Source: Solwaraspora sp. WMMA2056 (lineage in GTDB: Bacteria; Actinomycetota; Actinomycetes; Mycobacteriales; Micromonosporaceae). From it: 64,000 nt of DNA. Each line of letters begins with the position of its first letter. The first letter of the stretch is position 1. The position numbers and the translations under genes were made by a program. The stretch is taken from the NCBI RefSeq assembly GCF_030345095.1, contig NZ_CP128360.1, forward strand, positions 4,402,001-4,466,000, in the 5' to 3' direction. Of the stretch, positions 1-64,000 are shown in pieces. The notes beneath the pieces are model-generated. The model did not search any database, was not told the origin of the DNA, and saw only the letters and a list, made by a program, of their open reading frames with translations.

Positions 1-409
1 GGGTGAGCGCGAACGCGATGACCCGCGACACCCGTTGGCCGGCGGTGTCGTGCAGACACGACGTCCCGGGGTCCGGTCCGACCAGCGGCAGCCAGCTGGC
101 TCCGCCGTCCACACTGCGGGTGAACCGGACCTGGCAGTCCTGCTCACTGCTCTCGTAGCCGACAACGGTGCGGTCGTCGAAGACGACCAGCCGCAGGCCG
201 GCCGTTGGCGGGTCGTCCGCGCCCAGGTCCCGCCCGACGGTGGCGGCCAGCCCGGGGGCGACGACCGCCACCACGAGCAGTCCGATCGCGACCCCCACCA
301 GGGCCGTCAGCCGACGGCGTGCCCGCGTCCGCAGCCGCCGCAGCGGTGGCGCGGTGACCCGTCGGCCGATCCGGTCGGCGTCGAAGCCGGTCACCGAGGT
401 CTCAGGCAT
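1..409 (-). CDS. Membrane-anchored Asp-box (BNR-like) protein, 3' end outside window
   Basis: Partial gene: the ATG is at 407-409 and the reading frame runs off the left edge after 136 codons. The visible protein has a basic cytoplasmic stretch, one membrane segment at about residues 35-57, and then an outer part. Near residues 99-106 it carries SVDGGASW, the Asp-box signature of BNR/sialidase-type beta-propellers. The start overlaps the end of the upstream ECF sigma factor gene by 8 bp, so the two are very probably translated together. Genes paired with SigE-type sigma factors in actinomycetes are often membrane proteins of this kind. An anti-sigma role is possible but nothing visible supports it. 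The catalytic fate of the propeller cannot be judged because most of it lies outside the window. Confidence 0.6.
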   Translation of the reverse strand, partial: MPETSVTGFDADRIGRRVTAPPLRRLRTRARRRLTALVGVAIGLLVVAVVAPGLAATVGRDLGADDPPTAGLRLVVFDDRTVVGYESSEQDCQVRFTRSVDGGASWLPLVGPDPGTSCLHDTAGQRVSRVIAFALT

Positions 410-959
410 GGCTACTCCGATCCGGACGACGCGGTGTCAGGGGCGGCGGCGCTGCTGGGGGCCCGTCGAGCAGCGCCGCCAGGGCGACCCGGCCCCGCGA
501 CAACCGGGACTTCACGGTGCCCTCGGTCACCCCGAGTGCTTCGGCCACCTCGGCGACCGGCAGGTCGGCCAGGTAGTGCAGGGCGATCGCGTGCCGCTGC
601 CCGTCCGGCAGCTCTCGCAGCGCCCGCATCAGGGCGACGTGCGCGGTGGAGGTGTCGGCGATGAGCCGTTCGGCCTCGACCGGTGCCGCGAGCCGGGGCA
701 GCAGCCGGGCCAGGATGCGGCGCCGCCGGTGCCGGCTGCGGGCGAGGTTCACCGCCACCCGGCGCAGCCACGCCTCCGGGTTGTCGAGTGTGGTGAACCG
801 CTGCGGGAACATCAGCGCCCGCACGAACGCCTCCTGCACGACCTCCTGCGCCTCGCCGAGGTCACCGGTGACCGCGTACAGCTGGACGACGAGCCGCCGG
901 TAGCAGCCGGCGTACAGCGCGCCGACGATGTCGTCGGCGGGCGCCGGGGAGTCTCGCAT
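402..959 (-). CDS. ECF sigma factor (SigE-family-like)
   Basis: A sigma-70 family extracytoplasmic-function factor of about 185 residues, which directs RNA polymerase to a dedicated promoter set. Region 2 is visible near the N-terminus (AGCYRRLVVQLYAVTGD followed by EAQEVVQEAFVRAL). Region 4 is near the C-terminus (LPDGQRHAIALHYL, then GVTEGTVKSRLSRGR, the helix-turn-helix that reads the -35 element). The length and the lack of regions 1 and 3 are typical of ECF factors. I chose the ATG at 957-959 because GGGGAG lies about 12 bases upstream; a GTG at 969-971 would add four residues. The gene overlaps the following membrane protein gene. No promoter for it was identified with confidence. Confidence 0.85.
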   Translation of the reverse strand: MRDSPAPADDIVGALYAGCYRRLVVQLYAVTGDLGEAQEVVQEAFVRALMFPQRFTTLDNPEAWLRRVAVNLARSRHRRRRILARLLPRLAAPVEAERLIADTSTAHVALMRALRELPDGQRHAIALHYLADLPVAEVAEALGVTEGTVKSRLSRGRVALAALLDGPPAAPPPLTPRRPDRSSHA

Positions 960-1011
960 GCCTTGTCCCACTCCCCGGCGCGGTGCCAGGTTCCCGCGAT
1001 CGGCGATCCAA

Positions 1012-3723
1012 TCAGGGTCGGGGCGGCCCGGCGGCGGTGGCGGCCCGGCAGCCGGGTGGATCCTCCGGGTGCGCCCGGCCGCAGAAGAAGATCTCCTGCG
1101 GCTCCTGGTCGACCTGCGGCACGCTGGCGACGTACATCAACGACAGGCGTTTCCCCACCGGCTCGCCGGTGCCGGCGTTGAACGTCGTCGGTCCGGTCAC
1201 CCCGTCGTACGCACCGCTGGTGTTCTGCCGCAGTACCTCGGTGAAGAGCGCGACCGCGCTCACCGCCGCCGGATCCCATGGCTGGGAGCCGACGGTCAAC
1301 CGCGCGCCGAGCTCCTTCATCGCGTCGATCAGCATCATCGCCGCGTCGTAGGCCAGCGCGACCCGCTCGCCGACCGGCGGCCCGGCGGTGCCGGTGCAGC
1401 GCCGCTGGCCGAGCAGATCGTCGCGACGGATCAGGTCGAGGAACCGCCGCCGCTTCTCGTCGACGCTGGAGTCGGCGACGAGTCGGCTGCACATCGCCAG
1501 CGCCGCCTTGGACACGTACGTCACCGGCAGGTTGCCGGGCGCATTGGCGCGTAGCTGATGGTTGGCCAGATAACGGTTGACCGAGTCGTCGGCGACGAGG
1601 TGTCGGGGCGGATCGTTGCGGCAGTCCCGCAGCGCCTCCAGGAACTCGTCGAACTCCGAGTAGCGACCGGCGAAGAAGAGCAGCCCGGGGTAGCCGCACT
1701 CGTGCCGCAACGAGTCACCGACCCGGAACGGGGCCACCGTCGCCCGGGTGCCGAACCGGCTCCGCATCCCGGAGACCAACGTGTTGACGTAGAGGTCGTC
1801 GGCGAGCGGGCTGTCGTCGCCGGTGGTGTAGTAGACGTGCGCCTCGGTGACGCCGAGCACGTCGGTGGCGTACGTCGACACCAGCGTCACCTGGTCGACG
1901 TTGGGCGCCACCATCTGCAGGTAGAGCTTCGAGTGCTGGTGCAGCCCGTCGGCGGACAGCGTCGGGGCGATCGCCGGCAGCCGGACCTCGTGCAGCCGTC
2001 GCAGCGCCGCCGCCGTGGTGGACCGGCTCTCGACCAGGCCGACCACCCCGACGACCGTCGGATCCCTCTCGGCCAGCCCGGCGACGAGTTCGACGGTCCG
2101 CTCGGCGTGCCGCATCTGCTTGCCGCCGTTGGCCACCACGATCCGCAGCAGTGGCAGCCCGTCGGTGCTCGCCGAGCCCTTCATCAGCGCGTACTGCGCG
2201 ACCGCCAGCCCTTCCAGCTCCTCACGTTCGGAGACGTAGGAGACCTCCCGGGGACCGGTCCGCTGGCCGGTCATGATGCCCAGGTAGACCAGCGTCATCA
2301 GCGGCCGGCGCCGCTGACTGGCCTGCCAGATCTGGGTGACCTCCGCGTTCTGCCGGAAGATCCGCTGCTGGATGTCGCGTAGCGCCTGCTGACCGGGGTC
2401 GTGGTTGAACACGTACCGCAGGCTGTCGCTGTAACCGACGCACTCGCCGTCGATCAGCCGCAACGCGATCTGGCCCTGGCCGGGATGCGGCAGACAACCC
2501 GGCCCCCAACGCCCGGCGGCCCAGGTCCCACCGGCGGCGAGCAGGGCCAGGACCACGGCCGCCGCCACGGTGCGCCGGGCCCACCAGGGCGGTGCCGGCG
2601 GCACCAGGTCCGGCACCACCGGGTGGGCGTGCCGGTCGGTACGGTCCGGCACCGACTCCAGCACCAGGAACCAGGCATCGGTACGGCGCAGCCGACGCTG
2701 CTCCGGCAGGGCGTCCCGCCATGCGTCCAGACCGATGCCCGCCTCGGCCAGGTGCAGCGGCGTCGTGAAGCCAGCGGCGGCCGGTCCACCCGCGGCCGAC
2801 CCGCCGTCGGCCGCGTCGGCGACGATCAGCAGCGGATCCCACCGGCCGGTCTCGTTGCGGACGTCGTTGACCAGCCGCAGCAGCGCGTACCCGGCGTTGC
2901 CGGGGGCGACGTCCGACAGCAGCAGCACCGGGTACGCGGTGCGGTGCCACCCGGTCGGCGACCAGAACCGGCGGGCGTAACCGGCCCGCAGGTCCTCCAG
3001 GAAGGCGTGCACCAGCAGCTTGCGTACCTGCTCGGGTTGTTCACCGGTGCGCCGGTCGGTGGTCAGCCGTTCCGCGAAGCCGATGAAGGTGCCGCTCTGC
3101 CGGGGCGCGAGGTACTGCTGGCGCATGAACCAGCGGTACCGTCCACCGAGCACCGGAAGCCGACCGGACAGGGCGGCCCGGAACACCACGTCCGGCACCG
3201 CCCGCAGGACCAGCCAGAGGACCAGCCGGTACGCGGTGGCGAACAGCGTCTCCGGCTCCGAGGCACCCTGCATGTTCTCGGTGGCCGGCCGCCGACGCCA
3301 CTGCCGCAGCATCTGGGTGATCCGGGCCCGCCGTTCGGTGACCTCGACGTCGGCCAACCGCTGGTCCATCAGCCACCGGGCCAGCGGGTAGTGCCGGAAG
3401 GTGAACGGGGTGCCGCCGAACGCGTCCAACGCCAACTGGTGGTGCATCACGTCGAGCAGCGACCGGATGCCACCAGAGTCGGGGAACCGGGCGGCGTCGA
3501 TCACGACGTGGGGGACACGTCGCCGCTGTGGCCGCCGCAGCCGCCGCAGCAGCCCGGCACGGATCTCGGCGCCGGTGGTGCCGACGGTGACGACGATCGG
3601 CAGGTCGTGCTCACGCCGGCGGGGGCGGCGCAGCAGCCTGCCGACGACGGCCAGCAGCTCGGCCATCCCGAGCGAGGCGAAGCGGTCGCCGGCCCGGTCG
3701 CCTGCTGTGGAGTCACCGGTCAT
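1012..3723 (-). CDS. Membrane-anchored extracellular ligand-binding (Peripla_BP_6-like) receptor protein
   Basis: A 903-residue protein in three parts. Residues 1 to about 375 are cytoplasmic and Arg-rich; they contain a GTTGAE stretch that is only loosely P-loop-like, with no convincing Walker A. A single membrane helix follows at about 380-402. The rest is extracellular and resembles the branched-chain-amino-acid-type substrate-binding fold: VVGVVGLVESRST, then LPAIAPTLSADGLH, VTEAHVYYTTGDDSPLAD and YDAAMMLIDAMKELG match the alternating strand/helix blocks of the family. No permease or ATPase genes lie beside it, so it is more likely a sensor or receptor than part of a transporter. The ligand is unknown. 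The ATG at 3721-3723 has only a weak ribosome site (GGGTAG). A gap of 92 bp separates it from the upstream gene on the same strand. Confidence 0.6.
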   Translation of the reverse strand: MTGDSTAGDRAGDRFASLGMAELLAVVGRLLRRPRRREHDLPIVVTVGTTGAEIRAGLLRRLRRPQRRRVPHVVIDAARFPDSGGIRSLLDVMHHQLALDAFGGTPFTFRHYPLARWLMDQRLADVEVTERRARITQMLRQWRRRPATENMQGASEPETLFATAYRLVLWLVLRAVPDVVFRAALSGRLPVLGGRYRWFMRQQYLAPRQSGTFIGFAERLTTDRRTGEQPEQVRKLLVHAFLEDLRAGYARRFWSPTGWHRTAYPVLLLSDVAPGNAGYALLRLVNDVRNETGRWDPLLIVADAADGGSAAGGPAAAGFTTPLHLAEAGIGLDAWRDALPEQRRLRRTDAWFLVLESVPDRTDRHAHPVVPDLVPPAPPWWARRTVAAAVVLALLAAGGTWAAGRWGPGCLPHPGQGQIALRLIDGECVGYSDSLRYVFNHDPGQQALRDIQQRIFRQNAEVTQIWQASQRRRPLMTLVYLGIMTGQRTGPREVSYVSEREELEGLAVAQYALMKGSASTDGLPLLRIVVANGGKQMRHAERTVELVAGLAERDPTVVGVVGLVESRSTTAAALRRLHEVRLPAIAPTLSADGLHQHSKLYLQMVAPNVDQVTLVSTYATDVLGVTEAHVYYTTGDDSPLADDLYVNTLVSGMRSRFGTRATVAPFRVGDSLRHECGYPGLLFFAGRYSEFDEFLEALRDCRNDPPRHLVADDSVNRYLANHQLRANAPGNLPVTYVSKAALAMCSRLVADSSVDEKRRRFLDLIRRDDLLGQRRCTGTAGPPVGERVALAYDAAMMLIDAMKELGARLTVGSQPWDPAAVSAVALFTEVLRQNTSGAYDGVTGPTTFNAGTGEPVGKRLSLMYVASVPQVDQEPQEIFFCGRAHPEDPPGCRAATAAGPPRP

Positions 3724-3815
3724 CTACCCAGTGTCGACCATGGGCGCCAGCCGTGGGGGCACCGTCGGGCGGTGCTGCGCGTCGCCGGCTTCAGTGGGCG
3801 CGGCGTCGGCATGCC

Positions 3816-4508
3816 TCAGGCGGCGTCGCGCACCCACGCCTCGGCGTGCGGCCCGGCACCGACCAGCCGCAGCAACTGGATCGACTGGGTGGGATCGTCG
3901 ACCGTGACGAAGTAGGAGTTGCCCCGGCGCAGGTGCTGGTGGACGGTGAGGCCGAGCGCGTCGCCGGCGTCGGTGAGCGCGGTCAGCGCGCCCGGATCCG
4001 GCACCCGTACCCGGATCTGGCTGCGCCGCCGGGAGCCGTTGGCGACCAGCAGCGCGGCCCGCCACATCGTCCGCGCCGTCGAGGTGCGCTGGCCGGTCCG
4101 CACCTGCGGGCCGACCTGCCAGACCGCCGCCTGCCACAGCCGGTCCAGCCAGGCGGTGACCTCGGCGGCGTGGTCAGCGGTGACCAGGACGTCGAACTGC
4201 TCCCGGTCGTCGCGTCCGCGTGGCGGCGCGGTGGTGGCGAGCCGTACGCCGGGGAACTCGGCGTCGATGACCGTGGCGACGCGTTGGGCCAGCGCCGGGT
4301 ACCCGGTGCTGACCAGGCTCACCAGCCCGGTCCGGCGTTGCCACGGCACCGGGCGCAGCAGATGGGTGACGGTGGCCGCCTCCACCCGGGGCAGCCGGTC
4401 GGCGGGGACGGCAGCGGCGAGCGCGTCGAGCAGCCGCCGGTGCGGGATCGCCCCCCAGCGTGGCGTCCCCGCCCCGGCGCATGCACGGGTACGTACCTCA
4501 ACCGACAT
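3816..4508 (-). CDS. WhiA-like LAGLIDADG-fold protein lacking the DNA-binding tail
   Basis: A 230-residue protein. Its second half ([45 protein letters not shown]) follows the pattern of the second LAGLIDADG repeat of the sporulation regulator WhiA, where the corresponding blocks are AAWRGAFLAHGSL, LEVTCPGPEAALAL and DRVVVRDGDAIGALL. The first half ([19 protein letters not shown]) fits the first WhiA repeat more loosely. WhiA continues with a C-terminal helix-turn-helix; this protein stops before it. The match is from memory of the family and moderate only. The ATG has a GGAGG site 6-7 bases upstream and overlaps the end of the adenosine deaminase gene by 11 bp, so the two are co-expressed. 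The role is unknown; homing endonuclease activity is unlikely because the acidic catalytic residues are not evident. Confidence 0.45.
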
Positions 4509-5616
4509 GGTGGGCCTCCGCCTCCGCCAGCGGCTCGGCGATCAGCTTCGCGTACGCCGGTTTGATCACATCGTCGATGATCGCCAACCGCTCGTCGAAC
4601 GGGATGAACGCACTCTTCATCGCGTTGACCGTCAACCACCGCAACTCCGACCACCCCCACCCGAACGCCTCCACCAACAACCACATCTCCCGCGACATCG
4701 ACGTCCCACTCATCAACCGGTTGTCCGTATTCACCGTCACCCGGAACCGCAGATCACGCAACAACCCGATCGGATGCTCACCAATAGACCCCACCGCCCC
4801 CGTCTGCACATTCGACGACGGACACAACTCCAACGGAATCCGCTTGTCCCGCACATACGCCGCCAACCGCCCCAACCTCACCGCACCACCAGCACCCACC
4901 TCCACATCATCCACAATCCGCACCCCATGCCCCAACCGATCCGCCCCACACCACTGAATCGCCTGCCAGATCGACGGCAACCCAAAAGCCTCACCCGCAT
5001 GAATAGTGAAATGAAAATTCTCCCGCTGCAGATACTCGAACGCATCCAGATGACGCGTCGGCGGAAACCCCGCCTCCGCCCCCGCGATGTCGAACCCCAC
5101 CACCCCCGCATCCCGGTACCGCACCGCCAACTCCGCGATCTCCTGCGACCGCGCCGCATGCCGCATCGCCGTCAACAACGTCCCCACCCGCACCACCCGA
5201 CCCGACGCCGCCGCCCGCGCACACCCGTCCGCGAACCCCGCCACCACCGCCTCCACCACCTGACCCAAACCCAACCCCCGCGACAGATGCTGCTCCGGCG
5301 CGAACCGCACCTCCGCGTACACCACCCCGTCCGCCGCCAGATCCACCGCACACTCCGACGCCACCCGGAACAACGCCGACTCCGTCTGCATCACCGCCAC
5401 CGTGTGCGCGAACGTCTCCAGATACCGCTCCAACGACCCCGAATCCGCCGCCGACACGAACCACCGACCCAACTCCACCGGATCCGACACCGGCAACACA
5501 TGACCCACCTCATCGGCCAACTCCACCACCGACTCCGGACGCAACCCCCCATCCAGATGGTCATGCAACAACGCCTTCGGCGCCCGAACGATCTCCGCCA
5601 ACGAAACAACCGTCAT
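4498..5616 (-). CDS. add: Adenosine deaminase
   Basis: Hydrolyses adenosine (and deoxyadenosine) to inosine and ammonia in the cytoplasm, feeding purine salvage or, here, purine breakdown. The 372-residue length is normal. The zinc site and catalytic residues are visible: HDHLDGG near residue 18, HAGE in the middle, SSNVQTGAV, and [10 protein letters not shown] near residue 290. The ATG at 5614-5616 has GGAAGAAAG upstream. It sits at the head of a minus-strand pair with the WhiA-like gene and just downstream of the xanthine dehydrogenase gene (22-bp gap), so the xanthine dehydrogenase operon may continue into it. The first ~330 codons prefer G or T at third positions (TTG, GTG, GGG, GAT, CAT), unlike the C-ending codons of all neighbours, while the last ~40 codons look native. 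Confidence 0.93.
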
Positions 5617-5638
5617 GTCGCTCTTTCTTCCTTACTGT

Positions 5639-8407
5639 CTACTGGTCGGCCGAGTGGCCGTGGTGCAACGTGTGCCATACCCGGTCACGGGTGAACGGCA
5701 ACTCGGTGAAACGGACCCCGGTCGCGTCGCGCAGCGCGTTGGCCAGCGCGGCGGCCACCGGGTTGAACGGGCTCTCACTCATCGACTTCGCGCCGGCCGG
5801 CCCGAGCGGGTCGCTGGTCCGGGCGAAGTGCACCTGGGTCAGCGGCACGTCGGCCATCGTCGGCAGGTGGTAGCTGCGCAGGTCGGGGGTGCCGACACGG
5901 CCGGCATCGTCGATCGTCACCGCCTCGGCCAGGGCGGCACCGAGCGCCTGGGCGACCCCGCCTTCGATCTGTCCCCGGCACTGCATCGGGTTGATCACCG
6001 TACCGGCGTCGGCGCTGTGCACGCTGCGCAGGATGCGGATCGCGCCGCTGTCGGGGTCCACCGCGATCCGGAACCAGTGCACGTTGAACGCCACCGACCG
6101 CCGCATCCCGTCGGTGTGTCCGTCGGCGGCCAGCAGTTCGCCGTCGGCGGCCGCGCGGCGGGCCAGTTCGTCGAGGCCGACCGGTCGGTCGGCGCACCAT
6201 ACGGTGGTCCCGTCGAGCCGGCAGTCGGCCGGATCGGTGCCGGTGGCCCGCGCGGCGGCGGCGATCAACCGGTGCCGCAACGCCTGGGCGGCCCGCTGCG
6301 CGGCCGCGCCGGCCACCACGGTGCCGGTGGAGGCGAACGCGCCGGTGTCGTGGCCGACCAGCGCGGTGTCCGACTGCCGTATCCGGATCCGGTCCACCGT
6401 GGTGGCCAGGGCCTCGGCGACCAGCTGCCGGTGCACGGTGGTGGAGCCGTTGCCGAACTCCGCCATCCCGATGTCCAGGTGGTATCCGCCGTCGGCCCCG
6501 ACGGTGATCCGGGCCCGGCCGTGATGCCCGCCCGGCGGGCCGGTGGCGATCATCGCGACCGCCATGCCCTCGCCGACCTGCCACCCGTCGCCGGCCGGCA
6601 GGTCCTCGCCGACCTGCCACCCCTCGGCGGCCGCCGCGCCCGCGTCGGTGCGGCGGGCCCGGTCGATCAGCTCCAGGCACTGGTCCAGGCCGTAGCTGTG
6701 CACCTGCACCGTGTCGTCGTGCCCGACCGGGGTGACCAGCGGATCGTGCGGCCCGATCACGTTGGCGGCCCGGAACGCGACCGGGTCGTGCCCGAGCCGG
6801 CGGGCGAGTTCGTCCACGGCGGACTCCACCGCGAACGACACCTGACCGAGCCCGTAGCCGCGAAACGCGCCCGCCGGCACCGTGTTGGTGTAGACCGACC
6901 AGCCGTCGACCTGCTTGTTCGGGCACCGGTACACGGCCACCGACTCGCTGCAGCCGTGTGCCAGCACGGCCGGGCCGTGGTTGCCGTACGCGCCGGTGTC
7001 GGCGACCACCCGCAACCGGATCGCGGTCAGCGTGCCGTCCCGCCGCCCGGCGACACTCACCCGGACCTCGAACGGGTGCCGGGTGGTGGCCGCGGTGAAC
7101 TGCTCCGTACGGGTGAACTCCAGTTTGACCGGCCGCCCGGTGCGCAGCGCCGCGAGGGCGACCACGTCCTCGACGAGCATCTCCTGTTTGCCGCCGAAGC
7201 CGCCGCCGACGCGACCGGCGACCACCCGGACCTGTTCGGTCGGCAGGTCGAACAGCCGGGCCAACGCCCGCCGGGTCAGGTACGGCGTCTGGGTGCTGGA
7301 CCGCACGGTGATCCCGCCGTCGGGCTCCGGCCAGGCGATGGCGCCGTGGGTCTCCAGATGCGCGTGCTGCACCCGCTGGGTCCGGAACGTCGCGGTGTAG
7401 ACGGCGTCCGCCTCGGCGATCGCCCGGTCCACGTCGCCGACCGCGCCGTGCACCTCACCGGCGACGTTGTCCGCCGGCCGGGCGATACCGGTGGCGGCGG
7501 CGTCCTTGTCGTGCAGCACCGGCGCGTCCGGTGCCATCGCCACGACCGGGTCGAACACCGCCGGCAGCGGTGCGTACCGCACGTGGACCAGGGCGGCGGC
7601 GGTCCGCGCGGCCGCCTCCGTCTCGGCCACCACCACCGCGACCCGCTGACCGACGAAGCGGACCACGTCGTCGAGCAGCCGGGTGTCGGCCGGATCCTCG
7701 TGCGGGTGTTCGTGCTGGGCGGTCGAGTACAGCTTGTCCGGGCAGTCGCGGTGGGTCAGGACGGCGAGCACTCCCGGCACCCGCATCGCCGCGTCGAGGT
7801 CGAACCCGGTGATCCGGGCGTGCGGTACGTCCGCGCGGACCAGGACGGCGTGCGTCAGGCCGGGGACCGTCACGTCGAAGGTGAACCGGGCGGTGCCGGT
7901 GACGATCTGCCGCCCGGCCGGTGCCGGCACGTTGCCGCCGACCGCGCCCGCCTGTCCGGCCGCGCTGTCGCAGGCCACGTGGCACACGCCGGCGACGGCG
8001 TCGCGGATCGCCCGGTAGCCGGTGCACCGGCACAGGTTGCCCTTCAACGCCCGGGGCAGGTCGGCGCGCTGGTCGTCGTCGAGCGCGGCGACCGTCATCA
8101 GGAACCCGGCGGTGCAGAACCCGCACTGGAAGCCCTGCGCGTCGAGGAACCGCTGCTGTACGGGGTGCAGCTGGTCGCCGTCGGCGAGCCCTTCGACCGT
8201 GGTGACGCGCCGACCGGCCGCCCGCACAGCGGGGTAGATGCAGCTGTGCACCGGCTGCCCGTCGACGTGGACGGTGCAGGCGCCACAGTCGCCCGCGTCG
8301 CAGCCCTTCTTCACCCCGTACCAGCCCTGGTCCCGCAGGAACGTGCGCAGGCACTGACCAGGTGCGGGTTGCCCGTCGGCGGTGACCCCGTTGACCACGA
8401 TGCTCAT
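5639..8407 (-). CDS. Xanthine dehydrogenase, fused 2Fe-2S and molybdopterin-binding chain
   Basis: Oxidises hypoxanthine to xanthine and xanthine to urate. The 922-residue chain joins two subunits that are often separate. Residues 1 to about 150 carry both 2Fe-2S clusters: GCDAGDCGACTVHVDG for the plant-type ferredoxin cluster, and CGFCTAGF with CRCTGYRA for the second. The rest is the molybdopterin domain with VGGGFGGKQEM, GAFRGYGLGQ and, near the C-terminus, GPAGAKSMSESPFNP, which holds the catalytic Glu of the xanthine oxidase family. The ATG at 8405-8407 overlaps the TGA of the upstream FAD-subunit gene (ATGA), so translation is coupled. The family also contains CO, nicotinate and aldehyde dehydrogenases; the purine genes on both sides make xanthine the likely substrate. 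Confidence 0.88.
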   Translation of the reverse strand: MSIVVNGVTADGQPAPGQCLRTFLRDQGWYGVKKGCDAGDCGACTVHVDGQPVHSCIYPAVRAAGRRVTTVEGLADGDQLHPVQQRFLDAQGFQCGFCTAGFLMTVAALDDDQRADLPRALKGNLCRCTGYRAIRDAVAGVCHVACDSAAGQAGAVGGNVPAPAGRQIVTGTARFTFDVTVPGLTHAVLVRADVPHARITGFDLDAAMRVPGVLAVLTHRDCPDKLYSTAQHEHPHEDPADTRLLDDVVRFVGQRVAVVVAETEAAARTAAALVHVRYAPLPAVFDPVVAMAPDAPVLHDKDAAATGIARPADNVAGEVHGAVGDVDRAIAEADAVYTATFRTQRVQHAHLETHGAIAWPEPDGGITVRSSTQTPYLTRRALARLFDLPTEQVRVVAGRVGGGFGGKQEMLVEDVVALAALRTGRPVKLEFTRTEQFTAATTRHPFEVRVSVAGRRDGTLTAIRLRVVADTGAYGNHGPAVLAHGCSESVAVYRCPNKQVDGWSVYTNTVPAGAFRGYGLGQVSFAVESAVDELARRLGHDPVAFRAANVIGPHDPLVTPVGHDDTVQVHSYGLDQCLELIDRARRTDAGAAAAEGWQVGEDLPAGDGWQVGEGMAVAMIATGPPGGHHGRARITVGADGGYHLDIGMAEFGNGSTTVHRQLVAEALATTVDRIRIRQSDTALVGHDTGAFASTGTVVAGAAAQRAAQALRHRLIAAAARATGTDPADCRLDGTTVWCADRPVGLDELARRAAADGELLAADGHTDGMRRSVAFNVHWFRIAVDPDSGAIRILRSVHSADAGTVINPMQCRGQIEGGVAQALGAALAEAVTIDDAGRVGTPDLRSYHLPTMADVPLTQVHFARTSDPLGPAGAKSMSESPFNPVAAALANALRDATGVRFTELPFTRDRVWHTLHHGHSADQ

Positions 8408-9246
8408 CGACGCCCACCCGTCGGCCCGGCGGCGGTCAGTTCGGCCCGTATCTCGGTTGCCAGCCGCAGGGTGCGGTGCCGCCGCCAGGCGGGCAGCCCG
8501 TGGACGTCGTCCATCCAGCCGGCGGCGGCGCAGGCGTCGTCCACCTGTTCCCGTAGCCGCGCCTCGGTGAGTCCCGCCGCCAGTCGTAGCAAGACCGGTC
8601 GGCGGGTGGCGGCGGTCACCGACAGCGACCACCCGTCGGTGTCGGGATCGGCGCGGCCGACGACCAGCGCGGCGGAGCGTCCGTGGGTGAACAGCGACGC
8701 CCGGCGCATCGCGTAGCGGGCTCGCCCGGCCTCCGCCGGCAGCCGTACGCTGCGCAGATACTCGCCGTCGGACAGGACTGTGGACTCGACGTCGCGGACG
8801 AAGTCGACGGCTGGCACCGCGCGGCGCCCACCGGCCAGGTCGTCGACGGCGCACCACGCGCCGGTCGCCACCGCCAGGGACGTCATCGGGCCGGCGGGCA
8901 GCGCCGCGCAGATGTTGCCGCCCACCGTCGCCACGTTCCACACCTTGTGTGAGGCGAGCAGCGCGTCGCAGCAGCGGCGGATCAGCTCACCGACGCCCGT
9001 CCAGCCGGCCGGGGGCGTGAACCGGGCCAGTTCGGCGATGGTGCAGGTGGCGGCGATCTCGACCCCGTCGTCGTCGACCCGCAGCGACGGCCAGCCCAAC
9101 AGGGTCAGGTCGCGTAGCCGACGTACGTCGGGCTGCGGCTGCGAGTAGAGATAGCTGCCGCCGGCGAGCCAGCGGTCACCCGGACGCCAGTCGCCGTCGT
9201 CGGCGGCGATCACGTCGGAGACGGTATGCAGATCCACGCTGGGCAT
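8404..9246 (-). CDS. Xanthine dehydrogenase FAD-binding subunit (CoxM/XdhB type)
   Basis: Carries the flavin that passes electrons from the iron-sulfur clusters to the acceptor. The 280-residue protein shows the CoxM-type FAD-binding pattern: an N-terminal LAGGSYLY stretch, ATVGGNICAALPAGPM in the middle (the pyrophosphate-binding motif usually written TxGGNxxxAxPxxD), and a C-terminal CO-dehydrogenase flavoprotein domain with RRASLFTHGRSA. The start at 9244-9246 is the first methionine that keeps the fold intact, but its ribosome site is poor; a GTG 42 bases further upstream is the alternative. It is the first gene of a minus-strand operon with the fused Fe-S/Mo chain and shares its promoter region with the divergent xdhC. 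Confidence 0.85.
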   Translation of the reverse strand: MPSVDLHTVSDVIAADDGDWRPGDRWLAGGSYLYSQPQPDVRRLRDLTLLGWPSLRVDDDGVEIAATCTIAELARFTPPAGWTGVGELIRRCCDALLASHKVWNVATVGGNICAALPAGPMTSLAVATGAWCAVDDLAGGRRAVPAVDFVRDVESTVLSDGEYLRSVRLPAEAGRARYAMRRASLFTHGRSAALVVGRADPDTDGWSLSVTAATRRPVLLRLAAGLTEARLREQVDDACAAAGWMDDVHGLPAWRRHRTLRLATEIRAELTAAGPTGGRR

Positions 9247-9316
9247 CGTCGCGCCGGGCCGGTGAGCGGGACAATGACGGCGGACCACAATCCGGCACCG
9301 CCGATTGCGGGCGCGG

Positions 9317-9332
9317 TTGGACGAACCTACAA
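9317..9332. promoter_or_regulatory. Candidate purine-regulator operator, copy 1
   Basis: TTGGACGAACCTACAA lies between the divergent xanthine dehydrogenase operon and xdhC, 71 and 53 bases from their starts. It matches a second site in front of pucR at 14 of 16 positions (TTGGA-Y-GAACCT-M-CAA). The ends form an imperfect inverted repeat (TTGGA/TACAA). The only regulator in the cluster is PucR, so it is the natural candidate to bind here; that is inference. Confidence 0.5.
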
Positions 9333-9384
9333 GGCGGCCCGGACGGGCTTGACCCGGCGATCAGCGGTTACCCATCGTGGGCTG

Positions 9385-10998
9385 ATGTTCAGCCCCGACC
9401 CGCTCGCCACGGTGCTGCGCTGGTGGTCCACGGGTGCGTCGGTCGCGCTGGCGTCGGTGACCGCCACCGCCGGCAGCGCCCCCCGTCCGGTCGGCACCGC
9501 CATGCTGCTGGCACCGGACGGCTCCGTCACCGGCGGCGTCTCCGCCGGGTGTGTCGACGCCGCCGTGCTCGACCTGTGCCGCGACGTGCTGCGGACCGGG
9601 GCGACCCGGTTCGCGCGTTTCGGCGACGGCGGCGACGACGTGTTCGCGCCCGGACTGACCTGCGGCGGCACCGTCGAGGTGTTCGTGCAACGCCTGGACC
9701 GTGCCGGCGCCCCGGACCTCGACCGGCTCGCCGCCGCGCTGCGGCAGGGTCGGCCGGTCGCGGCGGTGACCTGCGTCGACGGACCTGCGGCCAGCCGGGG
9801 CCGGTGGCTGCTGGTCGACGGTGGCACCGACCATGGCACCCTCGGTGACGCCGCGCTCGACGCCGTCGCCGCTCGGGCCGGCCGGGCCGCGCTCGCCGAC
9901 GGGTGGACCCGGCTGGTCCGCCCGGCGCCCGAAGTGTCACTGCTGGTACGCGGATTCACCGCACCGCCGCGCATGATCATCTTCGGGGTGTCGGACTTCA
10001 CCGCGGCGGTGGCCCGGCAGGGCCGCTTCCTCGGCTACCGGGTGACGGTGTGCGACGCCCGTGCGGTGTTCACCACCGCCGAGCGGTTTCCGGACGCCGA
10101 CGACGTGGTCGTCGACTGGCCGCACCGCTACCTGTCCGCCGAGGCCGCCGCCGGCCGGGTCGACGACCGGACCGTGCTCTGCGTACTCACCCACGACCCC
10201 AAGTTCGACGTGCCGTTGCTGCGGGTGGCGCTGGACCTGCCGGTGGCCTACGTCGGTGCGATGGGGTCGCGCCGCAGCACCGCCGACCGGCGTGCGCGGC
10301 TGCTGGCCGTCGGGGTGCCGGACGCGGCGTTGGCGCGGCTGCGGGCACCGATCGGGTTGGACCTGGGTGCCCGTACCCCGGAGCAGACCGCCGTCAGCAT
10401 CGCCGCCGAGATCGTCGCGACCGGCAGCGGCCGTCCCGGTGGGTGGCTGACCGCCGGCACCGGACCGATCCACGACCCGGCCGACGACGCGGGCCGGGCC
10501 GACGACGCGGGCCGGGTGCGCCGGGCCCGCCGCGCCGACCGGTCAACCGGCGGCGAGCCGCAGCGCCAGGAAGAAGTCCACCCGGTCCTCGAACCGGCTC
10601 AGGTTCCGGCCGGTCAACCGCTCGATCCGGTGAATCCGGTACCGCAACGTGTTGACGTGCACGTGCAGCAGCTCGGCGCAGCGACTCCACGATCCACCAT
10701 TGTCGAGGAACACGGTGAGGGTACGGACCAGGTCGGCGTGGTGGTCCCGGTCGTAGGCCTCCAGCGGCCCGAGCAACCGGGCCCGGAAACCGCGCCGGGT
10801 GCCGACCGGCACCCCGGCCAGCAGCAGCGAGTGCGAGGCGAGTTCGCCGGCCGCGACCACGCTGACCGGGCCCGAGGCGGACCCGGCCGCGGACCGGTGG
10901 GCGTGCAACGCCTCCTCCACCGCCCCACCGAGACCGGCCGCGCCGACACCGGGCGCGCTGACCCCGAGGGTGAGCCGGCCGCCGCGCAGGCCCGGTGA
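9385..10998 (+). CDS. xdhC: XdhC-family molybdenum cofactor insertion protein, with abnormal C-terminal extension
   Basis: XdhC proteins bind, sulfurate and insert the molybdenum cofactor into xanthine dehydrogenase. The first ~370 residues contain both family domains: VTATAGSAPRPVGTAM and GGVSAGCVDAAVLD at the N-terminus, and a Rossmann-like C-terminal domain (MIIFGVSDFTAAVARQGRFLG, LTHDPKFDVPLL, YVGAMGSRRST). The family normally ends near position 10,480. Here the frame stays open for about 170 more codons through an 18-bp tandem duplication (10,490-10,525) and across 456 bp of the convergent pucR gene. The extension is Gln/Pro/Arg-rich, reads like an antisense frame and is probably not functional. 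The ATG at 9385 matches the family start but has a weak ribosome site; earlier in-frame starts would overlap the divergent operon's promoter. Confidence 0.8.
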   Translation: MFSPDPLATVLRWWSTGASVALASVTATAGSAPRPVGTAMLLAPDGSVTGGVSAGCVDAAVLDLCRDVLRTGATRFARFGDGGDDVFAPGLTCGGTVEVFVQRLDRAGAPDLDRLAAALRQGRPVAAVTCVDGPAASRGRWLLVDGGTDHGTLGDAALDAVAARAGRAALADGWTRLVRPAPEVSLLVRGFTAPPRMIIFGVSDFTAAVARQGRFLGYRVTVCDARAVFTTAERFPDADDVVVDWPHRYLSAEAAAGRVDDRTVLCVLTHDPKFDVPLLRVALDLPVAYVGAMGSRRSTADRRARLLAVGVPDAALARLRAPIGLDLGARTPEQTAVSIAAEIVATGSGRPGGWLTAGTGPIHDPADDAGRADDAGRVRRARRADRSTGGEPQRQEEVHPVLEPAQVPAGQPLDPVNPVPQRVDVHVQQLGAATPRSTIVEEHGEGTDQVGVVVPVVGLQRPEQPGPETAPGADRHPGQQQRVRGEFAGRDHADRARGGPGRGPVGVQRLLHRPTETGRADTGRADPEGEPAAAQAR

Positions 10999-12096
10999 CA
11001 TCCGGTCGGCGGCGGCGACCAGCGCCGTACCGATCGACGTCGCCATCGGTGGCGGCAGAGCCAGCACGGCGAGGGCCCCCGACTCGAGATCCGGTTCGAG
11101 CAGCGCCACCGCCCGGTCCGGGACCACCCGACTGAGGAACTCGTCGACCACCGCCACCGTCAAGGTGCCGGGGGCGCGCATCCCGTCCAACGTCGCCGCG
11201 ACCGCGACGAACGTCGCGTCCGGGTCCAAGCGGGCGGCCAGCAGCGCCGCCCGCAACCCGGCCACGTCCCCGGGCACCCGCAGCGCTGCCCGCAACTGCC
11301 CGGCCAGCCGGGCCTCCACCCGGGCCACCTCGTCGAGATGGGCCCGCTCCAACGCCACCACACTGGTCAACTCGTCCACGGTGCCCGGCAGCGCGTCCAA
11401 CGCGCCCCGGCAGGCCACCAGCCACGCGGCGAGCCGATGCTCGGCCCGGCCCGGCACCCCGAACACCGAGTACTGCTCGCCGTCGACCGTCACCGTGGTG
11501 GGCAGCCGCTGCGCTGTCAGGAAGGCCCGACTGAGCGCGTCGGCGACAGCGTCGGTCAGCTGCGCCGTACCGGCCACCACCCGCCCACTGGTGGTCAACG
11601 TCCAGCAGTCCCGGCCGATCGCCCCGGCCACCGTCGGCAGCAGGTCGGCGAGCCGTGCACCGGCGGCCATCGCCGCGACCAGCCCACGCTGGCGGCCCAG
11701 CACCGTCGCCAACGAACTGGCCCGCTGCGCCCACAGGGTCGGGTGCACGTCGTCGATGATGTCCCGGAACGACACGTCGGCCGGCACCTCGAACAGCGGT
11801 ATCCGGTGCCGCCGGCAGGCCGTGACCAGATCCCGGGGGACACTGCCGTGCAGCGCCCCGCCGGCCCCGAGCGCGGTCACCCCGGCGGCGGCCAGCGCCG
11901 ACACGAACACCTCCGACTCGGCTGGCCCCCGGTGCCACATCAGGCCGGTCAGCACCAGATCGGCGGCGGCCACGTACCGGCCCGGGTTGGGCAGGTCGAT
12001 GACGTTGACCCGGCCCACCGTACGGTCCCGTCCGTCGTCGCCGGTGAGCGGGAGCAGCTTCAGGTGGGCCTTGTCGAGCACGTCGGCCAGCAGCAC
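10543..12096 (-). CDS. pucR: PucR-type transcriptional regulator of purine catabolism
   Basis: A 517-residue regulator. The N-terminal ~125 residues form the PucR domain (MLLADVLDKAHLKLLPL, then GRVNVIDLPNPGRYVAAADLVLT). The centre is a GGDEF-like, non-catalytic region. The C-terminus has the PucR/CdaR helix-turn-helix (FLDNGGSWSRCAELLHVHVN, then LRYRIHRIERLTG). In Bacillus, PucR controls purine use in response to allantoin-type intermediates; the same role is likely here given that the gene sits inside the cluster. It diverges from the OHCU decarboxylase/uricase operon, and the 129-bp space between them holds a motif repeated in front of the xanthine dehydrogenase genes, so autoregulation is plausible. 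The 3' end lies under the extended xdhC frame. Confidence 0.88.
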   Translation of the reverse strand: MLLADVLDKAHLKLLPLTGDDGRDRTVGRVNVIDLPNPGRYVAAADLVLTGLMWHRGPAESEVFVSALAAAGVTALGAGGALHGSVPRDLVTACRRHRIPLFEVPADVSFRDIIDDVHPTLWAQRASSLATVLGRQRGLVAAMAAGARLADLLPTVAGAIGRDCWTLTTSGRVVAGTAQLTDAVADALSRAFLTAQRLPTTVTVDGEQYSVFGVPGRAEHRLAAWLVACRGALDALPGTVDELTSVVALERAHLDEVARVEARLAGQLRAALRVPGDVAGLRAALLAARLDPDATFVAVAATLDGMRAPGTLTVAVVDEFLSRVVPDRAVALLEPDLESGALAVLALPPPMATSIGTALVAAADRMSPGLRGGRLTLGVSAPGVGAAGLGGAVEEALHAHRSAAGSASGPVSVVAAGELASHSLLLAGVPVGTRRGFRARLLGPLEAYDRDHHADLVRTLTVFLDNGGSWSRCAELLHVHVNTLRYRIHRIERLTGRNLSRFEDRVDFFLALRLAAG

Positions 12097-12120
12097 GGGG
12101 GTCGCCTCCGGTCACGGTGA

Positions 12121-12136
12121 TTGGATGAACCTCCAA
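12121..12136. promoter_or_regulatory. Candidate purine-regulator operator, copy 2
   Basis: TTGGATGAACCTCCAA is a perfect 5-bp inverted repeat (TTGGA/TCCAA) with a 6-base centre. It is 25 bases upstream of the pucR start and about 100 bases upstream of the divergent uricase operon. It shares 14 of 16 bases with copy 1 at 9317. The placement suits a site where PucR controls both itself and the operon. Confidence 0.55.
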
Positions 12137-12234
12137 AACCGTACGGCGACGGTGTTTCGTCTTTGGTCCCCGCGCCGCTACCGACCCGCCGACCCCGGCT
12201 GCTTGACTGCTGACCAGCGAAAGGGGTGCCGGGA

Positions 12235-13110
12235 GTGGATCGCGGACTCGACGTGTTCAACACGCTGCCCGCCGACGACGTGCGCGCACAGCTGCTGAGC
12301 TGCTGCGCCGCGCCGGACTGGGCGGCCGCCGTGGCGGCGGCCCGCCCGTACCGGGACCGGGCGGCACTGGCCGCCACGGCCTGTGAACAGCTGAGCGGGT
12401 TGCCGTGGCCGCAGGTGCTCGCCGCCGTCGCCGCCCACCCGCGCATCGGACAACCGCCGTCGGGCGAGGGCCGGGAAGCCGGCTGGTCCCGCCGGGAGCA
12501 GGCCGCGTCGGCCGGCGGCGACCAGCACGGCGACGACGCCGCCCGCGCCGAGCTGGTCACCCTCAACGACGCCTACGAGCAGCGGTTCGGCTACCGGTTC
12601 CTGATCTTCGCCAACGGCCGGGGTGCCACCGAGCTGGCCGCCGCCGCCCGCCGCCGGCTGCACCACGACGACACCGCCGAACAGGCGGTGGTCCGCGTCG
12701 AGCTCGGGCAGATCGCGGCACTGCGCGTCGGCCGACTCGTCGACGACCTCGCGCCGACCACCGCCAGCAACGCCGCACCGATCTCCACCCACGTGCTGGA
12801 CACCGCCACCGGCGTCCCCGTACCCGGCCTGCCGGTCCGTCTCGACGTCGCCGACCCGCACGTCGCCGGTGGCTGGCGCACCGTCGCGACCGGACGGACC
12901 GACGCCGACGGGCGGCTGCGGGACTGGGCACCGGGCCAGGCGTGGACCACCGGCGGGTACCGGCTGGTGTTCGACGTGGCCGGGCACCTCGGCGACGCCG
13001 GCTTCTACACCGAGATCCCGGTCGCCTTCGTCGTGCACGACGCCGCCCGCCACCACCACGTACCGCTGCTGATCAGCCCGTACGGCTACACCACCTATCG
13101 AGGGAGCTGA
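12235..13110 (+). CDS. Bifunctional OHCU decarboxylase / 5-hydroxyisourate hydrolase
   Basis: Catalyses the two steps after uricase: hydrolysis of 5-hydroxyisourate to OHCU, and stereospecific decarboxylation of OHCU to S-allantoin. The N-terminal ~165 residues are the decarboxylase, with the catalytic His in AAHPRIGQPP and the FGYRFLIFANGRG block. The C-terminal ~115 residues are the transthyretin-like hydrolase, with the opening STHVLDTATGVPVPGLPVRL, HHHVPLLISPYGY and the diagnostic terminal YRGS. The domain order is reversed relative to the reaction order. I prefer the GTG at 12235 because AAGGGG lies 8 bases before it; another GTG at 12226 has no room for a ribosome site. Uricase follows 3 bases after the stop. 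Confidence 0.92.
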   Translation: MDRGLDVFNTLPADDVRAQLLSCCAAPDWAAAVAAARPYRDRAALAATACEQLSGLPWPQVLAAVAAHPRIGQPPSGEGREAGWSRREQAASAGGDQHGDDAARAELVTLNDAYEQRFGYRFLIFANGRGATELAAAARRRLHHDDTAEQAVVRVELGQIAALRVGRLVDDLAPTTASNAAPISTHVLDTATGVPVPGLPVRLDVADPHVAGGWRTVATGRTDADGRLRDWAPGQAWTTGGYRLVFDVAGHLGDAGFYTEIPVAFVVHDAARHHHVPLLISPYGYTTYRGS

Positions 13111-13113
13111 CTG

Positions 13114-13974
13114 ATGGGGATCGTCCTGGGTCCGAACCGCTACGGCAAGGCGGAAACCCGGGTGGTCCGGGTCGACCGCGACGCCGACCGGCACACCCTG
13201 ACCGACCTCACCGTCTCCGTGGCGCTCGCCGGCGACCTCGCCGCCACCCACCTCACCGGCGACAACCGTCAGGTGCTGCCGACCGACACCCAGAAGAACA
13301 CCGTGTACGCGTTCGCCCGCCAGCACGGCATCGCCAGCGCCGAGGAGTTCGGCCTGCTGCTGGCCCGGCACTTCGTGGACAGCCAGGCCAGCATCGACCG
13401 GGCCCGGGTCGACATCGCCCAGCACGACTGGCACCGGCTCGGACCGCACTCGTTCGCCCGCGACGGTGGACACACCCGTACCGTCACGGTGCGTTACGAC
13501 GGCCAACGGGCCGAGGTGACCGCCGGGCTGACCGGTCTGGTCCTGCTCAACTCCACCGACTCGGAGTTCCGCGGCTACGTCGTCGACCCGTACACCACGC
13601 TGCCCGAGACCGACGACCGGATCCTGGCCACCGCGGTGGACGCCCAGTGGCGCTACGCCGGGACAGAGGCGGCCGGCGGCTTCGACGCCGCCCACGCCGA
13701 CGTCCGGCGGGCCCTGATCGACGCGTTTGTCGGCACCTACAGCCGGTCGCTGCAGCAGACCTTGTACGCGATGGGGGAGCGGGTGCTCACCGACTGCCCG
13801 GACGTGGTGCAGGTGCGCCTGGCCCTGCCGAACAAGCACCACCTGCCGGTCGACCTCGACCCGTTCGGGCTGGACAACCCCGGCACCGTGTTCGTCGCGA
13901 CCGACCGCCCGTACGGCCTGATCGAGGGCACCGTGGCCCGCGACGACGCCCCGCCGGCGCTGGGTGACTGGTGA
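13114..13974 (+). CDS. Urate oxidase (uricase)
   Basis: Cofactor-free oxidation of urate to 5-hydroxyisourate with release of hydrogen peroxide. The 286 residues show the tandem T-fold layout. The catalytic Lys is in YGKAETRVVR near residue 10, TDTQKNTVYAFAR gives the substrate-contacting Thr/Asn region, and LPNKHHLPVDL and LDNPGTVFVATDRPYGLIE form the C-terminal signature. A GAGGGAG ribosome site precedes the ATG. It is preceded by the enzyme for the next two steps and overlaps the following deaminase gene by one base (TGATG), so the operon is tightly coupled. Confidence 0.95.
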   Translation: MGIVLGPNRYGKAETRVVRVDRDADRHTLTDLTVSVALAGDLAATHLTGDNRQVLPTDTQKNTVYAFARQHGIASAEEFGLLLARHFVDSQASIDRARVDIAQHDWHRLGPHSFARDGGHTRTVTVRYDGQRAEVTAGLTGLVLLNSTDSEFRGYVVDPYTTLPETDDRILATAVDAQWRYAGTEAAGGFDAAHADVRRALIDAFVGTYSRSLQQTLYAMGERVLTDCPDVVQVRLALPNKHHLPVDLDPFGLDNPGTVFVATDRPYGLIEGTVARDDAPPALGDW

Positions 13975-15368
13975 TGCTCGCCATCACCGGCGCGGCGATC
14001 GCCACCGTCGACGCCGCCGGCACCGAACACCGCACCGGGCATCTCGTCGTCGGCGACGACGGCCGGATCGCCGCCGTCGGCCCCGGCGACCTGCCCGACG
14101 ACCTGCTGGCCCGGCTCACCGGCGGCGACCCCGGCCGGGTACGGCGCATCGACGGCACCGGCTGCCTGGCCACCCCAGGTCTGGTCAACACCCACCACCA
14201 CCTCTACCAGTGGGCCACCCGGGGCCTGGCCCAGTCCGACGACCTGTTCGGCTGGCTCACCACCCTCTACCCGATCTGGTCACGCATCGACACCGACACG
14301 GTGCACGACGCCGCCGCCGCGAACCTCGGCTGGCTGGCGTTGTCCGGCTGCACCACCAGCACCGACCACCACTACGTGTTCCCCCGCGACGGCGGGGACC
14401 TGTTCGCCGCCGAGATCGCCGCCGCCGCCCGGATCGGCCTGCGGTTCCACCCGTGCCGGGGCTCCATGGACCTCGGCCGCTCCGCGGGCGGCCTGCCGCC
14501 GGACTCCGTCGTCGAGGACACCGACGCCGCGTTGGCCGCCACCGAGGCCGCCATCGACCGGTGGCACGACCCGTCGCCGGAGTCGATGCTGCGGGTCGCC
14601 GTCGCCCCCTGCTCGCCGTTCTCGGTCACCCCGCGCCTGATGCGCGAGTCAGCCGAGCTGGCCCGCCGCCGGGGTGTGCGGCTGCACACCCACCTCGCCG
14701 AGACCGTCGAGGAGGAGCAGTACTGCCAGGCCACCCACGGCTGCACGCCGGTGCAGTACGCCGACGACCTCGGCTGGCTCGGCGACGACGTGTGGCTGGC
14801 GCACGGGGTCCACCTCGACGACGCCGCCGTGGCCCGCCTCGGCGCCACCGGCACCGGCGTGGCGCACTGCCCCAGCTCCAACGCCCGCCTCGGGGCCGGC
14901 ACCGCCCGGGTCACCGACCTGCTCGCCGCCGGCGTCCCCGTCGGGCTCGGCGTCGACGGTGCCGCCAGTCAGGAGGCCGGCCACCTCGGCGAGGAACTGC
15001 GCCAGGCCCTGTACGCGGCCCGGCTGCGCGGCGGCCCGGCCGCGATGACCGCCCGCGACGCCCTCGCCCTGGGAACCATCGGCGGGGCCCGCTGCCTCGG
15101 CCGGGACGCCGACATCGGATCCCTGCAGGTCGGCAAACTCGCCGACGTGGCGCTGTGGCGCCTCGACGGGCTCGGCCACGCCGGCATCGACGACCCGGTC
15201 GCGGCCCTGGTGCTCGGCCCACCCGCCCCGGTGCAACTGCTGCTGGTCGGCGGCCGCCCGGTCGTCGAGGGCGCCGAACTGCGGACCGCCGACACCGCCG
15301 ACCTGGCCGCCCGGGCCGCGCACGCCCATCGCGTACTGACCACCTCGGCCCGCCCTGAACAGGAGTGA
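13974..15368 (+). CDS. 8-oxoguanine deaminase-type amidohydrolase
   Basis: A cytosine-deaminase/TRZ-family amidohydrolase, most like 8-oxoguanine deaminases, which also accept guanine-type purines and produce xanthine or urate. Visible metal and catalytic motifs in order: GLVNTHHHLYQ near residue 70, HTHLAETVEEE in the middle, AHGVHLD, CPSSNARLGAG and LGVDGAAS. The 464-residue length is normal. Within this operon it would bring guanine, or 8-oxoguanine directly as urate, into the pathway; no separate guanine deaminase is visible. Atrazine chlorohydrolase/TrzN-like activity cannot be excluded by sequence alone. The ATG overlaps the uricase stop. Confidence 0.82.
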   Translation: MLAITGAAIATVDAAGTEHRTGHLVVGDDGRIAAVGPGDLPDDLLARLTGGDPGRVRRIDGTGCLATPGLVNTHHHLYQWATRGLAQSDDLFGWLTTLYPIWSRIDTDTVHDAAAANLGWLALSGCTTSTDHHYVFPRDGGDLFAAEIAAAARIGLRFHPCRGSMDLGRSAGGLPPDSVVEDTDAALAATEAAIDRWHDPSPESMLRVAVAPCSPFSVTPRLMRESAELARRRGVRLHTHLAETVEEEQYCQATHGCTPVQYADDLGWLGDDVWLAHGVHLDDAAVARLGATGTGVAHCPSSNARLGAGTARVTDLLAAGVPVGLGVDGAASQEAGHLGEELRQALYAARLRGGPAAMTARDALALGTIGGARCLGRDADIGSLQVGKLADVALWRLDGLGHAGIDDPVAALVLGPPAPVQLLLVGGRPVVEGAELRTADTADLAARAAHAHRVLTTSARPEQE

Positions 15369-15373
15369 CGCCC

Positions 15374-16969
15374 ATGTCCCGCACCCAGGCCGCGCAGTCG
15401 GCCGCACCGTCGGGTGACGTCGCGGACGTCCTCACCGACGACGCCGTCGCCTTCCTCACCGACCTGCACCGGCGGTTCGCCGGCCGCCGCGCCGACCTGC
15501 TCGCGGCCCGCCGCCGCCGACGCGCCGAGATCGCCCGCACCGGCCGGCTGGACCTGCGGCCGGACACCGCCGCCGTGCGCGCCGGGGACTGGACCGTACC
15601 GCCGCCACCAGCGGACCTGACCGACCGGCGGGTCGAGATCACCGGACCCACCGACCGGAAGATGACGATCAACGCGTTGAACTCCGGTGCCCGCGTCTGG
15701 CTGGCCGACCTGGAGGACGCCAACACCCCACACTGGGCCAACGTGATCGGCGGGCAGCGCAACCTGGCCGACGCCGTGCGGCGCACCATCACCCTGCGGA
15801 CCGGGGCGAAGACCTACCGGCTCGGCCCCGGCCCGTACCCGACGATCGTGGTCCGGCCCCGGGGCTGGCACCTCGACGAACGCCACCTCGACATCGACGG
15901 CGGCCCCGCCGTCGGCGCCCTCGTCGACGCCGGCCTGTACCTGTTCCACAACGCCGCCGAACTGCTGCGCCGCGACAGCGGACCGTACCTCTACCTGCCG
16001 AAACTGGAAAGCCACGAGGAAGCGGCCCTCTGGCACGACGTGTTCGCCCACACCGAGGCCACCCTCGGTCTGCCGACCGGCTGCATCCGGGCCACCGTCC
16101 TGATCGAGACGATTACCGCGGCGTTCGAGATGGACGAGATCCTCTGGGCACTCGGCCCGTACGCCACCGGCCTCAACGCCGGCCGCTGGGACTACCTGTT
16201 CAGCATCATCAAGAACTTCCGCGACGCCGGGGAGAAGTTCGTGCTCCCCGACCGGTCGGCGGTGACGATGACCGCACCGTTCATGCGGGCCTACACCGAA
16301 CTGCTCGTCGCCACCTGCCACCGGCGGGGGGCGATGGCGATCGGCGGCATGTCAGCGTTCATCCCGAACCGGCGCGACACCGAGGCGACCGCCCGCGCCG
16401 TCGACCAGGTCCGGGCCGACAAGCTCCGCGAGGCCGGCGACGGTTTCGACGGCTCCTGGGTGGCCCACCCCGACCTGGTGCCGGTCTGCCGGGAAGTCTT
16501 CGACGAGGTCCTCGGGGACCGGCCCCACCAGCTCGACCGGCAACGGCCCGACGTCACCGTCACCGCCGACCAGCTGCTCGACGTCGCCGCCACCGGCGGG
16601 GCCGTCACCGCTGCCGGGCTGCGCGGCAACGTCGCGGTCGCGCTGCGCTACCTGGAGGCATGGCTGCGTGGCAACGGCGCCGTCGCGATCAACAACCTGA
16701 TGGAGGACGCCGCCACCGCCGAGATCTCCCGCTCGCAGATCTGGCAGTGGATCCACAACGGGGTACGGCTGCCCGACGGCACCCCGGTCACCGCCGACCT
16801 GGTGCGCGCCGTCGGCGAAACCGAACTCGCCGCGATCCGCGCCGAGACGACCAGCGAGGACTGGACGGCCCGCCGGTTCCCGGACGCCTGGGCCCTGTTC
16901 GTCGAGGTCGCCCTCGCCGACGACTTCGTCGACTTCCTCACCCTGCCGGCGTACCGGCTGATCGACTGA
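15374..16969 (+). CDS. aceB: Malate synthase A
   Basis: Condenses glyoxylate with acetyl-CoA to give malate. The 531-residue protein carries the family signature as GLNAGRWDYLFSIIKNF, the upstream LPKLESHEEA and VLIETITAAFEMDE blocks, and the catalytic C-terminal stretch NLMEDAATAEISRSQIWQWI. The ATG at 15374 has AGGAG 8 bases upstream; an in-frame GTG at 15365 lies inside that site. The gene sits between purine-degradation genes, with no isocitrate lyase nearby. It therefore probably consumes glyoxylate from ureidoglycolate rather than serving the glyoxylate shunt. Its stop overlaps the start of the next gene. Confidence 0.93.
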   Translation: MSRTQAAQSAAPSGDVADVLTDDAVAFLTDLHRRFAGRRADLLAARRRRRAEIARTGRLDLRPDTAAVRAGDWTVPPPPADLTDRRVEITGPTDRKMTINALNSGARVWLADLEDANTPHWANVIGGQRNLADAVRRTITLRTGAKTYRLGPGPYPTIVVRPRGWHLDERHLDIDGGPAVGALVDAGLYLFHNAAELLRRDSGPYLYLPKLESHEEAALWHDVFAHTEATLGLPTGCIRATVLIETITAAFEMDEILWALGPYATGLNAGRWDYLFSIIKNFRDAGEKFVLPDRSAVTMTAPFMRAYTELLVATCHRRGAMAIGGMSAFIPNRRDTEATARAVDQVRADKLREAGDGFDGSWVAHPDLVPVCREVFDEVLGDRPHQLDRQRPDVTVTADQLLDVAATGGAVTAAGLRGNVAVALRYLEAWLRGNGAVAINNLMEDAATAEISRSQIWQWIHNGVRLPDGTPVTADLVRAVGETELAAIRAETTSEDWTARRFPDAWALFVEVALADDFVDFLTLPAYRLID

Positions 16970-18177
16970 TGCCCCGGCTCACCGCGGCGGACTACGCCGC
17001 CATCGACGACCGCCTCGCCGAGGTCGACGCCGCCCTGCGGCAGCGCTACCCCGGCCAGACGCCGCAACGCCAGCCGGTGCACACCGTCTACGTCCCCGCC
17101 GACCGGGTCACCGCAGACCTGGTGCCGACCTGGGGCGCGGCGGCACTGGCCACGTTGGACGCGCACCCGCCGGCGCCGTACCCGGCCGAGCTGGACCACC
17201 GGGTACGGGCCAAGCTCGCCCGCGAACCGGTGGAGGACCTGCGCATCGACGTCGAGGACGGCTACGGCGGCCGCGACGACGCAACCGAGGACGCCGACCT
17301 GCGGGCCGCAGCCCACGCACTCACCACGGCACGGGCCACCGGCACGGCACCACCGTGGGTCGGCGTACGGATCAAATCGCTGGAAGCGGCGACCCGCCGC
17401 CGCGCGGTCCGCAGCCTCGACCTGTTCCTCGACGCCTGCGGCGGGCCGCCCGCCGGATTCGTGGTCACCCTGCCGAAGGTGAGCCACCCCGGCCAGGTCG
17501 CCGCCATGGTCGGGGTGTGCGAGCGGTTGGAGCAGGTGTACGGGCTGGCCCGCGACACGCTGCGGTTCGAGATCCAGATCGAGACGCCAGCGGCCGTGCT
17601 CGGCGCCGACGGCCGCGCCACCGTCGCCACGCTGATCGGCGAGTCGGCCGGCCGCTGCACCGGACTGCACTTCGGCACCTACGACTACGGAACCGGATGC
17701 GGGGTCGCCGCCGATTACCTGAGTATGGACCACCCCAGCTCCGACCATGCCAAGGCCGTCATGCAGGTCGCCGCCGCCGGCACCGGCGTACGGCTCAGCG
17801 ACGGCTCCACCAACATCCTGCCGGTCGGCGACACCACCGCCGTGCACGCCGCCTGGCGGCAGCATGCCAACCTGGTGCGTCGCTCCCTCGAACGCGGCTT
17901 CTACCAGGGCTGGGATCTGCATCCCGGGCAGTTGCCGACCCGGTTCGCCGCCACCTACGCCTTCTACCGCGACGGGCGGGCGTCGACCGTGGCCCGGCTC
18001 GGCGCCTACCTGGACCGCCGGGCCGGCGGCATCCTCGACGAGCCGGCCACGGCCCGGGCGCTGGCCGGGTTCCTGCTGCGCGGACTCGACTGCGGCGCCG
18101 TCGACACCGCCGAGGTCGGGTTCGCCCGTACCGACCTGGTCGCGGTGGCGCAACCGGCCCAGGGAGCCGCCGCATGA
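16969..18177 (+). CDS. HpcH/HpaI/CitE-like aldolase-family protein (DUF6986-like)
   Basis: A 402-residue protein with the phosphoenolpyruvate-binding TIM-barrel pattern of CitE and HpcH/HpaI lyases. The key stretch is LRFEIQIETPAAVLG, whose IET matches the metal-binding Glu motif of the family. Further blocks are VDVEDGYGG-like (IDVEDGYGGRDDA), GLHFGTYDYGTGCG and YQGWDLHPGQLPTRF. Such proteins accompany malate synthase and allantoin genes in other actinomycetes. The substrate is not known to me. Since no ureidoglycolate lyase is recognisable in the cluster, this lyase-fold protein is a candidate for that step; this is inference. It is coupled by overlaps to malate synthase upstream (ATGA-type) and allantoinase downstream. 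Confidence 0.7.
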   Translation: MPRLTAADYAAIDDRLAEVDAALRQRYPGQTPQRQPVHTVYVPADRVTADLVPTWGAAALATLDAHPPAPYPAELDHRVRAKLAREPVEDLRIDVEDGYGGRDDATEDADLRAAAHALTTARATGTAPPWVGVRIKSLEAATRRRAVRSLDLFLDACGGPPAGFVVTLPKVSHPGQVAAMVGVCERLEQVYGLARDTLRFEIQIETPAAVLGADGRATVATLIGESAGRCTGLHFGTYDYGTGCGVAADYLSMDHPSSDHAKAVMQVAAAGTGVRLSDGSTNILPVGDTTAVHAAWRQHANLVRRSLERGFYQGWDLHPGQLPTRFAATYAFYRDGRASTVARLGAYLDRRAGGILDEPATARALAGFLLRGLDCGAVDTAEVGFARTDLVAVAQPAQGAAA

Positions 18178-19496
18178 CCGTCGACCTGGTGCTGCGGTCC
18201 CGCCGCACGGTGCTGCCCGACGGTGAACGGCCGGCGGCCGTCGCGGTCGGCGGCGGTCGGATCGTCGCCGTCACCGACTACCGGGAACAGGTGCCGGCGA
18301 CCGTCGACACCGACCTCGGCGACGTCGCCCTGCTGCCCGGACTCGTCGACAGCCACGTGCACGTCAACGAACCTGGCCGTACCGAATGGGAAGGGTTCGC
18401 CACCGCCACCCTCGCCGCCGCCGGCGGCGGTGTCACCACCATCGTCGACATGCCGCTGAACAGCCTGCCGCCGACCGTCGACACCGCCGCGTTGGTGGTC
18501 AAGCAGCAGGCCGCCGCCGGTCAGTGCCACGTCGACGTCGGGTTCTGGGGCGGGGCCGTGCCCGGCAACGCGCCCGCGCTGCCCGACCTGTACGCCGCCG
18601 GGGTCTTCGGGTTCAAGGCGTTCCTGGCCGACTCGGGGGTGCCGGAGTTCCCACCACTGGACCCTGGGCAGCTCGCCGCCGCGTTCGCCGCCGTACCCGC
18701 GTTGTTCGTCATCCACGCCGAGCAACCCGACCAGCTGCACACCGCCGTCCCCTCCACCCGCTACCGGGACTTCCTCGCCAGCCGACCACCCGCCGCCGAG
18801 GTCGACGCCGTGACCGCCGCCATCGACGTCGCCCGGCGCGGCGGCGCCCGGATCCACATCCTGCACCTGTCCGCCGCCGGCGCGCTGCCGGTGCTCGCCG
18901 CCGCCCGCCGGGCTGGTCTGCCGGTCAGCGCCGAAACCTGCCCGCACTACCTGACCCTGTCGGCGGAGGAGATCCCGGACGGCGCCACCGAGTTCAAGTG
19001 CTGCCCGCCGATTCGCGACCGCGCCAACCAGGACGCCCTGTGGGCGGCGCTCGCCGACGGCACCATCTCCTGCGTCGTCTCCGACCATTCGCCCTGCCTG
19101 CCGGCGCTGAAGACCCCCGACACCGGTGACTTCTCCACGGCCTGGGGCGGGATCGCCTCCGTGCAGATGGGCCTGCCGGCGGTCTGGACCGAGGCGCGCC
19201 GGCGCGGATTCGGCCTCGGCGACGTGGTCCGCTGGATGGCCGAAGGTCCGGCGGACCTCGTCGGCCTGGCCGACAAGGGGCGGATCGTGGTCGGTGCCCA
19301 GGCCGACCTGGTCGCCTTCGACCCGACGCCGAGCTATCACGTCGACCCGGGCCGGCTGCGCCAGCGGCACCCGGTCTCCCCGTACAACGGACGACGCCTG
19401 ACCGGCATCGTCCGCGCCACCTGGCTGCGCGGCGCGCCGGTCAACCCGGACGCGCCGCGCGGCCGCCTGATCACGAGAGGGACGGATGACCGGTAG
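18174..19496 (+). CDS. Allantoinase
   Basis: Zinc-dependent amidohydrolase opening the hydantoin ring of allantoin to give allantoate. The 440 residues contain the cyclic amidohydrolase motifs: GLVDSHVHVNEPGRTEWEGF (first metal ligands), GFKAFLADSG (the Lys expected to be carbamylated), HILHLS, AETCPHYLTL and VVSDHSPC. The EPGRTEWEGF and SDHSPC forms favour allantoinase over dihydroorotase or dihydropyrimidinase. The ATG overlaps the previous stop (ATGA), and the 3' end overlaps allantoicase by 11 bp, so it is part of the same operon as uricase and malate synthase. Confidence 0.93.
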   Translation: MTVDLVLRSRRTVLPDGERPAAVAVGGGRIVAVTDYREQVPATVDTDLGDVALLPGLVDSHVHVNEPGRTEWEGFATATLAAAGGGVTTIVDMPLNSLPPTVDTAALVVKQQAAAGQCHVDVGFWGGAVPGNAPALPDLYAAGVFGFKAFLADSGVPEFPPLDPGQLAAAFAAVPALFVIHAEQPDQLHTAVPSTRYRDFLASRPPAAEVDAVTAAIDVARRGGARIHILHLSAAGALPVLAAARRAGLPVSAETCPHYLTLSAEEIPDGATEFKCCPPIRDRANQDALWAALADGTISCVVSDHSPCLPALKTPDTGDFSTAWGGIASVQMGLPAVWTEARRRGFGLGDVVRWMAEGPADLVGLADKGRIVVGAQADLVAFDPTPSYHVDPGRLRQRHPVSPYNGRRLTGIVRATWLRGAPVNPDAPRGRLITRGTDDR

Positions 19497-20559
19497 CCGC
19501 GTATCCTCCACCCTGCCCGACCTGCCGGGCGACTTCGACCTGACCTGGTTGCCCGACCTGGCCTCCCGCGCGTTGGGCGGGGGCGTGGTGAGCGCCAACG
19601 ATGAGTTCTTCGCCGCCGCCGACAATCTGGTCGATCCGCGTCCGCCGGTCTTCGCTGCCAGCACCTTCGGTGCCAAGGGCCAGGTGTACGACGGCTGGGA
19701 GACCCGACGTCGCCGCCAGCCCGGATCCGACCATGCCATCGTCCGGCTCGGTGCACCCGGCATCGCCCGGGCCATCGTCATCGACACCGCCTTCTTCACT
19801 GGCAACTACCCGCCGTACGCGACGGTCGACGGCTGCTGCCTCGCCGGTCATCCGGGGCCAGCGGAGCTTGCTGCGGCGCAGTGGACCCCGCTGGTGGCGC
19901 GGACCGCGTTGGCTGGCAACGACCGGGTGGTGATCCCGGTGGACGTACCGCAGCGGCTGACCCATGTCCGGTTGACGATCCATCCCGACGGCGGGGTCGC
20001 CCGGCTGCGGGTGCACGGCGAGCCGGTGCCCGACCCGCACCTGCTGACCGAGGTACTGGACCTCGTCGCAGTGGAGAACGGTGGCCGGGTCGAGGCCTGC
20101 AGCGACCGGTTCTACGGCTCGCCGCAGCAGCTGTTGCTGCCCGGACCGGCCCGCACGATGGGGGAGGGCTGGGAGACCGCGCGCCGTCGAGACGACGGCA
20201 ACGACTGGGTGCAGGTACGGCTGGGTGCGCCCGGCGTCGTCGAGTTCGTCGAACTGGACACCAGCCACTTCAAGGGCAACGCGCCGGCGGCGGCCCGGCT
20301 GCGGGGCCGCGACGCCTCAGCCGCCGTCGCCGACGCGCCCGGTGCCGGCCCGGACACGCCGGATCGCTGGTACGACCTGCTGCCGGTCACCCCGCTGCAG
20401 CCGGACACCCGGCACCGGTTCCGGTTGCCCACACCCCGTGCCGCGACCCACGTGCGGCTGGACATCTTTCCCGACGGCGGGATGGCCCGGCTACGACTGT
20501 TCGGGCGGCTGACCGAGGCCGGCACCGCATACCTGGCGGATCGACACGCCACTCGGTAG
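19486..20559 (+). CDS. alc: Allantoicase
   Basis: Hydrolyses allantoate to ureidoglycolate and urea. The 357-residue protein is built from two similar jelly-roll domains, as in the family. Domain 1 runs from about residue 30 to 185, with DGWETRRRRQPGSDHAIVRL and IHPDGGVARLRVHGE. Domain 2 runs from about 205 to 350, with SDRFYGSPQQLLLPG, GWETARRRDDGNDWVQVRLG and IFPDGGMARLRLFG. The gene is the last of the plus-strand operon and is followed by a strong hairpin. Confidence 0.93.
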   Translation: MTGSRVSSTLPDLPGDFDLTWLPDLASRALGGGVVSANDEFFAAADNLVDPRPPVFAASTFGAKGQVYDGWETRRRRQPGSDHAIVRLGAPGIARAIVIDTAFFTGNYPPYATVDGCCLAGHPGPAELAAAQWTPLVARTALAGNDRVVIPVDVPQRLTHVRLTIHPDGGVARLRVHGEPVPDPHLLTEVLDLVAVENGGRVEACSDRFYGSPQQLLLPGPARTMGEGWETARRRDDGNDWVQVRLGAPGVVEFVELDTSHFKGNAPAAARLRGRDASAAVADAPGAGPDTPDRWYDLLPVTPLQPDTRHRFRLPTPRAATHVRLDIFPDGGMARLRLFGRLTEAGTAYLADRHATR

Positions 20560-20580
20560 ACCTGACCGTCCCCGAACACG

Positions 20581-20620
20581 TGCGAGGGCCGGACCCCGGG
20601 TACGGGGTCCGGCCCTTGCA
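20581..20620. terminator. Bidirectional hairpin terminator
   Basis: A 14-bp perfect stem (AGGGCCGGACCCCG paired with its complement) around a GGTA loop, extended to 18 bp by one G-T and three further pairs. It lies between the convergent ends of allantoicase and the small secreted protein gene, so it probably ends both transcripts. There is no U-tract, which is usual in such GC-rich genomes. Confidence 0.75.
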
Positions 20621-20643
20621 CGGTGTCTGCGTCTACGTCGAGG

Positions 20644-21261
20644 TCAGCTGTTCCAGTGCTGGGCGACGAGTTCGGCGGCCTGGGTCTCCCACTGGGCGTA
20701 GTGGTCCGGGTACGCCGACACCTGCACGGTCTGCGCGGCCTCGGTCAGCGGCATGTCCTGCCAGCCGTCGACCTGCTTCAGCCCGTTGAGGAACGCGGTG
20801 GTCGAGTACTCGACGTCGGTGATCTGCTCCACCGTGCCCCAACCCGACGACGGCCGCTGCTGGAACAGGCCCTGCGAGTCGTGGTCGTTACGGTCACCCA
20901 GGTGGCCCAGGTTCTCCAACTTCGACTCCTGCAGCGCGGTCGCGATCGCGACCACGGCGGCCCGCTCGTCCATGCCGGCCTTCTTCGTGGCGGCGATGAT
21001 GCCCTTGACGTTGTCGGTCTGCTCGCCCGACAGGGTGATGCGGGACTGTTCGCCCTGCACACCGTGCGGGATCAGCTTGGCGGTGTCGACACTGCCGCTG
21101 TCGCTCGCGGCTGCTGCGGCGGGTGCGGCCAGGGCGGTGGGGGCGTGGTCGGCGGCCAGGGCGGGGCCGGCGATCGCGCCGCCGGCCAGGGTGAGACCGG
21201 CGATGCCCAGGGCGGTGGTGCGCAGGCTGGTGGCCAGGGTGCGGGTGATGATCGTGGTCAT
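20644..21261 (-). CDS. Small secreted lysozyme-fold-like protein
   Basis: A 205-residue protein with a clear signal peptide of about 36 residues (cleavage probably after GPALA). The mature part has blocks that recall small lysozyme/transglycosylase-like domains: AAVVAIATALQESKLENLG, then DRNDHDSQGLFQQRPSSGWG, then a helix ending QVSAYPDHYAQW. The ALQESKLENL Glu is in the position of a catalytic Glu and is followed by the SQGLFQQRP stretch seen in goose-lysozyme/SLT-like proteins. Peptidoglycan hydrolysis is therefore likely but not proven. The ATG has AAGGTGG about 9 bases upstream. A 501-bp region with inverted repeats precedes it, suggesting specific regulation. Confidence 0.65.
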   Translation of the reverse strand: MTTIITRTLATSLRTTALGIAGLTLAGGAIAGPALAADHAPTALAAPAAAAASDSGSVDTAKLIPHGVQGEQSRITLSGEQTDNVKGIIAATKKAGMDERAAVVAIATALQESKLENLGHLGDRNDHDSQGLFQQRPSSGWGTVEQITDVEYSTTAFLNGLKQVDGWQDMPLTEAAQTVQVSAYPDHYAQWETQAAELVAQHWNS

Positions 21262-21762
21262 AGGGGGGTCCACCTTCCGTTTTCCGAGGGGGCACACCCG
21301 CCACCCGGGCCCCGGGAAGCGTGCCGGGGCGGGCGGTCGTGTGGGGTGTGCGGTAAACGGTCGTCCGGGTGGTACGGGGACGCGGCGGCGGCTTCTCGCC
21401 CGCTCGGGGCTGGCCTTCCGTGCGTCGCGACCATGTACAACCACGCGGGCCGGCCGGTCATTCCCCGCAGTGGCCTCGCGGTCCGCCACGTCACCGACCG
21501 TGACGGCACTACACAGGGATACCGGTCTGGACGATATACCTCAGAGGAATGATTATTCCTCACAGGAATACTGCTCTACCGCAGTACCGGTCCGCCAGAG
21601 CGCCCCACGCGGGCGCAACGGGCAAGCCAGCCTGTCGGGGCCGGTCCGCCGGGACGCCAGGCGGGCCTGCCGAGAGCGGGCGGGCCGGGTGTGCGACCCG
21701 AGGCGGCAGGCACGCTGATTACTCAGCGTTGCTGACCATGCACAACGATCCGGCCAGGCGGA
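21262..21762. other. 501-bp intergenic leader/promoter region of the secreted protein gene
   Basis: No convincing gene lies here. The region has a local AT-rich island around 21,500-21,580 with inverted AGGAAT repeats (annotated separately). It also has a ~40-base block at 21,427-21,470 (GACCATGTACAACCACG and onward) that resembles one at 21,733-21,776 at the end of the neighbouring glycosyltransferase gene. A long 5' leader for the minus-strand secreted protein gene is likely. I looked for c-di-AMP riboswitch signatures and did not find them. Confidence 0.5.
21539..21569. promoter_or_regulatory. Cluster of AGGAAT inverted repeats, putative operator
   Basis: Three overlapping dyads occur within 31 bases. 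CCTC-A-GAGG (21,539-21,547) is followed by GAGGAAT-GATT-ATTCCTC (21,544-21,561), with perfect 7-bp arms. ATTCCT-CAC-AGGAAT (21,555-21,569) closes the set, with perfect 6-bp arms. The element is far less GC-rich than its surroundings and lies upstream of the secreted protein gene, as expected for a multi-site operator. The binding protein is unknown. Confidence 0.5.
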
Positions 21763-22854
21763 TCATTCCACCCGGGCGGTCATCTCGGCGGGGGCCTCGG
21801 AGGGGACTTTGGCGGGAGCCTCCGCCGGGTCGGCCGCCGGACGACGCGGGGCCGGGTAGACCGCCGGCCCGGCGGACGCCGCCCCGACGTCGGAGTTCGA
21901 CTCCATCACCAGGTAGTGCGGCCGGCGCTTCGTCTCGTAGTAGATCCGGCCGATGTACTCGCCGATCACACCGAGGATCATCATCTGGATGCCGCCGAGG
22001 CCGATGACGCTCACGATGATCGTGGTGTAGCCGGGGGCGTCGATCCCCCGGATCAACGCGGCGGCGACCACCCAGGCCGCGTACGCCACAGCGATCACGG
22101 TCAGCCCCATACCGGCGTAGATCGCCGAACGCAGCGGCCGGTTGTTGAACGACAGCAGCCCGTCGAACGCGTAGTTGAGCAGCGAACGCAGACTCCACCG
22201 GCTGCCGCCGCCGCCGGCGCGGGCCTCGTTCGGGTAGGCGAAGACGACCGTGTTGAAACCGATCCACGAGTACAGGCCCTTGGAGAAGCGGTTGTACTCG
22301 GGCATCGTGCGCAGCGCCTGCACGGCCCGCCGGGACAGCAGCCGGAAGTCGCCGGCCCCGTCCAGCAGTTGCACGTCCACCCAACGGTTCATCAGACGGT
22401 AGAACGCCCGGGACGCTACGGTCCGGACGAACCGGTCACCACGGCGATCCCGGCAGGCGATCACCTGGTCGTAGCCTTGCCGGTACAACGCCACCATGTC
22501 GGGCAGTAGGCGCGGCGGGTGCTGCAGGTCGGCGTCCATCACGATGACGGCGTCGCCGTCGGCCCGGTCCAGCCCGGCGAGCATCGCCGACTCCTTGCCG
22601 AAGTTGCGGCTGAGCGCGAGATATCGGACCGAAGGGTCCCCCGTGGCGAGCTCGCGCAGTCGTGCCAGGGTCGCGTCGGTGCTGCCGTCGTCGACGTAGA
22701 CGTACTCGACGTCGATGTCGGGCAGCGCGGCCAGCGCGGCCGACACGGCCGTGTGCAGCGGTACGAGGGAGGCTTCCTCGTTGAAGCAGGGCACCACGAC
22801 GGACAGCCGCAACGGTCTGTCGTCGGGGTCAGTCGAGTCGGTAGACGAGGACAC
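21763..22854 (-). CDS. Polyprenyl-phosphate glycosyltransferase, family 2 (DPM1/GtrB-like)
   Basis: Transfers a sugar from a nucleotide donor to a polyprenyl phosphate at the inner face of the membrane. The 363-residue protein opens with the GT-A fold: LSVVVPCFNEE, VYVDDGSTD, FGKESAMLAGLDRADGD, and the metal-binding VIVMDADLQHPP. Two membrane helices follow in the C-terminal third (GMGLTVIAVAYAAWVVAAAL and VIGLGGIQMMILGVIGEYIG), the standard GtrB/ArnC arrangement. The tail is Ala/Pro/Glu-rich. The GTG start overlaps the end of the upstream membrane protein gene by 26 bp. That pairing suggests the lipid-linked sugar made here is used by the GT-C-like neighbour. Confidence 0.85.
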   Translation of the reverse strand: MSSSTDSTDPDDRPLRLSVVVPCFNEEASLVPLHTAVSAALAALPDIDVEYVYVDDGSTDATLARLRELATGDPSVRYLALSRNFGKESAMLAGLDRADGDAVIVMDADLQHPPRLLPDMVALYRQGYDQVIACRDRRGDRFVRTVASRAFYRLMNRWVDVQLLDGAGDFRLLSRRAVQALRTMPEYNRFSKGLYSWIGFNTVVFAYPNEARAGGGGSRWSLRSLLNYAFDGLLSFNNRPLRSAIYAGMGLTVIAVAYAAWVVAAALIRGIDAPGYTTIIVSVIGLGGIQMMILGVIGEYIGRIYYETKRRPHYLVMESNSDVGAASAGPAVYPAPRRPAADPAEAPAKVPSEAPAEMTARVE

Positions 22855-24580
22855 CGTCGACCTCCTCCCGGGTGATGCCCAACCCGTCGACCGGCCGTTG
22901 GGCGACCCCGTCCCACGGCGTACCGGGCAGCCGGTCCGGCATCACCAGGACGGTGCGTACACCCAGTTGACGCAGGTAGGCGACGCTCGCCGGGTCCGGG
23001 AAGAAAGCGGTGACCGCCCGGGTCTGCTCCTGGCTGGCCGGCACGAAACCGGCCAGTCCGTTGGCTACCCGGGGGAAGTCTCCCTCGGTGGTCCAGAGCA
23101 TCACGTTCAACTCGAACGCCCCGGCGTCGCTCGGCAACACCAGGACCGGCTCGGTGATCTGTTGCCAGGCGGCCGGCGGTCGCGGGACGACCGGGTGGGC
23201 GACCCGGTTGACGCCTTCGAGCAGCACCAGCGCCAGCGGTATCAGCAGTACCGCGCGTACCGCCTGTCGTCGGGTGTCCGGCCACTCGCGGGTGAACCGG
23301 CGCAGCGCGGCGGCCGCCGCCGTCAGGGTGCCGGCGGCCAGCACCGCCAGCAGCAGGCTGGTCCAGAGCATCATCCGCCCGGGGGTGCGCAGCGCGTCCC
23401 AGCCGGGCAGGTGCTTGGACAACGTCAGATAACCGGGGTCGCCGTCGCCACCGAGGGTCGAGCCGAGAGCGAGCAGGGTGGTGGCGAGAACGCCGGCTCC
23501 GAGCGCCACCCGGTGCCGGATCCGGAACGAGGAGACCACCAGGCCGGCGGCGGCCAGCGCGATCAGGGTGACACCGGGCAGCAGCGCCATCTCCGGGGGC
23601 CAGACCAGTTCGGCGCGGGTCGCCGCGTGCCGGTCGCCCCACAACCAGGACTCGCCAGGCGCGGTGACCAGGCCGATCCACGGCGGCGAGAACAACTCGG
23701 TCCATTCCAGCCCGCGTTCCGCCTGCGGGTTGAGCTCGACGACCCGGAAGTACGCCATGGCGATGCCCAGGGTGACCGCCCCGAATAGCACTCCGCCGGC
23801 CAGGTCGGCCAGGAGCAGCCGCCGACCGAACACGGGTCGTTGCCGTTTTCGCCACCAGGACCAGGCATAACCGACGGCGGCGACGATCCCTGCGGCGAGC
23901 AGGAAGTAGACCAGCGGAAGGCCGATGCCGAAGCCGAGGCTGATCTGCCAGGCGGCGACCAACCAGCCGGCGAAGGCCCAGCCGGGCCGGCGACGCTCCG
24001 GCCGGTACCCGTGCCGCAGCGACCAGCCGTGGCCGCGGGCCAGCATCGCCAGGCTCAGCGCGATTCCACCGGCCGACAGGATGTTCAGATGCCCGGAGTG
24101 GGCGAGTCGCCACGGGGCGAAGGCCCAGGCGACGCCGGCCACCGCGCCGCCGATGCGGCCTGCGCCGAGTTGGCGGACCAGGGCGTACACGCCGACGAAG
24201 GCGAGCGCGTGCAGCAGGACGTACAGAACGTTGTAGCGGACCAGGGCCGCTTCGAAACCGGAACCGATCATCCCGGCGGGCGCGTAGCCGAGCAGCGTGT
24301 CGCTGTACGCGTAGGTGTACCGCTCCGGGAAGAAGGTGTTCGAGTGCCACAGTTGTGCCGGGTCGGTCGTCAGCACGTGCCCGCCCCAGGCGATCTGCCA
24401 CGCCTGCAGGGTCGGGTCGGCGATGTCACCCGGGATGGTGCTGGCAGGGTGACGCAGGGTGGGCCAGGTCAGCACCACCGCGACGAAGAGGCCGCCGAGT
24501 ACGGCCAGGGTCCATTCGTGCCGCAGGAACCGCCACAGGAGCGGGCGGGTGGCGGGCGGGCGGTCTTGAACGGTCTCCAC
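22829..24580 (-). CDS. Polytopic membrane protein, possibly a GT-C-type glycosyltransferase
   Basis: About 583 residues with ten or more hydrophobic helices and a soluble C-terminal ~100 residues. The first outer loop contains GDIADPTLQAWQIAWGGHVL; GT-C enzymes carry acidic residues in this first loop. The tail has a compact domain (VAYLRQLGVRTVLVMPDRL) common to actinobacterial membrane mannosyltransferase-like proteins. The coupled glycosyltransferase downstream supports a role in moving sugar from a polyprenyl carrier to an external acceptor. I do not recognise a specific family. The start is uncertain: the GTG at 24,580 begins just before the first helix but has no good ribosome site and may be leaderless. 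Confidence 0.6.
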   Translation of the reverse strand: METVQDRPPATRPLLWRFLRHEWTLAVLGGLFVAVVLTWPTLRHPASTIPGDIADPTLQAWQIAWGGHVLTTDPAQLWHSNTFFPERYTYAYSDTLLGYAPAGMIGSGFEAALVRYNVLYVLLHALAFVGVYALVRQLGAGRIGGAVAGVAWAFAPWRLAHSGHLNILSAGGIALSLAMLARGHGWSLRHGYRPERRRPGWAFAGWLVAAWQISLGFGIGLPLVYFLLAAGIVAAVGYAWSWWRKRQRPVFGRRLLLADLAGGVLFGAVTLGIAMAYFRVVELNPQAERGLEWTELFSPPWIGLVTAPGESWLWGDRHAATRAELVWPPEMALLPGVTLIALAAAGLVVSSFRIRHRVALGAGVLATTLLALGSTLGGDGDPGYLTLSKHLPGWDALRTPGRMMLWTSLLLAVLAAGTLTAAAAALRRFTREWPDTRRQAVRAVLLIPLALVLLEGVNRVAHPVVPRPPAAWQQITEPVLVLPSDAGAFELNVMLWTTEGDFPRVANGLAGFVPASQEQTRAVTAFFPDPASVAYLRQLGVRTVLVMPDRLPGTPWDGVAQRPVDGLGITREEVDGVLVYRLD

Positions 24581-24835
24581 GAGAATCGATGATCTCAAAT
24601 CAGTGTGTGAGGTGTCGAACCCGACCCGGCACTGGTGGGTCGGATCGGCCCGCCGATCATCGTCGCTGCCCGGTGACCTGCGCAAGTCTCGGCGACCTCG
24701 ATGCAGGTCTAGGGAATCCGCTATTGCCGCCGTGGTCTGATGCGACGACGCTGGCGTGCGGCGGTGCTGTGTCGCCGGGTCGATTCGTCGGGTCGGTCCC
24801 GACGAAGATCGGGTGCGGACGGGAAGGTGCGAACG
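24581..24835. promoter_or_regulatory. Divergent promoter region between membrane protein gene and Esx-like operon
   Basis: 255 bp without a gene. It contains an AT-rich stretch next to the minus-strand start and TGTCGAACCCGAC at 24,613-24,625. The core GTCGAACC-Y-GAC recurs upstream of the second Esx-like operon (38,982-38,993). No complete promoter could be assigned. Confidence 0.35.
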
Positions 24836-25177
24836 GTGAACGGCAACTTCAACAAGGAAGACGCTGGGTTCGTCGCAGCGATCGCTGCGTTGGACGACCA
24901 CGTCAGCAGCATGATCACCGCAGGGCAGACCGCGTACCGGATCCAGGGTGAGATCCGCGCGACGTACCAGGCGGGCTCCAGTTCGGTGTTCCAGGCCAAG
25001 ATCGACGAGTGGATCAGTGCGTACAACAACGTGATGATCAAGTTCCAGGATCTCGGCGAGAAGACCACCTTCGTCGGCCAGATCATCGACTCCGGTGAGG
25101 ACAACGCGGGCGTGACTGGTGCCAGCTGGGACACCAACGACGGCATCTACGACATCCTCGCTCCGGTCGGCCGCTGA
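24836..25177 (+). CDS. Small WXG100-like helical protein of type VII secretion locus
   Basis: A 113-residue mostly helical protein with no signal peptide. The first helix contains AGFVAAIAALDDHVSSMI. The second contains KIDEWISAYNNVMIKFQDLG, with a single Trp at the place where WXG100 proteins have the loop Trp-x-Gly or a C-terminal helix. The strict WXG motif is absent, so membership is tentative. GTG at 24,836 has GGGAAGG 8 bases upstream. It begins a three-gene operon with two further helical proteins, next to eccB-eccD-eccC, as expected for Esx-type substrates or their partners. Confidence 0.5.
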   Translation: MNGNFNKEDAGFVAAIAALDDHVSSMITAGQTAYRIQGEIRATYQAGSSSVFQAKIDEWISAYNNVMIKFQDLGEKTTFVGQIIDSGEDNAGVTGASWDTNDGIYDILAPVGR

Positions 25178-25202
25178 CCCGACGTCGAAGCGGAGGTGAC
25201 CG

Positions 25203-25610
25203 GTGGCGGAGGAGACATTCACCGTTACGGACAGCTATCTTAACAGTACGGTCCGTCGGCGGTTCGAGGCGTTCCTTGCCGAGGCGAAGAACGATCCGGA
25301 CGTCAAGCGGCTGCTCGCCTACACCGGTCAGCCGCCGGCGCCGGCCGACGACGCCCCCTTCAGCGTCCTGCTCGCCGGCAACGAGAACGTGCTGACCGAG
25401 GTCGGTCAGGTGGAGACGGCCTTCGCCACGCTGGCCGACGGGGCCAAGGGCAACGTGGCCGCGCTGTTCGACCTCATCGAGCAGCTGCGTGACGACTTCC
25501 TGGAGGCCAAGGAAACGCTCGACATCGGCAGCAACGACGCACTTACCGCATCTCAGATGCTCGACCTGGTGCGCGACGTGTGGCAGCCCGTCCCGAACCT
25601 GCGTCCGTAG
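25203..25610 (+). CDS. Small helical protein of type VII secretion operon, function unknown
   Basis: A 135-residue acidic protein, predicted all-helical, with no signal peptide or membrane segment. It starts at a GTG preceded by GGAGGTGA, 25 bases after the previous gene, and is followed 28 bases later by the large coiled-coil gene. The middle segment (ENVLTEVGQVETAFATLADG, then NVAALFDLIEQLRDDF) has the heptad spacing of helical hairpins in Esx-type substrates. I do not recognise the family. A role as partner or chaperone for its neighbours is an inference from the operon. Confidence 0.5.
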   Translation: MAEETFTVTDSYLNSTVRRRFEAFLAEAKNDPDVKRLLAYTGQPPAPADDAPFSVLLAGNENVLTEVGQVETAFATLADGAKGNVAALFDLIEQLRDDFLEAKETLDIGSNDALTASQMLDLVRDVWQPVPNLRP

Positions 25611-25638
25611 TCGTCGGCTGACCTGAAGGCAACGCACA

Positions 25639-28590
25639 GTGGTCGACACCGTACCGGCCAGCGATCAGCAGTGGGAGCTGGCCAACGCGCTGTTCCTGCC
25701 CTCGGACGCGGAAGTCGCCTACCGCCAGCACGTCGCTGGCCCGGACGCGCCCAAGTGGGTCACCGAGGGTGACGCCCTCGTGCTCTCCTATCCGCCGCCC
25801 ACCGCCTCGGCCAACCTGCGCTACAAGGACTTCGACGCCTTCGCCGTCTTCGCCGTCCAGGGCACCGGCCTCGGCACGCCCTACACGACCGGCCCGCAGC
25901 AAGGTGTCTGGCAGTGGCAGCAGGACGAGATAGATGTCGACAAGTGGGTGGTCGCCGGGCTCAAGCTCGACGACCAGTTCGAGTCGATGCCCAAGGACAG
26001 CCCGATCCGACGGTTCGAGAATCTGCAGCTCAGCCTCAACTCGCTGATCAATTACAACCCGGCCGCCAACGACGTGGCGTCCCGCCGCACGTTCTGGACA
26101 AATGAGACGGTCCTGGTTGGCGTCGGCAAATGGGCGGAGCACTGGGCCAACGAGTTCAAGCGTTACGCCAGCGAGCTCAAGACCGACGCCAGCGCGTGGG
26201 AGGGTTCAGCGGCCGGGCAGTTCGCGGCGCTGCTGCGCGAATTCGAGAAACGCCTGCGCGAAGTGCACCGGGAGGTGTATCCGGGTGGGGCGACCAGCGT
26301 CCCGAGAGCCATCGGCGACGGGGTGTTGGCGATGGAGAAGGCGCTGAACGACCTGTACCGCGGGCACGTGGCCTTCTACTCCGACCCGGAGTCCTGGGTC
26401 CCCCGCTACCACGTCTTCAACGCGCTGCACGACCACTACAAAGGTGTCCAGAACGCGGTGCGCCTGGAGGACAACAAGCCGGTCTTCCTGAACGAGAGCT
26501 ACGACCCTCGTAGCCAGGTGATGCGCGACGCCGTCGACAAGGCGGCGAAGGCCAGCTGGCTCGCCGAGGTCGAGAAGATCCTCGACCCTGTCGGGCGGAC
26601 CGTCATCAGTTCGATCCGTACCCAGTACGGCACCTCCGCCGAGGTCTTCGCCAACGCGAAGTTCGATACGGCCCCTCGGCTCGTGCCGCCGACCTCCAGC
26701 GGCTCCGGCGGCGGCAACGGCAACAGTGAGATCGAGAAGCTCCAGGACGACTACGAGAAGACCATCGACAAGCTGGTCGACAGGTACGACAAGATCATCG
26801 CTGATCTCGAGGACGACCTGCGGAACCAGAAGGACGAGTTCGAGGAGATCCTGAAGCAGAACAACGACGACAACCGCGAAGCGATGAACAAGATGGAGGA
26901 AGACTACGAGCGGGTCATCGACGACCTTCAGGATGACATGCGTGCGCAGAAAGAGTCGTACGACGAGATCATCAAGGACTTGAACGACGATCAGCGCACC
27001 AACATCGCCGGCATGAAGGAGGACTACGAGCGGGTCATCGACGGGCTGCAGAACGACCTGACCGCCCAGAAGGAGGACTTCGACAGTATCCTGCGTGGTG
27101 AGGGCGGGCCGAACCAGTTCGCCACCGTCAACCCTGGACCCCTCCTGCTGCCTACGGCCCCGCAGTCCGGTTCTGGTGGCAACGACCCGGCACGACTGCA
27201 GTACCCGGAAGGCACTGTGCTCGGACCGGATGGCCGGCCGATCCTTGACGCCGACGGTGCACCGGTGGTGCTGCCGCCCGGATCCCGGATCGGCCCGGAC
27301 GGCACCGTGACCGGCCCGGACGGCCAACCGGTTCGCGACGGCGATGGCGCACCGGTGCTGGTGCCGCCCGGTTCGTCGATCGTCACCGACGTTCCCCGCG
27401 CCCCCGCCCCCCAGGTCGGCCGACTCGAACCACCCGCCGGCGGGTTCGACAGCCCACCACCGGACTTGCAGACCGCCTGGGACCTCGCCCGCGACCCCAA
27501 CCCGATGTGGCTGGTGCCGGGCGGTGACGGCGGCCTCAACCTGGTCGGGCCGGACAGCACTCAGCGCTCGATCGGCGGTCTGGAGCTGGTACCGGACGGC
27601 AAGGGCGGCTACGACCTCGTCACCGACGGCGGCACCCGCACCCCGGTCGGCGGGTTCGACCTCGTTCCCGGCGACACCGACGGGGTGCGCCTGCTACCCA
27701 ACGGCGACGGCGGCGTCGACCTGGTCAGCCCGGACGGTACCCGACGCACCATCGAAGGTCTGGTGCTGGTGCCGGACGGCAAGGGTGGCTACGACCTGGT
27801 CACCGACGGCGGCACCCGTACCCCGGTGGACTGGCTCAGCCCGGGCAGCCCCGTCCCCCCACCTGGCACGATCGTCCCGCCGGAGGTCGTCGTGCCGAGC
27901 CCGACGCCCCGCCCCGATCTGGTCGGCGGCCGGGACGACTTCGGCCTCGACATTCCCCGACCCGGTCCCGGTGTCCTGGTGCCGCCCGCCGCCGACCTGG
28001 TCGGCGGCGACGGCACCCCAGGTGGGGGCGTGTCCGGCCCCGGCTCGCTGGTCGGCGGAGTCGGCGGCACGCCAGGCCAGGTGCCGGCGGGGCAGACGCC
28101 GGCGTCGGCGGGCACGTCCGACGGTGCCGGGCTCGGCCCCTCGGCGGGTGCCAGTGGTACGGCGGGGTCGAACTATCCGCCGTACCTGCCACCGCCCGGT
28201 GGCGGCGGCGGAGGTGGTGGCGGCAGCCAGGACCAGCCCCGCAACCGGACGCCGTACCCCCTGCGGGAGGAGATCGACCAGGCTCGCAGCAGGGCGAACC
28301 GGCGCAAGAGCGACGAGCCGCGCGGCTGGCCGTGGGAGACGACCGAGTCGACCCCGGAGCCGCCCGCACCCGCGACCGCGGACGACATCCTGAACGTGCT
28401 GGCCGGCAACCCGCAGCGGCCCGGAACGACCCACCGGCCGGCCAAGGACGCCGCCGAGGACCTGCCGGTCGGCGACGCCCGGGAGTCCGGGCTCGCCGCG
28501 ACACGGGTGCCTACCATGGAGGACACCATCCGGGGCGAGGAGAACACCTGGGGTGCCGACTCTGCCGCCAGCGGCGACACCTCCCGCTGA
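25639..28590 (+). CDS. Large WXG-motif, coiled-coil and repeat protein, putative type VII substrate or structural component
   Basis: A 983-residue protein in four parts. Residues 1 to about 360 are helical and contain a WXG motif in DASAWEGSAAGQFAALLREF near residue 190. Residues about 364-488 form a charged coiled coil made of three ~40-residue repeats with the recurring YERVIDxLQxD pattern. Then come GPDG/PPGS turn-rich repeats, followed by two copies of a 60-residue unit (LVPDGKGGYDLVTDGGTRTP). The last part is Gly/Pro-rich low complexity. There is no signal peptide. The GTG start and close spacing place it last in an operon with two small helical proteins. The layout suggests an elongated exported or surface protein; that is inference. 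Confidence 0.6.
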   Translation: MVDTVPASDQQWELANALFLPSDAEVAYRQHVAGPDAPKWVTEGDALVLSYPPPTASANLRYKDFDAFAVFAVQGTGLGTPYTTGPQQGVWQWQQDEIDVDKWVVAGLKLDDQFESMPKDSPIRRFENLQLSLNSLINYNPAANDVASRRTFWTNETVLVGVGKWAEHWANEFKRYASELKTDASAWEGSAAGQFAALLREFEKRLREVHREVYPGGATSVPRAIGDGVLAMEKALNDLYRGHVAFYSDPESWVPRYHVFNALHDHYKGVQNAVRLEDNKPVFLNESYDPRSQVMRDAVDKAAKASWLAEVEKILDPVGRTVISSIRTQYGTSAEVFANAKFDTAPRLVPPTSSGSGGGNGNSEIEKLQDDYEKTIDKLVDRYDKIIADLEDDLRNQKDEFEEILKQNNDDNREAMNKMEEDYERVIDDLQDDMRAQKESYDEIIKDLNDDQRTNIAGMKEDYERVIDGLQNDLTAQKEDFDSILRGEGGPNQFATVNPGPLLLPTAPQSGSGGNDPARLQYPEGTVLGPDGRPILDADGAPVVLPPGSRIGPDGTVTGPDGQPVRDGDGAPVLVPPGSSIVTDVPRAPAPQVGRLEPPAGGFDSPPPDLQTAWDLARDPNPMWLVPGGDGGLNLVGPDSTQRSIGGLELVPDGKGGYDLVTDGGTRTPVGGFDLVPGDTDGVRLLPNGDGGVDLVSPDGTRRTIEGLVLVPDGKGGYDLVTDGGTRTPVDWLSPGSPVPPPGTIVPPEVVVPSPTPRPDLVGGRDDFGLDIPRPGPGVLVPPAADLVGGDGTPGGGVSGPGSLVGGVGGTPGQVPAGQTPASAGTSDGAGLGPSAGASGTAGSNYPPYLPPPGGGGGGGGGSQDQPRNRTPYPLREEIDQARSRANRRKSDEPRGWPWETTESTPEPPAPATADDILNVLAGNPQRPGTTHRPAKDAAEDLPVGDARESGLAATRVPTMEDTIRGEENTWGADSAASGDTSR
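27502..27834 (+). repeat. Two tandem ~180-bp coding repeats
   Basis: Two copies of a unit with exact 180-bp period inside the coiled-coil protein gene. The block encoding VPDGKGGYDLVTDGGTRTPV at about 27,590 recurs at about 27,770 with only a few, mostly silent, differences, which points to recent duplication. Each unit encodes 60 residues. Confidence 0.8.
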
Positions 28591-28636
28591 CTGTCGCCGT
28601 ACGCCGCTCAGCCGCCGGGTCTGCGCCGCCGGGGTA

Positions 28637-30073
28637 TCAGTCGCAGTCCGGCCGGGCCGGCCCCGCCGGTGCCGTGCCGCTGCGGTACGCCTGCGGATCC
28701 AGTAACGGACCGGTCGGTAGCAGATCGACCAGGGCCGCCGGCAGCCGTCCCACCGGCGCGCCCCGGTAGCCGAGCCCGGCGGCCGGTCCGTCGGCACCGA
28801 GCGGATACCGTACGCCGTTGTCGGCCACCAGGTACCAGGCCGCCGTCGGAGTGGTCTGCAGCAGCACGCCGGTGTCGCCGCGGACCGCGACCTGGTCCAC
28901 CTGACCGCACCCCGGCACCACGCCGGCCGGCAGGGTGCCACCGGTCGTGACGCCACCCGGCACGGGTGTCAGCGGCTGCGCGGTGACCAGCGTCAGGGTC
29001 GGCTGTTGCTGGTCGGCCGACACGCTGGCGCACAGGTCCACGCCGGCCAGGTCGACCGGTGCCGGCGGTGCCGTTGGCAGCGCGTCGATCCGGGTGCCCA
29101 GCGGGGTGTCCGAGCGATGCTCGGCGATGTCGTTGGCGCCCAGTGGCACCAGCTGCGGGGTGGCTCCGTCGTACGCCTGCTGCTGGGTGCGGGCGTCGCC
29201 GATCAGCAGCGCCAGCACCGTCGGGGTCAACTGGGCCAGACCGTCGGCGGTGAGCAGGTACGCCGACCCGCCCGGCCCGCTGAACAGCTGGCCGATCCGG
29301 CTGGGACGACCGGCCAGCGTCGGGCCGGAGGTGCCCCGCCCGGGCACCTCCGGCGCCGTCAGGTCCGGCCCGGCCGGCAGCAACCGCAGGAACTCGGCGG
29401 GCACTGGGCGGACCGTCGCGGCGCCGTACCCCAACGCCTCCCGGGCCCCGCCGTCGGTGTCGATCAGGTGCCGGGTCTCGCCGACCAGCAGGTGGACGCT
29501 GCCGTCCGGGGCACCCACCAGCGCCGCGTCACCGCCGAGTGGGGCGACTGTGCGCGCGGCGGCGACCTCCAGGGTGAACCGGGGCGCGGCGTCGTCACCG
29601 GTGCCGGCATGTCCCGCGCAGGCCAGCCAGGGCGCCACGCTGAGCCCGGCGGTGTCAGGTAGCCGTTCCGGCACGCCGACCACCCCCAGCGGTACGCCGC
29701 GTGGCGTGCCCGTCAACGCGGCACCGCGGACGGTCACCACCGACGGCTTGTTGTCGAGCAGCAACTGCAGGCTGGTCAGGTTCGCCACCGGATGCAGCAC
29801 GCCGTTGGCGTACAGGTAGCGGGCCCCGGTGTCGAGGTCGACCACGACCGCGCCGTTGACCCGCCAGTTGACCTCGCGGGCCGGCGGGAACAGGACGGTG
29901 ACGATGGTGACCAGCACCGCCACGATGAACGCGATGGCAAGGCCGCCGGCGATGCCCCGCAGCGACCGCCCGGTGGGCTGGTCCGGATGGTCCGGGGCCG
30001 AGCGCAGCAGCGCCGCCGACAACCGGCTCATCATGAACATGTGCGCCTGGACCTGATCGCGGCGGGACTGCAC
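28637..30073 (-). CDS. eccB: Type VII secretion protein EccB
   Basis: Core membrane component of the ESX translocon; a single membrane anchor holds a large periplasmic domain. The 478-residue protein starts with the conserved QSRRDQVQAHMFMMSRLSAA. A membrane helix (GGLAIAFIVAVLVTIVTVL) spans about residues 42-62. Then come VNWRVNGAVVVDLDTGARYL and YLYANGVLHPVANLTSLQLL, all standard EccB landmarks. EccB has been reported to have ATPase-like properties in mycobacteria, but no P-loop is visible here. The GTG start lies 4 bases after the EccD stop, so the two are one transcript. Confidence 0.93.
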   Translation of the reverse strand: MQSRRDQVQAHMFMMSRLSAALLRSAPDHPDQPTGRSLRGIAGGLAIAFIVAVLVTIVTVLFPPAREVNWRVNGAVVVDLDTGARYLYANGVLHPVANLTSLQLLLDNKPSVVTVRGAALTGTPRGVPLGVVGVPERLPDTAGLSVAPWLACAGHAGTGDDAAPRFTLEVAAARTVAPLGGDAALVGAPDGSVHLLVGETRHLIDTDGGAREALGYGAATVRPVPAEFLRLLPAGPDLTAPEVPGRGTSGPTLAGRPSRIGQLFSGPGGSAYLLTADGLAQLTPTVLALLIGDARTQQQAYDGATPQLVPLGANDIAEHRSDTPLGTRIDALPTAPPAPVDLAGVDLCASVSADQQQPTLTLVTAQPLTPVPGGVTTGGTLPAGVVPGCGQVDQVAVRGDTGVLLQTTPTAAWYLVADNGVRYPLGADGPAAGLGYRGAPVGRLPAALVDLLPTGPLLDPQAYRSGTAPAGPARPDCD

Positions 30074-30077
30074 CAGT

Positions 30078-31433
30078 TCAGCCCATCACGCTGCGGATCA
30101 GGCCGTACAGGCCGAGCACCTGGAGCATCAGGGGCACCGTCACGGCCGCCGCCACCGTGTGCGCCAGGTCCGCGGCCCGCCCCCAGTACGGTACGAACCG
30201 TCGGCCGGGCACGTAGTGGCTGGCAACGACGAGGCCGGCCGAGGCGGCGATCAGGGCACCGGCGATGACGAGGAACCCGATCGGCCCGGTCCGCGCCACC
30301 AGGTCCAGCAGGATCAGCACCACCCCCGCGCTGCCCGGCAGCGCCGCCGCCAGCCGCTGCCAGCGGGCCCGCAGCACCAGGGCGTGCAGCAGCAGCCGCA
30401 GCGTGAGCACCGAGGTGAGGGCGAACGTCCACCAACCGTCCTGACTGGACAGTACGAACAGGCAGGCAGCCTCGACGGCGCCGCTGGCCAGGTACAGCCA
30501 GTTGAGGAACACGTCGGCGCGGGCCGTGCGTCGCCGGACGCCGCTGTCCGGCAGCGGCTCGACCTCCTCGGCCAACTGGCCGGCGTCGGCCGGCAGCATC
30601 GGCATCCGTAGCCCGGCGAGTCGGAAGGCGGTGGCCGGTAGCAGCGAGTTGACCACCACTGCGGTGACCGCGACGATTGCCGCCGCGCCGGCTGCGGTGG
30701 CGCCGACCAGGAGAACGACCCCGGCCAGTGCCGCCTGGCCGCCGATCAGACAGGCCGCGGTGAACACCGGCGCGATCCGGGCGCCGACCGCCGGTACCGC
30801 CACCAGCGCCGCCGCCACCACCGCCAGCCCGGCCAGCAGCAGCGCGGCACCAGCGTCCGGCGCGAAGACGGTGACTCCGAGGGACAGGTACGCCGTACCA
30901 CCGGTGGCCAGCACCCCGGCCGCCGCCGGATGTACCCGGGCCCGGGCCACCGCGGCGGCCGCGCCGAGCAGCACCACGCCCAGGGCCAGCGCCGCGAACG
31001 TCCCCGGTCGACCGGCTCCGGTCAGCAGGAGCCCCAGCAGGGTGAGCGCGGCGGCGACCCAGGTCAGCAGCAGCGCCCTGGTCCAGGCCGGTCGCCAGGT
31101 GTCGGACCGTTCGGCCATCGCGGTGACCACCCCGTCGACCATGTCGTCGAAGTGCACCGCCGGAATCTCGGCGTAGTACGGCCGCAGGTGCAGGTGCTCG
31201 CCGTCGACCAGGCCCGCCGCCCGCAGGGTCTGTTCGCCGTCGAGCCGGCTGCCGTCGAGCCGTTGCAGGACCCAGCCGCCGTGCGGGATGCCGGCCTCGG
31301 CGAGATCCTCGCCGCCGAGGCGCACGACGGTCGGCAGTAGTTCGGCGATCACCACGTCGGTGGGCAACGCCAACTCGACCCGCCCCGAGGGCGTCACGAC
31401 GACCAGCCGGCACAAGGTGTCGACGTCTGCCAC
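30078..31433 (-). CDS. eccD: Type VII secretion protein EccD
   Basis: Membrane-channel component of the ESX translocon. The ~451-residue protein begins with a ubiquitin-like domain of about 85 residues (CRLVVVTPSGRVELALPTDV, then LRPYYAEIPAVHFDDM), followed by about eleven hydrophobic helices ending in PLMLQVLGLYGLIRSVMG. This is the classic EccD layout. I prefer the GTG at 31,433 because GGAAAGG lies 9 bases before it and the protein then starts at the usual place; an ATG at 31,451 would add six residues. It is directly upstream of eccB and divergent from eccC, with about 150 bp between. Confidence 0.9.
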   Translation of the reverse strand: MADVDTLCRLVVVTPSGRVELALPTDVVIAELLPTVVRLGGEDLAEAGIPHGGWVLQRLDGSRLDGEQTLRAAGLVDGEHLHLRPYYAEIPAVHFDDMVDGVVTAMAERSDTWRPAWTRALLLTWVAAALTLLGLLLTGAGRPGTFAALALGVVLLGAAAAVARARVHPAAAGVLATGGTAYLSLGVTVFAPDAGAALLLAGLAVVAAALVAVPAVGARIAPVFTAACLIGGQAALAGVVLLVGATAAGAAAIVAVTAVVVNSLLPATAFRLAGLRMPMLPADAGQLAEEVEPLPDSGVRRRTARADVFLNWLYLASGAVEAACLFVLSSQDGWWTFALTSVLTLRLLLHALVLRARWQRLAAALPGSAGVVLILLDLVARTGPIGFLVIAGALIAASAGLVVASHYVPGRRFVPYWGRAADLAHTVAAAVTVPLMLQVLGLYGLIRSVMG

Positions 31434-31584
31434 CAGAGGTAGCCTTTCCATGAACCGTGCCGGTATCACACTGGAATAGTCCGATGACCAGCGGGTTGTC
31501 CAATCCGTCCATCGGAGACTGGGTGAATCCCCAGACAATCGCCGCCTTCTGGCCTGTCGCCGGGCCGCGGCGCAGGATGGCGCG

Positions 31585-34500
31585 GTGAGCACGCTGCTGA
31601 TCCGACGGCCGCCCCGGCCGCCAGGGCCGGAAGCCGTCGAGGGCGACATGACGCTCCAGGAACCACCGGAGCTGCCCGAGCCGGTCAGCGGTCTGTCGCA
31701 GATGCTGAGCTACCTGCCGATGGCGCTCGCCTCGCTGGGCATGGTGATCATCTTCCTGCGGCCGGTCGGCGGCGGCGGCGCCGGTCTGACCATCTTCGCG
31801 GTCGGACTGATCCTCATCGCCGCCCTGGCCATGGTGCTCAGTCAGGTGCTCCGGACCGCACGCGACCGCAAACGGCAGCTGCACGGCGAACGGCGGGACT
31901 ACCTCAGTTACCTGAGCCGGATCCGCCGACAGGTCCGTGCCGCCGTGATCAGCCACCACCGTGCCCAGCAGTGGCGTCACCCTGATCCGCAGGCCTTGCC
32001 GAACTTCGTCGGCACCTCCCGCATGTGGGAACGGCGACCGAGCCACGACGACTTCACCGAGATTCGCCTCGCCACCGGCGTGCAGCCGCTCGGGCTGCGG
32101 TTCCACCCGCTGAACACCAAGCCGGTGGAGAATCTCGAACCGTTGTCCGCCCACGCCCTGCGACGCTTCGTCGAGGCGTACCGCACCGTGCCGGACCAGC
32201 CGATCACCGTGACGCTCGGCCGTTACGCCCGGGTACTGCTGCACGGTGACCGTCCCACCGCCGTGGCGCTGGTCCGCGCGTTGCTCGCCGAGACGGCGGT
32301 GTTCCACGGGCCGGAGGAGGTCCGGATCGTCGTCGTCGCCGACGGTGGGGTACGGCAACGGTGGGAGTGGGTCAAGTGGCTGCCGCACGCGCTGCACCCC
32401 GACGACGACGACGGGGCCGGACCGGTACGGCTGTTCACCGACCGGGTGGCCGACCTGGAACGACTGCTCGGTGAGGAGTTCGCCGCCCGGGGCGGGTTCA
32501 CCGCCGAGGCCACGGCCAGCGTCGACGAGCCGTACGTCATCGTGCTGCTCGACGGGGTCGAGGTGCCGGAGAACCACCGGATCCGCTACGACGGGTACCG
32601 CAACGTCACCGTGCTCGACCTGGCCGGCGCGTTACCGTGGCGGACCGGCGCGCAGACGCTGTGGCTGCGGATCTCGGCACAGCAGGTCGAGTCCGTCACC
32701 GCCGCCGCCGACCAGTCCGAGCGGGTGACGGTCCTGGGCCGCCCCGTCGGACTCGGGCCGGCGACCGCGACCGCGCTCGCGACCGCGCTCGCCCCGCTGC
32801 GGCTCAGCGGTGGACCCGACAGCGGGGAGGCCCTGACCGCCGACGTCGAACTGACCACCATGCTGGGCATCGCCGACCTGAACCGGCACGACCCGGCGCA
32901 GCTGTGGCAGCGCTGGCCGGCCGACCGCCGTCTGCGGGTGCCGATCGGGGTGTCCGCCGACGGCCGCAGCGTCGAACTGGACATCAAGGAGTCCGCGCGC
33001 GGCGGCATGGGCCCGCACGGGCTGCTCATCGGCGCCACCGGATCCGGCAAGTCGGAACTGCTGCGGACCCTGGTGCTCGGGCTGGCGCTGACCCACTCGT
33101 CGGAGACGCTCAACTTCATCCTGGTCGACTTCAAGGGTGGGGCGACCTTCCTCGGGCTGGACCAGCTGCCGCACACCTCGGCGGTGATCACCAACCTCGC
33201 TGACGAGGAGGCACTGGTCGGCCGGATGGAGGATGCCCTCAACGGCGAGATCGTCCGCCGCCAGGAAGTGCTGCGCCGGGTCGGGGTCACCTCCGCCGCC
33301 GACTACGCGGCCCGTCGCGCCCGCACCGACCCCACCCTCACGCCGCTGCCCAGCCTGTTCGTCGTGGTCGACGAGTTCAGCGAGCTGCTCGCCGCGCACC
33401 GGGACTTCATCGACCTCTTCGTCATGATCGGCCGCCTCGGGCGCAGCCTCGGTGTGCACCTGCTGCTGGCGTCGCAGCGGCTCGACGAGGGCCGGGTGCA
33501 CCAGCTCGAGTCCCACCTGTCGTACCGGATCGGCCTGCGTACCTTCTCGGCGATGGAAAGCCGCGGGGTCCTCGGCGTACCGGACGCCTACGAGCTGCCG
33601 TCGCAGCCGGGCAACGGGTTCCTCAAGACCGACGTGACCACGATGGTGCGGTTCAAGGCGGCGTACGTCTCGGGCCGTTACCGGCCGAGCCGTAGGTCCG
33701 GTCCGGAGACCGGTGTCGCGACCCGGGTGGTGCCCTACCACAGCGGCTGGGTCGAGCGTCCGGACGACGACCAGCCGCCGCCGGTCGAACCGGCACCCGG
33801 CGACGACCCGGCCGGCCCCACCGATGAGGACGCGCCGTCGCTGCTGGAGCTCGCGTTGGACCGGCTGCGCGACAGCGGCCCCCCGGCCCACCAGGTGTGG
33901 CTGCCACCTCTGGGTGACGCGCCGACCCTCGACGAACTGCTGCCGCCGGTGCGCACCGATCCGCAGCGCGGACTCACCTGGCGACGGCGGGCCGACCCGG
34001 CGCAGCTGTCCGTCCCGGTCGGCGTCGTGGACCGGCCTTTCGACCAGCGGCGGGACCTGCTCACCGTCGATCTGGCCGGAGCCGGCGGGCACGTCGGCGT
34101 CGCCGGTGGTCCGCAGAGTGGAAAGAGCACCCTGCTCCGTACGCTGATCATGAGCCTGGCACTGTCACACACCCCAACCGAGGTGCAGATCTACTGCCTG
34201 GACTTCGGCGGCGGCCTGCTGTCGGGCATCGCCCGCCTGCCGCACGTCGGCGGGGTCGCAGGCCGGCTCGACAGCGAACGGATCAGCCGCACCATCGCCG
34301 AGGTACTGGAGGTGATGAGCCGCCGGGAACGGCTGTTCGCCACCGCCGGGGTGGACTCCATGGTCGACTTCCGGCGTCGGCGGGCCGCCGGTGAGTTCCC
34401 CGAGGAGACCCACGGCGACGTGTTCCTCGTCGTCGACGGGTGGGCGACGGTCCGTCACGACCTGATCGACCTGACCCCCGCATTCACCAGCATCGTGTCC

Positions 34501-35586
34501 CGTGGGCTCAGCTACGGCGTGCACCTGGTGGTGGCGGCCGCCCGCTGGGGCGAGATCTCCACGAACCTGCGGGATCTCCTCGGCACCCGGCTCGAGCTGC
34601 GTCTCGGCGACGCCGTCGACTCGATGGTGAACATGCGGGTCGCGCAGACCGTGCCGAAGATCCCCGGCCGGGGCATCACCGAGACCAAGCTGCACTTCCT
34701 GACCGCGCTGCCCCGGCTGTCGCACCTGGTGGGTGACACCGGGGACCCCGGCGACGGGGTTTCCGCCACCGTCGACGCGATCCGCGCCGCCTGGCCGGGC
34801 GAACGGGCGCCGGCGGTACGGATGCTGCCGGCGGTACTCGGAGCCGACCAGCTTCCGGCGGCGGACGGATCGCTGCGGGTGCCCCTCGGCTGGGAAGGGC
34901 AGACCCTGGGCGTGCAGTGGCACGACTTCGAGGAGAACCCGCACCTGGTCGTCGCCGGGGACGCCGAGACCGGCAAGACCAACCTGCTCAAGCTCGTGGT
35001 CGCCGCCGTCGTCGCCCGCTACAGCCCGGACGAGGCGCGGGTGATGGCGGTGGACGTCCGCCGTGGCCTCTACGATGCCATCCCCACCGAGCACCAGCTC
35101 GGCTACGGGGTGTCGGCCGCCGGAATCAAACAGATGGTCGAGTCGGTGGCCCGCGCCATGCGTCAGCGGCTGCCCGACTCCAGCATCACCCCGGCGCAGC
35201 TGCGCCGCCGGGACTGGTGGCAGGGCCCGGAGCTGTACCTGGTGGTCGACGACTACGACATGGTGTCGGGTTCGTCCGGGGTCAACCCGTTCGGTCCACT
35301 GCTGGAGTTCCTCGCCCAGGGCACCGAACTGGGCCTGCACCTGGTGGTGGCACGCAGCGCCAACGGACTGTCCCGGGCCATGATGGATCCGCTGCTACGG
35401 ACCCTGATGGAGGTCAACAGCCCCGCTCTGCTGCTGTCCTGCCCGCCGGCGGAGGGTGTGCTGTTCAACAACGTACGACCCCGGGTGCTGCCGACCGGCC
35501 GGGCGCAGCACATCACCCGTCGTCGGTTGACCGAGGTGCAGACCGCCCTGGTCGAGCCGGACCCGCCGGCGAACCTGCTGTCCTGA
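31585..35586 (+). CDS. eccC: Type VII secretion ATPase EccC (FtsK/SpoIIIE type)
   Basis: Motor of the ESX translocon, which recognises substrates and energises export. The 1333-residue protein is the fused EccCa-EccCb form. It has two membrane helices near residues 45-95, a stalk (VQPLGLRFHPLNT region), and three FtsK-type ATPase domains. Walker A sequences are GATGSGKSE near residue 483, GGPQSGKST near 841 and GDAETGKTN near 1125. Walker B-like stretches LFVVVDEFSELL, DVFLVVDGWATV and ELYLVVDDYDMV follow in each. Domain 1 has a complete Walker A and DE Walker B and is probably the active one; domains 2 and 3 lack the Glu and are likely regulatory or substrate-binding. The GTG start is divergent from eccD. 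Confidence 0.95.
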   Translation: MSTLLIRRPPRPPGPEAVEGDMTLQEPPELPEPVSGLSQMLSYLPMALASLGMVIIFLRPVGGGGAGLTIFAVGLILIAALAMVLSQVLRTARDRKRQLHGERRDYLSYLSRIRRQVRAAVISHHRAQQWRHPDPQALPNFVGTSRMWERRPSHDDFTEIRLATGVQPLGLRFHPLNTKPVENLEPLSAHALRRFVEAYRTVPDQPITVTLGRYARVLLHGDRPTAVALVRALLAETAVFHGPEEVRIVVVADGGVRQRWEWVKWLPHALHPDDDDGAGPVRLFTDRVADLERLLGEEFAARGGFTAEATASVDEPYVIVLLDGVEVPENHRIRYDGYRNVTVLDLAGALPWRTGAQTLWLRISAQQVESVTAAADQSERVTVLGRPVGLGPATATALATALAPLRLSGGPDSGEALTADVELTTMLGIADLNRHDPAQLWQRWPADRRLRVPIGVSADGRSVELDIKESARGGMGPHGLLIGATGSGKSELLRTLVLGLALTHSSETLNFILVDFKGGATFLGLDQLPHTSAVITNLADEEALVGRMEDALNGEIVRRQEVLRRVGVTSAADYAARRARTDPTLTPLPSLFVVVDEFSELLAAHRDFIDLFVMIGRLGRSLGVHLLLASQRLDEGRVHQLESHLSYRIGLRTFSAMESRGVLGVPDAYELPSQPGNGFLKTDVTTMVRFKAAYVSGRYRPSRRSGPETGVATRVVPYHSGWVERPDDDQPPPVEPAPGDDPAGPTDEDAPSLLELALDRLRDSGPPAHQVWLPPLGDAPTLDELLPPVRTDPQRGLTWRRRADPAQLSVPVGVVDRPFDQRRDLLTVDLAGAGGHVGVAGGPQSGKSTLLRTLIMSLALSHTPTEVQIYCLDFGGGLLSGIARLPHVGGVAGRLDSERISRTIAEVLEVMSRRERLFATAGVDSMVDFRRRRAAGEFPEETHGDVFLVVDGWATVRHDLIDLTPAFTSIVSRGLSYGVHLVVAAARWGEISTNLRDLLGTRLELRLGDAVDSMVNMRVAQTVPKIPGRGITETKLHFLTALPRLSHLVGDTGDPGDGVSATVDAIRAAWPGERAPAVRMLPAVLGADQLPAADGSLRVPLGWEGQTLGVQWHDFEENPHLVVAGDAETGKTNLLKLVVAAVVARYSPDEARVMAVDVRRGLYDAIPTEHQLGYGVSAAGIKQMVESVARAMRQRLPDSSITPAQLRRRDWWQGPELYLVVDDYDMVSGSSGVNPFGPLLEFLAQGTELGLHLVVARSANGLSRAMMDPLLRTLMEVNSPALLLSCPPAEGVLFNNVRPRVLPTGRAQHITRRRLTEVQTALVEPDPPANLLS

Positions 35587-35635
35587 CCGCCGCCGGGCCG
35601 GCCTCCCCGCGACCGGTCGACCACGCCTGACCGGG

Positions 35636-38600
35636 TCAGCCGACGCCGACGCGTTCGGGCAGGTCGTCGGGGAGCAACAGCCGCATCTCGTCGACGCTGG
35701 CCCCGGGCCGGGCCAGCAGCCGCCCGGCCTGCCGGGTCACCATGGCCTGCAGCAGCGTCCTGGCGTACCGGGCGTTGCCGAAGGTCTCGGTGCGGGGCAC
35801 CGCCGCGAAGTGGGCCCGCAGCGCGTCGAGCGTCGCAGGGGCGCACTCGTAGCCGTCCGCGCCGGCCGCCTGCGCCACGATCGTCACCAACTCGTCGTCG
35901 GAGTAGCTGTCGAAGGTGATGGTCCGGCTGAACCGTGACGCCAGCCCCGGGTTCGACGACAGGAACTGGCGCATCTGCGCCGAGTAGCCGGCGGCGATCA
36001 CCACCACGTCGTCGCGGTGGTCCTCCATCAGCTTCAGCAGTGTGTCCACCGCCTCCTGCCCGAAGTCGGCGACCGCGCCACCGGTGGAGGTCAACGTGTA
36101 CGCCTCGTCGATGAACAGCACCCCGCCCCGGGCGCGGTCGAACGCCTCCTGGGTCAGCTGTGCCGTCTGGCCGATGTAGCGGCCGACGATGTCGGCCCGC
36201 GCCACCTCGACCAGCTGCCCGGTCCGCAGCAGGCCCAGCGAGGTCAGCAGCTCACCGTAGAGCCGGGCGACGGTCGTCTTGCCGGTTCCGGGCGGCCCGG
36301 CGAACACCAGGTGGTTGTCGATCGACATCGCGGGCAGCCCGGCCGCGCGTCGCATCCGGGCCGCCGCGAGCAGGTTGACCAGGTCCTCGACGGCGTCCTT
36401 CACCCCACGCAGACCGATCATGCCGCGCAGCCGCTCGACCGGCCCGTCGGCGTCCGGCTGTCCCGTCGCGCCGTGGTGGTCGGCGACGTCCGGCGGCAGC
36501 AGGGTGGTCAGCTCGTCGCCGTCCACCTCGGGTTGCGCGGCGAGCCGGCCGGCCTGCCGGTCCACCATCTCCTCGAAGGTCCGTCGGGCGGTCCGGCCGT
36601 TGCCGAAGGTGCGGTCGCGCGGCATCCGGTCGAAGTGCGCCGCGAGCGTCTCGGCGGTGCCCGGCCCCAGCCGGTAGCGATGCTCTGCGGCGAGCTGACC
36701 GACGATCGTGACCATCTCGTCGCTGGTGTAGTTCTCGAACTCGATGGTCCGGCTGAACCGTGACGCCAACCCGGGATTCGACGCGGCGAACCGCCGCATG
36801 TCGTCGGAGTAGCCGGCGGCGATCACCACGACGTCGTCGCGGTGGTCCTCCATCAACTTCACCAGGGTGTCGACGGCCTCACGGCCGAAATCGTGCCCGC
36901 CGGCCGACTCCTGGGCAGTCAGGGTGTACGCCTCGTCGATGAACAGCACACCGCCGAGCGCGGTGGTGAACACGTCGGTCGTCTTGATCGCCGTACCGCC
37001 GATGACCTGGGCGACCAAATCGCCCCGGCCGACTTCGACGAGATGTCCGCTGCGCAGCACACCCAGCTCGGCGAGGATGCCGCCGTACAGCCGCGCGACC
37101 GTGGTCTTCCCGGTCCCGGGCGGGCCGGCGAAGATGACGTGGCGGCTGGTCGGCGGCACCGGCAGACCGGCGGCCCGCCGCCGCTGGGCCATCCGGTTGA
37201 GGTCCACGAGGCTGGTCAACTGCCGTTTCACGGTCGGCAGCCCCACCATGGCCTGCAACTGCCGCAGCGGGCTGCCGTCAGCGACGTCGCCGTGGTCACC
37301 TCCGCCGTCCGCGCCGGCCACCGTGCCGGAGTCGTTGTCGCGGTCCACGACGTTGTCGGCACTGACCCGGGCCGCGCCGACGGCCTCCCGTAGCCCCGCG
37401 CCCCGGTTACCGGTCAGCTGGCAGTCGGTCAACGTGACCGGCTCGGCGCTGTCGACCCGGACCCCGTCCCCGCTGTTCTCGCTGACGGTGCAGCCGGTGA
37501 GTGACGCCCGCGCCTGCCCGCCGACCTGCACCCCGTGCCGACGGTTACGCAGGCTACGGGACCGGTCCGCGACCAGCTGGGCCTGCTCCTCGGCGAGCAG
37601 CCCGTGACCACCCGACCGGGTCGTCTCGCAGTCGGTGACGGTCACCCGGGCCCGGCCACCGACCGACACGCCGTGCTGCGCCGCGTCGCGGATGGTGACG
37701 GCGGTCAGCCGGGGATGCGCCGTACCGGCCACCCGGACCCCGTCCGCCCCGACCTCGGTGATCTCGCCGCCCTCGACCCGGCCCTGGCCGGCGCCCTCGA
37801 TCAGCAGACCCGGGCCGTCGGTGCCGGTCAGCTGGCAGTCCCGCAGCAGGGGAGTGGCCGAATCGTCGACCCGCACCGCGGCTCCGGTGCCACGCTCGAC
37901 GGTCAACCGGTGCAGCTGCGGGTTCGCCCGTTCGAGTACCGCGACGCCGCAGCCGCCGGCCCGCCGTACGGTGAGGTCGGTCAGCACCGGTCCGGCCGCG
38001 CCCTTGACGAACAGTCCGTCCATGCGCGCCTCGGTGACCTCGCACCGGCTGAAGGTGCCCCGGGCCTGCTCCACCACACAGATGCCGTACCCGCCTGGCC
38101 GGTCCACCCGCAGCCCGTCGACGACCGGGTCGGAGACGTCGCCGACGACCACACCGTGGCTGCGGGTGTCGCTGACCTGGCAGTCGGTCAGTGTCACCCG
38201 GGACTTGCTGGTCACGTAGATGCCGACGTCGGTGTCCCGGACGGTGGTCCGCCGGATGCGGGTGGTGCACTGCTGCTCCAGGGCGATCGCCGGCTTGTCG
38301 GTCGCCGACACCTCGCAGTCCTCGATCAGCCCCCGGCCCTGCCCGTTGACGCAGATGCCGTTGCCCCGGGCGTCGCGCAGCACGCACCGGCGTACCACCG
38401 GGTCGCCGCGTTCGGCGATGACCAGGGCGGACGTGCCGACGTGCTCGACGACGCTGTCCTCCAGCACGCTGCCGGCCCCGGAGGTGTCGACGACACCGGC
38501 ACCTTCGGGATTGACGACCCGGCAGCCGCGCATCGCCACCGCTCCCTGGTTGGCGGCCAGGACCGCCGTCCAGCCGGCACCGGCGACCTCGCAGTCGTCG

Positions 38601-38908
38601 ACCTCCACCTGCCCGCGCAGCACCTCCAGGGTCGCGGCCTCGGCGTCCTGACCCTGCAGGACCAGACCGGCCAGCTTGACCGCCTCGCCCAGCACCCGGA
38701 TCACGGGCCCGGTACGGGTGGTGATCCGCACCGAACCACGGCCGTCGGTGGCGGTGATGGTGACCACCGTGGTCACGGTCAGGCGTTCGTCGTACTGACC
38801 GGGTGCGACCGTGATCAGCGCGCCGGGTTGGGCCGCGCGCAGAGCATCGGAGATCGTGCGATGGCCCCCGGGGCGGGACGGGTCGACCGTCAGCACCTGG
38901 CGCGTCAC
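35636..38908 (-). CDS. Parallel beta-helix protein fused to tandem EccA/CbxX-type AAA+ ATPases
   Basis: A 1090-residue fusion. Residues 1 to about 520 are right-handed parallel beta-helix repeats of the pectate-lyase/NosD type, with the recurrent pattern (LTDCQVSDTRSHGVVVGD, VTVTDCETTRSGGHGLLAEE) about every 23 residues. They open with a DPSRPGGHRTISDALRAA cap. Two EccA/CbxX-type AAA+ domains follow. Walker A is GPPGTGKTT near residues 593 and 868, each followed by FIDEAYTL (Walker B), NPGLASRFSRTI with the arginine finger, and FGNxRxARRTF (sensor 2). EccA in ESX systems is a cytosolic ATPase that handles PE/PPE-type substrates. Here the TPR part of EccA appears to be replaced by the beta-helix. 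No signal peptide is seen. Confidence 0.85.
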   Translation of the reverse strand: MTRQVLTVDPSRPGGHRTISDALRAAQPGALITVAPGQYDERLTVTTVVTITATDGRGSVRITTRTGPVIRVLGEAVKLAGLVLQGQDAEAATLEVLRGQVEVDDCEVAGAGWTAVLAANQGAVAMRGCRVVNPEGAGVVDTSGAGSVLEDSVVEHVGTSALVIAERGDPVVRRCVLRDARGNGICVNGQGRGLIEDCEVSATDKPAIALEQQCTTRIRRTTVRDTDVGIYVTSKSRVTLTDCQVSDTRSHGVVVGDVSDPVVDGLRVDRPGGYGICVVEQARGTFSRCEVTEARMDGLFVKGAAGPVLTDLTVRRAGGCGVAVLERANPQLHRLTVERGTGAAVRVDDSATPLLRDCQLTGTDGPGLLIEGAGQGRVEGGEITEVGADGVRVAGTAHPRLTAVTIRDAAQHGVSVGGRARVTVTDCETTRSGGHGLLAEEQAQLVADRSRSLRNRRHGVQVGGQARASLTGCTVSENSGDGVRVDSAEPVTLTDCQLTGNRGAGLREAVGAARVSADNVVDRDNDSGTVAGADGGGDHGDVADGSPLRQLQAMVGLPTVKRQLTSLVDLNRMAQRRRAAGLPVPPTSRHVIFAGPPGTGKTTVARLYGGILAELGVLRSGHLVEVGRGDLVAQVIGGTAIKTTDVFTTALGGVLFIDEAYTLTAQESAGGHDFGREAVDTLVKLMEDHRDDVVVIAAGYSDDMRRFAASNPGLASRFSRTIEFENYTSDEMVTIVGQLAAEHRYRLGPGTAETLAAHFDRMPRDRTFGNGRTARRTFEEMVDRQAGRLAAQPEVDGDELTTLLPPDVADHHGATGQPDADGPVERLRGMIGLRGVKDAVEDLVNLLAAARMRRAAGLPAMSIDNHLVFAGPPGTGKTTVARLYGELLTSLGLLRTGQLVEVARADIVGRYIGQTAQLTQEAFDRARGGVLFIDEAYTLTSTGGAVADFGQEAVDTLLKLMEDHRDDVVVIAAGYSAQMRQFLSSNPGLASRFSRTITFDSYSDDELVTIVAQAAGADGYECAPATLDALRAHFAAVPRTETFGNARYARTLLQAMVTRQAGRLLARPGASVDEMRLLLPDDLPERVGVG

Positions 38909-39169
38909 GCGGGCATCGCCGTCCCGTCGAGTTGTGAGGACCGGACGCCATATGGTGGCCCCGACGTCGCGGACCGAATCTGTCGAACCTGACTTCGCGC
39001 ACAGGATACTCCAGGGGTGTCGGCGGGCCCGACGGCGTGGTCGGCAACGCTGGGGTGGTCACTAGTAATCGGGGTACGGGACCGCGCCACCCTGGCCTGG
39101 GCGGCGGGGCAGGCCGTACCGTGCGGCGTGCGGGGACCGTACGATGCTGTTTCGTCCTAAGGAGTGGCT

Positions 39170-39463
39170 GTGGCCGACATCCACCTGAACCACCCGGGCC
39201 TGAGCCAGGCCATCGACGACATGGTGCAGGCGACGGGACAGATGCGAAACGCCATGCAGCAGCTCATGCAGGGCCTCGTTCCGTTCGAGCAGACCTTCGA
39301 CGCCGACGGTTCCCGTCCGCAGTGGGACGCGTTCAAGCTGGCCGTGGCGCAGGCTGACGAGCAGATGCAGAACTCGTTCGGCAAGGGCGCGATGGCGCTG
39401 GGCGAGATGCAGAACATCCACATCGACTCCGACCGGCGCAGCACCAACATCCTGGGCGGCTGA
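39170..39463 (+). CDS. ESAT-6-like (WXG100-type) small secreted protein
   Basis: A 97-residue helical-hairpin protein without a signal peptide. The first helix has LSQAIDDMVQATGQMRNAMQQL. The turn contains DGSRPQWDAFKLAVAQAD, with Trp in the position of the WXG motif but lacking the Gly, and the second helix continues to GEMQNIHI. The size and layout match Esx proteins exported by type VII systems. GTG at 39,170 has AAGGAG upstream; a GTG 6 bases earlier overlaps that site. The stop overlaps the start of the YbaB-like gene (TGATGA). Confidence 0.75.
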   Translation: MADIHLNHPGLSQAIDDMVQATGQMRNAMQQLMQGLVPFEQTFDADGSRPQWDAFKLAVAQADEQMQNSFGKGAMALGEMQNIHIDSDRRSTNILGG

Positions 39464-39864
39464 TGACCTCCGCGTGGGACGCCCGGATCCAGCAGGGCAT
39501 GGCGGAGGTCCGCCGCTATCAGGAGGAGCTGGCGCAGATGCAGCGGTCGCTGCAGGAGCGCAGCGCCTCGGTGACCACTGCGGACCGGGCGCTGACAGTG
39601 GTCGTCGGCGCGCAGGGTGAGCTGAAGGAGATCGACTTTCACGGCGCCGCGTACCGGTCGATGGCCGGATCCGATCTGGCCAGAGCGATCCTCGGGGCCT
39701 ACCAACAGGCCCGGACGAAGATGACGGCCGAGACCGACCAGGTGGTGCGTTCGTTCGTCGAACGCGGCACCGGCATCCGGGACACGATGGTCGGCGACAA
39801 TCCTTTGGAAGATCTGCTCGGCCCGATCCGTCAGGCCGCCCGGGACATCGGCAAACTCGACTGA
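39463..39864 (+). CDS. YbaB/EbfC-like protein of type VII locus
   Basis: A 133-residue protein with the YbaB/EbfC layout: a long N-terminal helix (MAEVRRYQEELAQMQRSLQE), a short beta-hairpin (LTVVVGAQGELKEIDFHGAAY), and C-terminal helices (ARAILGAYQQARTKMTAET). Classic YbaB proteins bind DNA at nucleoids. Copies inside actinobacterial type VII loci are common and are more likely to work as partners of the Esx protein encoded just before, with which this gene overlaps. That role is inference. Confidence 0.75.
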   Translation: MTSAWDARIQQGMAEVRRYQEELAQMQRSLQERSASVTTADRALTVVVGAQGELKEIDFHGAAYRSMAGSDLARAILGAYQQARTKMTAETDQVVRSFVERGTGIRDTMVGDNPLEDLLGPIRQAARDIGKLD

Positions 39865-39880
39865 CCGGAGTCAGCCGGGT

Positions 39881-40504
39881 TCAGCCACGGGCACCGGGCC
39901 GGGGGCCACTGTCGCGTACCGCGTCGGGCGCGACCCGCGGCGGCCACTGTCCGTCGTCGAGCACCCTGAGCGCATAGGCGCGGGCCACCAGCGCCGGCCG
40001 GTTGGCCGCATGCAGCCGACGCAGCAGCGCGGCGACGTGGTACTCCACGCCCTGCGGGCTCAGGTGCAGCGCCGCCGCCAGTTCGGCAGTGGACGCGCCG
40101 GCGGCCACCCCCTCCAGCACCCGGGCCCCGCTACGACGGAGCAGCGCGATCGTGGTGAGTCGGCCGGCCATCGCCCCGCCGCCCGGCCGGTCCAGCGTCG
40201 CCGGGCGGGAGAAGTACGGGCGCGTACCGGAGCGCAACGCCTCGAAACGCTGCGGAACTCGGCCCGGTGGCGGGGGTGCAGCAGATCGGCGAAGGGCCAG
40301 CCGTGCACCTCGGTCGGCTTCCGGCGCAGCTGCCCCACGAACGTCGGTGACAGGTGGACCACCCGGCCGTCGGCGTCGAGTTGGGTCAGCCGGCCGCCCT
40401 CGGCGTGCACGAGCGGGCTGAACAGGTCGGAAGATGGGCTGTAGGAGACCCAGACCGAACACAGCGAGTCGGTCCGTCACCTCCGGAACCGGCGTCAAGG
40501 TCAA
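39881..40504 (-). pseudogene. Frameshifted PAS-LuxR-type transcriptional regulator
   Basis: The C-terminal half reads as a LuxR-type helix-turn-helix (RVLEGVAAGASTAELAAALH, then LSPQGVEYHVAALLRRL). The matching PAS-like sensor half (LTQLDADGRVVHLSPTFVGQ, then KPTEVHGWPFADLLHPRHR) lies just upstream but in another frame. The join is at about 40,248-40,255: adding one base in CCGCAGCG restores continuity from HRAEF to QRFEALRSG. A second compensating shift near 40,470 would connect the PAS part to the start region (TLTPVPEVTD). As it stands the gene cannot make a whole regulator. Either it is decaying or the assembly has single-base errors here; the neighbouring plus-strand gene is also shifted. 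Confidence 0.7.
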
Positions 40505-40541
40505 GCAGAAGGGCTGGTCCGGGCAGTACGCCGCCGGCCTG

Positions 40542-41288
40542 ATGCGCTACGTGGAACCGCTGCCGCGGCCGACCACGCATGGGACGCCGCCGCCCGGGAC
40601 GCGACGCCGGCGTCCGGTCCGCTGCGTGACGCGGTGGTCGCCGCCCGTCGTGCCCGTGACGCGGCGATCGCGGCCGCACCAGCGGACCGCGCGGCGGCCG
40701 ACGAGCGTTGGCGCGGCGCTGCGGATCTGCTGGTACGGGTACTGGCCCCGGCGGCCGGCCCGGTCGACGCGTCGGCCTCGTCCACCGCACCGGATCCCCT
40801 GGTCGCGCAGGCCTGGGCTGTGCTGCGGACGGCACAACCGGCCATCGACGCTCACCGGGCGCATGCCGATGCCGGTGCCGCGCTCGCCGACGCTCGCCGG
40901 GAGCTGGCCGCCGATCCCCGCGAGGCCGCCTGGCGGCAGTTGCGTCAGTGGGCCGGCGAGCTGGGTGCCATCCTGACCGCACCATCGTCCACTCCGGCGC
41001 GGCCGGGGTCGACCACCCCGGCGACCAGGTTGACGCTGAGGCGGCACCTGCGCGCGCAGCCACCAGCGGCGGGCCAGCTCACCGGCGTGGCCGCCGTCCG
41101 GCAGGCGGTCGACCTGGTCCTGGATGGGCGGCTACCGGAGGCGGTGGCACTGGCACGCATCCTGCGGGTGCCGCCATCGGACCGGGTGTCGGGCGTGGAG
41201 CTGATCGGTCGGGTTGGCGACCCGCCATCCCGAGCATGCGGTCGCGCTGCGTCAGGTCGCGGAAGTCATCGTCGCCTGTCGGAGCTGA
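40542..41288 (+). pseudogene. Frameshifted Ala-rich gene, function unknown
   Basis: The main frame encodes an Ala/Arg-rich helical stretch (AAAADHAWDAAARDATPASG, VVAARRARDAAIAAAPADRA, then VRQAVDLVLDGRLPEAVALA) and stays open back to about 40,445, but has no in-frame start before GTG 40,634. An ATG at 40,542 would join after a one-base change. Near the end, reading the other frame after about 41,228 gives a natural continuation (HPEHAVALRQVAEVIVACRS, stop at 41,286-41,288), which implies one extra C in GACCCGCC. The product is unrecognised. Its location between Esx-type genes suggests a former type VII accessory protein. Confidence 0.5.
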
Positions 41289-41461
41289 CCAGCGGGCGGA
41301 TCACTCCGTGGGCAGGGCCTGCTCGACGGGGTCTGCCAGGCCAAGTCTAGGGAAATGTCCATGGCGACAGCCGGCGGCGGTCTGCAGGGTTGACCATGCA
41401 GAGTTGTCCTAGCGCTGCCGGGTGGGCGTGCGGTGGCGCGGGGATTGCCGGGGGGAGTCGC

Positions 41462-41773
41462 GTGTCCGAGCTTGTAGTACCCAGCGATCTGCGGTTGCGG
41501 TTCGCCCGGTTCGGCCAGGCCGAGCAGGTGTTGGGGCGACTCGGTGAGACGATCGAGCAGATCCACGACCTCAATCTCGCGGGTGCGGGCAGCACCTCCG
41601 ACGAGATCGCGCAGACCTATCGGTCCAAGGTGGATGGCCCGACGGACAACCTGAAGGTCCTCGTCACGCGGGTCCGTGGGGTGCTGATGATGACCGACGA
41701 GGGTGGTCAGCAGGCCAGCGAAACGTTCGCCCAGGGTGAAGTGGAAGCAGGGAACCAGGGCCGGCGCTGGTGA
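41462..41773 (+). CDS. Small helical type VII-associated protein
   Basis: A 103-residue helical protein without signal peptide or membrane segment: LRLRFARFGQAEQVLGRLGE in helix one, then DEIAQTYRSKVDGPTDNLKV and LMMTDEGGQQASETF in helix two. Its size, helical hairpin character and position 26 bases before the giant protein gene fit an Esx-like partner or chaperone for that protein, which is inference. The GTG at 41,462 has GGGGGGAG upstream, and a possible -35 (TTGACC) lies near 41,389. Confidence 0.6.
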   Translation: MSELVVPSDLRLRFARFGQAEQVLGRLGETIEQIHDLNLAGAGSTSDEIAQTYRSKVDGPTDNLKVLVTRVRGVLMMTDEGGQQASETFAQGEVEAGNQGRRW

Positions 41774-41799
41774 GTCCACCGCCGGCAGCGGGGTGAGCT

Positions 41800-44700
41800 G
41801 TGGCGATCCAGCCCTCCGAGGAGATCAACAACCTCTTCATGGTCCTCACCGGCTCGCGCATGCCGGACATCAACGAGGACATGCTGCGTACCGTGCAGGA
41901 CCTCTATCTCGGGGTGTCTCTCGACCTCGGTGAGCTGCAGGCCCATGTCGAGTTCCTGGTGGTCGGCGTCCGCAGGTCCTTCGACGGTCAGGCAGCCGAA
42001 GCCTTCGCCATGCACATGGAGCAGTTCGTCTCCGGTGACGTCTCGGTGCTGGAAGGAGCCGCCGAGCAGGCACGGGCACTCGCCGCGTTCGCCGGCGAGG
42101 TCGCCACCGAAGCCGAGTACATGAAACTCATGATCATCGCCGAGCTGATCGTGCTGCTCTTCGAGATCGCGATCGCCGTGGCGATGTCCTACGTCAGCTT
42201 CGGCCTGTCCACGGCCCTGCTGCCGATCAAGTTCGCCATCACCCGGATGCTGGTGCGGCTGGGGATGCAGCGCCTGATCATGCGGATCGTCTCGTCACCG
42301 CTGTTCAAGACCGTCGTCAACACCCCCTGGTTCAAGTCGTTCGTCAATTCGCCCTGGTTCAAGACCGCTGCCCAGGGCGTGTTCATCCACGGCCCGATCG
42401 GCGGCGTCATCGAACTCGGCATGTCGGGCGGGGTACAGGACTACCAGATCAAGAAGGGCCACCGGAAGGACGTCAACGGCAAACATCTGTCGTCGTCGTT
42501 CATCAGTGGCTACTTCTCGGAGATGTTCCAGCACTTCATCACCGCCAACCTGCTGCGCAAGCTCCTTCCGACACCCCGGCCGGGACGCGACGGACCGGGC
42601 AGGTTCGACCTCGACCCGCCTGGCGGCGGCCCCGGCCGGGGCGCAGGCGTCTTCACCGAAAAATCGCCGCCGCCGGTGGGGCGCGGCGGTGCCGGTGACG
42701 GTTCGCGGGAAAAGGGTGGCCCGGACACCGGCCCCGGCCGTACCGGCGGCCCGGACGGGCGGACCGCAGGTGGCCCGTCACCGACGCGCCACCTCCGGCT
42801 GCCGATCGTCCTCACCTCTGTCGCCATCGGCACCGCCATCGGCGAGACGATCGGCGAAGTGATATCCGGTGCCGCCGTGTACGGCAGGGTCGACATCGAC
42901 CCCGAGATGCCCGGCCTCGCCGCCGGCGCCGCAGCGATCCAGACCATCACCGAGCTGAAGCTGGCCCAGCCGCTGGGCAACTGGCTCGGCCGGTTGAGCT
43001 TCGGACCGCCGCCGGTCGTCACCTCCGGTCCCGGTGGTGTGCCGCCCGGTACCGCGCCGCCGACCAACTCCTCGCCACCGCCTGCCCAAGGCCAGCCGGC
43101 GACCGAGAAGCACGGGAGTACGCCGCCCGAGGCCCGGCCGGTCGACGCCCCGACCCCGGAGCGGGCCGACCGCCCCGGCCCGCTGGACCGCCCCGGCCCG
43201 CTGGACCGCCCCGGCCCGCTGGACCGCCCCGGACCGGAGCCGATCGCCTCCGGTCCGGTGCCCCGACCGCCGGTGGTCAGTGCCTCGGCCGTCGACCCCC
43301 TCGCTCCGGTGATCTCCCCGCCGTCGGTCGGCGCGGTGGTCCCCCCGCCGTCGGCCGGCCCGGTGCCGACCGTGCCGACCACGGTGACCTCGGACGTGAC
43401 GGTGTCGCCACCCACCCCGGTCGGGCCGGCACCGGCGGAAATCGCCCCTCCGCCGGAGCAGACGGCGGACGCGCGGCAACCGCGTGACAGCGCTGCCCCA
43501 CCCGTACCCGTCCAGCCAGAGCCGCCACCGCCACCGCCACCGTCGGCGCCGCCCGCCCCGCCACGGGTCGTGCCGCCGCCGACGCCCGCCGACGACCCCG
43601 CCTGGGCGGCGGCCCGTGCCGAGGCGAGCGTCGGCGTACGCGAACACTTCTGGGGTGATCCCGCGCACCAGCTCGGACCCGATGGCGACCAACGGCTCGT
43701 CGTGCGGTCCGGCTTCGACGTCCGCCGGGTGTTCCACGAGGGTCAGTGGTTCACCGACCTCGAGGTACGGGTGTGGATCAACGACACGACCGGGGTCGGG
43801 CCGGCTGGTATCGACGCGATCCACCAGCGGTTGGCGGCCGGGGTGCACGAGTACGTCAACAGCGCCGGCAACCTGATCGGCAACGGCGACCAGGTGCACG
43901 TCACCGTGCTGCGCGCCGACTCGCCGCAGAGCGCGCACCAGGTCGTCGACCTGGTCGAGCGGGACCAACAGATGCATCAGTACGCGTGGTGGGCCGACGC
44001 GCAGGGGGAGTACTACACCCACGAACTCATGCACCAACTGGGCCTGCGCGACGACCGGTCCGGCACCGGTTCGATCCCGGGCAGCCTGCTCGGTGACTTC
44101 ACCGCGCCCAAGCCCACCGAGGACGGTACGGCGACCCCGGCCGACAACTGGCACCTCTGGCGCGACGGCGGGCTGCGACAGCGTCACCTGGACCTGCTCG
44201 AGCGGCTCATCGGCCCGGTCGGCACCGACGGCGGCTACCACGGCGTGGACCGGCCGGTCCGGCCGGTCGCCAACGAACACGCCCCCCGGGCACCGGGCCA
44301 GACGTCGGCCGGCCCGCACCGGCCGGCGACGACGTCGAACGACACCACCCCGGTCGTCGGGCGGGCAGGGCCGGGCCGCCAGCGTCCGGAGGTGCCGACG
44401 GATGCTGGTCCAGAGGTGTCGACCGTGCCACAGCGGCCTGTGACGACCAGCGACGCCGAGTCTGACAGCGTTTCGGACCTCGGAGGGGACGACCTCGACG
44501 CCGCCGGTCGGGCCAGTGACCACGGCGACGCGGACCGCGCGGTCAGGCTCCCGGTACCGCTGATGTCGAGTGACCTACCAGTGGCTGGTGACGACGAGCG
44601 CAGCGGACCGGAGCGCTCGACCGAACCGGCCGTCGAAGGACCGTACGACTTTCCGGACGACCTGCCGCTGGCCCACCTCTTCGCTGAGCCACCGCCTGGT

Positions 44701-47700
44701 CCGTACGACTTCTCGGACGACCTCAATCTGGCCGAGCTGTTCGACGAACCAGATCCTGGTCCGTACGACTTTCCGGACGACCTGAATCTGGCCGAGCTGT
44801 TCACCGAACCTCCGGTCCTGCCCTGGTACACCGGCCCGCAGTACGGCGGGGCGCTCGGTCAGATGTACGCCTACCAGGCGGGACCGCCTGCCGGCCAGCC
44901 GGTGGAGAACCTTGTCGGTGAGTTGCTGCAGGACCTGGTGTCCGATTCGACATCCGCAATCTTCACTGCCGGTGAGCGGGACGCCGTCCGGCGTGCGGCC
45001 CGCGAGGCGCTGACCGACCTGTACACCCCGCCAGCGTCGGCGGGCGGGGCTACGGACGGCTCACCGGACCCGTTCATCGACGACGAGTACAGCGAATTTC
45101 TCGAAAAATGGGACCAGGTCCTCGTTCGGGGGATCACCGTCGAGGCCGCCGGCCGGCTGGTCTGGATCCGGCCGGTCGTCACCCACGGACGGCCGCACCA
45201 GCGGACCCGCACCGGACCTGTCCCGTACAAGGTCGTTTTCGGCTCCGGGTCGGCGAACACCTCCCAGGACCGCGAATCCAACCAGGGGCTTCCGGCGCCG
45301 ATCGAGCTGATGCTGGTCGGACTCACCGGCTTCGCCAAGCGGGTCAGCCGGTTGATCTTCAACTTCCCGGTCAAGCTGGAGGGGACGTACGCGACACCTC
45401 AGTCGCAGAACCGGACCCTGGTCACCGGTCGGCAGATGTTCGTCAAGAAGACGACGATGTTCGACGCCGGACTGCGCTTCGAGGTGTACGCCGACGGGCG
45501 GCGCTTCGGGACCACCGCCGACCTGCCGCCGTCGCGCAGTGGTCTCGTGGTCGTCGTTCCCCAGCAGTACACCAGCCGGGACAACGGATGGCCGGTCGAC
45601 ACCGAGAAGTCGCCACCGCAGCGGCAGGAGGAGCACCGGCCGACCCGGGCCCGGCCGGTGCTCAACGCCATCGGTCTGACCCCGCTGATCCTGCAGTGGC
45701 ACCGACAACTGGCGGGCAGCAAGTTGACGCCGCAGCAGCGGGTCGGCGTCGCCACTGTCGGCACCGCGCAACTGCTCAACGAGCGGAGCCTGATCAACCG
45801 CAGTACGCACCTGATGTCCGGCGGGGTGCGCACCGACGCGCTGGCGGTCGACGGGGTCACGGGCAGTCTGAAGCTGACCGTCGAGCCGCTCTGGGTGCAG
45901 TACATCGGGTCGGCGCCCGAGGTCGAGGTGCGCGACGACATGAGCGTGGTGATCAGCCTGAGCGAGGGGGTGAGCGCCTCCAGCGGGCTGGCCTTCGATC
46001 CGTCGTTCAACGCGATCAGCCTGGTGCACCCGGCCACGTCGCCGGTCGGCGATACCGGCCAGCGGGTGACCGGGACGCTCGGTGTCGAGGGCAAGATCTC
46101 CAGCGGCGAGAGCATGGCCCTCGACCTGAGTAGCGACGTGTCCAACCATGTGGTGCTGGTCCGCCGTGCCGATCAGGCCCGGTACCACGTGCAGTACCGG
46201 GCCGTCCTGACGACCGAGCTGGACAACTTCACGATTCCGCCAGTCGGCCGCAGCGGGATCCCCGCCGAGCTCGGCGTCGCCGTACCGGACCGACGGCGCT
46301 TCGAGCGGGCCTTCACCGGTGGGGCGCTGTCCGACGGGATTCAGCACCAGGCGCGTAGGCCGCCGGCAGCCTTGCCCGTGCCGCAGGGCAATCAGCGGAC
46401 GCTCCTGAATCAACTGCTTGGTCTGACGGTACCGCCAGGGACTCCGCGAGCCGGATGGACTCCGCAGCGGCGCACCGCTGCGACGGCACCGGTGGCGATG
46501 CCGCACCATCGCGGCCGCCGGATCACCGCGCCGACGGCGAACGAGTCGCTGGCGCTGGCGACCCGCCGCGGCACCGGCTGGGGGGTGCCGGTGTCACTGC
46601 CCGGTTCCGAGGTGGTGGTGCTCACCATCGAGCATGCGCTGAAGTTCCTCGGCGGCGTGAAAACGCTCGACCGTGACACCAACCGGACGATCAGCCGGCT
46701 GAGCCGTCCCGCGCTGGAAGCCGACCTCAACCGGCACCTGGTCGGTGACCCGTTCACCGTCAAGGTCAATGGCAAGAAGTACGACATCATGCTGACGGTC
46801 TACCTGGAGGATCACCTCGACAGCAGCCGGTATCCGATGAGCGTCAACACCCGGACGATCACCTCGTCCGGCCACTCCAGCACGACGGGCAACGAGCTGA
46901 GCTGGGGCTTCGTCGTCGCCGGCGGGTTGGCGATTCCGATGACCAGCAACAGCCGGGCCGGCCTGCCGGTCAGCCGGGAACAGGGCTGGTCCAGCGGACA
47001 CAGCGACACCTGGTCGGTCGCGGTCGAGTCGTACCGTCGGACCGAGACCACCGGTGACGTGATCGACAACGGCTACCGTGCGGTGTACCTGCTGGTCGTT
47101 CGGGAAGCGAAGGCCGGTGCCCTCCGCCACAATTGGACCTTTGGCGCGCCGGCCGGCATCGTGACGCCGGTCGAGCATCTGCCGGCCACCCCGCTCACCC
47201 TCGACCAGGTGAACCAGGCGAACACCGTCACCGCTGGTGACACCGTCGGAACACAGTGGTCGGCGCTCCGGGAGGACGTCGACTCGGTCGACTTTGTTCG
47301 GTTCGACCTGTACGGCGTCAACACCGTCGAGACCGCCTTCGTCGCCATTCCGGAGGCGGTCGTCTTTGCCGCGCACCTCTACCGGCAGACCACCGGAAAG
47401 TCCCAGGTTTGGTTCGACGATCCGTTGAACTGGCCGCGGGAGCTGTGGCAGATCGGCATCCCCAACCACCTGAACGCCCATTTCGGTGAACTCACCGACG
47501 GTCGTGGCTGGATCATCTCGCTGGACGAGGGCCTCACCTCGCACATGGTGCTGATCGTCCGCGCCCGGGTGGTGCCGCCCGGCGCCGGCCGTATCTCTGG
47601 ATCCGTGGAGATCGAGCACTATCTCAAGCGCGCCGGTAAGCGCGAACGAGGGTCTGAGAAGGGCTCCCACGTCACGTACGGGTTCGCCCCGTCGGGCACC

Positions 47701-50700
47701 TACCTGGCCCCCGACCCGAGCGGCGACGACGAGGCCGCGATCGGCCGGGTCGACGTGGAACTCGCCGGTCCCAGCAAGAAGGGGTCCATCGGCCAGGAGA
47801 ATTCCGACAGCGTCGGAAGTGCCGACATCAGCCGCGCCACGTACGGCGGTGACAAAGGGATCTACCAGGGTGACGTGCTGCTGGAGTTGTCGATCGTCGA
47901 GTGGAACGACCTGAAGGACTTCTTCACCCCGGACCGGCCGGGTGCCCCGGCGAGCACCACCCGGACGGGGTACCTGAAGGTGCCGAGCGGGCTCGATTTC
48001 ATGATGCCGGTCGAGACCGCCCGCGACCTGAGTCTGCCGCTGCCCACGCCGGCGGCCGCAACGGCGGCTCCGCCGCCGGGGACCGCGCCGCCGGTGACGC
48101 CGCTGCCGGCGGTGGCGCCCCTGCACGTGGACCCGGACCTGGCCCAGGCGATGAGCCACCCGGAACGGTTGCAGGCCGACGGGGTTCTGACCTTCATCGA
48201 GACGACGATGCGGGAGCAGGGCCTGATCCCGGCCGGGGACCGGCACACGACACTACGCCGGGCCGTCCGCAGCCAGTTCTCCTCCAGGTCACTGGAGAGT
48301 CAGGAGTTCGCGCTGCGCCGCACCGGTGTCCGAGGGCTGTTCGTCGTTCCCGGTCCGTTCCGGAATCTGCGGCTGATGCAGATCAAGGTCAAGGGACGCT
48401 TCGTCGGGGAGCCGACGTCGAGCGGCAACCGCCAGGACGTCGACCTGCTGCTGCGCGCCGAGGCGCTGGACGGCTCGTCCCGCTCCGACAGCAAGGGCGA
48501 CGAGTGGTCCTGGACCGTCGTCAACGTGAAAGGGTATGGAAAACCGACGTCCGCCACCGACGCGGGCGCGTCCGGCGGTGTCGCCTACTCCCAGGAGAAC
48601 GAGTCGGACGTCGGCATGTCCCGCGACGGCAAGGACATCTTCCGGATCGGGATCAAGGGTGGGTCGACCCAGTTCGTGCAGCCGATGGAATTCGAGGTGT
48701 GGATCGGCCTGACCAATCACAAGCCGTACTGGATGCAGTTGATCTCCTCGGCGATCCGGGAATCCTTCTTCCTCACCAACTCGCTCTACGCCGGTGGTGA
48801 GCAGTGGGCCCGACAGGTGTGGTTCGACAACCGGTTCATCGAGTGGGACTGGGAGGTCAGCACCCCCGAAGCGTTGACCGGTACGATGAAACTGCTGGTA
48901 CCGATGGCGCTCACCGAGTCCGCAGACCAGCGGGGGACCTGGGTTTTCACGACCACTGGGCGGCCTGCCGGTTTCCCCGCCGCACCGCCGGTGCGATGGA
49001 GCCCCCGGCCGGCGGCCCGTCCACGGGCCAACCGGGACCTGCTCGCCGACCCGACCCTGCAACCCCGCTTCGCGAAGATCGCCAATGTGGTGCAGACGTA
49101 CGCTGGCCTGGTCAACGCGTCGACGCGACTGCCGCCATCGGCGGTCGACGACGGCAAGGTCCCCGGGCTGCCGTGGCACAGCGAGGTGCAGTTGTCGCTC
49201 GACGACCACGCCGACGACTCCTCGATGCAGGTCCGCTTGCCTGAGGTGTTCGGCGGTGGATACCGGATCCCGGGCACCGACCTCACCGTGACCGTGGACG
49301 TCAAGGCTGTCCAGTACTACCGGTCGCCGACCGGTGACCCGCTGACCATGCGGGGAAAGGGTCGCCGGTACGGGCAGAACGAGACCGCGCCGAGCGTCGG
49401 GCACTCCCGTAGCTCCGGCACCACGGTGACGGTCGGTCCGTCGGGGCGCAGTAACGTCGCGGAGGGCGTCCGGCTCGGTACCGACGCGCCGTTCACCGGT
49501 GGCATGGGCCATGAGACCGGCGGGGAGACGTCCATCGCGGACGTCTCCGAGCGCAACGTGGAAGCTGCGCGGGACTACCACCTTTACCGGTACGACGTGA
49601 CGGTCTACCTGACCGGCCCGGCCGGGACGCTGGCCATCGACGTCCCGGGCGGTCTCCTCGGCTGGTCGGCGAGTGCGCCCACACGACTGCCCACGGACGT
49701 TCCGCTGCCGCCGGGCAGCGACGTCACGGTGGACCCGGAGTCGGGCGATGAGTCGAGCATCTCCGAAGTCGACGACGATCCCGACTCTGACGAGGAGTCG
49801 GGTCCTGGCGACGAGGGCGAGCCGGGTCCTGACGACGAGTCAGACTCTGACGACGAGTCGGAGGGTGACCCAGTCATCGCTGTCGTGCAGCCTCAGGTGC
49901 AGTCGGGCGGGCCCGCCGGTAGGACACCGCCCGCCGGTGCGACCTCGACCGCACCGCCGACGACGCCGGCCGGGGCCCCGGCACCGGGTGACGCACGAGG
50001 CGCCGGACGCGAAGCAGCCGGGGCCGCGATGGAGCATGATCCGATCTTCGCGGCGCTGACCCCGTCGTCGGTACCCGTCGGCACGGCACCGGCCACGCCG
50101 GGCGACGTCACGCCGCGCACCCCCGGACCGGCCGAGCTGACCCGTGGGGCCGACCGGCGCTGGTACCTCGACGGCCAGGAGGTGCTGGGCGTTCGACTCG
50201 ACGGCAACCGTACGGGGATCGCGCTGCTGGACGACGCGGACCTGGACCAGTTCTCGCCGGAGGACTTCCTGCCGCCGGGCGACATGCCGGTGGTGGTCGT
50301 GCACGCGGACGGAACCCGCACGACGGTCCCGGTGCGGGGTGCGGACGGCCGGACCCGGCAGGTACCGGTGACACCGGGGCAGTTGGCGAGGATGACCGCA
50401 CCGCTGGGCAACCGGTCGGGCCCCGTCGCGCTGATCACCTGCGGCGTCGGTGTCACCGACGGCGGGTTCGTGGCCGACTACGCGACCGCCCTGAACGCCG
50501 ACATCCTGGCACCGGTCGCCGCCCTGCGGATCGGATCGGAGACCTCGCCGCACGCGCCGCTGCAGGTGCCGGTGTCACCGGAGGATTCGGCAGGTGGCCG
50601 GCCCTGGCGGCTGTTCACCCCGGAGGATCTTGGCGACGAGGGCTGGGACACCCTCAACGACGGGGTCGACTTCGACGGCTTCCGAGCGGTCGACGGGCCT

Positions 50701-52815
50701 GGCGACGACGACAGCGGGATCGTGCTGGGCTCGGGTCCGGCGTCGTACGGCTATCCGGGCCAGAGCATCGACCCCGGCGGCCCATCGAGCGGATACGGCG
50801 TCGCGTCCGCTGGGCAACCGACAGCCGGCTCGACGATCGACACGGCCTGGGATCTGGACATGCCACCGTCGATGTCCGACGTCCCGCAGTGGATCCGCGA
50901 TCGGATCGCACAGGGGAAGTTCCCGGTGCCGTTCCTGACCGACGACGCGATGGACCCGGCAGCGTCGAAGGTCCGCTGGGGGGTCGAGATCGAGTTCGTG
51001 CTGCCGGCGAACGACCGCGACGACGAGGGAGCGTCCGGAAGCGTCGACGATCGCCTCGTGGCGATCGGCGCGCAGCTGCAGGCGGCCGGACTGATCCGGT
51101 CCGACGAGCCGGAGGACCCGCACAGCCCGCTGCGGCCCGGTGAGTGGTCGTTCCAGCTGGACGACACCGTCGACGGCGAGATCATCTCGCCGGTACTGAC
51201 CTCGTCGCCACAGACCTGGTCGACCCTGCTGACCATTGAGCAGATTCTCCGCGCCGCCGGTGCGACGGTGCGGGTCCGGGACGTGGTGACGGTGCTCGAC
51301 GAGGAGACCGACACGCGGAGCCCGGATCCCGGCGGGGCCACGATCATCCGGGAATCGGGCGGCCACGTCCACGTCGGTGGCGGCTTCCTCGCCCGGCACG
51401 CCGGCGCGCCCGGATATGCGGCGTTGGCCAGCCTGTACCACCAGCACGAGGAGGTGCTCTACCGGCTGGCGGGCGACCCCCGCAGCGAGGTCGAGCACGG
51501 GTTCACCGAGCGCAAACCGGGCTGGGATCCGACCATGCCGTACCCCGGGGACGCCGAGGCGGCGATCGACGCGCACCGCGACCGCAAGCTGGGCCTCAGC
51601 TTCAACCAGGTCAGTCTCACCGACTACGACCATCCGGAGTGGCGACTGTTCCGCGGATCGCTGCTGGCGGCGGTGATCCAGACCCAGGTCAAGATCGCGG
51701 TCGGCATGCAGTTGGCCGCGCTGCAGCTGGCGCGTAGTGGTGCGGCACCGCCGGTCGCCGCGTCGGGCGTCGGCAACCTGCGCCGCTCCGGGTCCACGCC
51801 GTCGACGTACGGCGGATGGTCGATCCATGACGACGTCGACGCCACCGACTTCGCCCCGCTGTGGGTCTTCCTCGGCACCGTTTTCTCCCGCCCGCAGGAC
51901 ATGCTGCAGGCGGCGGCGCTGTTCTTCCTCAACGACTGGGCGCCACCGCCGGACGGTTCGCCCGCCACGCGTTTCCCGTACCTGGCGCAGTTGTCGGCCC
52001 CGGTGAACTGGCCGCTGGGGCAGCTCGACGTCGACACCGCCAGTTACCTGCTCGACCACTCCCCACCGGCGGCCAGCGGGGCCGAACCGTCGGCGCACGA
52101 CGTGTCGCGTGTCGAGGTCGACGGTGACTGGCAGGCCGGTGGCGTCCCCGCCCGGCTGCGGACCCTTCCTGACGGCACCGGGTACGCCCTGATCAGTGAC
52201 GGTGCCCCCACCGCCGGGTTGCCGCCGCCCGGGTCGGTTCCGAGCGCCATGGCGGGCAGCGTCCCGGTGGTGGTCCGCCTCGACGGCGGTACCGTCCGGC
52301 TCGATGGCCTGCAGGCCGGCCAGCCCTACCAGGTGCGGGTCGGGGCACAGCAGGCCGCCGGCATGGTCAGCGACGCGGTCGACTACCGCGCGCCGCTGCG
52401 CCTGGTCCCGGTCGGCACCGGCAAGCTCACCGACGACTACGTCCGCAGCTTCGCCGAGAACCGGCCGCCGCCGCAGCTGCGGGGGACACCACAGACCACG
52501 GTCGGGGACGTCTACGTACCGGCGAGTCACCTGTTCAACCCGCCGGCCGGCGCGGTCACCGACCCGACCGCGCCGTCCTGGGTGCGGTTCTACCAGCCGT
52601 ACCCGGGTGGAGGGCTGACGACCGAGATCGTCGTGGACGCGCCGGCGGTGACCACCTCCGGATTCGTGCTCGTCGGCGGTGTGCAGTACTACCGCGATGA
52701 GGCCGGTTCCTGGTACCTGCCGGGGCCGGCCGACCCGAACGATCCCGGCACTCGACAGTGGTACCAGGTGCCCGCTCCGTCGACCGTGCAGAGCCCGGCC
52801 TACTGGCCGGCGTAG
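41800..52815 (+). CDS. Giant type VII-associated multidomain protein with metalloprotease motif and C-terminal amidoligase-like domain
   Basis: A 3671-residue protein, intact over 11 kb. Residues 1-105 are helical and WXG100/CpnT-N-like. Hydrophobic helices lie near 108-155 and 334-362, followed by a Pro-rich linker with 18-bp repeats. Residues about 600-810 hold HELMHQLGLRD (H741, E742, H745, G748, D751), the HExxHxxGxxD zinc motif of snapalysin/metzincin-type proteases. A triple YDF repeat (947-1006) precedes about 1600 residues of large beta-rich repeats with paired VWFD blocks, and a D/E-rich linker follows near 2650. Residues about 2760-2960 have VVVVHADG (H2835) and VALITCGVG (C2881), reminiscent of clan CD cysteine peptidases. 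Residues about 3055-3320 have WGVEIEF (3060), SGGHVHVGG (H3189, H3191) and PEWRLFRGSL, the pattern of GS-fold amidoligases. Export through the nearby ESX system is inferred. Confidence 0.7.
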   Translation: MAIQPSEEINNLFMVLTGSRMPDINEDMLRTVQDLYLGVSLDLGELQAHVEFLVVGVRRSFDGQAAEAFAMHMEQFVSGDVSVLEGAAEQARALAAFAGEVATEAEYMKLMIIAELIVLLFEIAIAVAMSYVSFGLSTALLPIKFAITRMLVRLGMQRLIMRIVSSPLFKTVVNTPWFKSFVNSPWFKTAAQGVFIHGPIGGVIELGMSGGVQDYQIKKGHRKDVNGKHLSSSFISGYFSEMFQHFITANLLRKLLPTPRPGRDGPGRFDLDPPGGGPGRGAGVFTEKSPPPVGRGGAGDGSREKGGPDTGPGRTGGPDGRTAGGPSPTRHLRLPIVLTSVAIGTAIGETIGEVISGAAVYGRVDIDPEMPGLAAGAAAIQTITELKLAQPLGNWLGRLSFGPPPVVTSGPGGVPPGTAPPTNSSPPPAQGQPATEKHGSTPPEARPVDAPTPERADRPGPLDRPGPLDRPGPLDRPGPEPIASGPVPRPPVVSASAVDPLAPVISPPSVGAVVPPPSAGPVPTVPTTVTSDVTVSPPTPVGPAPAEIAPPPEQTADARQPRDSAAPPVPVQPEPPPPPPPSAPPAPPRVVPPPTPADDPAWAAARAEASVGVREHFWGDPAHQLGPDGDQRLVVRSGFDVRRVFHEGQWFTDLEVRVWINDTTGVGPAGIDAIHQRLAAGVHEYVNSAGNLIGNGDQVHVTVLRADSPQSAHQVVDLVERDQQMHQYAWWADAQGEYYTHELMHQLGLRDDRSGTGSIPGSLLGDFTAPKPTEDGTATPADNWHLWRDGGLRQRHLDLLERLIGPVGTDGGYHGVDRPVRPVANEHAPRAPGQTSAGPHRPATTSNDTTPVVGRAGPGRQRPEVPTDAGPEVSTVPQRPVTTSDAESDSVSDLGGDDLDAAGRASDHGDADRAVRLPVPLMSSDLPVAGDDERSGPERSTEPAVEGPYDFPDDLPLAHLFAEPPPGPYDFSDDLNLAELFDEPDPGPYDFPDDLNLAELFTEPPVLPWYTGPQYGGALGQMYAYQAGPPAGQPVENLVGELLQDLVSDSTSAIFTAGERDAVRRAAREALTDLYTPPASAGGATDGSPDPFIDDEYSEFLEKWDQVLVRGITVEAAGRLVWIRPVVTHGRPHQRTRTGPVPYKVVFGSGSANTSQDRESNQGLPAPIELMLVGLTGFAKRVSRLIFNFPVKLEGTYATPQSQNRTLVTGRQMFVKKTTMFDAGLRFEVYADGRRFGTTADLPPSRSGLVVVVPQQYTSRDNGWPVDTEKSPPQRQEEHRPTRARPVLNAIGLTPLILQWHRQLAGSKLTPQQRVGVATVGTAQLLNERSLINRSTHLMSGGVRTDALAVDGVTGSLKLTVEPLWVQYIGSAPEVEVRDDMSVVISLSEGVSASSGLAFDPSFNAISLVHPATSPVGDTGQRVTGTLGVEGKISSGESMALDLSSDVSNHVVLVRRADQARYHVQYRAVLTTELDNFTIPPVGRSGIPAELGVAVPDRRRFERAFTGGALSDGIQHQARRPPAALPVPQGNQRTLLNQLLGLTVPPGTPRAGWTPQRRTAATAPVAMPHHRGRRITAPTANESLALATRRGTGWGVPVSLPGSEVVVLTIEHALKFLGGVKTLDRDTNRTISRLSRPALEADLNRHLVGDPFTVKVNGKKYDIMLTVYLEDHLDSSRYPMSVNTRTITSSGHSSTTGNELSWGFVVAGGLAIPMTSNSRAGLPVSREQGWSSGHSDTWSVAVESYRRTETTGDVIDNGYRAVYLLVVREAKAGALRHNWTFGAPAGIVTPVEHLPATPLTLDQVNQANTVTAGDTVGTQWSALREDVDSVDFVRFDLYGVNTVETAFVAIPEAVVFAAHLYRQTTGKSQVWFDDPLNWPRELWQIGIPNHLNAHFGELTDGRGWIISLDEGLTSHMVLIVRARVVPPGAGRISGSVEIEHYLKRAGKRERGSEKGSHVTYGFAPSGTYLAPDPSGDDEAAIGRVDVELAGPSKKGSIGQENSDSVGSADISRATYGGDKGIYQGDVLLELSIVEWNDLKDFFTPDRPGAPASTTRTGYLKVPSGLDFMMPVETARDLSLPLPTPAAATAAPPPGTAPPVTPLPAVAPLHVDPDLAQAMSHPERLQADGVLTFIETTMREQGLIPAGDRHTTLRRAVRSQFSSRSLESQEFALRRTGVRGLFVVPGPFRNLRLMQIKVKGRFVGEPTSSGNRQDVDLLLRAEALDGSSRSDSKGDEWSWTVVNVKGYGKPTSATDAGASGGVAYSQENESDVGMSRDGKDIFRIGIKGGSTQFVQPMEFEVWIGLTNHKPYWMQLISSAIRESFFLTNSLYAGGEQWARQVWFDNRFIEWDWEVSTPEALTGTMKLLVPMALTESADQRGTWVFTTTGRPAGFPAAPPVRWSPRPAARPRANRDLLADPTLQPRFAKIANVVQTYAGLVNASTRLPPSAVDDGKVPGLPWHSEVQLSLDDHADDSSMQVRLPEVFGGGYRIPGTDLTVTVDVKAVQYYRSPTGDPLTMRGKGRRYGQNETAPSVGHSRSSGTTVTVGPSGRSNVAEGVRLGTDAPFTGGMGHETGGETSIADVSERNVEAARDYHLYRYDVTVYLTGPAGTLAIDVPGGLLGWSASAPTRLPTDVPLPPGSDVTVDPESGDESSISEVDDDPDSDEESGPGDEGEPGPDDESDSDDESEGDPVIAVVQPQVQSGGPAGRTPPAGATSTAPPTTPAGAPAPGDARGAGREAAGAAMEHDPIFAALTPSSVPVGTAPATPGDVTPRTPGPAELTRGADRRWYLDGQEVLGVRLDGNRTGIALLDDADLDQFSPEDFLPPGDMPVVVVHADGTRTTVPVRGADGRTRQVPVTPGQLARMTAPLGNRSGPVALITCGVGVTDGGFVADYATALNADILAPVAALRIGSETSPHAPLQVPVSPEDSAGGRPWRLFTPEDLGDEGWDTLNDGVDFDGFRAVDGPGDDDSGIVLGSGPASYGYPGQSIDPGGPSSGYGVASAGQPTAGSTIDTAWDLDMPPSMSDVPQWIRDRIAQGKFPVPFLTDDAMDPAASKVRWGVEIEFVLPANDRDDEGASGSVDDRLVAIGAQLQAAGLIRSDEPEDPHSPLRPGEWSFQLDDTVDGEIISPVLTSSPQTWSTLLTIEQILRAAGATVRVRDVVTVLDEETDTRSPDPGGATIIRESGGHVHVGGGFLARHAGAPGYAALASLYHQHEEVLYRLAGDPRSEVEHGFTERKPGWDPTMPYPGDAEAAIDAHRDRKLGLSFNQVSLTDYDHPEWRLFRGSLLAAVIQTQVKIAVGMQLAALQLARSGAAPPVAASGVGNLRRSGSTPSTYGGWSIHDDVDATDFAPLWVFLGTVFSRPQDMLQAAALFFLNDWAPPPDGSPATRFPYLAQLSAPVNWPLGQLDVDTASYLLDHSPPAASGAEPSAHDVSRVEVDGDWQAGGVPARLRTLPDGTGYALISDGAPTAGLPPPGSVPSAMAGSVPVVVRLDGGTVRLDGLQAGQPYQVRVGAQQAAGMVSDAVDYRAPLRLVPVGTGKLTDDYVRSFAENRPPPQLRGTPQTTVGDVYVPASHLFNPPAGAVTDPTAPSWVRFYQPYPGGGLTTEIVVDAPAVTTSGFVLVGGVQYYRDEAGSWYLPGPADPNDPGTRQWYQVPAPSTVQSPAYWPA
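43168..43239 (+). repeat. Four 18-bp tandem coding repeats (Pro-rich linker)
   Basis: Three identical units GACCGCCCCGGCCCGCTG plus a fourth that differs at its end encode DRPGPL repeats in the Pro-rich linker of the giant protein. Near-identity at the DNA level indicates recent slippage expansion; copy number probably varies between strains. Confidence 0.9.
44638..44817 (+). repeat. Three 60-bp tandem coding repeats carrying YxxxD motifs
   Basis: Three exact-period units encode GPYDFxDDLxLAxLFxEPxP, with Tyr at residues 949, 969 and 989 of the giant protein. Each YDFPD or YDFSD fits the YxxxD/E pattern of type VII export signals, followed by an acidic amphipathic LxLAxLF stretch that looks like a short binding helix. 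Confidence 0.85.
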
Positions 52816-52891
52816 CAGGACCCACTGGGAGCGGACCATCGTCGTCGACCAGCAGTCCCCGCAACGGACCCGCCGTCAAGACACCGGCCGG

Positions 52892-55462
52892 TCAGCCGGT
52901 CTGCGTGAACAGGGTGGCCAGCGGCAACTCGACCCGCCGGGCACGCAGGACCCAGCGGCCGTCCTCCGCGCCGTACACCCGGGTCACGGTGACCCGGTCG
53001 TAGCTGCGCGGCGGCACCAGAACCTCGACGCCGGCGGCGTTGAGCGTCACGAGTCGGGACCGTACGGCGGTCAGCGGCGCGATCCGGCCGGCGCTGGCCG
53101 CGACGTCGATCGCCTGACCCGGCTCGATCCGCAGCTGTACCAGCCGCGCCGCGCCGGCGGGTGCGGCCGGCCGGGAGCCGGTGACCGCCAGGTGGTCGTC
53201 GTCGGGGCCCCCGACAGTCGGCAGTACGGCGTACCCGGTCGCGGCGCGGCGTCCCGCCGGCCAGCGGACCACGTCGTTGGGCAGGCCGTCGACCCCGTGC
53301 CGGGCACCGGTGCAGCGCAGCAGCAGCGCCGCTGGCGGCGCGTCGGGCTGAGCCTGCCATTCGCCGGGGCCGGCCGGGGTCCAGCCCTGCGCCACCTGGA
53401 CCCGGTCCAGCCAGCCGGCCGGTAGCAGGTAACTGTCGACTCCGCGCAGCAGGTGACGCAGGTCGGGGGGTGCGGTGTCGGTGAACCCGGTCGTGGCCAC
53501 CGCCCCGCCCGGGGCGACCGACACCCGTAGCACCGAAGCGCCGAAGTGGGCCATCCGGAGCCGGTCGGCATCGAGTTGACCGACGACGAACAGCTCAGCG
53601 GTGGGCAGCCCGTCGGCGGCGACCCGGGCGGCGGGCAGCGCGACCGGGACGTACAGGTCGAAGGTCTCCGCGTTGACGTCGGGTCGCTCCGGCAACCAGT
53701 TCACCCCGTGCGCCCGGCTGCCCCTGGCGGCGGAGACCATCGGCGGGCGTCGACCCGGCGGCGGCGGGTCGACCGGTGTCGGGTCGGCGGATGCCTGCGC
53801 GTCCGGTGCCGGATCGTCCAGCGCCGGGTCGGCGGAGGTGCCGGCCGTGACACGGCCGCCGCTGGCCCCGTCGGCGGCCGGCGTCGGGGGAGTCGGTACC
53901 AGCCATCCGTCATGGCTGCGCCAGCGGGCCGAGACGGTGACCAGGTCGGTCGCGCCGGGTGCGGCCGGCGCGAGCCGGCACCACCGGGCCGGTGCCCCGG
54001 CGGCCCGCAGCGACCGGGGCTGACCCTCGACCACGGCGAGTCGGGCACCCGGCTCCGGTGCCCAGATATCGGCGGGGATCTGGTCGGCGAGCGCGGTGAC
54101 GTGGGCGCGGAGCTGGGCGAACCGCTCGGGTGGCACCGGGGTCAACAGGGCGAGGTCCTGCCCCGTCCAGCCGGCCCGGCGCAGCAGCGCCCGGAACTCC
54201 CGGGGTCCGACGGCGAGCAGCCCGCCGTCGCCGTGGCGCGCCGCCAGCCGTCCGTCGTCCAGCACCGCCAGCTCCATCCGGAAAAGGCCGTCGCGGCGCC
54301 GGACCGTGGCCCATCGGCGTAACGCCGCCGGACGGGCATCGGTGGCGACGCTGACGAGTTCGACGCCGCTGGCGGTAGGCCCGGGCTGGTCCTCGCCGGT
54401 GGGGCCGACCGCCGCGTCCATGGTGCCGCCGACCGGGACGAGCCGTCCGTCCCGATCGGACCAGAACCGGTCGGGCCGGTCCGGTCCGGGCGGCCGGTAC
54501 GCCTGCCAGCTACGCAGGCGACCGTCCCGGTCACGGACGGCGAGGTCGCGTACCCCTTCCAGCAGGACGACCCGGCTGCCGGTCGGGGGTGCCCACACGG
54601 TGGCCCCGACCCGGGCGGCCAGTTCCGTCAGGTGGACCGCGAGGCCGTCGGTGACCTCGGCGCCGAGGCCGACGTGCCGGAGCCGGTCGGCCGGGTCGAC
54701 CCGGATTCCCAGGAGACGGCCGGTGCGAGGGTCGGCGCCTTCCGGGTCGCCGTCGCCGTTGCCGTCGGTGTCGGCCTGAGAAGGGGGCGGCGTAGGCACC
54801 TGCGGCCACACCCGCAGGTCACCGCCGTACAGGGCGACGGCGGACAGCGCGGCCGCCAGATCGGTGCCGGACGCGGCGACGCGCACACCGTCGTAGCCGC
54901 ACAGCAGCGGCGCGGCGTCGTCGACACTGAACGCGACGGTCGCCATCGCGGGATGTCCGACCCCGACGCTCGCGGCAGCCGCCCGGGCGAGCGGGAACGC
55001 CTCCCGGGTGGTGAAGGCGAGGCCCCGGGCGAGCGGCAGCGCCGCCCAGCCTCGGCGGTGGCGGATCCGGCCACCGTCGAGGTCGTACCAGCCCGGCAGG
55101 CTGGTCGCCAATGACGGTGGTTGGACGAGTAGCCAGTCGACGACGGCGCCGGTGGTGCGGTCCACCGGCGTCGCGGTGTCGGCTCCGGTCGTGGTCGCGC
55201 CGGCCGGCACCATCAGCACGTCGCGGCCGAGCCGGTCGGCCAGTGCCTGCAGCAGGGCGGCGTGCTGCGCACCGTCGGGAACCAGCACCTGGACGTCCCG
55301 ACCGCCACCGCGACGCAGGATCGTGCGGGCCAGTTCCCCGGCACTGAGCGCCGTCTGCGGCCGGGCGGGGTCGGCGAGCCCGCCCCCGGTGGTGGTCGTC
55401 AGCGTGACACGGTACGGGTCGGTGTCGCTGATCGGCGGTGGTGTGCGCGGTCCCGGAGTCAT
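52892..55462 (-). CDS. Large protein of unknown function convergent with giant type VII protein
   Basis: An 856-residue protein without signal peptide or membrane helix. I do not recognise a family. There is an internal duplication of about 175 residues: VWAPPTGSRVVLLEGVRDL near 288 corresponds to IWAPEPGARLAVVEGQPRSL near 465, each followed by a Trp-containing strand (RSWQAYRPPG and ARWCRLAPAA). The N-terminal part has a Rossmann-like GRDVQVLVPDGAQHAALLQA stretch. A D/P-rich linker near 560-610 precedes a C-terminal region with NWLPERPDVNAETFDLYVPV and repeated beta-strand patterns. It ends 77 bp from the end of the giant gene and diverges from the SigL-like gene. A part in the same exported system (structural, regulatory or protective) is possible but only from context. 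The ATG at 55,462 has GGATGG 9 bases upstream. Confidence 0.55.
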   Translation of the reverse strand: MTPGPRTPPPISDTDPYRVTLTTTTGGGLADPARPQTALSAGELARTILRRGGGRDVQVLVPDGAQHAALLQALADRLGRDVLMVPAGATTTGADTATPVDRTTGAVVDWLLVQPPSLATSLPGWYDLDGGRIRHRRGWAALPLARGLAFTTREAFPLARAAAASVGVGHPAMATVAFSVDDAAPLLCGYDGVRVAASGTDLAAALSAVALYGGDLRVWPQVPTPPPSQADTDGNGDGDPEGADPRTGRLLGIRVDPADRLRHVGLGAEVTDGLAVHLTELAARVGATVWAPPTGSRVVLLEGVRDLAVRDRDGRLRSWQAYRPPGPDRPDRFWSDRDGRLVPVGGTMDAAVGPTGEDQPGPTASGVELVSVATDARPAALRRWATVRRRDGLFRMELAVLDDGRLAARHGDGGLLAVGPREFRALLRRAGWTGQDLALLTPVPPERFAQLRAHVTALADQIPADIWAPEPGARLAVVEGQPRSLRAAGAPARWCRLAPAAPGATDLVTVSARWRSHDGWLVPTPPTPAADGASGGRVTAGTSADPALDDPAPDAQASADPTPVDPPPPGRRPPMVSAARGSRAHGVNWLPERPDVNAETFDLYVPVALPAARVAADGLPTAELFVVGQLDADRLRMAHFGASVLRVSVAPGGAVATTGFTDTAPPDLRHLLRGVDSYLLPAGWLDRVQVAQGWTPAGPGEWQAQPDAPPAALLLRCTGARHGVDGLPNDVVRWPAGRRAATGYAVLPTVGGPDDDHLAVTGSRPAAPAGAARLVQLRIEPGQAIDVAASAGRIAPLTAVRSRLVTLNAAGVEVLVPPRSYDRVTVTRVYGAEDGRWVLRARRVELPLATLFTQTG

Positions 55463-55641
55463 CAGGGCCCATCCATACCACGGCGGGTCCCGACCGGCAG
55501 GCCGTTGACGGTTAACAACTCGTGTCGAAACGGGACCGCTGCCGCGTTGGCTGAGGTAATCGGACACACCAGCTTGCCGTGCGCCTGATCCGTCCATACT
55601 GTCACCGGGGGGCTTCCATCCGCGCGAGGACGACATCGACG

Positions 55642-56229
55642 ATGACGGTGCACATCAGCGCCGCGACGGAGTCGGCGTCGGCAACTGCCGGCGCCGACAC
55701 GCAGCTGCGTGAGTTGTACGAGAGCCAGGCGCCAGGGCTGCTGCGGTACCTGATCCGGCTCACCAACGGTGACCGGCACCGGGCCGAGGACCTGCTGCAG
55801 GAGACCCTGCTGCGGGCCTGGCGCCGGCCGGAGTCGCGGACCGGCACCGGCGAGTGGCGCCGGTCCTGGCTCTACACGGTCGCCCGCAACGTGGCGATCG
55901 ACGACCTGCGGACCACCCGGCCGGTCGAACTCGCCGGTGAGCTGCTCGACGACCACCCCGACACCGACGACCCGGTGGAACGCCTGCTCGACGCCGGGGT
56001 GGTGCACGCCGCGCTCGATTCCCTGCCGGACCGGCTGCGAACCGTCCTGGTCGAGGTCTACCTGCGGGAACGCTCCGGTGAGGAGACCGCGCAGCTGCTC
56101 GGTGTGCCGGTCGGCACCGTCAAGTCCCGGACCTTCTACGCCCTGCAGGCGCTGCGTGAGCGGCTGGCGCCCGTCGCGGTCAGCCATCGACCATCTGCAG
56201 GGTCCACCGGGCCGGCGGCCCTGCGGTGA
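55642..56229 (+). CDS. ECF sigma factor, SigL-like
   Basis: A ~195-residue sigma-70 family factor. Region 2 is RELYESQAPGLLRYLIRLTN, then RAEDLLQETLLRAWRRP; a WLYTVARNVAIDDLR stretch ends region 2. Region 4 is LPDRLRTVLVEVYLRERSGE, then GVPVGTVKSRTFYALQALRE. It most resembles the SigL/SigK group. Mycobacterial SigL reads promoters with a TGAACC-type -35. Two back-to-back TGAACC-N16-CGTC promoters lie 1.5 kb away, in front of the LysM-like and mycosin genes, making these plausible targets. The 3' end overlaps the convergent LysM-like gene by 50 bp. No zinc-finger anti-sigma gene is adjacent. Confidence 0.85.
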   Translation: MTVHISAATESASATAGADTQLRELYESQAPGLLRYLIRLTNGDRHRAEDLLQETLLRAWRRPESRTGTGEWRRSWLYTVARNVAIDDLRTTRPVELAGELLDDHPDTDDPVERLLDAGVVHAALDSLPDRLRTVLVEVYLRERSGEETAQLLGVPVGTVKSRTFYALQALRERLAPVAVSHRPSAGSTGPAALR

Positions 56230-57667
56230 CCACGACCGGTACGGTGGCGGCATCCGTGCGGTGCGCCAAAGCGAGGATCGCCGCCAGCTGGTCGGGTGCG
56301 GGTTCCGCGACGAGTGTCACCGCCTCCGACGCGGAGACGTCGTCAACGAGCGCGGTCACGTCGGCAGGGTAACGACGACAGCCCTGCGGCAGGGCGGTGA
56401 CCCCGTCACCGACGACGGTCACCCCGGCTCCGGCGGCGAGCAGCCGGGTGGTGAGCAGCCGGGCCGCCCGGTGGCGGGCGGCGGTAGGGCCGGTGACGGC
56501 GAGCACGTCGGGTGCCTGCCGCAGGTCGATCCAGAACTGTCCGTCCGGGCCGACGCCTACCGGGATCGCCGTCGCGACCGGCGGCGCGGCGTGGTTCTGC
56601 CCGGCCGGCCACCACCCGTACGGGGTGCCGGCGCGCGGCCGACGGATGCCGGTGAGCCGCAGGACGGCCGGATCGTCGCCGACGCGCAACTCGACCTCGA
56701 GGTGCGGCAGCCGCCGTTCGTCGCCGGCCGGTGTGACCGGGTCCGTCGCTGTCGCTGTCGTGCCGGTCGGCGCCGTCGTCGTGACCACCAGCCCGGGTAC
56801 GGCCGCAGTCTCGGTCACCACGTCCGGGGCAACGACGTCCGGGGCTACCTCGTCCGGGGCGGCGGGTACCGGGTCGGCGACGGTCGCCGGCGTCGCGACG
56901 GTCGGCGGGTCACCGCTCGCAGCGACCACCGGCTGGATCGTCCTCGCCGGCGGTCGGTCGGGTTGCCGGGTCGTCGATGGCGCGGGTACGGCCGGCGGCC
57001 GGGCTGCCGACGGCGTCGTCGCGGTCGCCTGCCGACTCGTCGCGGTCGACGGCCGCGCCGGCCGCGCCGGCCGAGCCTGCCGGGCGAGCCGGCGGTTGCC
57101 GCCGCCTCGGCGCAGCACCAGGATCGCGAGCGCGAACAGCCCGACCGCCATCATCGCCGCCCCGCCGCGCAGCAGCAGCTCCGACTCGCGGTCGGGCTGA
57201 CGTACGGCGTCGGCGGGCGGCTGCCCCGAGACGATGGCCGGCGACCCGTCGGCCACCGGCAGCGGCCCGTACCGCACCCCCGGTCCCCGGGCGTCGTCGG
57301 GCAGCACCAGCACCCAACCCGGCTCCAGGATCGTCGGATCGGTCAACTCTGCACCGCCGGGCTGTGGCCGCCCGACGTTCAGCTCGAAGATCTCCGGGTA
57401 GCGGCGGCCGTCGCCCAGGGTGCGTGCGGCGATGGCGAACAGGAACTCCCGTTCACCACCGGGGAGCTGATCGACGACGTAGTAGCGCACGTTCTGCCCG
57501 GCGGATGCGTCCTGGGTGGGGACGGGGCCGGGCGCCGGCGCGGCGACGGCCGGCCGGACCTCGCCCCACCCCAGCGGTACGGTCGCCGTCGCCACGCCCG
57601 CCGCGACGGCGACGATCAGGACCGCGAGCGTCGACAACGCGTGACGGACCTGTGACCGGTGCCGCAT
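56180..57667 (-). CDS. Membrane protein with LysM-like domain
   Basis: A 495-residue protein. An N-terminal signal/anchor helix (about 11-33) is followed by a short external LysM-like domain at about 58-140: RYYVVDQLPGGEREFLFAIA, then YPEIFELNVGRPQPGGAELT, then EPGWVLVLPDDARGPGVRYG. A second membrane helix lies near 165-185, then a Pro/Thr/Ala-rich linker and a C-terminal domain (VGPDGQFWIDLRQAPDVLAV, then ARLLTTRLLAAGAGVTVVGD) of unknown fold. The same LysM-like domain occurs in the divergent mycosin. GGGGGTGGG precedes the ATG. A TGAACC-N16-CGTC promoter is placed 59 bp upstream. Its role is probably cell-wall anchoring of the secretion apparatus; that is inference. Confidence 0.65.
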   Translation of the reverse strand: MRHRSQVRHALSTLAVLIVAVAAGVATATVPLGWGEVRPAVAAPAPGPVPTQDASAGQNVRYYVVDQLPGGEREFLFAIAARTLGDGRRYPEIFELNVGRPQPGGAELTDPTILEPGWVLVLPDDARGPGVRYGPLPVADGSPAIVSGQPPADAVRQPDRESELLLRGGAAMMAVGLFALAILVLRRGGGNRRLARQARPARPARPSTATSRQATATTPSAARPPAVPAPSTTRQPDRPPARTIQPVVAASGDPPTVATPATVADPVPAAPDEVAPDVVAPDVVTETAAVPGLVVTTTAPTGTTATATDPVTPAGDERRLPHLEVELRVGDDPAVLRLTGIRRPRAGTPYGWWPAGQNHAAPPVATAIPVGVGPDGQFWIDLRQAPDVLAVTGPTAARHRAARLLTTRLLAAGAGVTVVGDGVTALPQGCRRYPADVTALVDDVSASEAVTLVAEPAPDQLAAILALAHRTDAATVPVVVTAGPPARWTLQMVDG

Positions 57668-57725
57668 GCCCACCCCCGCCGCTGGCGGGTGCACCCGCCA
57701 GCCATGAACGATCTGCCAACGCTGG

Positions 57726-57751
57726 GACGAAGCAGCGGGTGCAAAGGTTCA
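57726..57751 (-). promoter_or_regulatory. ECF-type promoter of LysM-like gene
   Basis: On the minus strand, TGAACC (57,751-57,746) is followed after exactly 16 bases by CGTC (57,729-57,726), about 59 bp before the ATG. This spacing and these hexamer cores are those of ECF sigma promoters; TGAACC is the -35 known for SigL of mycobacteria. It mirrors the promoter at 57,774. Confidence 0.65.
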
Positions 57752-57773
57752 CGATGCACTTCCCTAATGGTGG

Positions 57774-57799
57774 TGAACCTAGGACATCGCGCCGTCGTC
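57774..57799 (+). promoter_or_regulatory. ECF-type promoter of mycosin-like gene
   Basis: TGAACC (57,774-57,779), 16 bases, CGTC (57,796-57,799), 55 bp before the start codon. Together with the opposite promoter it forms the perfect inverted repeat AGGTTCAC (57,745-57,752) / GTGAACCT (57,773-57,780), so the two -35 elements face away from a common 20-bp centre. Confidence 0.65.
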
Positions 57800-57853
57800 C
57801 ATGCCGTAGCGGATCGCCGGATTCCCGGCACCGACAAGGGAGGGAACGATCTG

Positions 57854-59716
57854 ATGAGGATGCGCGGCGTCCGCGTACCGGTCGCCTTCGGCCTGATCCT
57901 GGCCGTGATGGCCGCAGGCCCGCTCGGCGTCGCCGGACCGGCCGGTGCCGTAGGTGGTGCCGTCGCCGCCGCACCGGTGCACCGGTCGGCCCCGGAACCC
58001 GGCCCGACCGGCAGCTACCAGCTGTACTACGTGGTGGCGGCGAGTGTCGACGGGCGGCCGGAGAATCTGTGGCTCATCGCCAGCCGGCTGCTGGGCGACG
58101 CCGACCGGGCCACCGACATCTTCGACCTCAACGCCGGCCGGCCGCAGCCGACCGGCGGTGCCCTGGTGGACCCGAGTGTGCTGCGGGCCGGTTGGGAGCT
58201 GGTCCTGCCCTGGGACGCGGTCGGCGAGGGCGTGCGGTACGGCCATCTCACCCCCGTCACCGCACCGGCGAATCCGACGCCGCGTCCGTCGACCCCGACC
58301 GGCGGCGGTCCGGCCCCGTCGTCACCGCAGCCCGGGGCCAGCGGCCAACCGGGTGGCGCCCAGCCGGGTGCCGGCCAGCCGACCGGCACCGCCGCGCCGT
58401 CGCCCACCGCGACCCCGACTCCGACCCCGTCGGCCTCGCCGTCGGCCGGTGCGAGCCGTCCGCCGGGTACGGTGGCCGCCGGCGCGCTGCCCTGGTTGAC
58501 CTCGGGCTGCCAGGCGAGCCTGATCGACTGGGGGCAGCCGTGGCCCGCGCTCGACGAGGTGTGGTCACGCAGTCGGGGTGCCGGGGTGACCGTCGCAGTG
58601 GTCGACTCCGGGGTGGACGCGACGCTGCCGGAGCTGACCGGTCGGGTGACCGCCGGGGCGGACATCGTGACCGGCGCCGGGCGGGCCGGCACCGACTGTC
58701 TCGGTACGGGGACCGCCATGGCCGGGATCGTCGCCGCCGACCTCAGTGCCGGATCCCGCAGCGGGGTGGCACCGGAGGCGGGTGTGCTACCGGTACGGCT
58801 GGTCGACACCGCCGGCCAGGCCCGGATTCCCGACCAGGTGACGGCGATTGAGGTCGCCCTGTCCACCGGCGCCGAGGTGGTGGTGGTCGGCGGCTACGTC
58901 GACCTGTCCGACCCGCAGGTCACCGACGCGATCGCCACCGCCGCCGAGCACGACAGCGTGGTGGTCGTGCCGGCCAGGGTCGGTGCCGACCTGGAACCGG
59001 CCCCCGGCCCGCCGGACGCGGTGCTGCGGGTCGCCGCCGTCGACGATCAGGGTGCGCCGGTGGCCGAGCATCCGGCCGGCGAGGTCGATGTGGTGGCACC
59101 GGCGGTGACCGGCGTCGAACCGCGTGCGGCGACGGTGTACGCCGCGGCGTACGTGGCCGGTGTCGCGGCGCTGCTGCGCGCCGCCCAGCCGGAGCTGACC
59201 GCCGCCGAGGTGGTGCAGCGGTTGAGCGACACCGCGGAGCTGGCGTCCGCGGCCGAGCGTGACGACCAGCTGGGCTGGGGCAGCGTCGATCCGGTCGCGG
59301 CGGTCAGTGTGGCGACCCAGGCCCGGGCCGGTGGTGCCGGCGACGGCGGGACCGGTGGTGCCTCCGGTTGGCCGCTGGCGGTGGCGTCGGTGGTGCTGGT
59401 CATCCTCGGTGCCCTGTTCTGGGCCCGGCGCCGACTCGGCGCACCGGCGGACGACCTCGCTGACGGCACCGTCGACGCGGAGGCCGGCGCTGTCACCGGC
59501 GACAAGGTCACCGCCGGTTCGGCGCGGTCGGCCGCCGGCGGCACCGACGAGGTGACCGTTGCCGGCCCGGCGGGTGCGGTACCGGACGGCTCGACCGCCG
59601 ACCCCGACGGTGCCGGTCCGACGGCCCCGACGACGTCGGCGAAGACCCAGGTGACCACGGTGCTGGATCTGTCCGCAGGCCGGCCCGCCCCCGGGGTGCC
59701 GCCACCGCCGGGCTGA
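57854..59716 (+). CDS. Mycosin-like S8 protease homologue with lost catalytic residues and a LysM-like domain
   Basis: A 620-residue protein: signal peptide (residues 1 to about 32), a LysM-like domain (YQLYYVVAASVDGRPENLWL, then DIFDLNAGRPQPTGGALVDP), a Pro/Thr linker, a subtilisin-fold domain (about 215-450), and a membrane helix near 500 (LAVASVVLVILGALFWA). This matches mycosins (MycP) of ESX systems apart from the inserted domain. The catalytic Asp is present (VAVVDSGVD, D251). The His motif DCxGHGTxVAG reads DCLGTGTAMAG (Thr285), and the Ser motif GTSxA reads ATVYAAAYVAG (Val428). The oxyanion Asn region is also altered (VVVVPARVG). It therefore cannot be an active serine protease. GGGAGGG precedes the ATG. 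Confidence 0.85.
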   Translation: MRMRGVRVPVAFGLILAVMAAGPLGVAGPAGAVGGAVAAAPVHRSAPEPGPTGSYQLYYVVAASVDGRPENLWLIASRLLGDADRATDIFDLNAGRPQPTGGALVDPSVLRAGWELVLPWDAVGEGVRYGHLTPVTAPANPTPRPSTPTGGGPAPSSPQPGASGQPGGAQPGAGQPTGTAAPSPTATPTPTPSASPSAGASRPPGTVAAGALPWLTSGCQASLIDWGQPWPALDEVWSRSRGAGVTVAVVDSGVDATLPELTGRVTAGADIVTGAGRAGTDCLGTGTAMAGIVAADLSAGSRSGVAPEAGVLPVRLVDTAGQARIPDQVTAIEVALSTGAEVVVVGGYVDLSDPQVTDAIATAAEHDSVVVVPARVGADLEPAPGPPDAVLRVAAVDDQGAPVAEHPAGEVDVVAPAVTGVEPRAATVYAAAYVAGVAALLRAAQPELTAAEVVQRLSDTAELASAAERDDQLGWGSVDPVAAVSVATQARAGGAGDGGTGGASGWPLAVASVVLVILGALFWARRRLGAPADDLADGTVDAEAGAVTGDKVTAGSARSAAGGTDEVTVAGPAGAVPDGSTADPDGAGPTAPTTSAKTQVTTVLDLSAGRPAPGVPPPPG

Positions 59717-59752
59717 CCGCCCGGTGGTACGGCCGGCTCAGCGGGGGCACGG

Positions 59753-59790
59753 CGACGGCCGGGGTTCGGGTATCCGAAACCCGGCCGTCG
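59753..59790. terminator. Bidirectional hairpin terminator
   Basis: A 17-bp stem with one mismatch (arms 59,753-59,769 and 59,774-59,790) and a 4-base loop, between the convergent ends of the mycosin-like and muramidase-like genes. It lacks a U-tract. Confidence 0.7.
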
Positions 59791-59817
59791 CGCCGTACGG
59801 GTGAGTGGATCAGCCGG

Positions 59818-61449
59818 TCAGCGGCGGCTCCAGCTCGCGTTGGCCTGGCCGGTGCACGGCCAGAGGAGCACCTGGCTGCCGTCGGCGGTGCGGCCGTCGT
59901 AGACGTCGGCGCACATCCCTTTGCCGCGCTCGTCGGACGCCTTCAGCGAGGTCAGGTCGTCCGTGCTGTTGAGGTGGAAGCGCTGCGCGGCGGAGCCGTT
60001 GCACCGGGTGCTGCCGATGATGGTGAGATCATTCGTCCGACCGTTGGTCAGGTCCATGCACATGCCCTGGGACCGGATGGTGTCGTCGGGCAGGAACTCC
60101 CACAGCTGGTTGTCGGCGCCGGTGCAGGTGGCGATCGTCAACGGGGTGGACCGTTCGGTGTCGGGCCCGTGATGCTGGGTCAGGCACTTGCCGGAGGCGT
60201 GGCTGACCAACTGCCACCGGGTCTTCGCAGGCGGGGTGGTGGCTTTCGGCGCCGGAGTGTTCGCCGCTGGTGCCTTCGAGGGGGGCGTCGGGCCGGGGGC
60301 CGGTGCCACGGTGGCTTCCGGCGCGGCGGCCGGCGGCGGCGTACCGGACGGGCTGGGGCTGGCCGGCGGCGTCGCACCGCCGATCCGCGCGTCGGCGGCG
60401 TAGAACGTCTCGTGTTCGCGTACCAGCGTGGTGAAGGCGGCCAGGGTCGACGAGCCGTCGAGGTCGGCGGCGGCCTGGATGGTGCCGGCTCCCCAGTGGT
60501 ACGCCGCCAGCGCCAACGGGTAGGGGTCGTCGCTCAGCGACGCCATCTCGTCGACGAGCCGGCACATGGTGCTGCCCAGCGCCGGGATCGCGACCTCGGC
60601 GTCCCACGGGGTGGCGTCGCCGGCGGTCTGGACGTACTGGACCCAGACCTGCGGCAGGAACTGGGCGATGCCCTGGCCGCCGGTGGGGCCGAGCAGGTTC
60701 GGGTCGAAGCCGGACTGGGCCATGATCTGGGCGGCGACCCGGGCCGGGGTGACCGTCGGGCAGATGCTGCCGGCGGCCAGGACGGCGGCGAGGTACTCGT
60801 CGGGTACGGCGACCGGGGCGGCCCGGCTCAGGGTCGTGGGGGTGGTCGGTACGGCGGTCGGGGTCGGCTCGGGAGTGCCGGTGCCGCCGAAGGCCGGGTA
60901 GAGGGCGTACCACTGGGTGTAGCGCTCGACGGTGTCGATGTAGTCGCCGGTGGCGCTCGGCACTCCGGCGGCCGCGCGCACCTCGGGCACACCGAGCTGG
61001 TGCGCGGCGAGCGCCAGCTGCCACGGGTCACCGGGCACCTGCTCGACCCGCAGCTGGCCGACCAGCTGACACATGTGCCGGGCGAGGGCGTGGATGCTGG
61101 CGTCGCGGTCGGCGAGTTCCGCCTGTGGCCAGGGTGCCCAGCGTCGCCACACCGGGTCGGTCAGCCCGGCCACGCCCTTGCCGCCGCTGGCGCTGACGGC
61201 CTGCACCGGTTCGGACCTGAACTGCGACGCCGTCATCAGCTGGCCGGCCAGCCGGGCCGGGGTCAGGGTCGGGCAGGACCCGGCGGCGGCGACGATGGCC
61301 TGCTGGTCCTCGGTCGGTATGTCGGCGCCGCGCAGCATGCCGGCGGCGTTGGCGGGGGCGAACTGGACCGAGGCTGCCATGGTGCACAGCGCTGCGGCGG
61401 ACAACGCCGCCCCAGCGATGACCCGGCGGGCATTGGTCGTCAGTCTCAC
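59818..61449 (-). CDS. Secreted protein with two lysozyme-like domains and a ricin-type lectin domain
   Basis: A 543-residue exported protein. A signal peptide of about 37 residues ends near ANA. Two lytic-transglycosylase-like domains follow, each with SCPTLTPARLAGQLMTASQF- or ICPTVTPARVAAQIMAQSGF-type openings. In the second, the SLT pattern is clear: GPTGGQGIAQFLPQVW and PLALAAYHWGAG. The first copy looks degenerate (ASGGKGVAGLTDPVW). A Pro/Thr/Ala linker leads to a ricin B-type domain from about residue 410 (GKCLTQHHG, NQLWEFLPDDTIRS, GMCMDL, ASWSRR). It probably acts on or binds cell-wall polymers outside the cell. In the place of the usual catalytic Glu the second domain has Gln (AQSGFDP), so binding rather than cleavage is possible. 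The GTG start has GAGGAG 5 bases upstream. Confidence 0.75.
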   Translation of the reverse strand: MRLTTNARRVIAGAALSAAALCTMAASVQFAPANAAGMLRGADIPTEDQQAIVAAAGSCPTLTPARLAGQLMTASQFRSEPVQAVSASGGKGVAGLTDPVWRRWAPWPQAELADRDASIHALARHMCQLVGQLRVEQVPGDPWQLALAAHQLGVPEVRAAAGVPSATGDYIDTVERYTQWYALYPAFGGTGTPEPTPTAVPTTPTTLSRAAPVAVPDEYLAAVLAAGSICPTVTPARVAAQIMAQSGFDPNLLGPTGGQGIAQFLPQVWVQYVQTAGDATPWDAEVAIPALGSTMCRLVDEMASLSDDPYPLALAAYHWGAGTIQAAADLDGSSTLAAFTTLVREHETFYAADARIGGATPPASPSPSGTPPPAAAPEATVAPAPGPTPPSKAPAANTPAPKATTPPAKTRWQLVSHASGKCLTQHHGPDTERSTPLTIATCTGADNQLWEFLPDDTIRSQGMCMDLTNGRTNDLTIIGSTRCNGSAAQRFHLNSTDDLTSLKASDERGKGMCADVYDGRTADGSQVLLWPCTGQANASWSRR

Positions 61450-61727
61450 GGGGGCTCCTCGTCGCGGTGGCGATCTCACCGCGAGGACGACGGGGCGAGG
61501 TGTTCGGTTCACGCCCGGCCGTTGTTCTGGGGGGTTTCCGTACAGCGGTCGTGGTCCGTTCGCCCGTCGCGCAACCGTCCACTGGCAACTTGGTTGTGAA
61601 AAGTCCTAAAAGCAGGGTTTTGTGATAGAAAGTTTCATTCAGGGGTTACGTTACAAGTGTCGCCTGTGTAACTCTTAGGTTTCGCGTCCACCCGACGTCC
61701 TGATAGACGTCCAATGGGGAGGTACTG
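61450..61727. promoter_or_regulatory. Divergent promoter region with AT-rich core and inverted repeat
   Basis: 278 bp between the muramidase-like gene and the subtilase gene. An unusually AT-rich stretch (about 61,590-61,640) probably holds the promoters. GTTACA (61,650-61,655) and TGTAAC (61,667-61,672) form a dyad with an 11-base centre, preceded by GTTAC at 61,645, and could be an operator. GTTAC-type repeats recall MtrA sites of cell-wall hydrolase genes, which is a weak suggestion. Confidence 0.4.
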
Positions 61728-64000
61728 GTGACACGATCGAGAAGACTTGCGGCGGCCGGACTGGCCGCCGTACTCGTGTTCGGGGCGGGGCAACCCGGCT
61801 GGGCCGCGCCGACCGGTGGTGACGGTGCTGGCCGGCCCTCCGCCGGACAGTCGCCGACCGGCCAGCGCACCACCGTCACCCTGATCACCGGTGACCAGGT
61901 CACCGTCACCGGAGCCGGTGCGGTCGCCCTGCGAGCAGGCCAGGGCCGTGCCGGCATGCAGTTCCGCACCTACCGCGTCGACGGGGACCTGCACGTCCTC
62001 CCGCGTGACGCCGTCGACCTGGTCGGGCGCGGCACCCTGGACCGGCGGCTGTTCAACGTCACCAAGCTGATCGAATGGGGCTACCACGACGCGGCCCGTG
62101 CCGACCTGCCGCTGATCCTCACCCGTTCCGACGGCGCTGCGGCACGCGGCGCGGCCCAGCCGGACGGCGTCGAGGTGCAACGGGACCTGCCGGCGATCGA
62201 CGGCACCGCGGTCACCGCGGACAAGGCGACCATCGCCGACCTGTGGTCCACGGTGGCCGGCGGCGGTGCCGCCCGGGCCTCCGACGCCGGGATCGATCGG
62301 ATCTGGCTGGACGGCAAGCGCGAGTTGCTGCTCGACCGCAGCGTCGCCCAGATCGGTGCGCCGGCCGCCTACGACGCCGGGTTCACCGGCGCCGGCGTCA
62401 CCGTCGGCGTCATGGACAGTGGCGTCGACTCCGGGCACCCCGACCTGGCCGACGTCGTCATCGAGTCGCGCAACTTCACCGACGCGCCGGCCGACGGCGA
62501 CACCGCCGGCCACGGTACGCACGTCGCGTCGATCATCGCCGGCAGCGGTGCCGCCTCCGGCGGCAAGTACCGGGGCGTCGCGCCGGGCGCGAAGATCATC
62601 TCCGCGAAGGTCTGCCCCGGCTCGTTCTGCGACGACTCCGCCATGATCGACGCGATGCACTGGCTCGCCGTGGAGAAGCAGGTCCCGGTCGTCAACATCA
62701 GCATCGGCGGCGGCGACGGACCGGAGATCGACCCCCTCGAGGAGGCGGTCAACACCCTCACCGCACAGACCGGCACCCTGTTCGTCATCTCCGCCGGCAA
62801 CGCCGGTGCCGACCGTACCGTCGGCTCACCCGGCAGCGCCGACGCGGCCCTCACCGTCGGCGCCGTCGACCGCGACGGCTCACTCGCCTACTTCTCCAGC
62901 CGTGGCCCCCGGGTCGGCGACGACGCCGTCAAACCCGACATCACCGCGCCCGGTGTCGACATCGTCGCCGCCCGCGCCGAGGGCACCACCCTCAACGTCC
63001 CGATCGACGAGCACTACGTCTCCGCGCCGGGCACCTCGATGTCCGCGCCGCACATCGCCGGCGCCGTCGCGCTGCTCGCCCAGCAACAGCCGGACTGGAC
63101 CGCCCCGCAGTTCAAGTCCACCCTGATGGGCTCCGCCGCACCGCACTCCGGAACCGGTGCGTACGGCCAAGGTGCCGGCCTGGTCGACGTGGCCCGTGCC
63201 ATCACCCAGACGGTGACCGCCGAGCCGGCCAGTGTCTCGTTCGGCCGGGCGATCTGGCCGCACCACGACGACGAGCCGATCACCCGGACCGTCACCTACC
63301 GCAACACCGGCACCGCGCCGGTCACCCTCGACCTGGCCTGGGAGATCACCGGGCCGTCCGGCGCGAGCGTCCCGACCGGCATGTTCACCACCAGCGCCGC
63401 GCAGGTGCAGGTGCCGGCCGGCGGTACGGCCAGCGTCGACGTCACCGCCGACACCCGGGTCGAGACCGCCGACGGCTTCTACAGCGGCCACCTGGTCGCC
63501 ACCGCCGGGCCGGCGCGCGTCGTCACCCCGGTCGGGGTGCACCGCGAGGTCGAGAGCTACGACCTCACCGTCGCCCACCTCGACTCGTCCGGGGAGCCGG
63601 CGACCGAGCACTTCACCGCCCTCATCGGACTGGACACCGACTACGCCGACCTCGTCTACGACCCGGACGGCACCGCGACCGTACGGGTGCCCAAGGGCCG
63701 CTACGGTCTGTTCAGCAGCATCGACGAGTTCGACGAGGACGGGGACCCCCTCGCCAGCGCGGTGCTCGTGCAACCCGAGGTGAACCTCACCGAGGAGGCC
63801 ACGGTCACCCTGGACGCGCGCCAGTCCGAGCCGGTCAGCGCAACCGTCCCGCAGGCCAACGCCCGTACCGACACCGTCGATGTCTCGGTGGCCTTCGAGG
63901 CGGACGCCGGGGCGCTGAGCGTCAGCGCGTCGTTCCCGAGCTTCGACGGGGTGTCGACCAAGAATCTCGGTACGGAGCCCGCCTCCTGGCTGAACTCGGC
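61728..64000 (+). CDS. Secreted subtilisin-family serine protease, 3' end outside window
   Basis: Partial gene of at least 757 codons that runs off the right edge. It has a signal peptide (residues 1-27, RRLAAAGLAAVLVFGAG core), a ~185-residue propeptide containing TVTLITGDQVTVTG, then an S8 catalytic domain with a complete triad: VGVMDSGVD (Asp), GHGTHVASIIAGSG (His), ISAGNAG (oxyanion Asn) and APGTSMSAPHIAGAVALLAQ (Ser). Downstream is an Fn3/CARDB-like beta domain (RTVTYRNTGTAPVTLDLAWE). This arrangement is typical of large actinomycete subtilases exported by Sec. GGGGAGG lies a few bases before the GTG at 61,728. In contrast to the mycosin nearby, this protease should be active. Confidence 0.92.
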   Translation, partial: MTRSRRLAAAGLAAVLVFGAGQPGWAAPTGGDGAGRPSAGQSPTGQRTTVTLITGDQVTVTGAGAVALRAGQGRAGMQFRTYRVDGDLHVLPRDAVDLVGRGTLDRRLFNVTKLIEWGYHDAARADLPLILTRSDGAAARGAAQPDGVEVQRDLPAIDGTAVTADKATIADLWSTVAGGGAARASDAGIDRIWLDGKRELLLDRSVAQIGAPAAYDAGFTGAGVTVGVMDSGVDSGHPDLADVVIESRNFTDAPADGDTAGHGTHVASIIAGSGAASGGKYRGVAPGAKIISAKVCPGSFCDDSAMIDAMHWLAVEKQVPVVNISIGGGDGPEIDPLEEAVNTLTAQTGTLFVISAGNAGADRTVGSPGSADAALTVGAVDRDGSLAYFSSRGPRVGDDAVKPDITAPGVDIVAARAEGTTLNVPIDEHYVSAPGTSMSAPHIAGAVALLAQQQPDWTAPQFKSTLMGSAAPHSGTGAYGQGAGLVDVARAITQTVTAEPASVSFGRAIWPHHDDEPITRTVTYRNTGTAPVTLDLAWEITGPSGASVPTGMFTTSAAQVQVPAGGTASVDVTADTRVETADGFYSGHLVATAGPARVVTPVGVHREVESYDLTVAHLDSSGEPATEHFTALIGLDTDYADLVYDPDGTATVRVPKGRYGLFSSIDEFDEDGDPLASAVLVQPEVNLTEEATVTLDARQSEPVSATVPQANARTDTVDVSVAFEADAGALSVSASFPSFDGVSTKNLGTEPASWLNS

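Follow-up and report, generated by a model that had tools for sequence, protein, structure and literature searches.

The window considered in this study is a stretch of 64,000 nucleotides from the genome of Solwaraspora sp. WMMA2056. Within its ESX (type VII) locus lies the gene of a giant protein of 3671 amino acids (41800..52815, forward strand). Before it come eccB (28637..30073, reverse strand; PF05108, E 1.1e-79), eccD (30078..31649, reverse; PF19053 and PF08817), eccC with three FtsK/SpoIIIE stretches (31585..35586, forward; PF01580), a gene for a beta-helix protein with tandem AAA domains that I take to be EccA-like (35636..38908, reverse), a YbaB/EbfC-family gene (39463..39864, forward; PF02575) and, immediately upstream of the giant gene, a small open reading frame (41390..41773, forward) that is conserved in genome G003 and has no Pfam match. 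Beyond the giant gene lies that of a subtilase, probably mycosin-like (57659..59716, forward; PF00082). An EccC gene is found no more than 65 kb from frames with amidoligase-type domains in 19 of the 21 genomes checked.

The giant gene begins with GTG and is uninterrupted, with a coding-type GC3 of 0.88; all features of its product described below lie on the forward strand. Residues 21-150 (41860..42249) match WXG100_2 (PF25547) with an E-value of 1.6e-11 and 44.8 bits, as compared to a cut-off of 27, and constitute an N-terminal export domain of the WXG/LXG type, inside which there is a strong hydrophobic segment (residues 110-143). WXG100_2 also begins the giant proteins of genomes G003 and G085. 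A putative metallopeptidase domain (residues about 612-857; 43633..44370) contains the sequence HELMHQLG (HExxH) at residues 741-748 and has relatives in L040 and L019 at 33-38% identity. It found no match in a search of Pfam, and its profile found a single, unconvincing one in PDB (E 0.021). WXG100_2 and the adjacent ESX genes bear out the type VII setting given in an earlier interpretation of the same DNA (the sequence-only reading), which had described a type VII-associated protein of 3671 residues with a WXG100-like N-terminus and a metalloprotease motif. Into the C-terminal region (52000..52812) continues a 45% match to a protein of genome G185, which spans residues 3011 to 3603 of the giant protein. 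Only one cysteine, Cys2881, occurs in the entire protein, and cysteine is strongly depleted in nine of the 12 pieces of giant proteins examined, which suits an exported protein.

That cysteine falls in a putative cysteine-peptidase-like domain (residues 2801-2960; 50200..50679), in which His2835 (50302-50304) and Cys2881 (50440-50442) are each invariant in all five aligned copies (alignment A4). The domain precedes the ligase, a position at which polymorphic toxins have peptidases for release. The contexts of the two residues, VVVHADG and VALITCGVG, would be consistent with a His-Cys dyad in hydrophobic strands as in clan CD. The domain has no convincing match in Pfam or NCBIfam. None of the five A4 members matches the Peptidase C80 profile, and two other cysteine-containing stretches of the G085 giant match it weakly, far below the cut-off (E 0.17 and 0.3). 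Nothing was found in PDB with the profile of the domain, nor were relatives found in viral contigs and plasmids, and an AlphaFold model of the domain alone (pLDDT 41.8) was unusable.

Homology, motifs and predicted fold identify residues 3024-3400 (50869..51999) as a candidate GS-fold amidoligase domain. The sequence-only reading had placed it in the right region but too narrowly (50900..51790), and was correct in the three motifs and in the positions of Glu3063, Glu3065, His3189 and His3191. The motifs are WGVEIEF from residue 3060 (50977..50997), with Glu3063 and Glu3065 (ExE); ESGGHVHVGG from residue 3185 (51352..51381), with His3189 and His3191 (HxH); and PEWRLFRGSL from residue 3279 (51634..51663), which includes Glu3280 and Arg3282 (ExR). 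The alignment adds a third conserved acidic position, Glu3127, in the motif GEIISP (51178..51180). Glu3063, Glu3065, His3189 and His3191 are invariant or nearly so across the aligned relatives.

The domain itself, searched directly in Pfam, NCBIfam and PHROGs, gave zero matches. In particular, it does not match Amidoligase_2 (PF12224), whether as part of the whole protein, alone or in the genome scan, and so does not exceed Pfam's gathering score. The direct profile match that the sequence-only reading had proposed as a check is absent, and the link is visible only through relatives. A tblastn search of plasmids with residues 3024-3419 returned eight records. In seven of them the alignment takes in 88-89% of the query, with an identity of 24-29% (E 2e-14 to 3e-23); the eighth is insignificant (E 0.3). 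Five of the seven are annotated as "amidoligase family protein" (28-29% identity, E 2e-21 to 2e-22), and the top record (E 3e-23), though annotated as hypothetical, scores above the PF12224 cut-off. The window domain alone found nothing in a scan of genome contigs, and profile A1 found 19 loci. Alignment A3 consists of 30 rows, drawn from the loci of the A1 scan, L050 and the window, omitting L039 and two further copies from L038. All but one of the 30 match PF12224 (E of 0.01 or better), the sole miss being the window domain, to which the matching relatives are 26-32% identical. The domain shares 28-32% identity with plasmid members of Amidoligase_2 and has ExE, GE-SP, HxH and ExR in the same order. 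It differs from that family in lacking the profile match, in lying within a giant protein of exported type and in having about 25 extra residues before HxH, a feature common to G003. By significant similarity to accepted members and by the conserved catalytic motifs, the case for placing the domain with Amidoligase_2 is strong.

The predicted three-dimensional structure of the domain is GS-like, with the ExE, E, H and ExR residues, those of the metal and phosphate site, on predicted strands 37-44, 103-106, 164-169 and 257-262. These residues probably correspond to the metal ligands of GS. The model makes a strong case for a GS fold of residues 3024-3400, and together with the amidoligase homology it led me to reject a different fold. 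Of the two things that together would have refuted the sequence-only reading, a missing profile match did come about, but a fold unlike GS did not, and its identification of a GS-fold ligase of Amidoligase_2 type is supported by the predicted fold, the PF12224 matches of the relatives and the conserved residues. The plasmid relatives, the predicted fold and those PF12224 matches also rule out a chance match of motifs: judged by sequence, the resemblance to amidoligases is beyond chance. Chains in PDB gave only insignificant matches by sequence to the domain or to profile A3 (E 0.37 and 0.5). When A3 was aligned in hhalign with a GCS2-type protein that this genome encodes, the probability was 7.6% and the catalytic motifs stayed unaligned, an uninformative outcome since the template was a single sequence.

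Copies of the domain differ in how many of the catalytic residues they keep. All eight are present in the window copy and in the relatives closest to it, those of G003, G183 and G185, at 44-87% identity. In the copies in giants of G005, G012, G004, G122 and G183 and in a second giant of G003, the histidines are gone and so are almost all the acidic residues, while one or both of the arginine positions often persist. Open frames with repeated, apparently dead ligase domains span 4,575 to 14,668 residues, and a frame of 27,324 residues has intact copies. In a FastTree tree of 69 sequences, which takes in the degenerate giant copies L060, L066 and L077, the window groups with G003, G183 and G185 (support 1.0). 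Its branching is weak at depth and mixes exported with stand-alone copies, for which reason a single origin of the exported amidoligases was rejected.

Few toxins are known to spend ATP on making new covalent bonds. The actin-crosslinking domain (ACD) that MARTX toxins deliver to the cytosol is a GS-like case in print (PMC2908040), and it is described as an ATP-dependent ligase of the GS family, carried by a secreted toxin of very large size that also contains a cysteine protease for autoprocessing (PMC2908040, PMC2900308). For the puzzle of an ATP-dependent ligase outside the cell, which the sequence-only reading raised, it is a published analogue. The likeness is one of description. MARTX toxins use type I secretion, and the target of ACD is known to be actin; no ACD chain is among the 50 structures listed for the domain model, though the two may share a fold. 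Giant actinobacterial multi-toxin proteins in which metallopeptidase and caspase-like domains accompany the toxin domains have also been described (Zhang et al. 2012, PMC3482391). In these a caspase-like domain usually comes just before the toxin domain, and catalytic residues are missing from some of the caspase repeats. Unlike the present case, the toxin domains described are ADP-ribosyltransferase and MCF1-SHE, and the word "amidoligase" does not occur within 300,000 of its 354,187 characters. CDC123/R2K enzymes at type VI toxin loci, described in PMC4431377 as predicted ATP-dependent peptide/amide ligases and proposed effectors or auxiliary proteins, differ in having the ATP-grasp rather than the GS fold and in their association with type VI rather than type VII secretion. 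Among the matches listed from the open-licence literature, no title or beginning of an abstract tells of a type VII protein that has an amidoligase domain.

With moderate confidence I favor the view that residues 3024-3400 are a divergent, catalytically intact GS-fold amidoligase, serving as effector module of a giant ESX substrate and ligating inside a recipient. The predicted fold, the Amidoligase_2 homology, the intact ExE...E...HxH...ExR pattern, WXG100_2 and the ESX locus are computed; export, release, target and activity I infer. The giant protein is probably exported, and the ligase looks able to put amide bonds onto targets, perhaps within another cell. The protein would leave by the neighboring ESX system and enter a recipient cell, where the domain with His2835 and Cys2881 may cleave the chain and release the ligase. 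With cellular ATP and Mg2+, the ligase would activate a carboxylate and join it to an amine in an amide or isopeptide bond, so that the target would be modified or crosslinked. The carboxylate would most likely be supplied by a glutamate side chain or by a small gamma-glutamyl donor. Such a mechanism would resemble that of ACD.

Several observations count against this view. WXG100_2 is undetected in four stretches taken as N-termini of giants (G185, G183, G033 and G018). A cysteine of similar context lies upstream in only two of 25 other amidoligase copies examined, and the cysteine domain has the failings noted above, the missing Pfam or NCBIfam match and the low pLDDT. The ligase domain is internal in several giants rather than C-terminal, and several have homologues that have lost most of the catalytic residues. 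It evolves fairly fast, since dN/dS relative to G003 is 0.495, as against 0.19 for WXG100_2 and 0.24 for the metallopeptidase. There is no obvious immunity gene downstream of the giant gene: the next gene on the same strand is a sigma factor at 55579, according to a procedure that detects only open reading frames with typical GC3. Effectors directed at non-kin require no immunity gene. Homologues stand alone on plasmids of Streptomyces and Nonomuraea, which suggests that the family also works in cells without export, and a gamma-glutamylcyclotransferase is unlisted in two of five plasmids read (that of Nonomuraea and NBC_01455).

The ligase may instead work in the cytoplasm of the cell that makes it, ahead of export or in its place, forming an internal isopeptide bond, modifying a partner protein or the ESX machine, or remaining at the inner face on a membrane-anchored protein. 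ATP is present there, the stand-alone homologues are presumably cytoplasmic, and both the hydrophobic segment and the four giants without recognized WXG100_2 would fit; even so I think this unlikely, as the same protein bears WXG100_2, a putative metallopeptidase and the cysteine domain beside ESX genes, the depletion of cysteine suits export, and fusion to a Gln_amidase toxin domain in a relative suits an effector. The degenerate copies and the dN/dS would also accord with a pseudo-enzyme or structural spacer, like the copies in the sister giants; random decay, however, would hardly spare exactly these eight residues in copies as divergent as those of the window, G003, G183 and G185, and I judge this quite improbable. 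A GS-fold enzyme of different chemistry, such as a Dop-like deamidase or hydrolase or a ligase of amino acids or polyamines acting on small molecules, is likewise quite improbable, in view of the fact that the closest relatives by sequence are Amidoligase_2 proteins.

The effector reading may be extended to a wider one, doubtful when taken as a whole: that actinobacterial ESX systems deliver MARTX-like giants in which a GS-fold protein ligase is the warhead and a cysteine peptidase of the same chain sets it free, that a glutamine deamidase within the chain of sister proteins turns glutamine into glutamate that the ligase then amidates, and that the apparently dead repeated ligase domains (those of the 4,575 to 14,668-residue frames, the 27,324-residue frame having intact copies) serve as building blocks. 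If a type VII effector does form bonds at the expense of ATP, then this chemistry would extend to Gram-positive bacteria, giant proteins with few recognizable domains would gain a function, and a protein modification detectable by mass spectrometry would be predicted.

The sequence-only reading had called a glutamine-synthetase-fold amidoligase domain near the end of a giant type VII-associated protein, and it was right on both counts: the three motifs of the domain lie where it put them, and the type VII context is real. The giant gene is an open reading frame of 3671 residues (41800-52815, plus strand) with coding-type composition, and the domain spans residues 3024-3400 (50869-51999).

Neither PF12224 (Amidoligase_2) nor NCBIfam matched the whole protein or the domain alone, and PHROGs, queried with the domain only, gave no match. 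A tblastn search of plasmids with the domain matched eight records, seven of which (Streptomyces and Nonomuraea) showed 24-29% identity across 88-89% of the query (best E 3e-23), and all five plasmid relatives scanned passed the PF12224 cut-off (29 to 48 bits, as compared to 22). When the window domain was aligned with loci found in genome contigs and in viral contigs (30 members in all), 29 members matched PF12224 at E <= 0.01, the sole exception being the window sequence. Since the relatives match the model while the domain alone fails to, it is, judging by sequence comparison, a divergent relative of Amidoligase_2 that the Pfam model is not sensitive enough to detect, rather than an outright member of PF12224.

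The profile search of genome contigs found 19 loci, all actinobacterial. At E <= 0.001, the profile has matches in 20 of the 354 family genomes, in 20 of 397 at order level and in 2 of 396 at phylum level, and the window's own genome is included in each count. The matching proteins range from short stand-alone ones to very long open frames, single frames with amidoligase or amidoligase-like domains reaching a maximum of 27,324 residues in genome G566 (loci L090 and L105), with others of 17,469 in G190 (L058), 16,824 in G241 (L066), 16,056 in G663 (L094) and 15,988 in G610 (L096).

Not all copies are intact. At least seven of the eight key residues are kept in 60 of 101 aligned domain pieces. 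This set counts the window twice and takes in both near-identical loci and incomplete hits, in which the missing residues are gaps. Among the 41 that fall short are degenerate copies in the giants of five genomes (G005, G012, G004, G122 and G183) and in a second protein of G003; these copies have other residues in place of the histidines and of almost every acidic residue, but often retain one or both arginines. Amidoligase-like domains that lack most of the catalytic residues are carried by loci L023, L060, L064, L068, L074 and L075, and some giants contain several of them. All eight are present in the window copy and in its closest relatives, those of G003, G183 and G185. Compared with G003, the amidoligase domain has a dN/dS of 0.495, which indicates constraint, though looser than on WXG100_2 (0.19) and the metallopeptidase (0.24).

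The carrier protein begins with a WXG100_2 domain. Residues 612-857 are a putative metallopeptidase, so labeled because of the motif HELMHQLG; similar domains occur in L040 and in one Streptomyces plasmid protein. The only cysteine of the protein, where about 32 would be expected (P ~6e-13, with the rate taken from 12 other window genes), sits in residues 2801-2960, and the G003 orthologue likewise has a single cysteine, at the corresponding position. All five aligned copies of this Cys domain share His2835 and Cys2881 as invariant residues. Zhang et al. (PMC3482391) consider caspase-like domains directly upstream of toxin domains to be likely releasing peptidases, and by analogy residues 2801-2960 may be a candidate for that role, with very weak profile support. 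The domain lies upstream of only 2 of 25 other amidoligase copies examined, both in the G085 giant (which has three intact copies), and therefore the pairing is not general. Cysteine is strongly depleted (0 to 0.5 per 1000 residues) in 9 of 12 giant ORF pieces (L020, L023-L025, L028, L029, L032, L040 and L048), as against 1.0 to 2.2 in L035, L019 and L027; many of the remaining cysteines have contexts such as LLSCGTG or NCVFAS, recalling peptidases or deamidases.

Around the giant gene lie eccB, eccD and eccC, together with genes for a beta-helix/AAA protein, a YbaB-family protein and a subtilase. Synteny of this block extends to G003, where identity is 96-99% for EccC and 87% for the amidoligase domain. 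An EccC-type gene lies within 65 kb of 21 of 27 amidoligase(-like) frames, in 19 of 21 genomes, the frames having been listed by hand and the limit chosen afterwards; the combined chance of such proximity is 3e-6 (14 rows on large contigs, related genomes not being independent). Outside the limit are the frames of G033 and G472 (on contigs without EccC), one from G566 and three from G183, the last three at distances of 83 kb, 95 kb and 3.2 Mb. The protein at 35636-38908 joins a NosD/right-handed beta-helix region to two AAA domains and is perhaps EccA-like. The YbaB gene is separated from the small ORF preceding the giant gene by about 1.5 kb (39865-41390) that G003 lacks, the spacing there being only about 60 bp; by eye, the minus strand of this stretch looks like the remnant of a LuxR-type regulator. 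Elsewhere, at 12226-20559, Pfam identifies purine (urate/allantoin) catabolism genes: OHCU decarboxylase/HIUase, uricase, amidohydrolase, malate synthase and allantoicase.

Plasmid relatives offer hints of the chemistry. A gamma-glutamylcyclotransferase gene lies near amidoligase genes on three of the five plasmids read, all from Streptomyces with three amidoligase genes each; none is listed on the other two. On the three Streptomyces linear plasmids with the cyclotransferase gene (L015, L016 and L017), the three amidoligase genes adjoin DUF4417 and ParB-domain genes, the first in L015 being annotated as hypothetical. One plasmid protein, which carries the annotation toxin glutamine deamidase, combines Gln_amidase (27.1 bits, cut-off 24.1) with a stretch matching the window domain, its PF12224 score of 16.7 being below the cut-off of 22. 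The G185 giant scores 23.9 bits for Gln_amidase, slightly below cut-off.

Most likely the protein would serve as an effector of the type VII system, with its ligase working in the ATP-containing cytosol of a recipient. A published analogue (PMC2908040 and PMC2900308) is the actin-crosslinking domain of MARTX toxins, a distant ligase of the glutamine synthetase family that is freed by a cysteine protease and forms a glutamate-lysine bond between actin monomers. Alternatively, the ligase might use extracellular ATP, by analogy with Sec-exported Streptomyces enzymes that work in spent medium supplied with ATP (PMC12691689). The lack of an evident immunity gene near the giant gene would suit a target that is non-kin or eukaryotic, or else a non-toxic function. 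The effector role is the best reading, as a hypothesis. Giant actinobacterial proteins carrying several toxin domains are described by Zhang et al. (PMC3482391), and within the literature text searched no amidoligase domain is described for such toxin-like proteins; the amidoligase is an additional domain in this known class.
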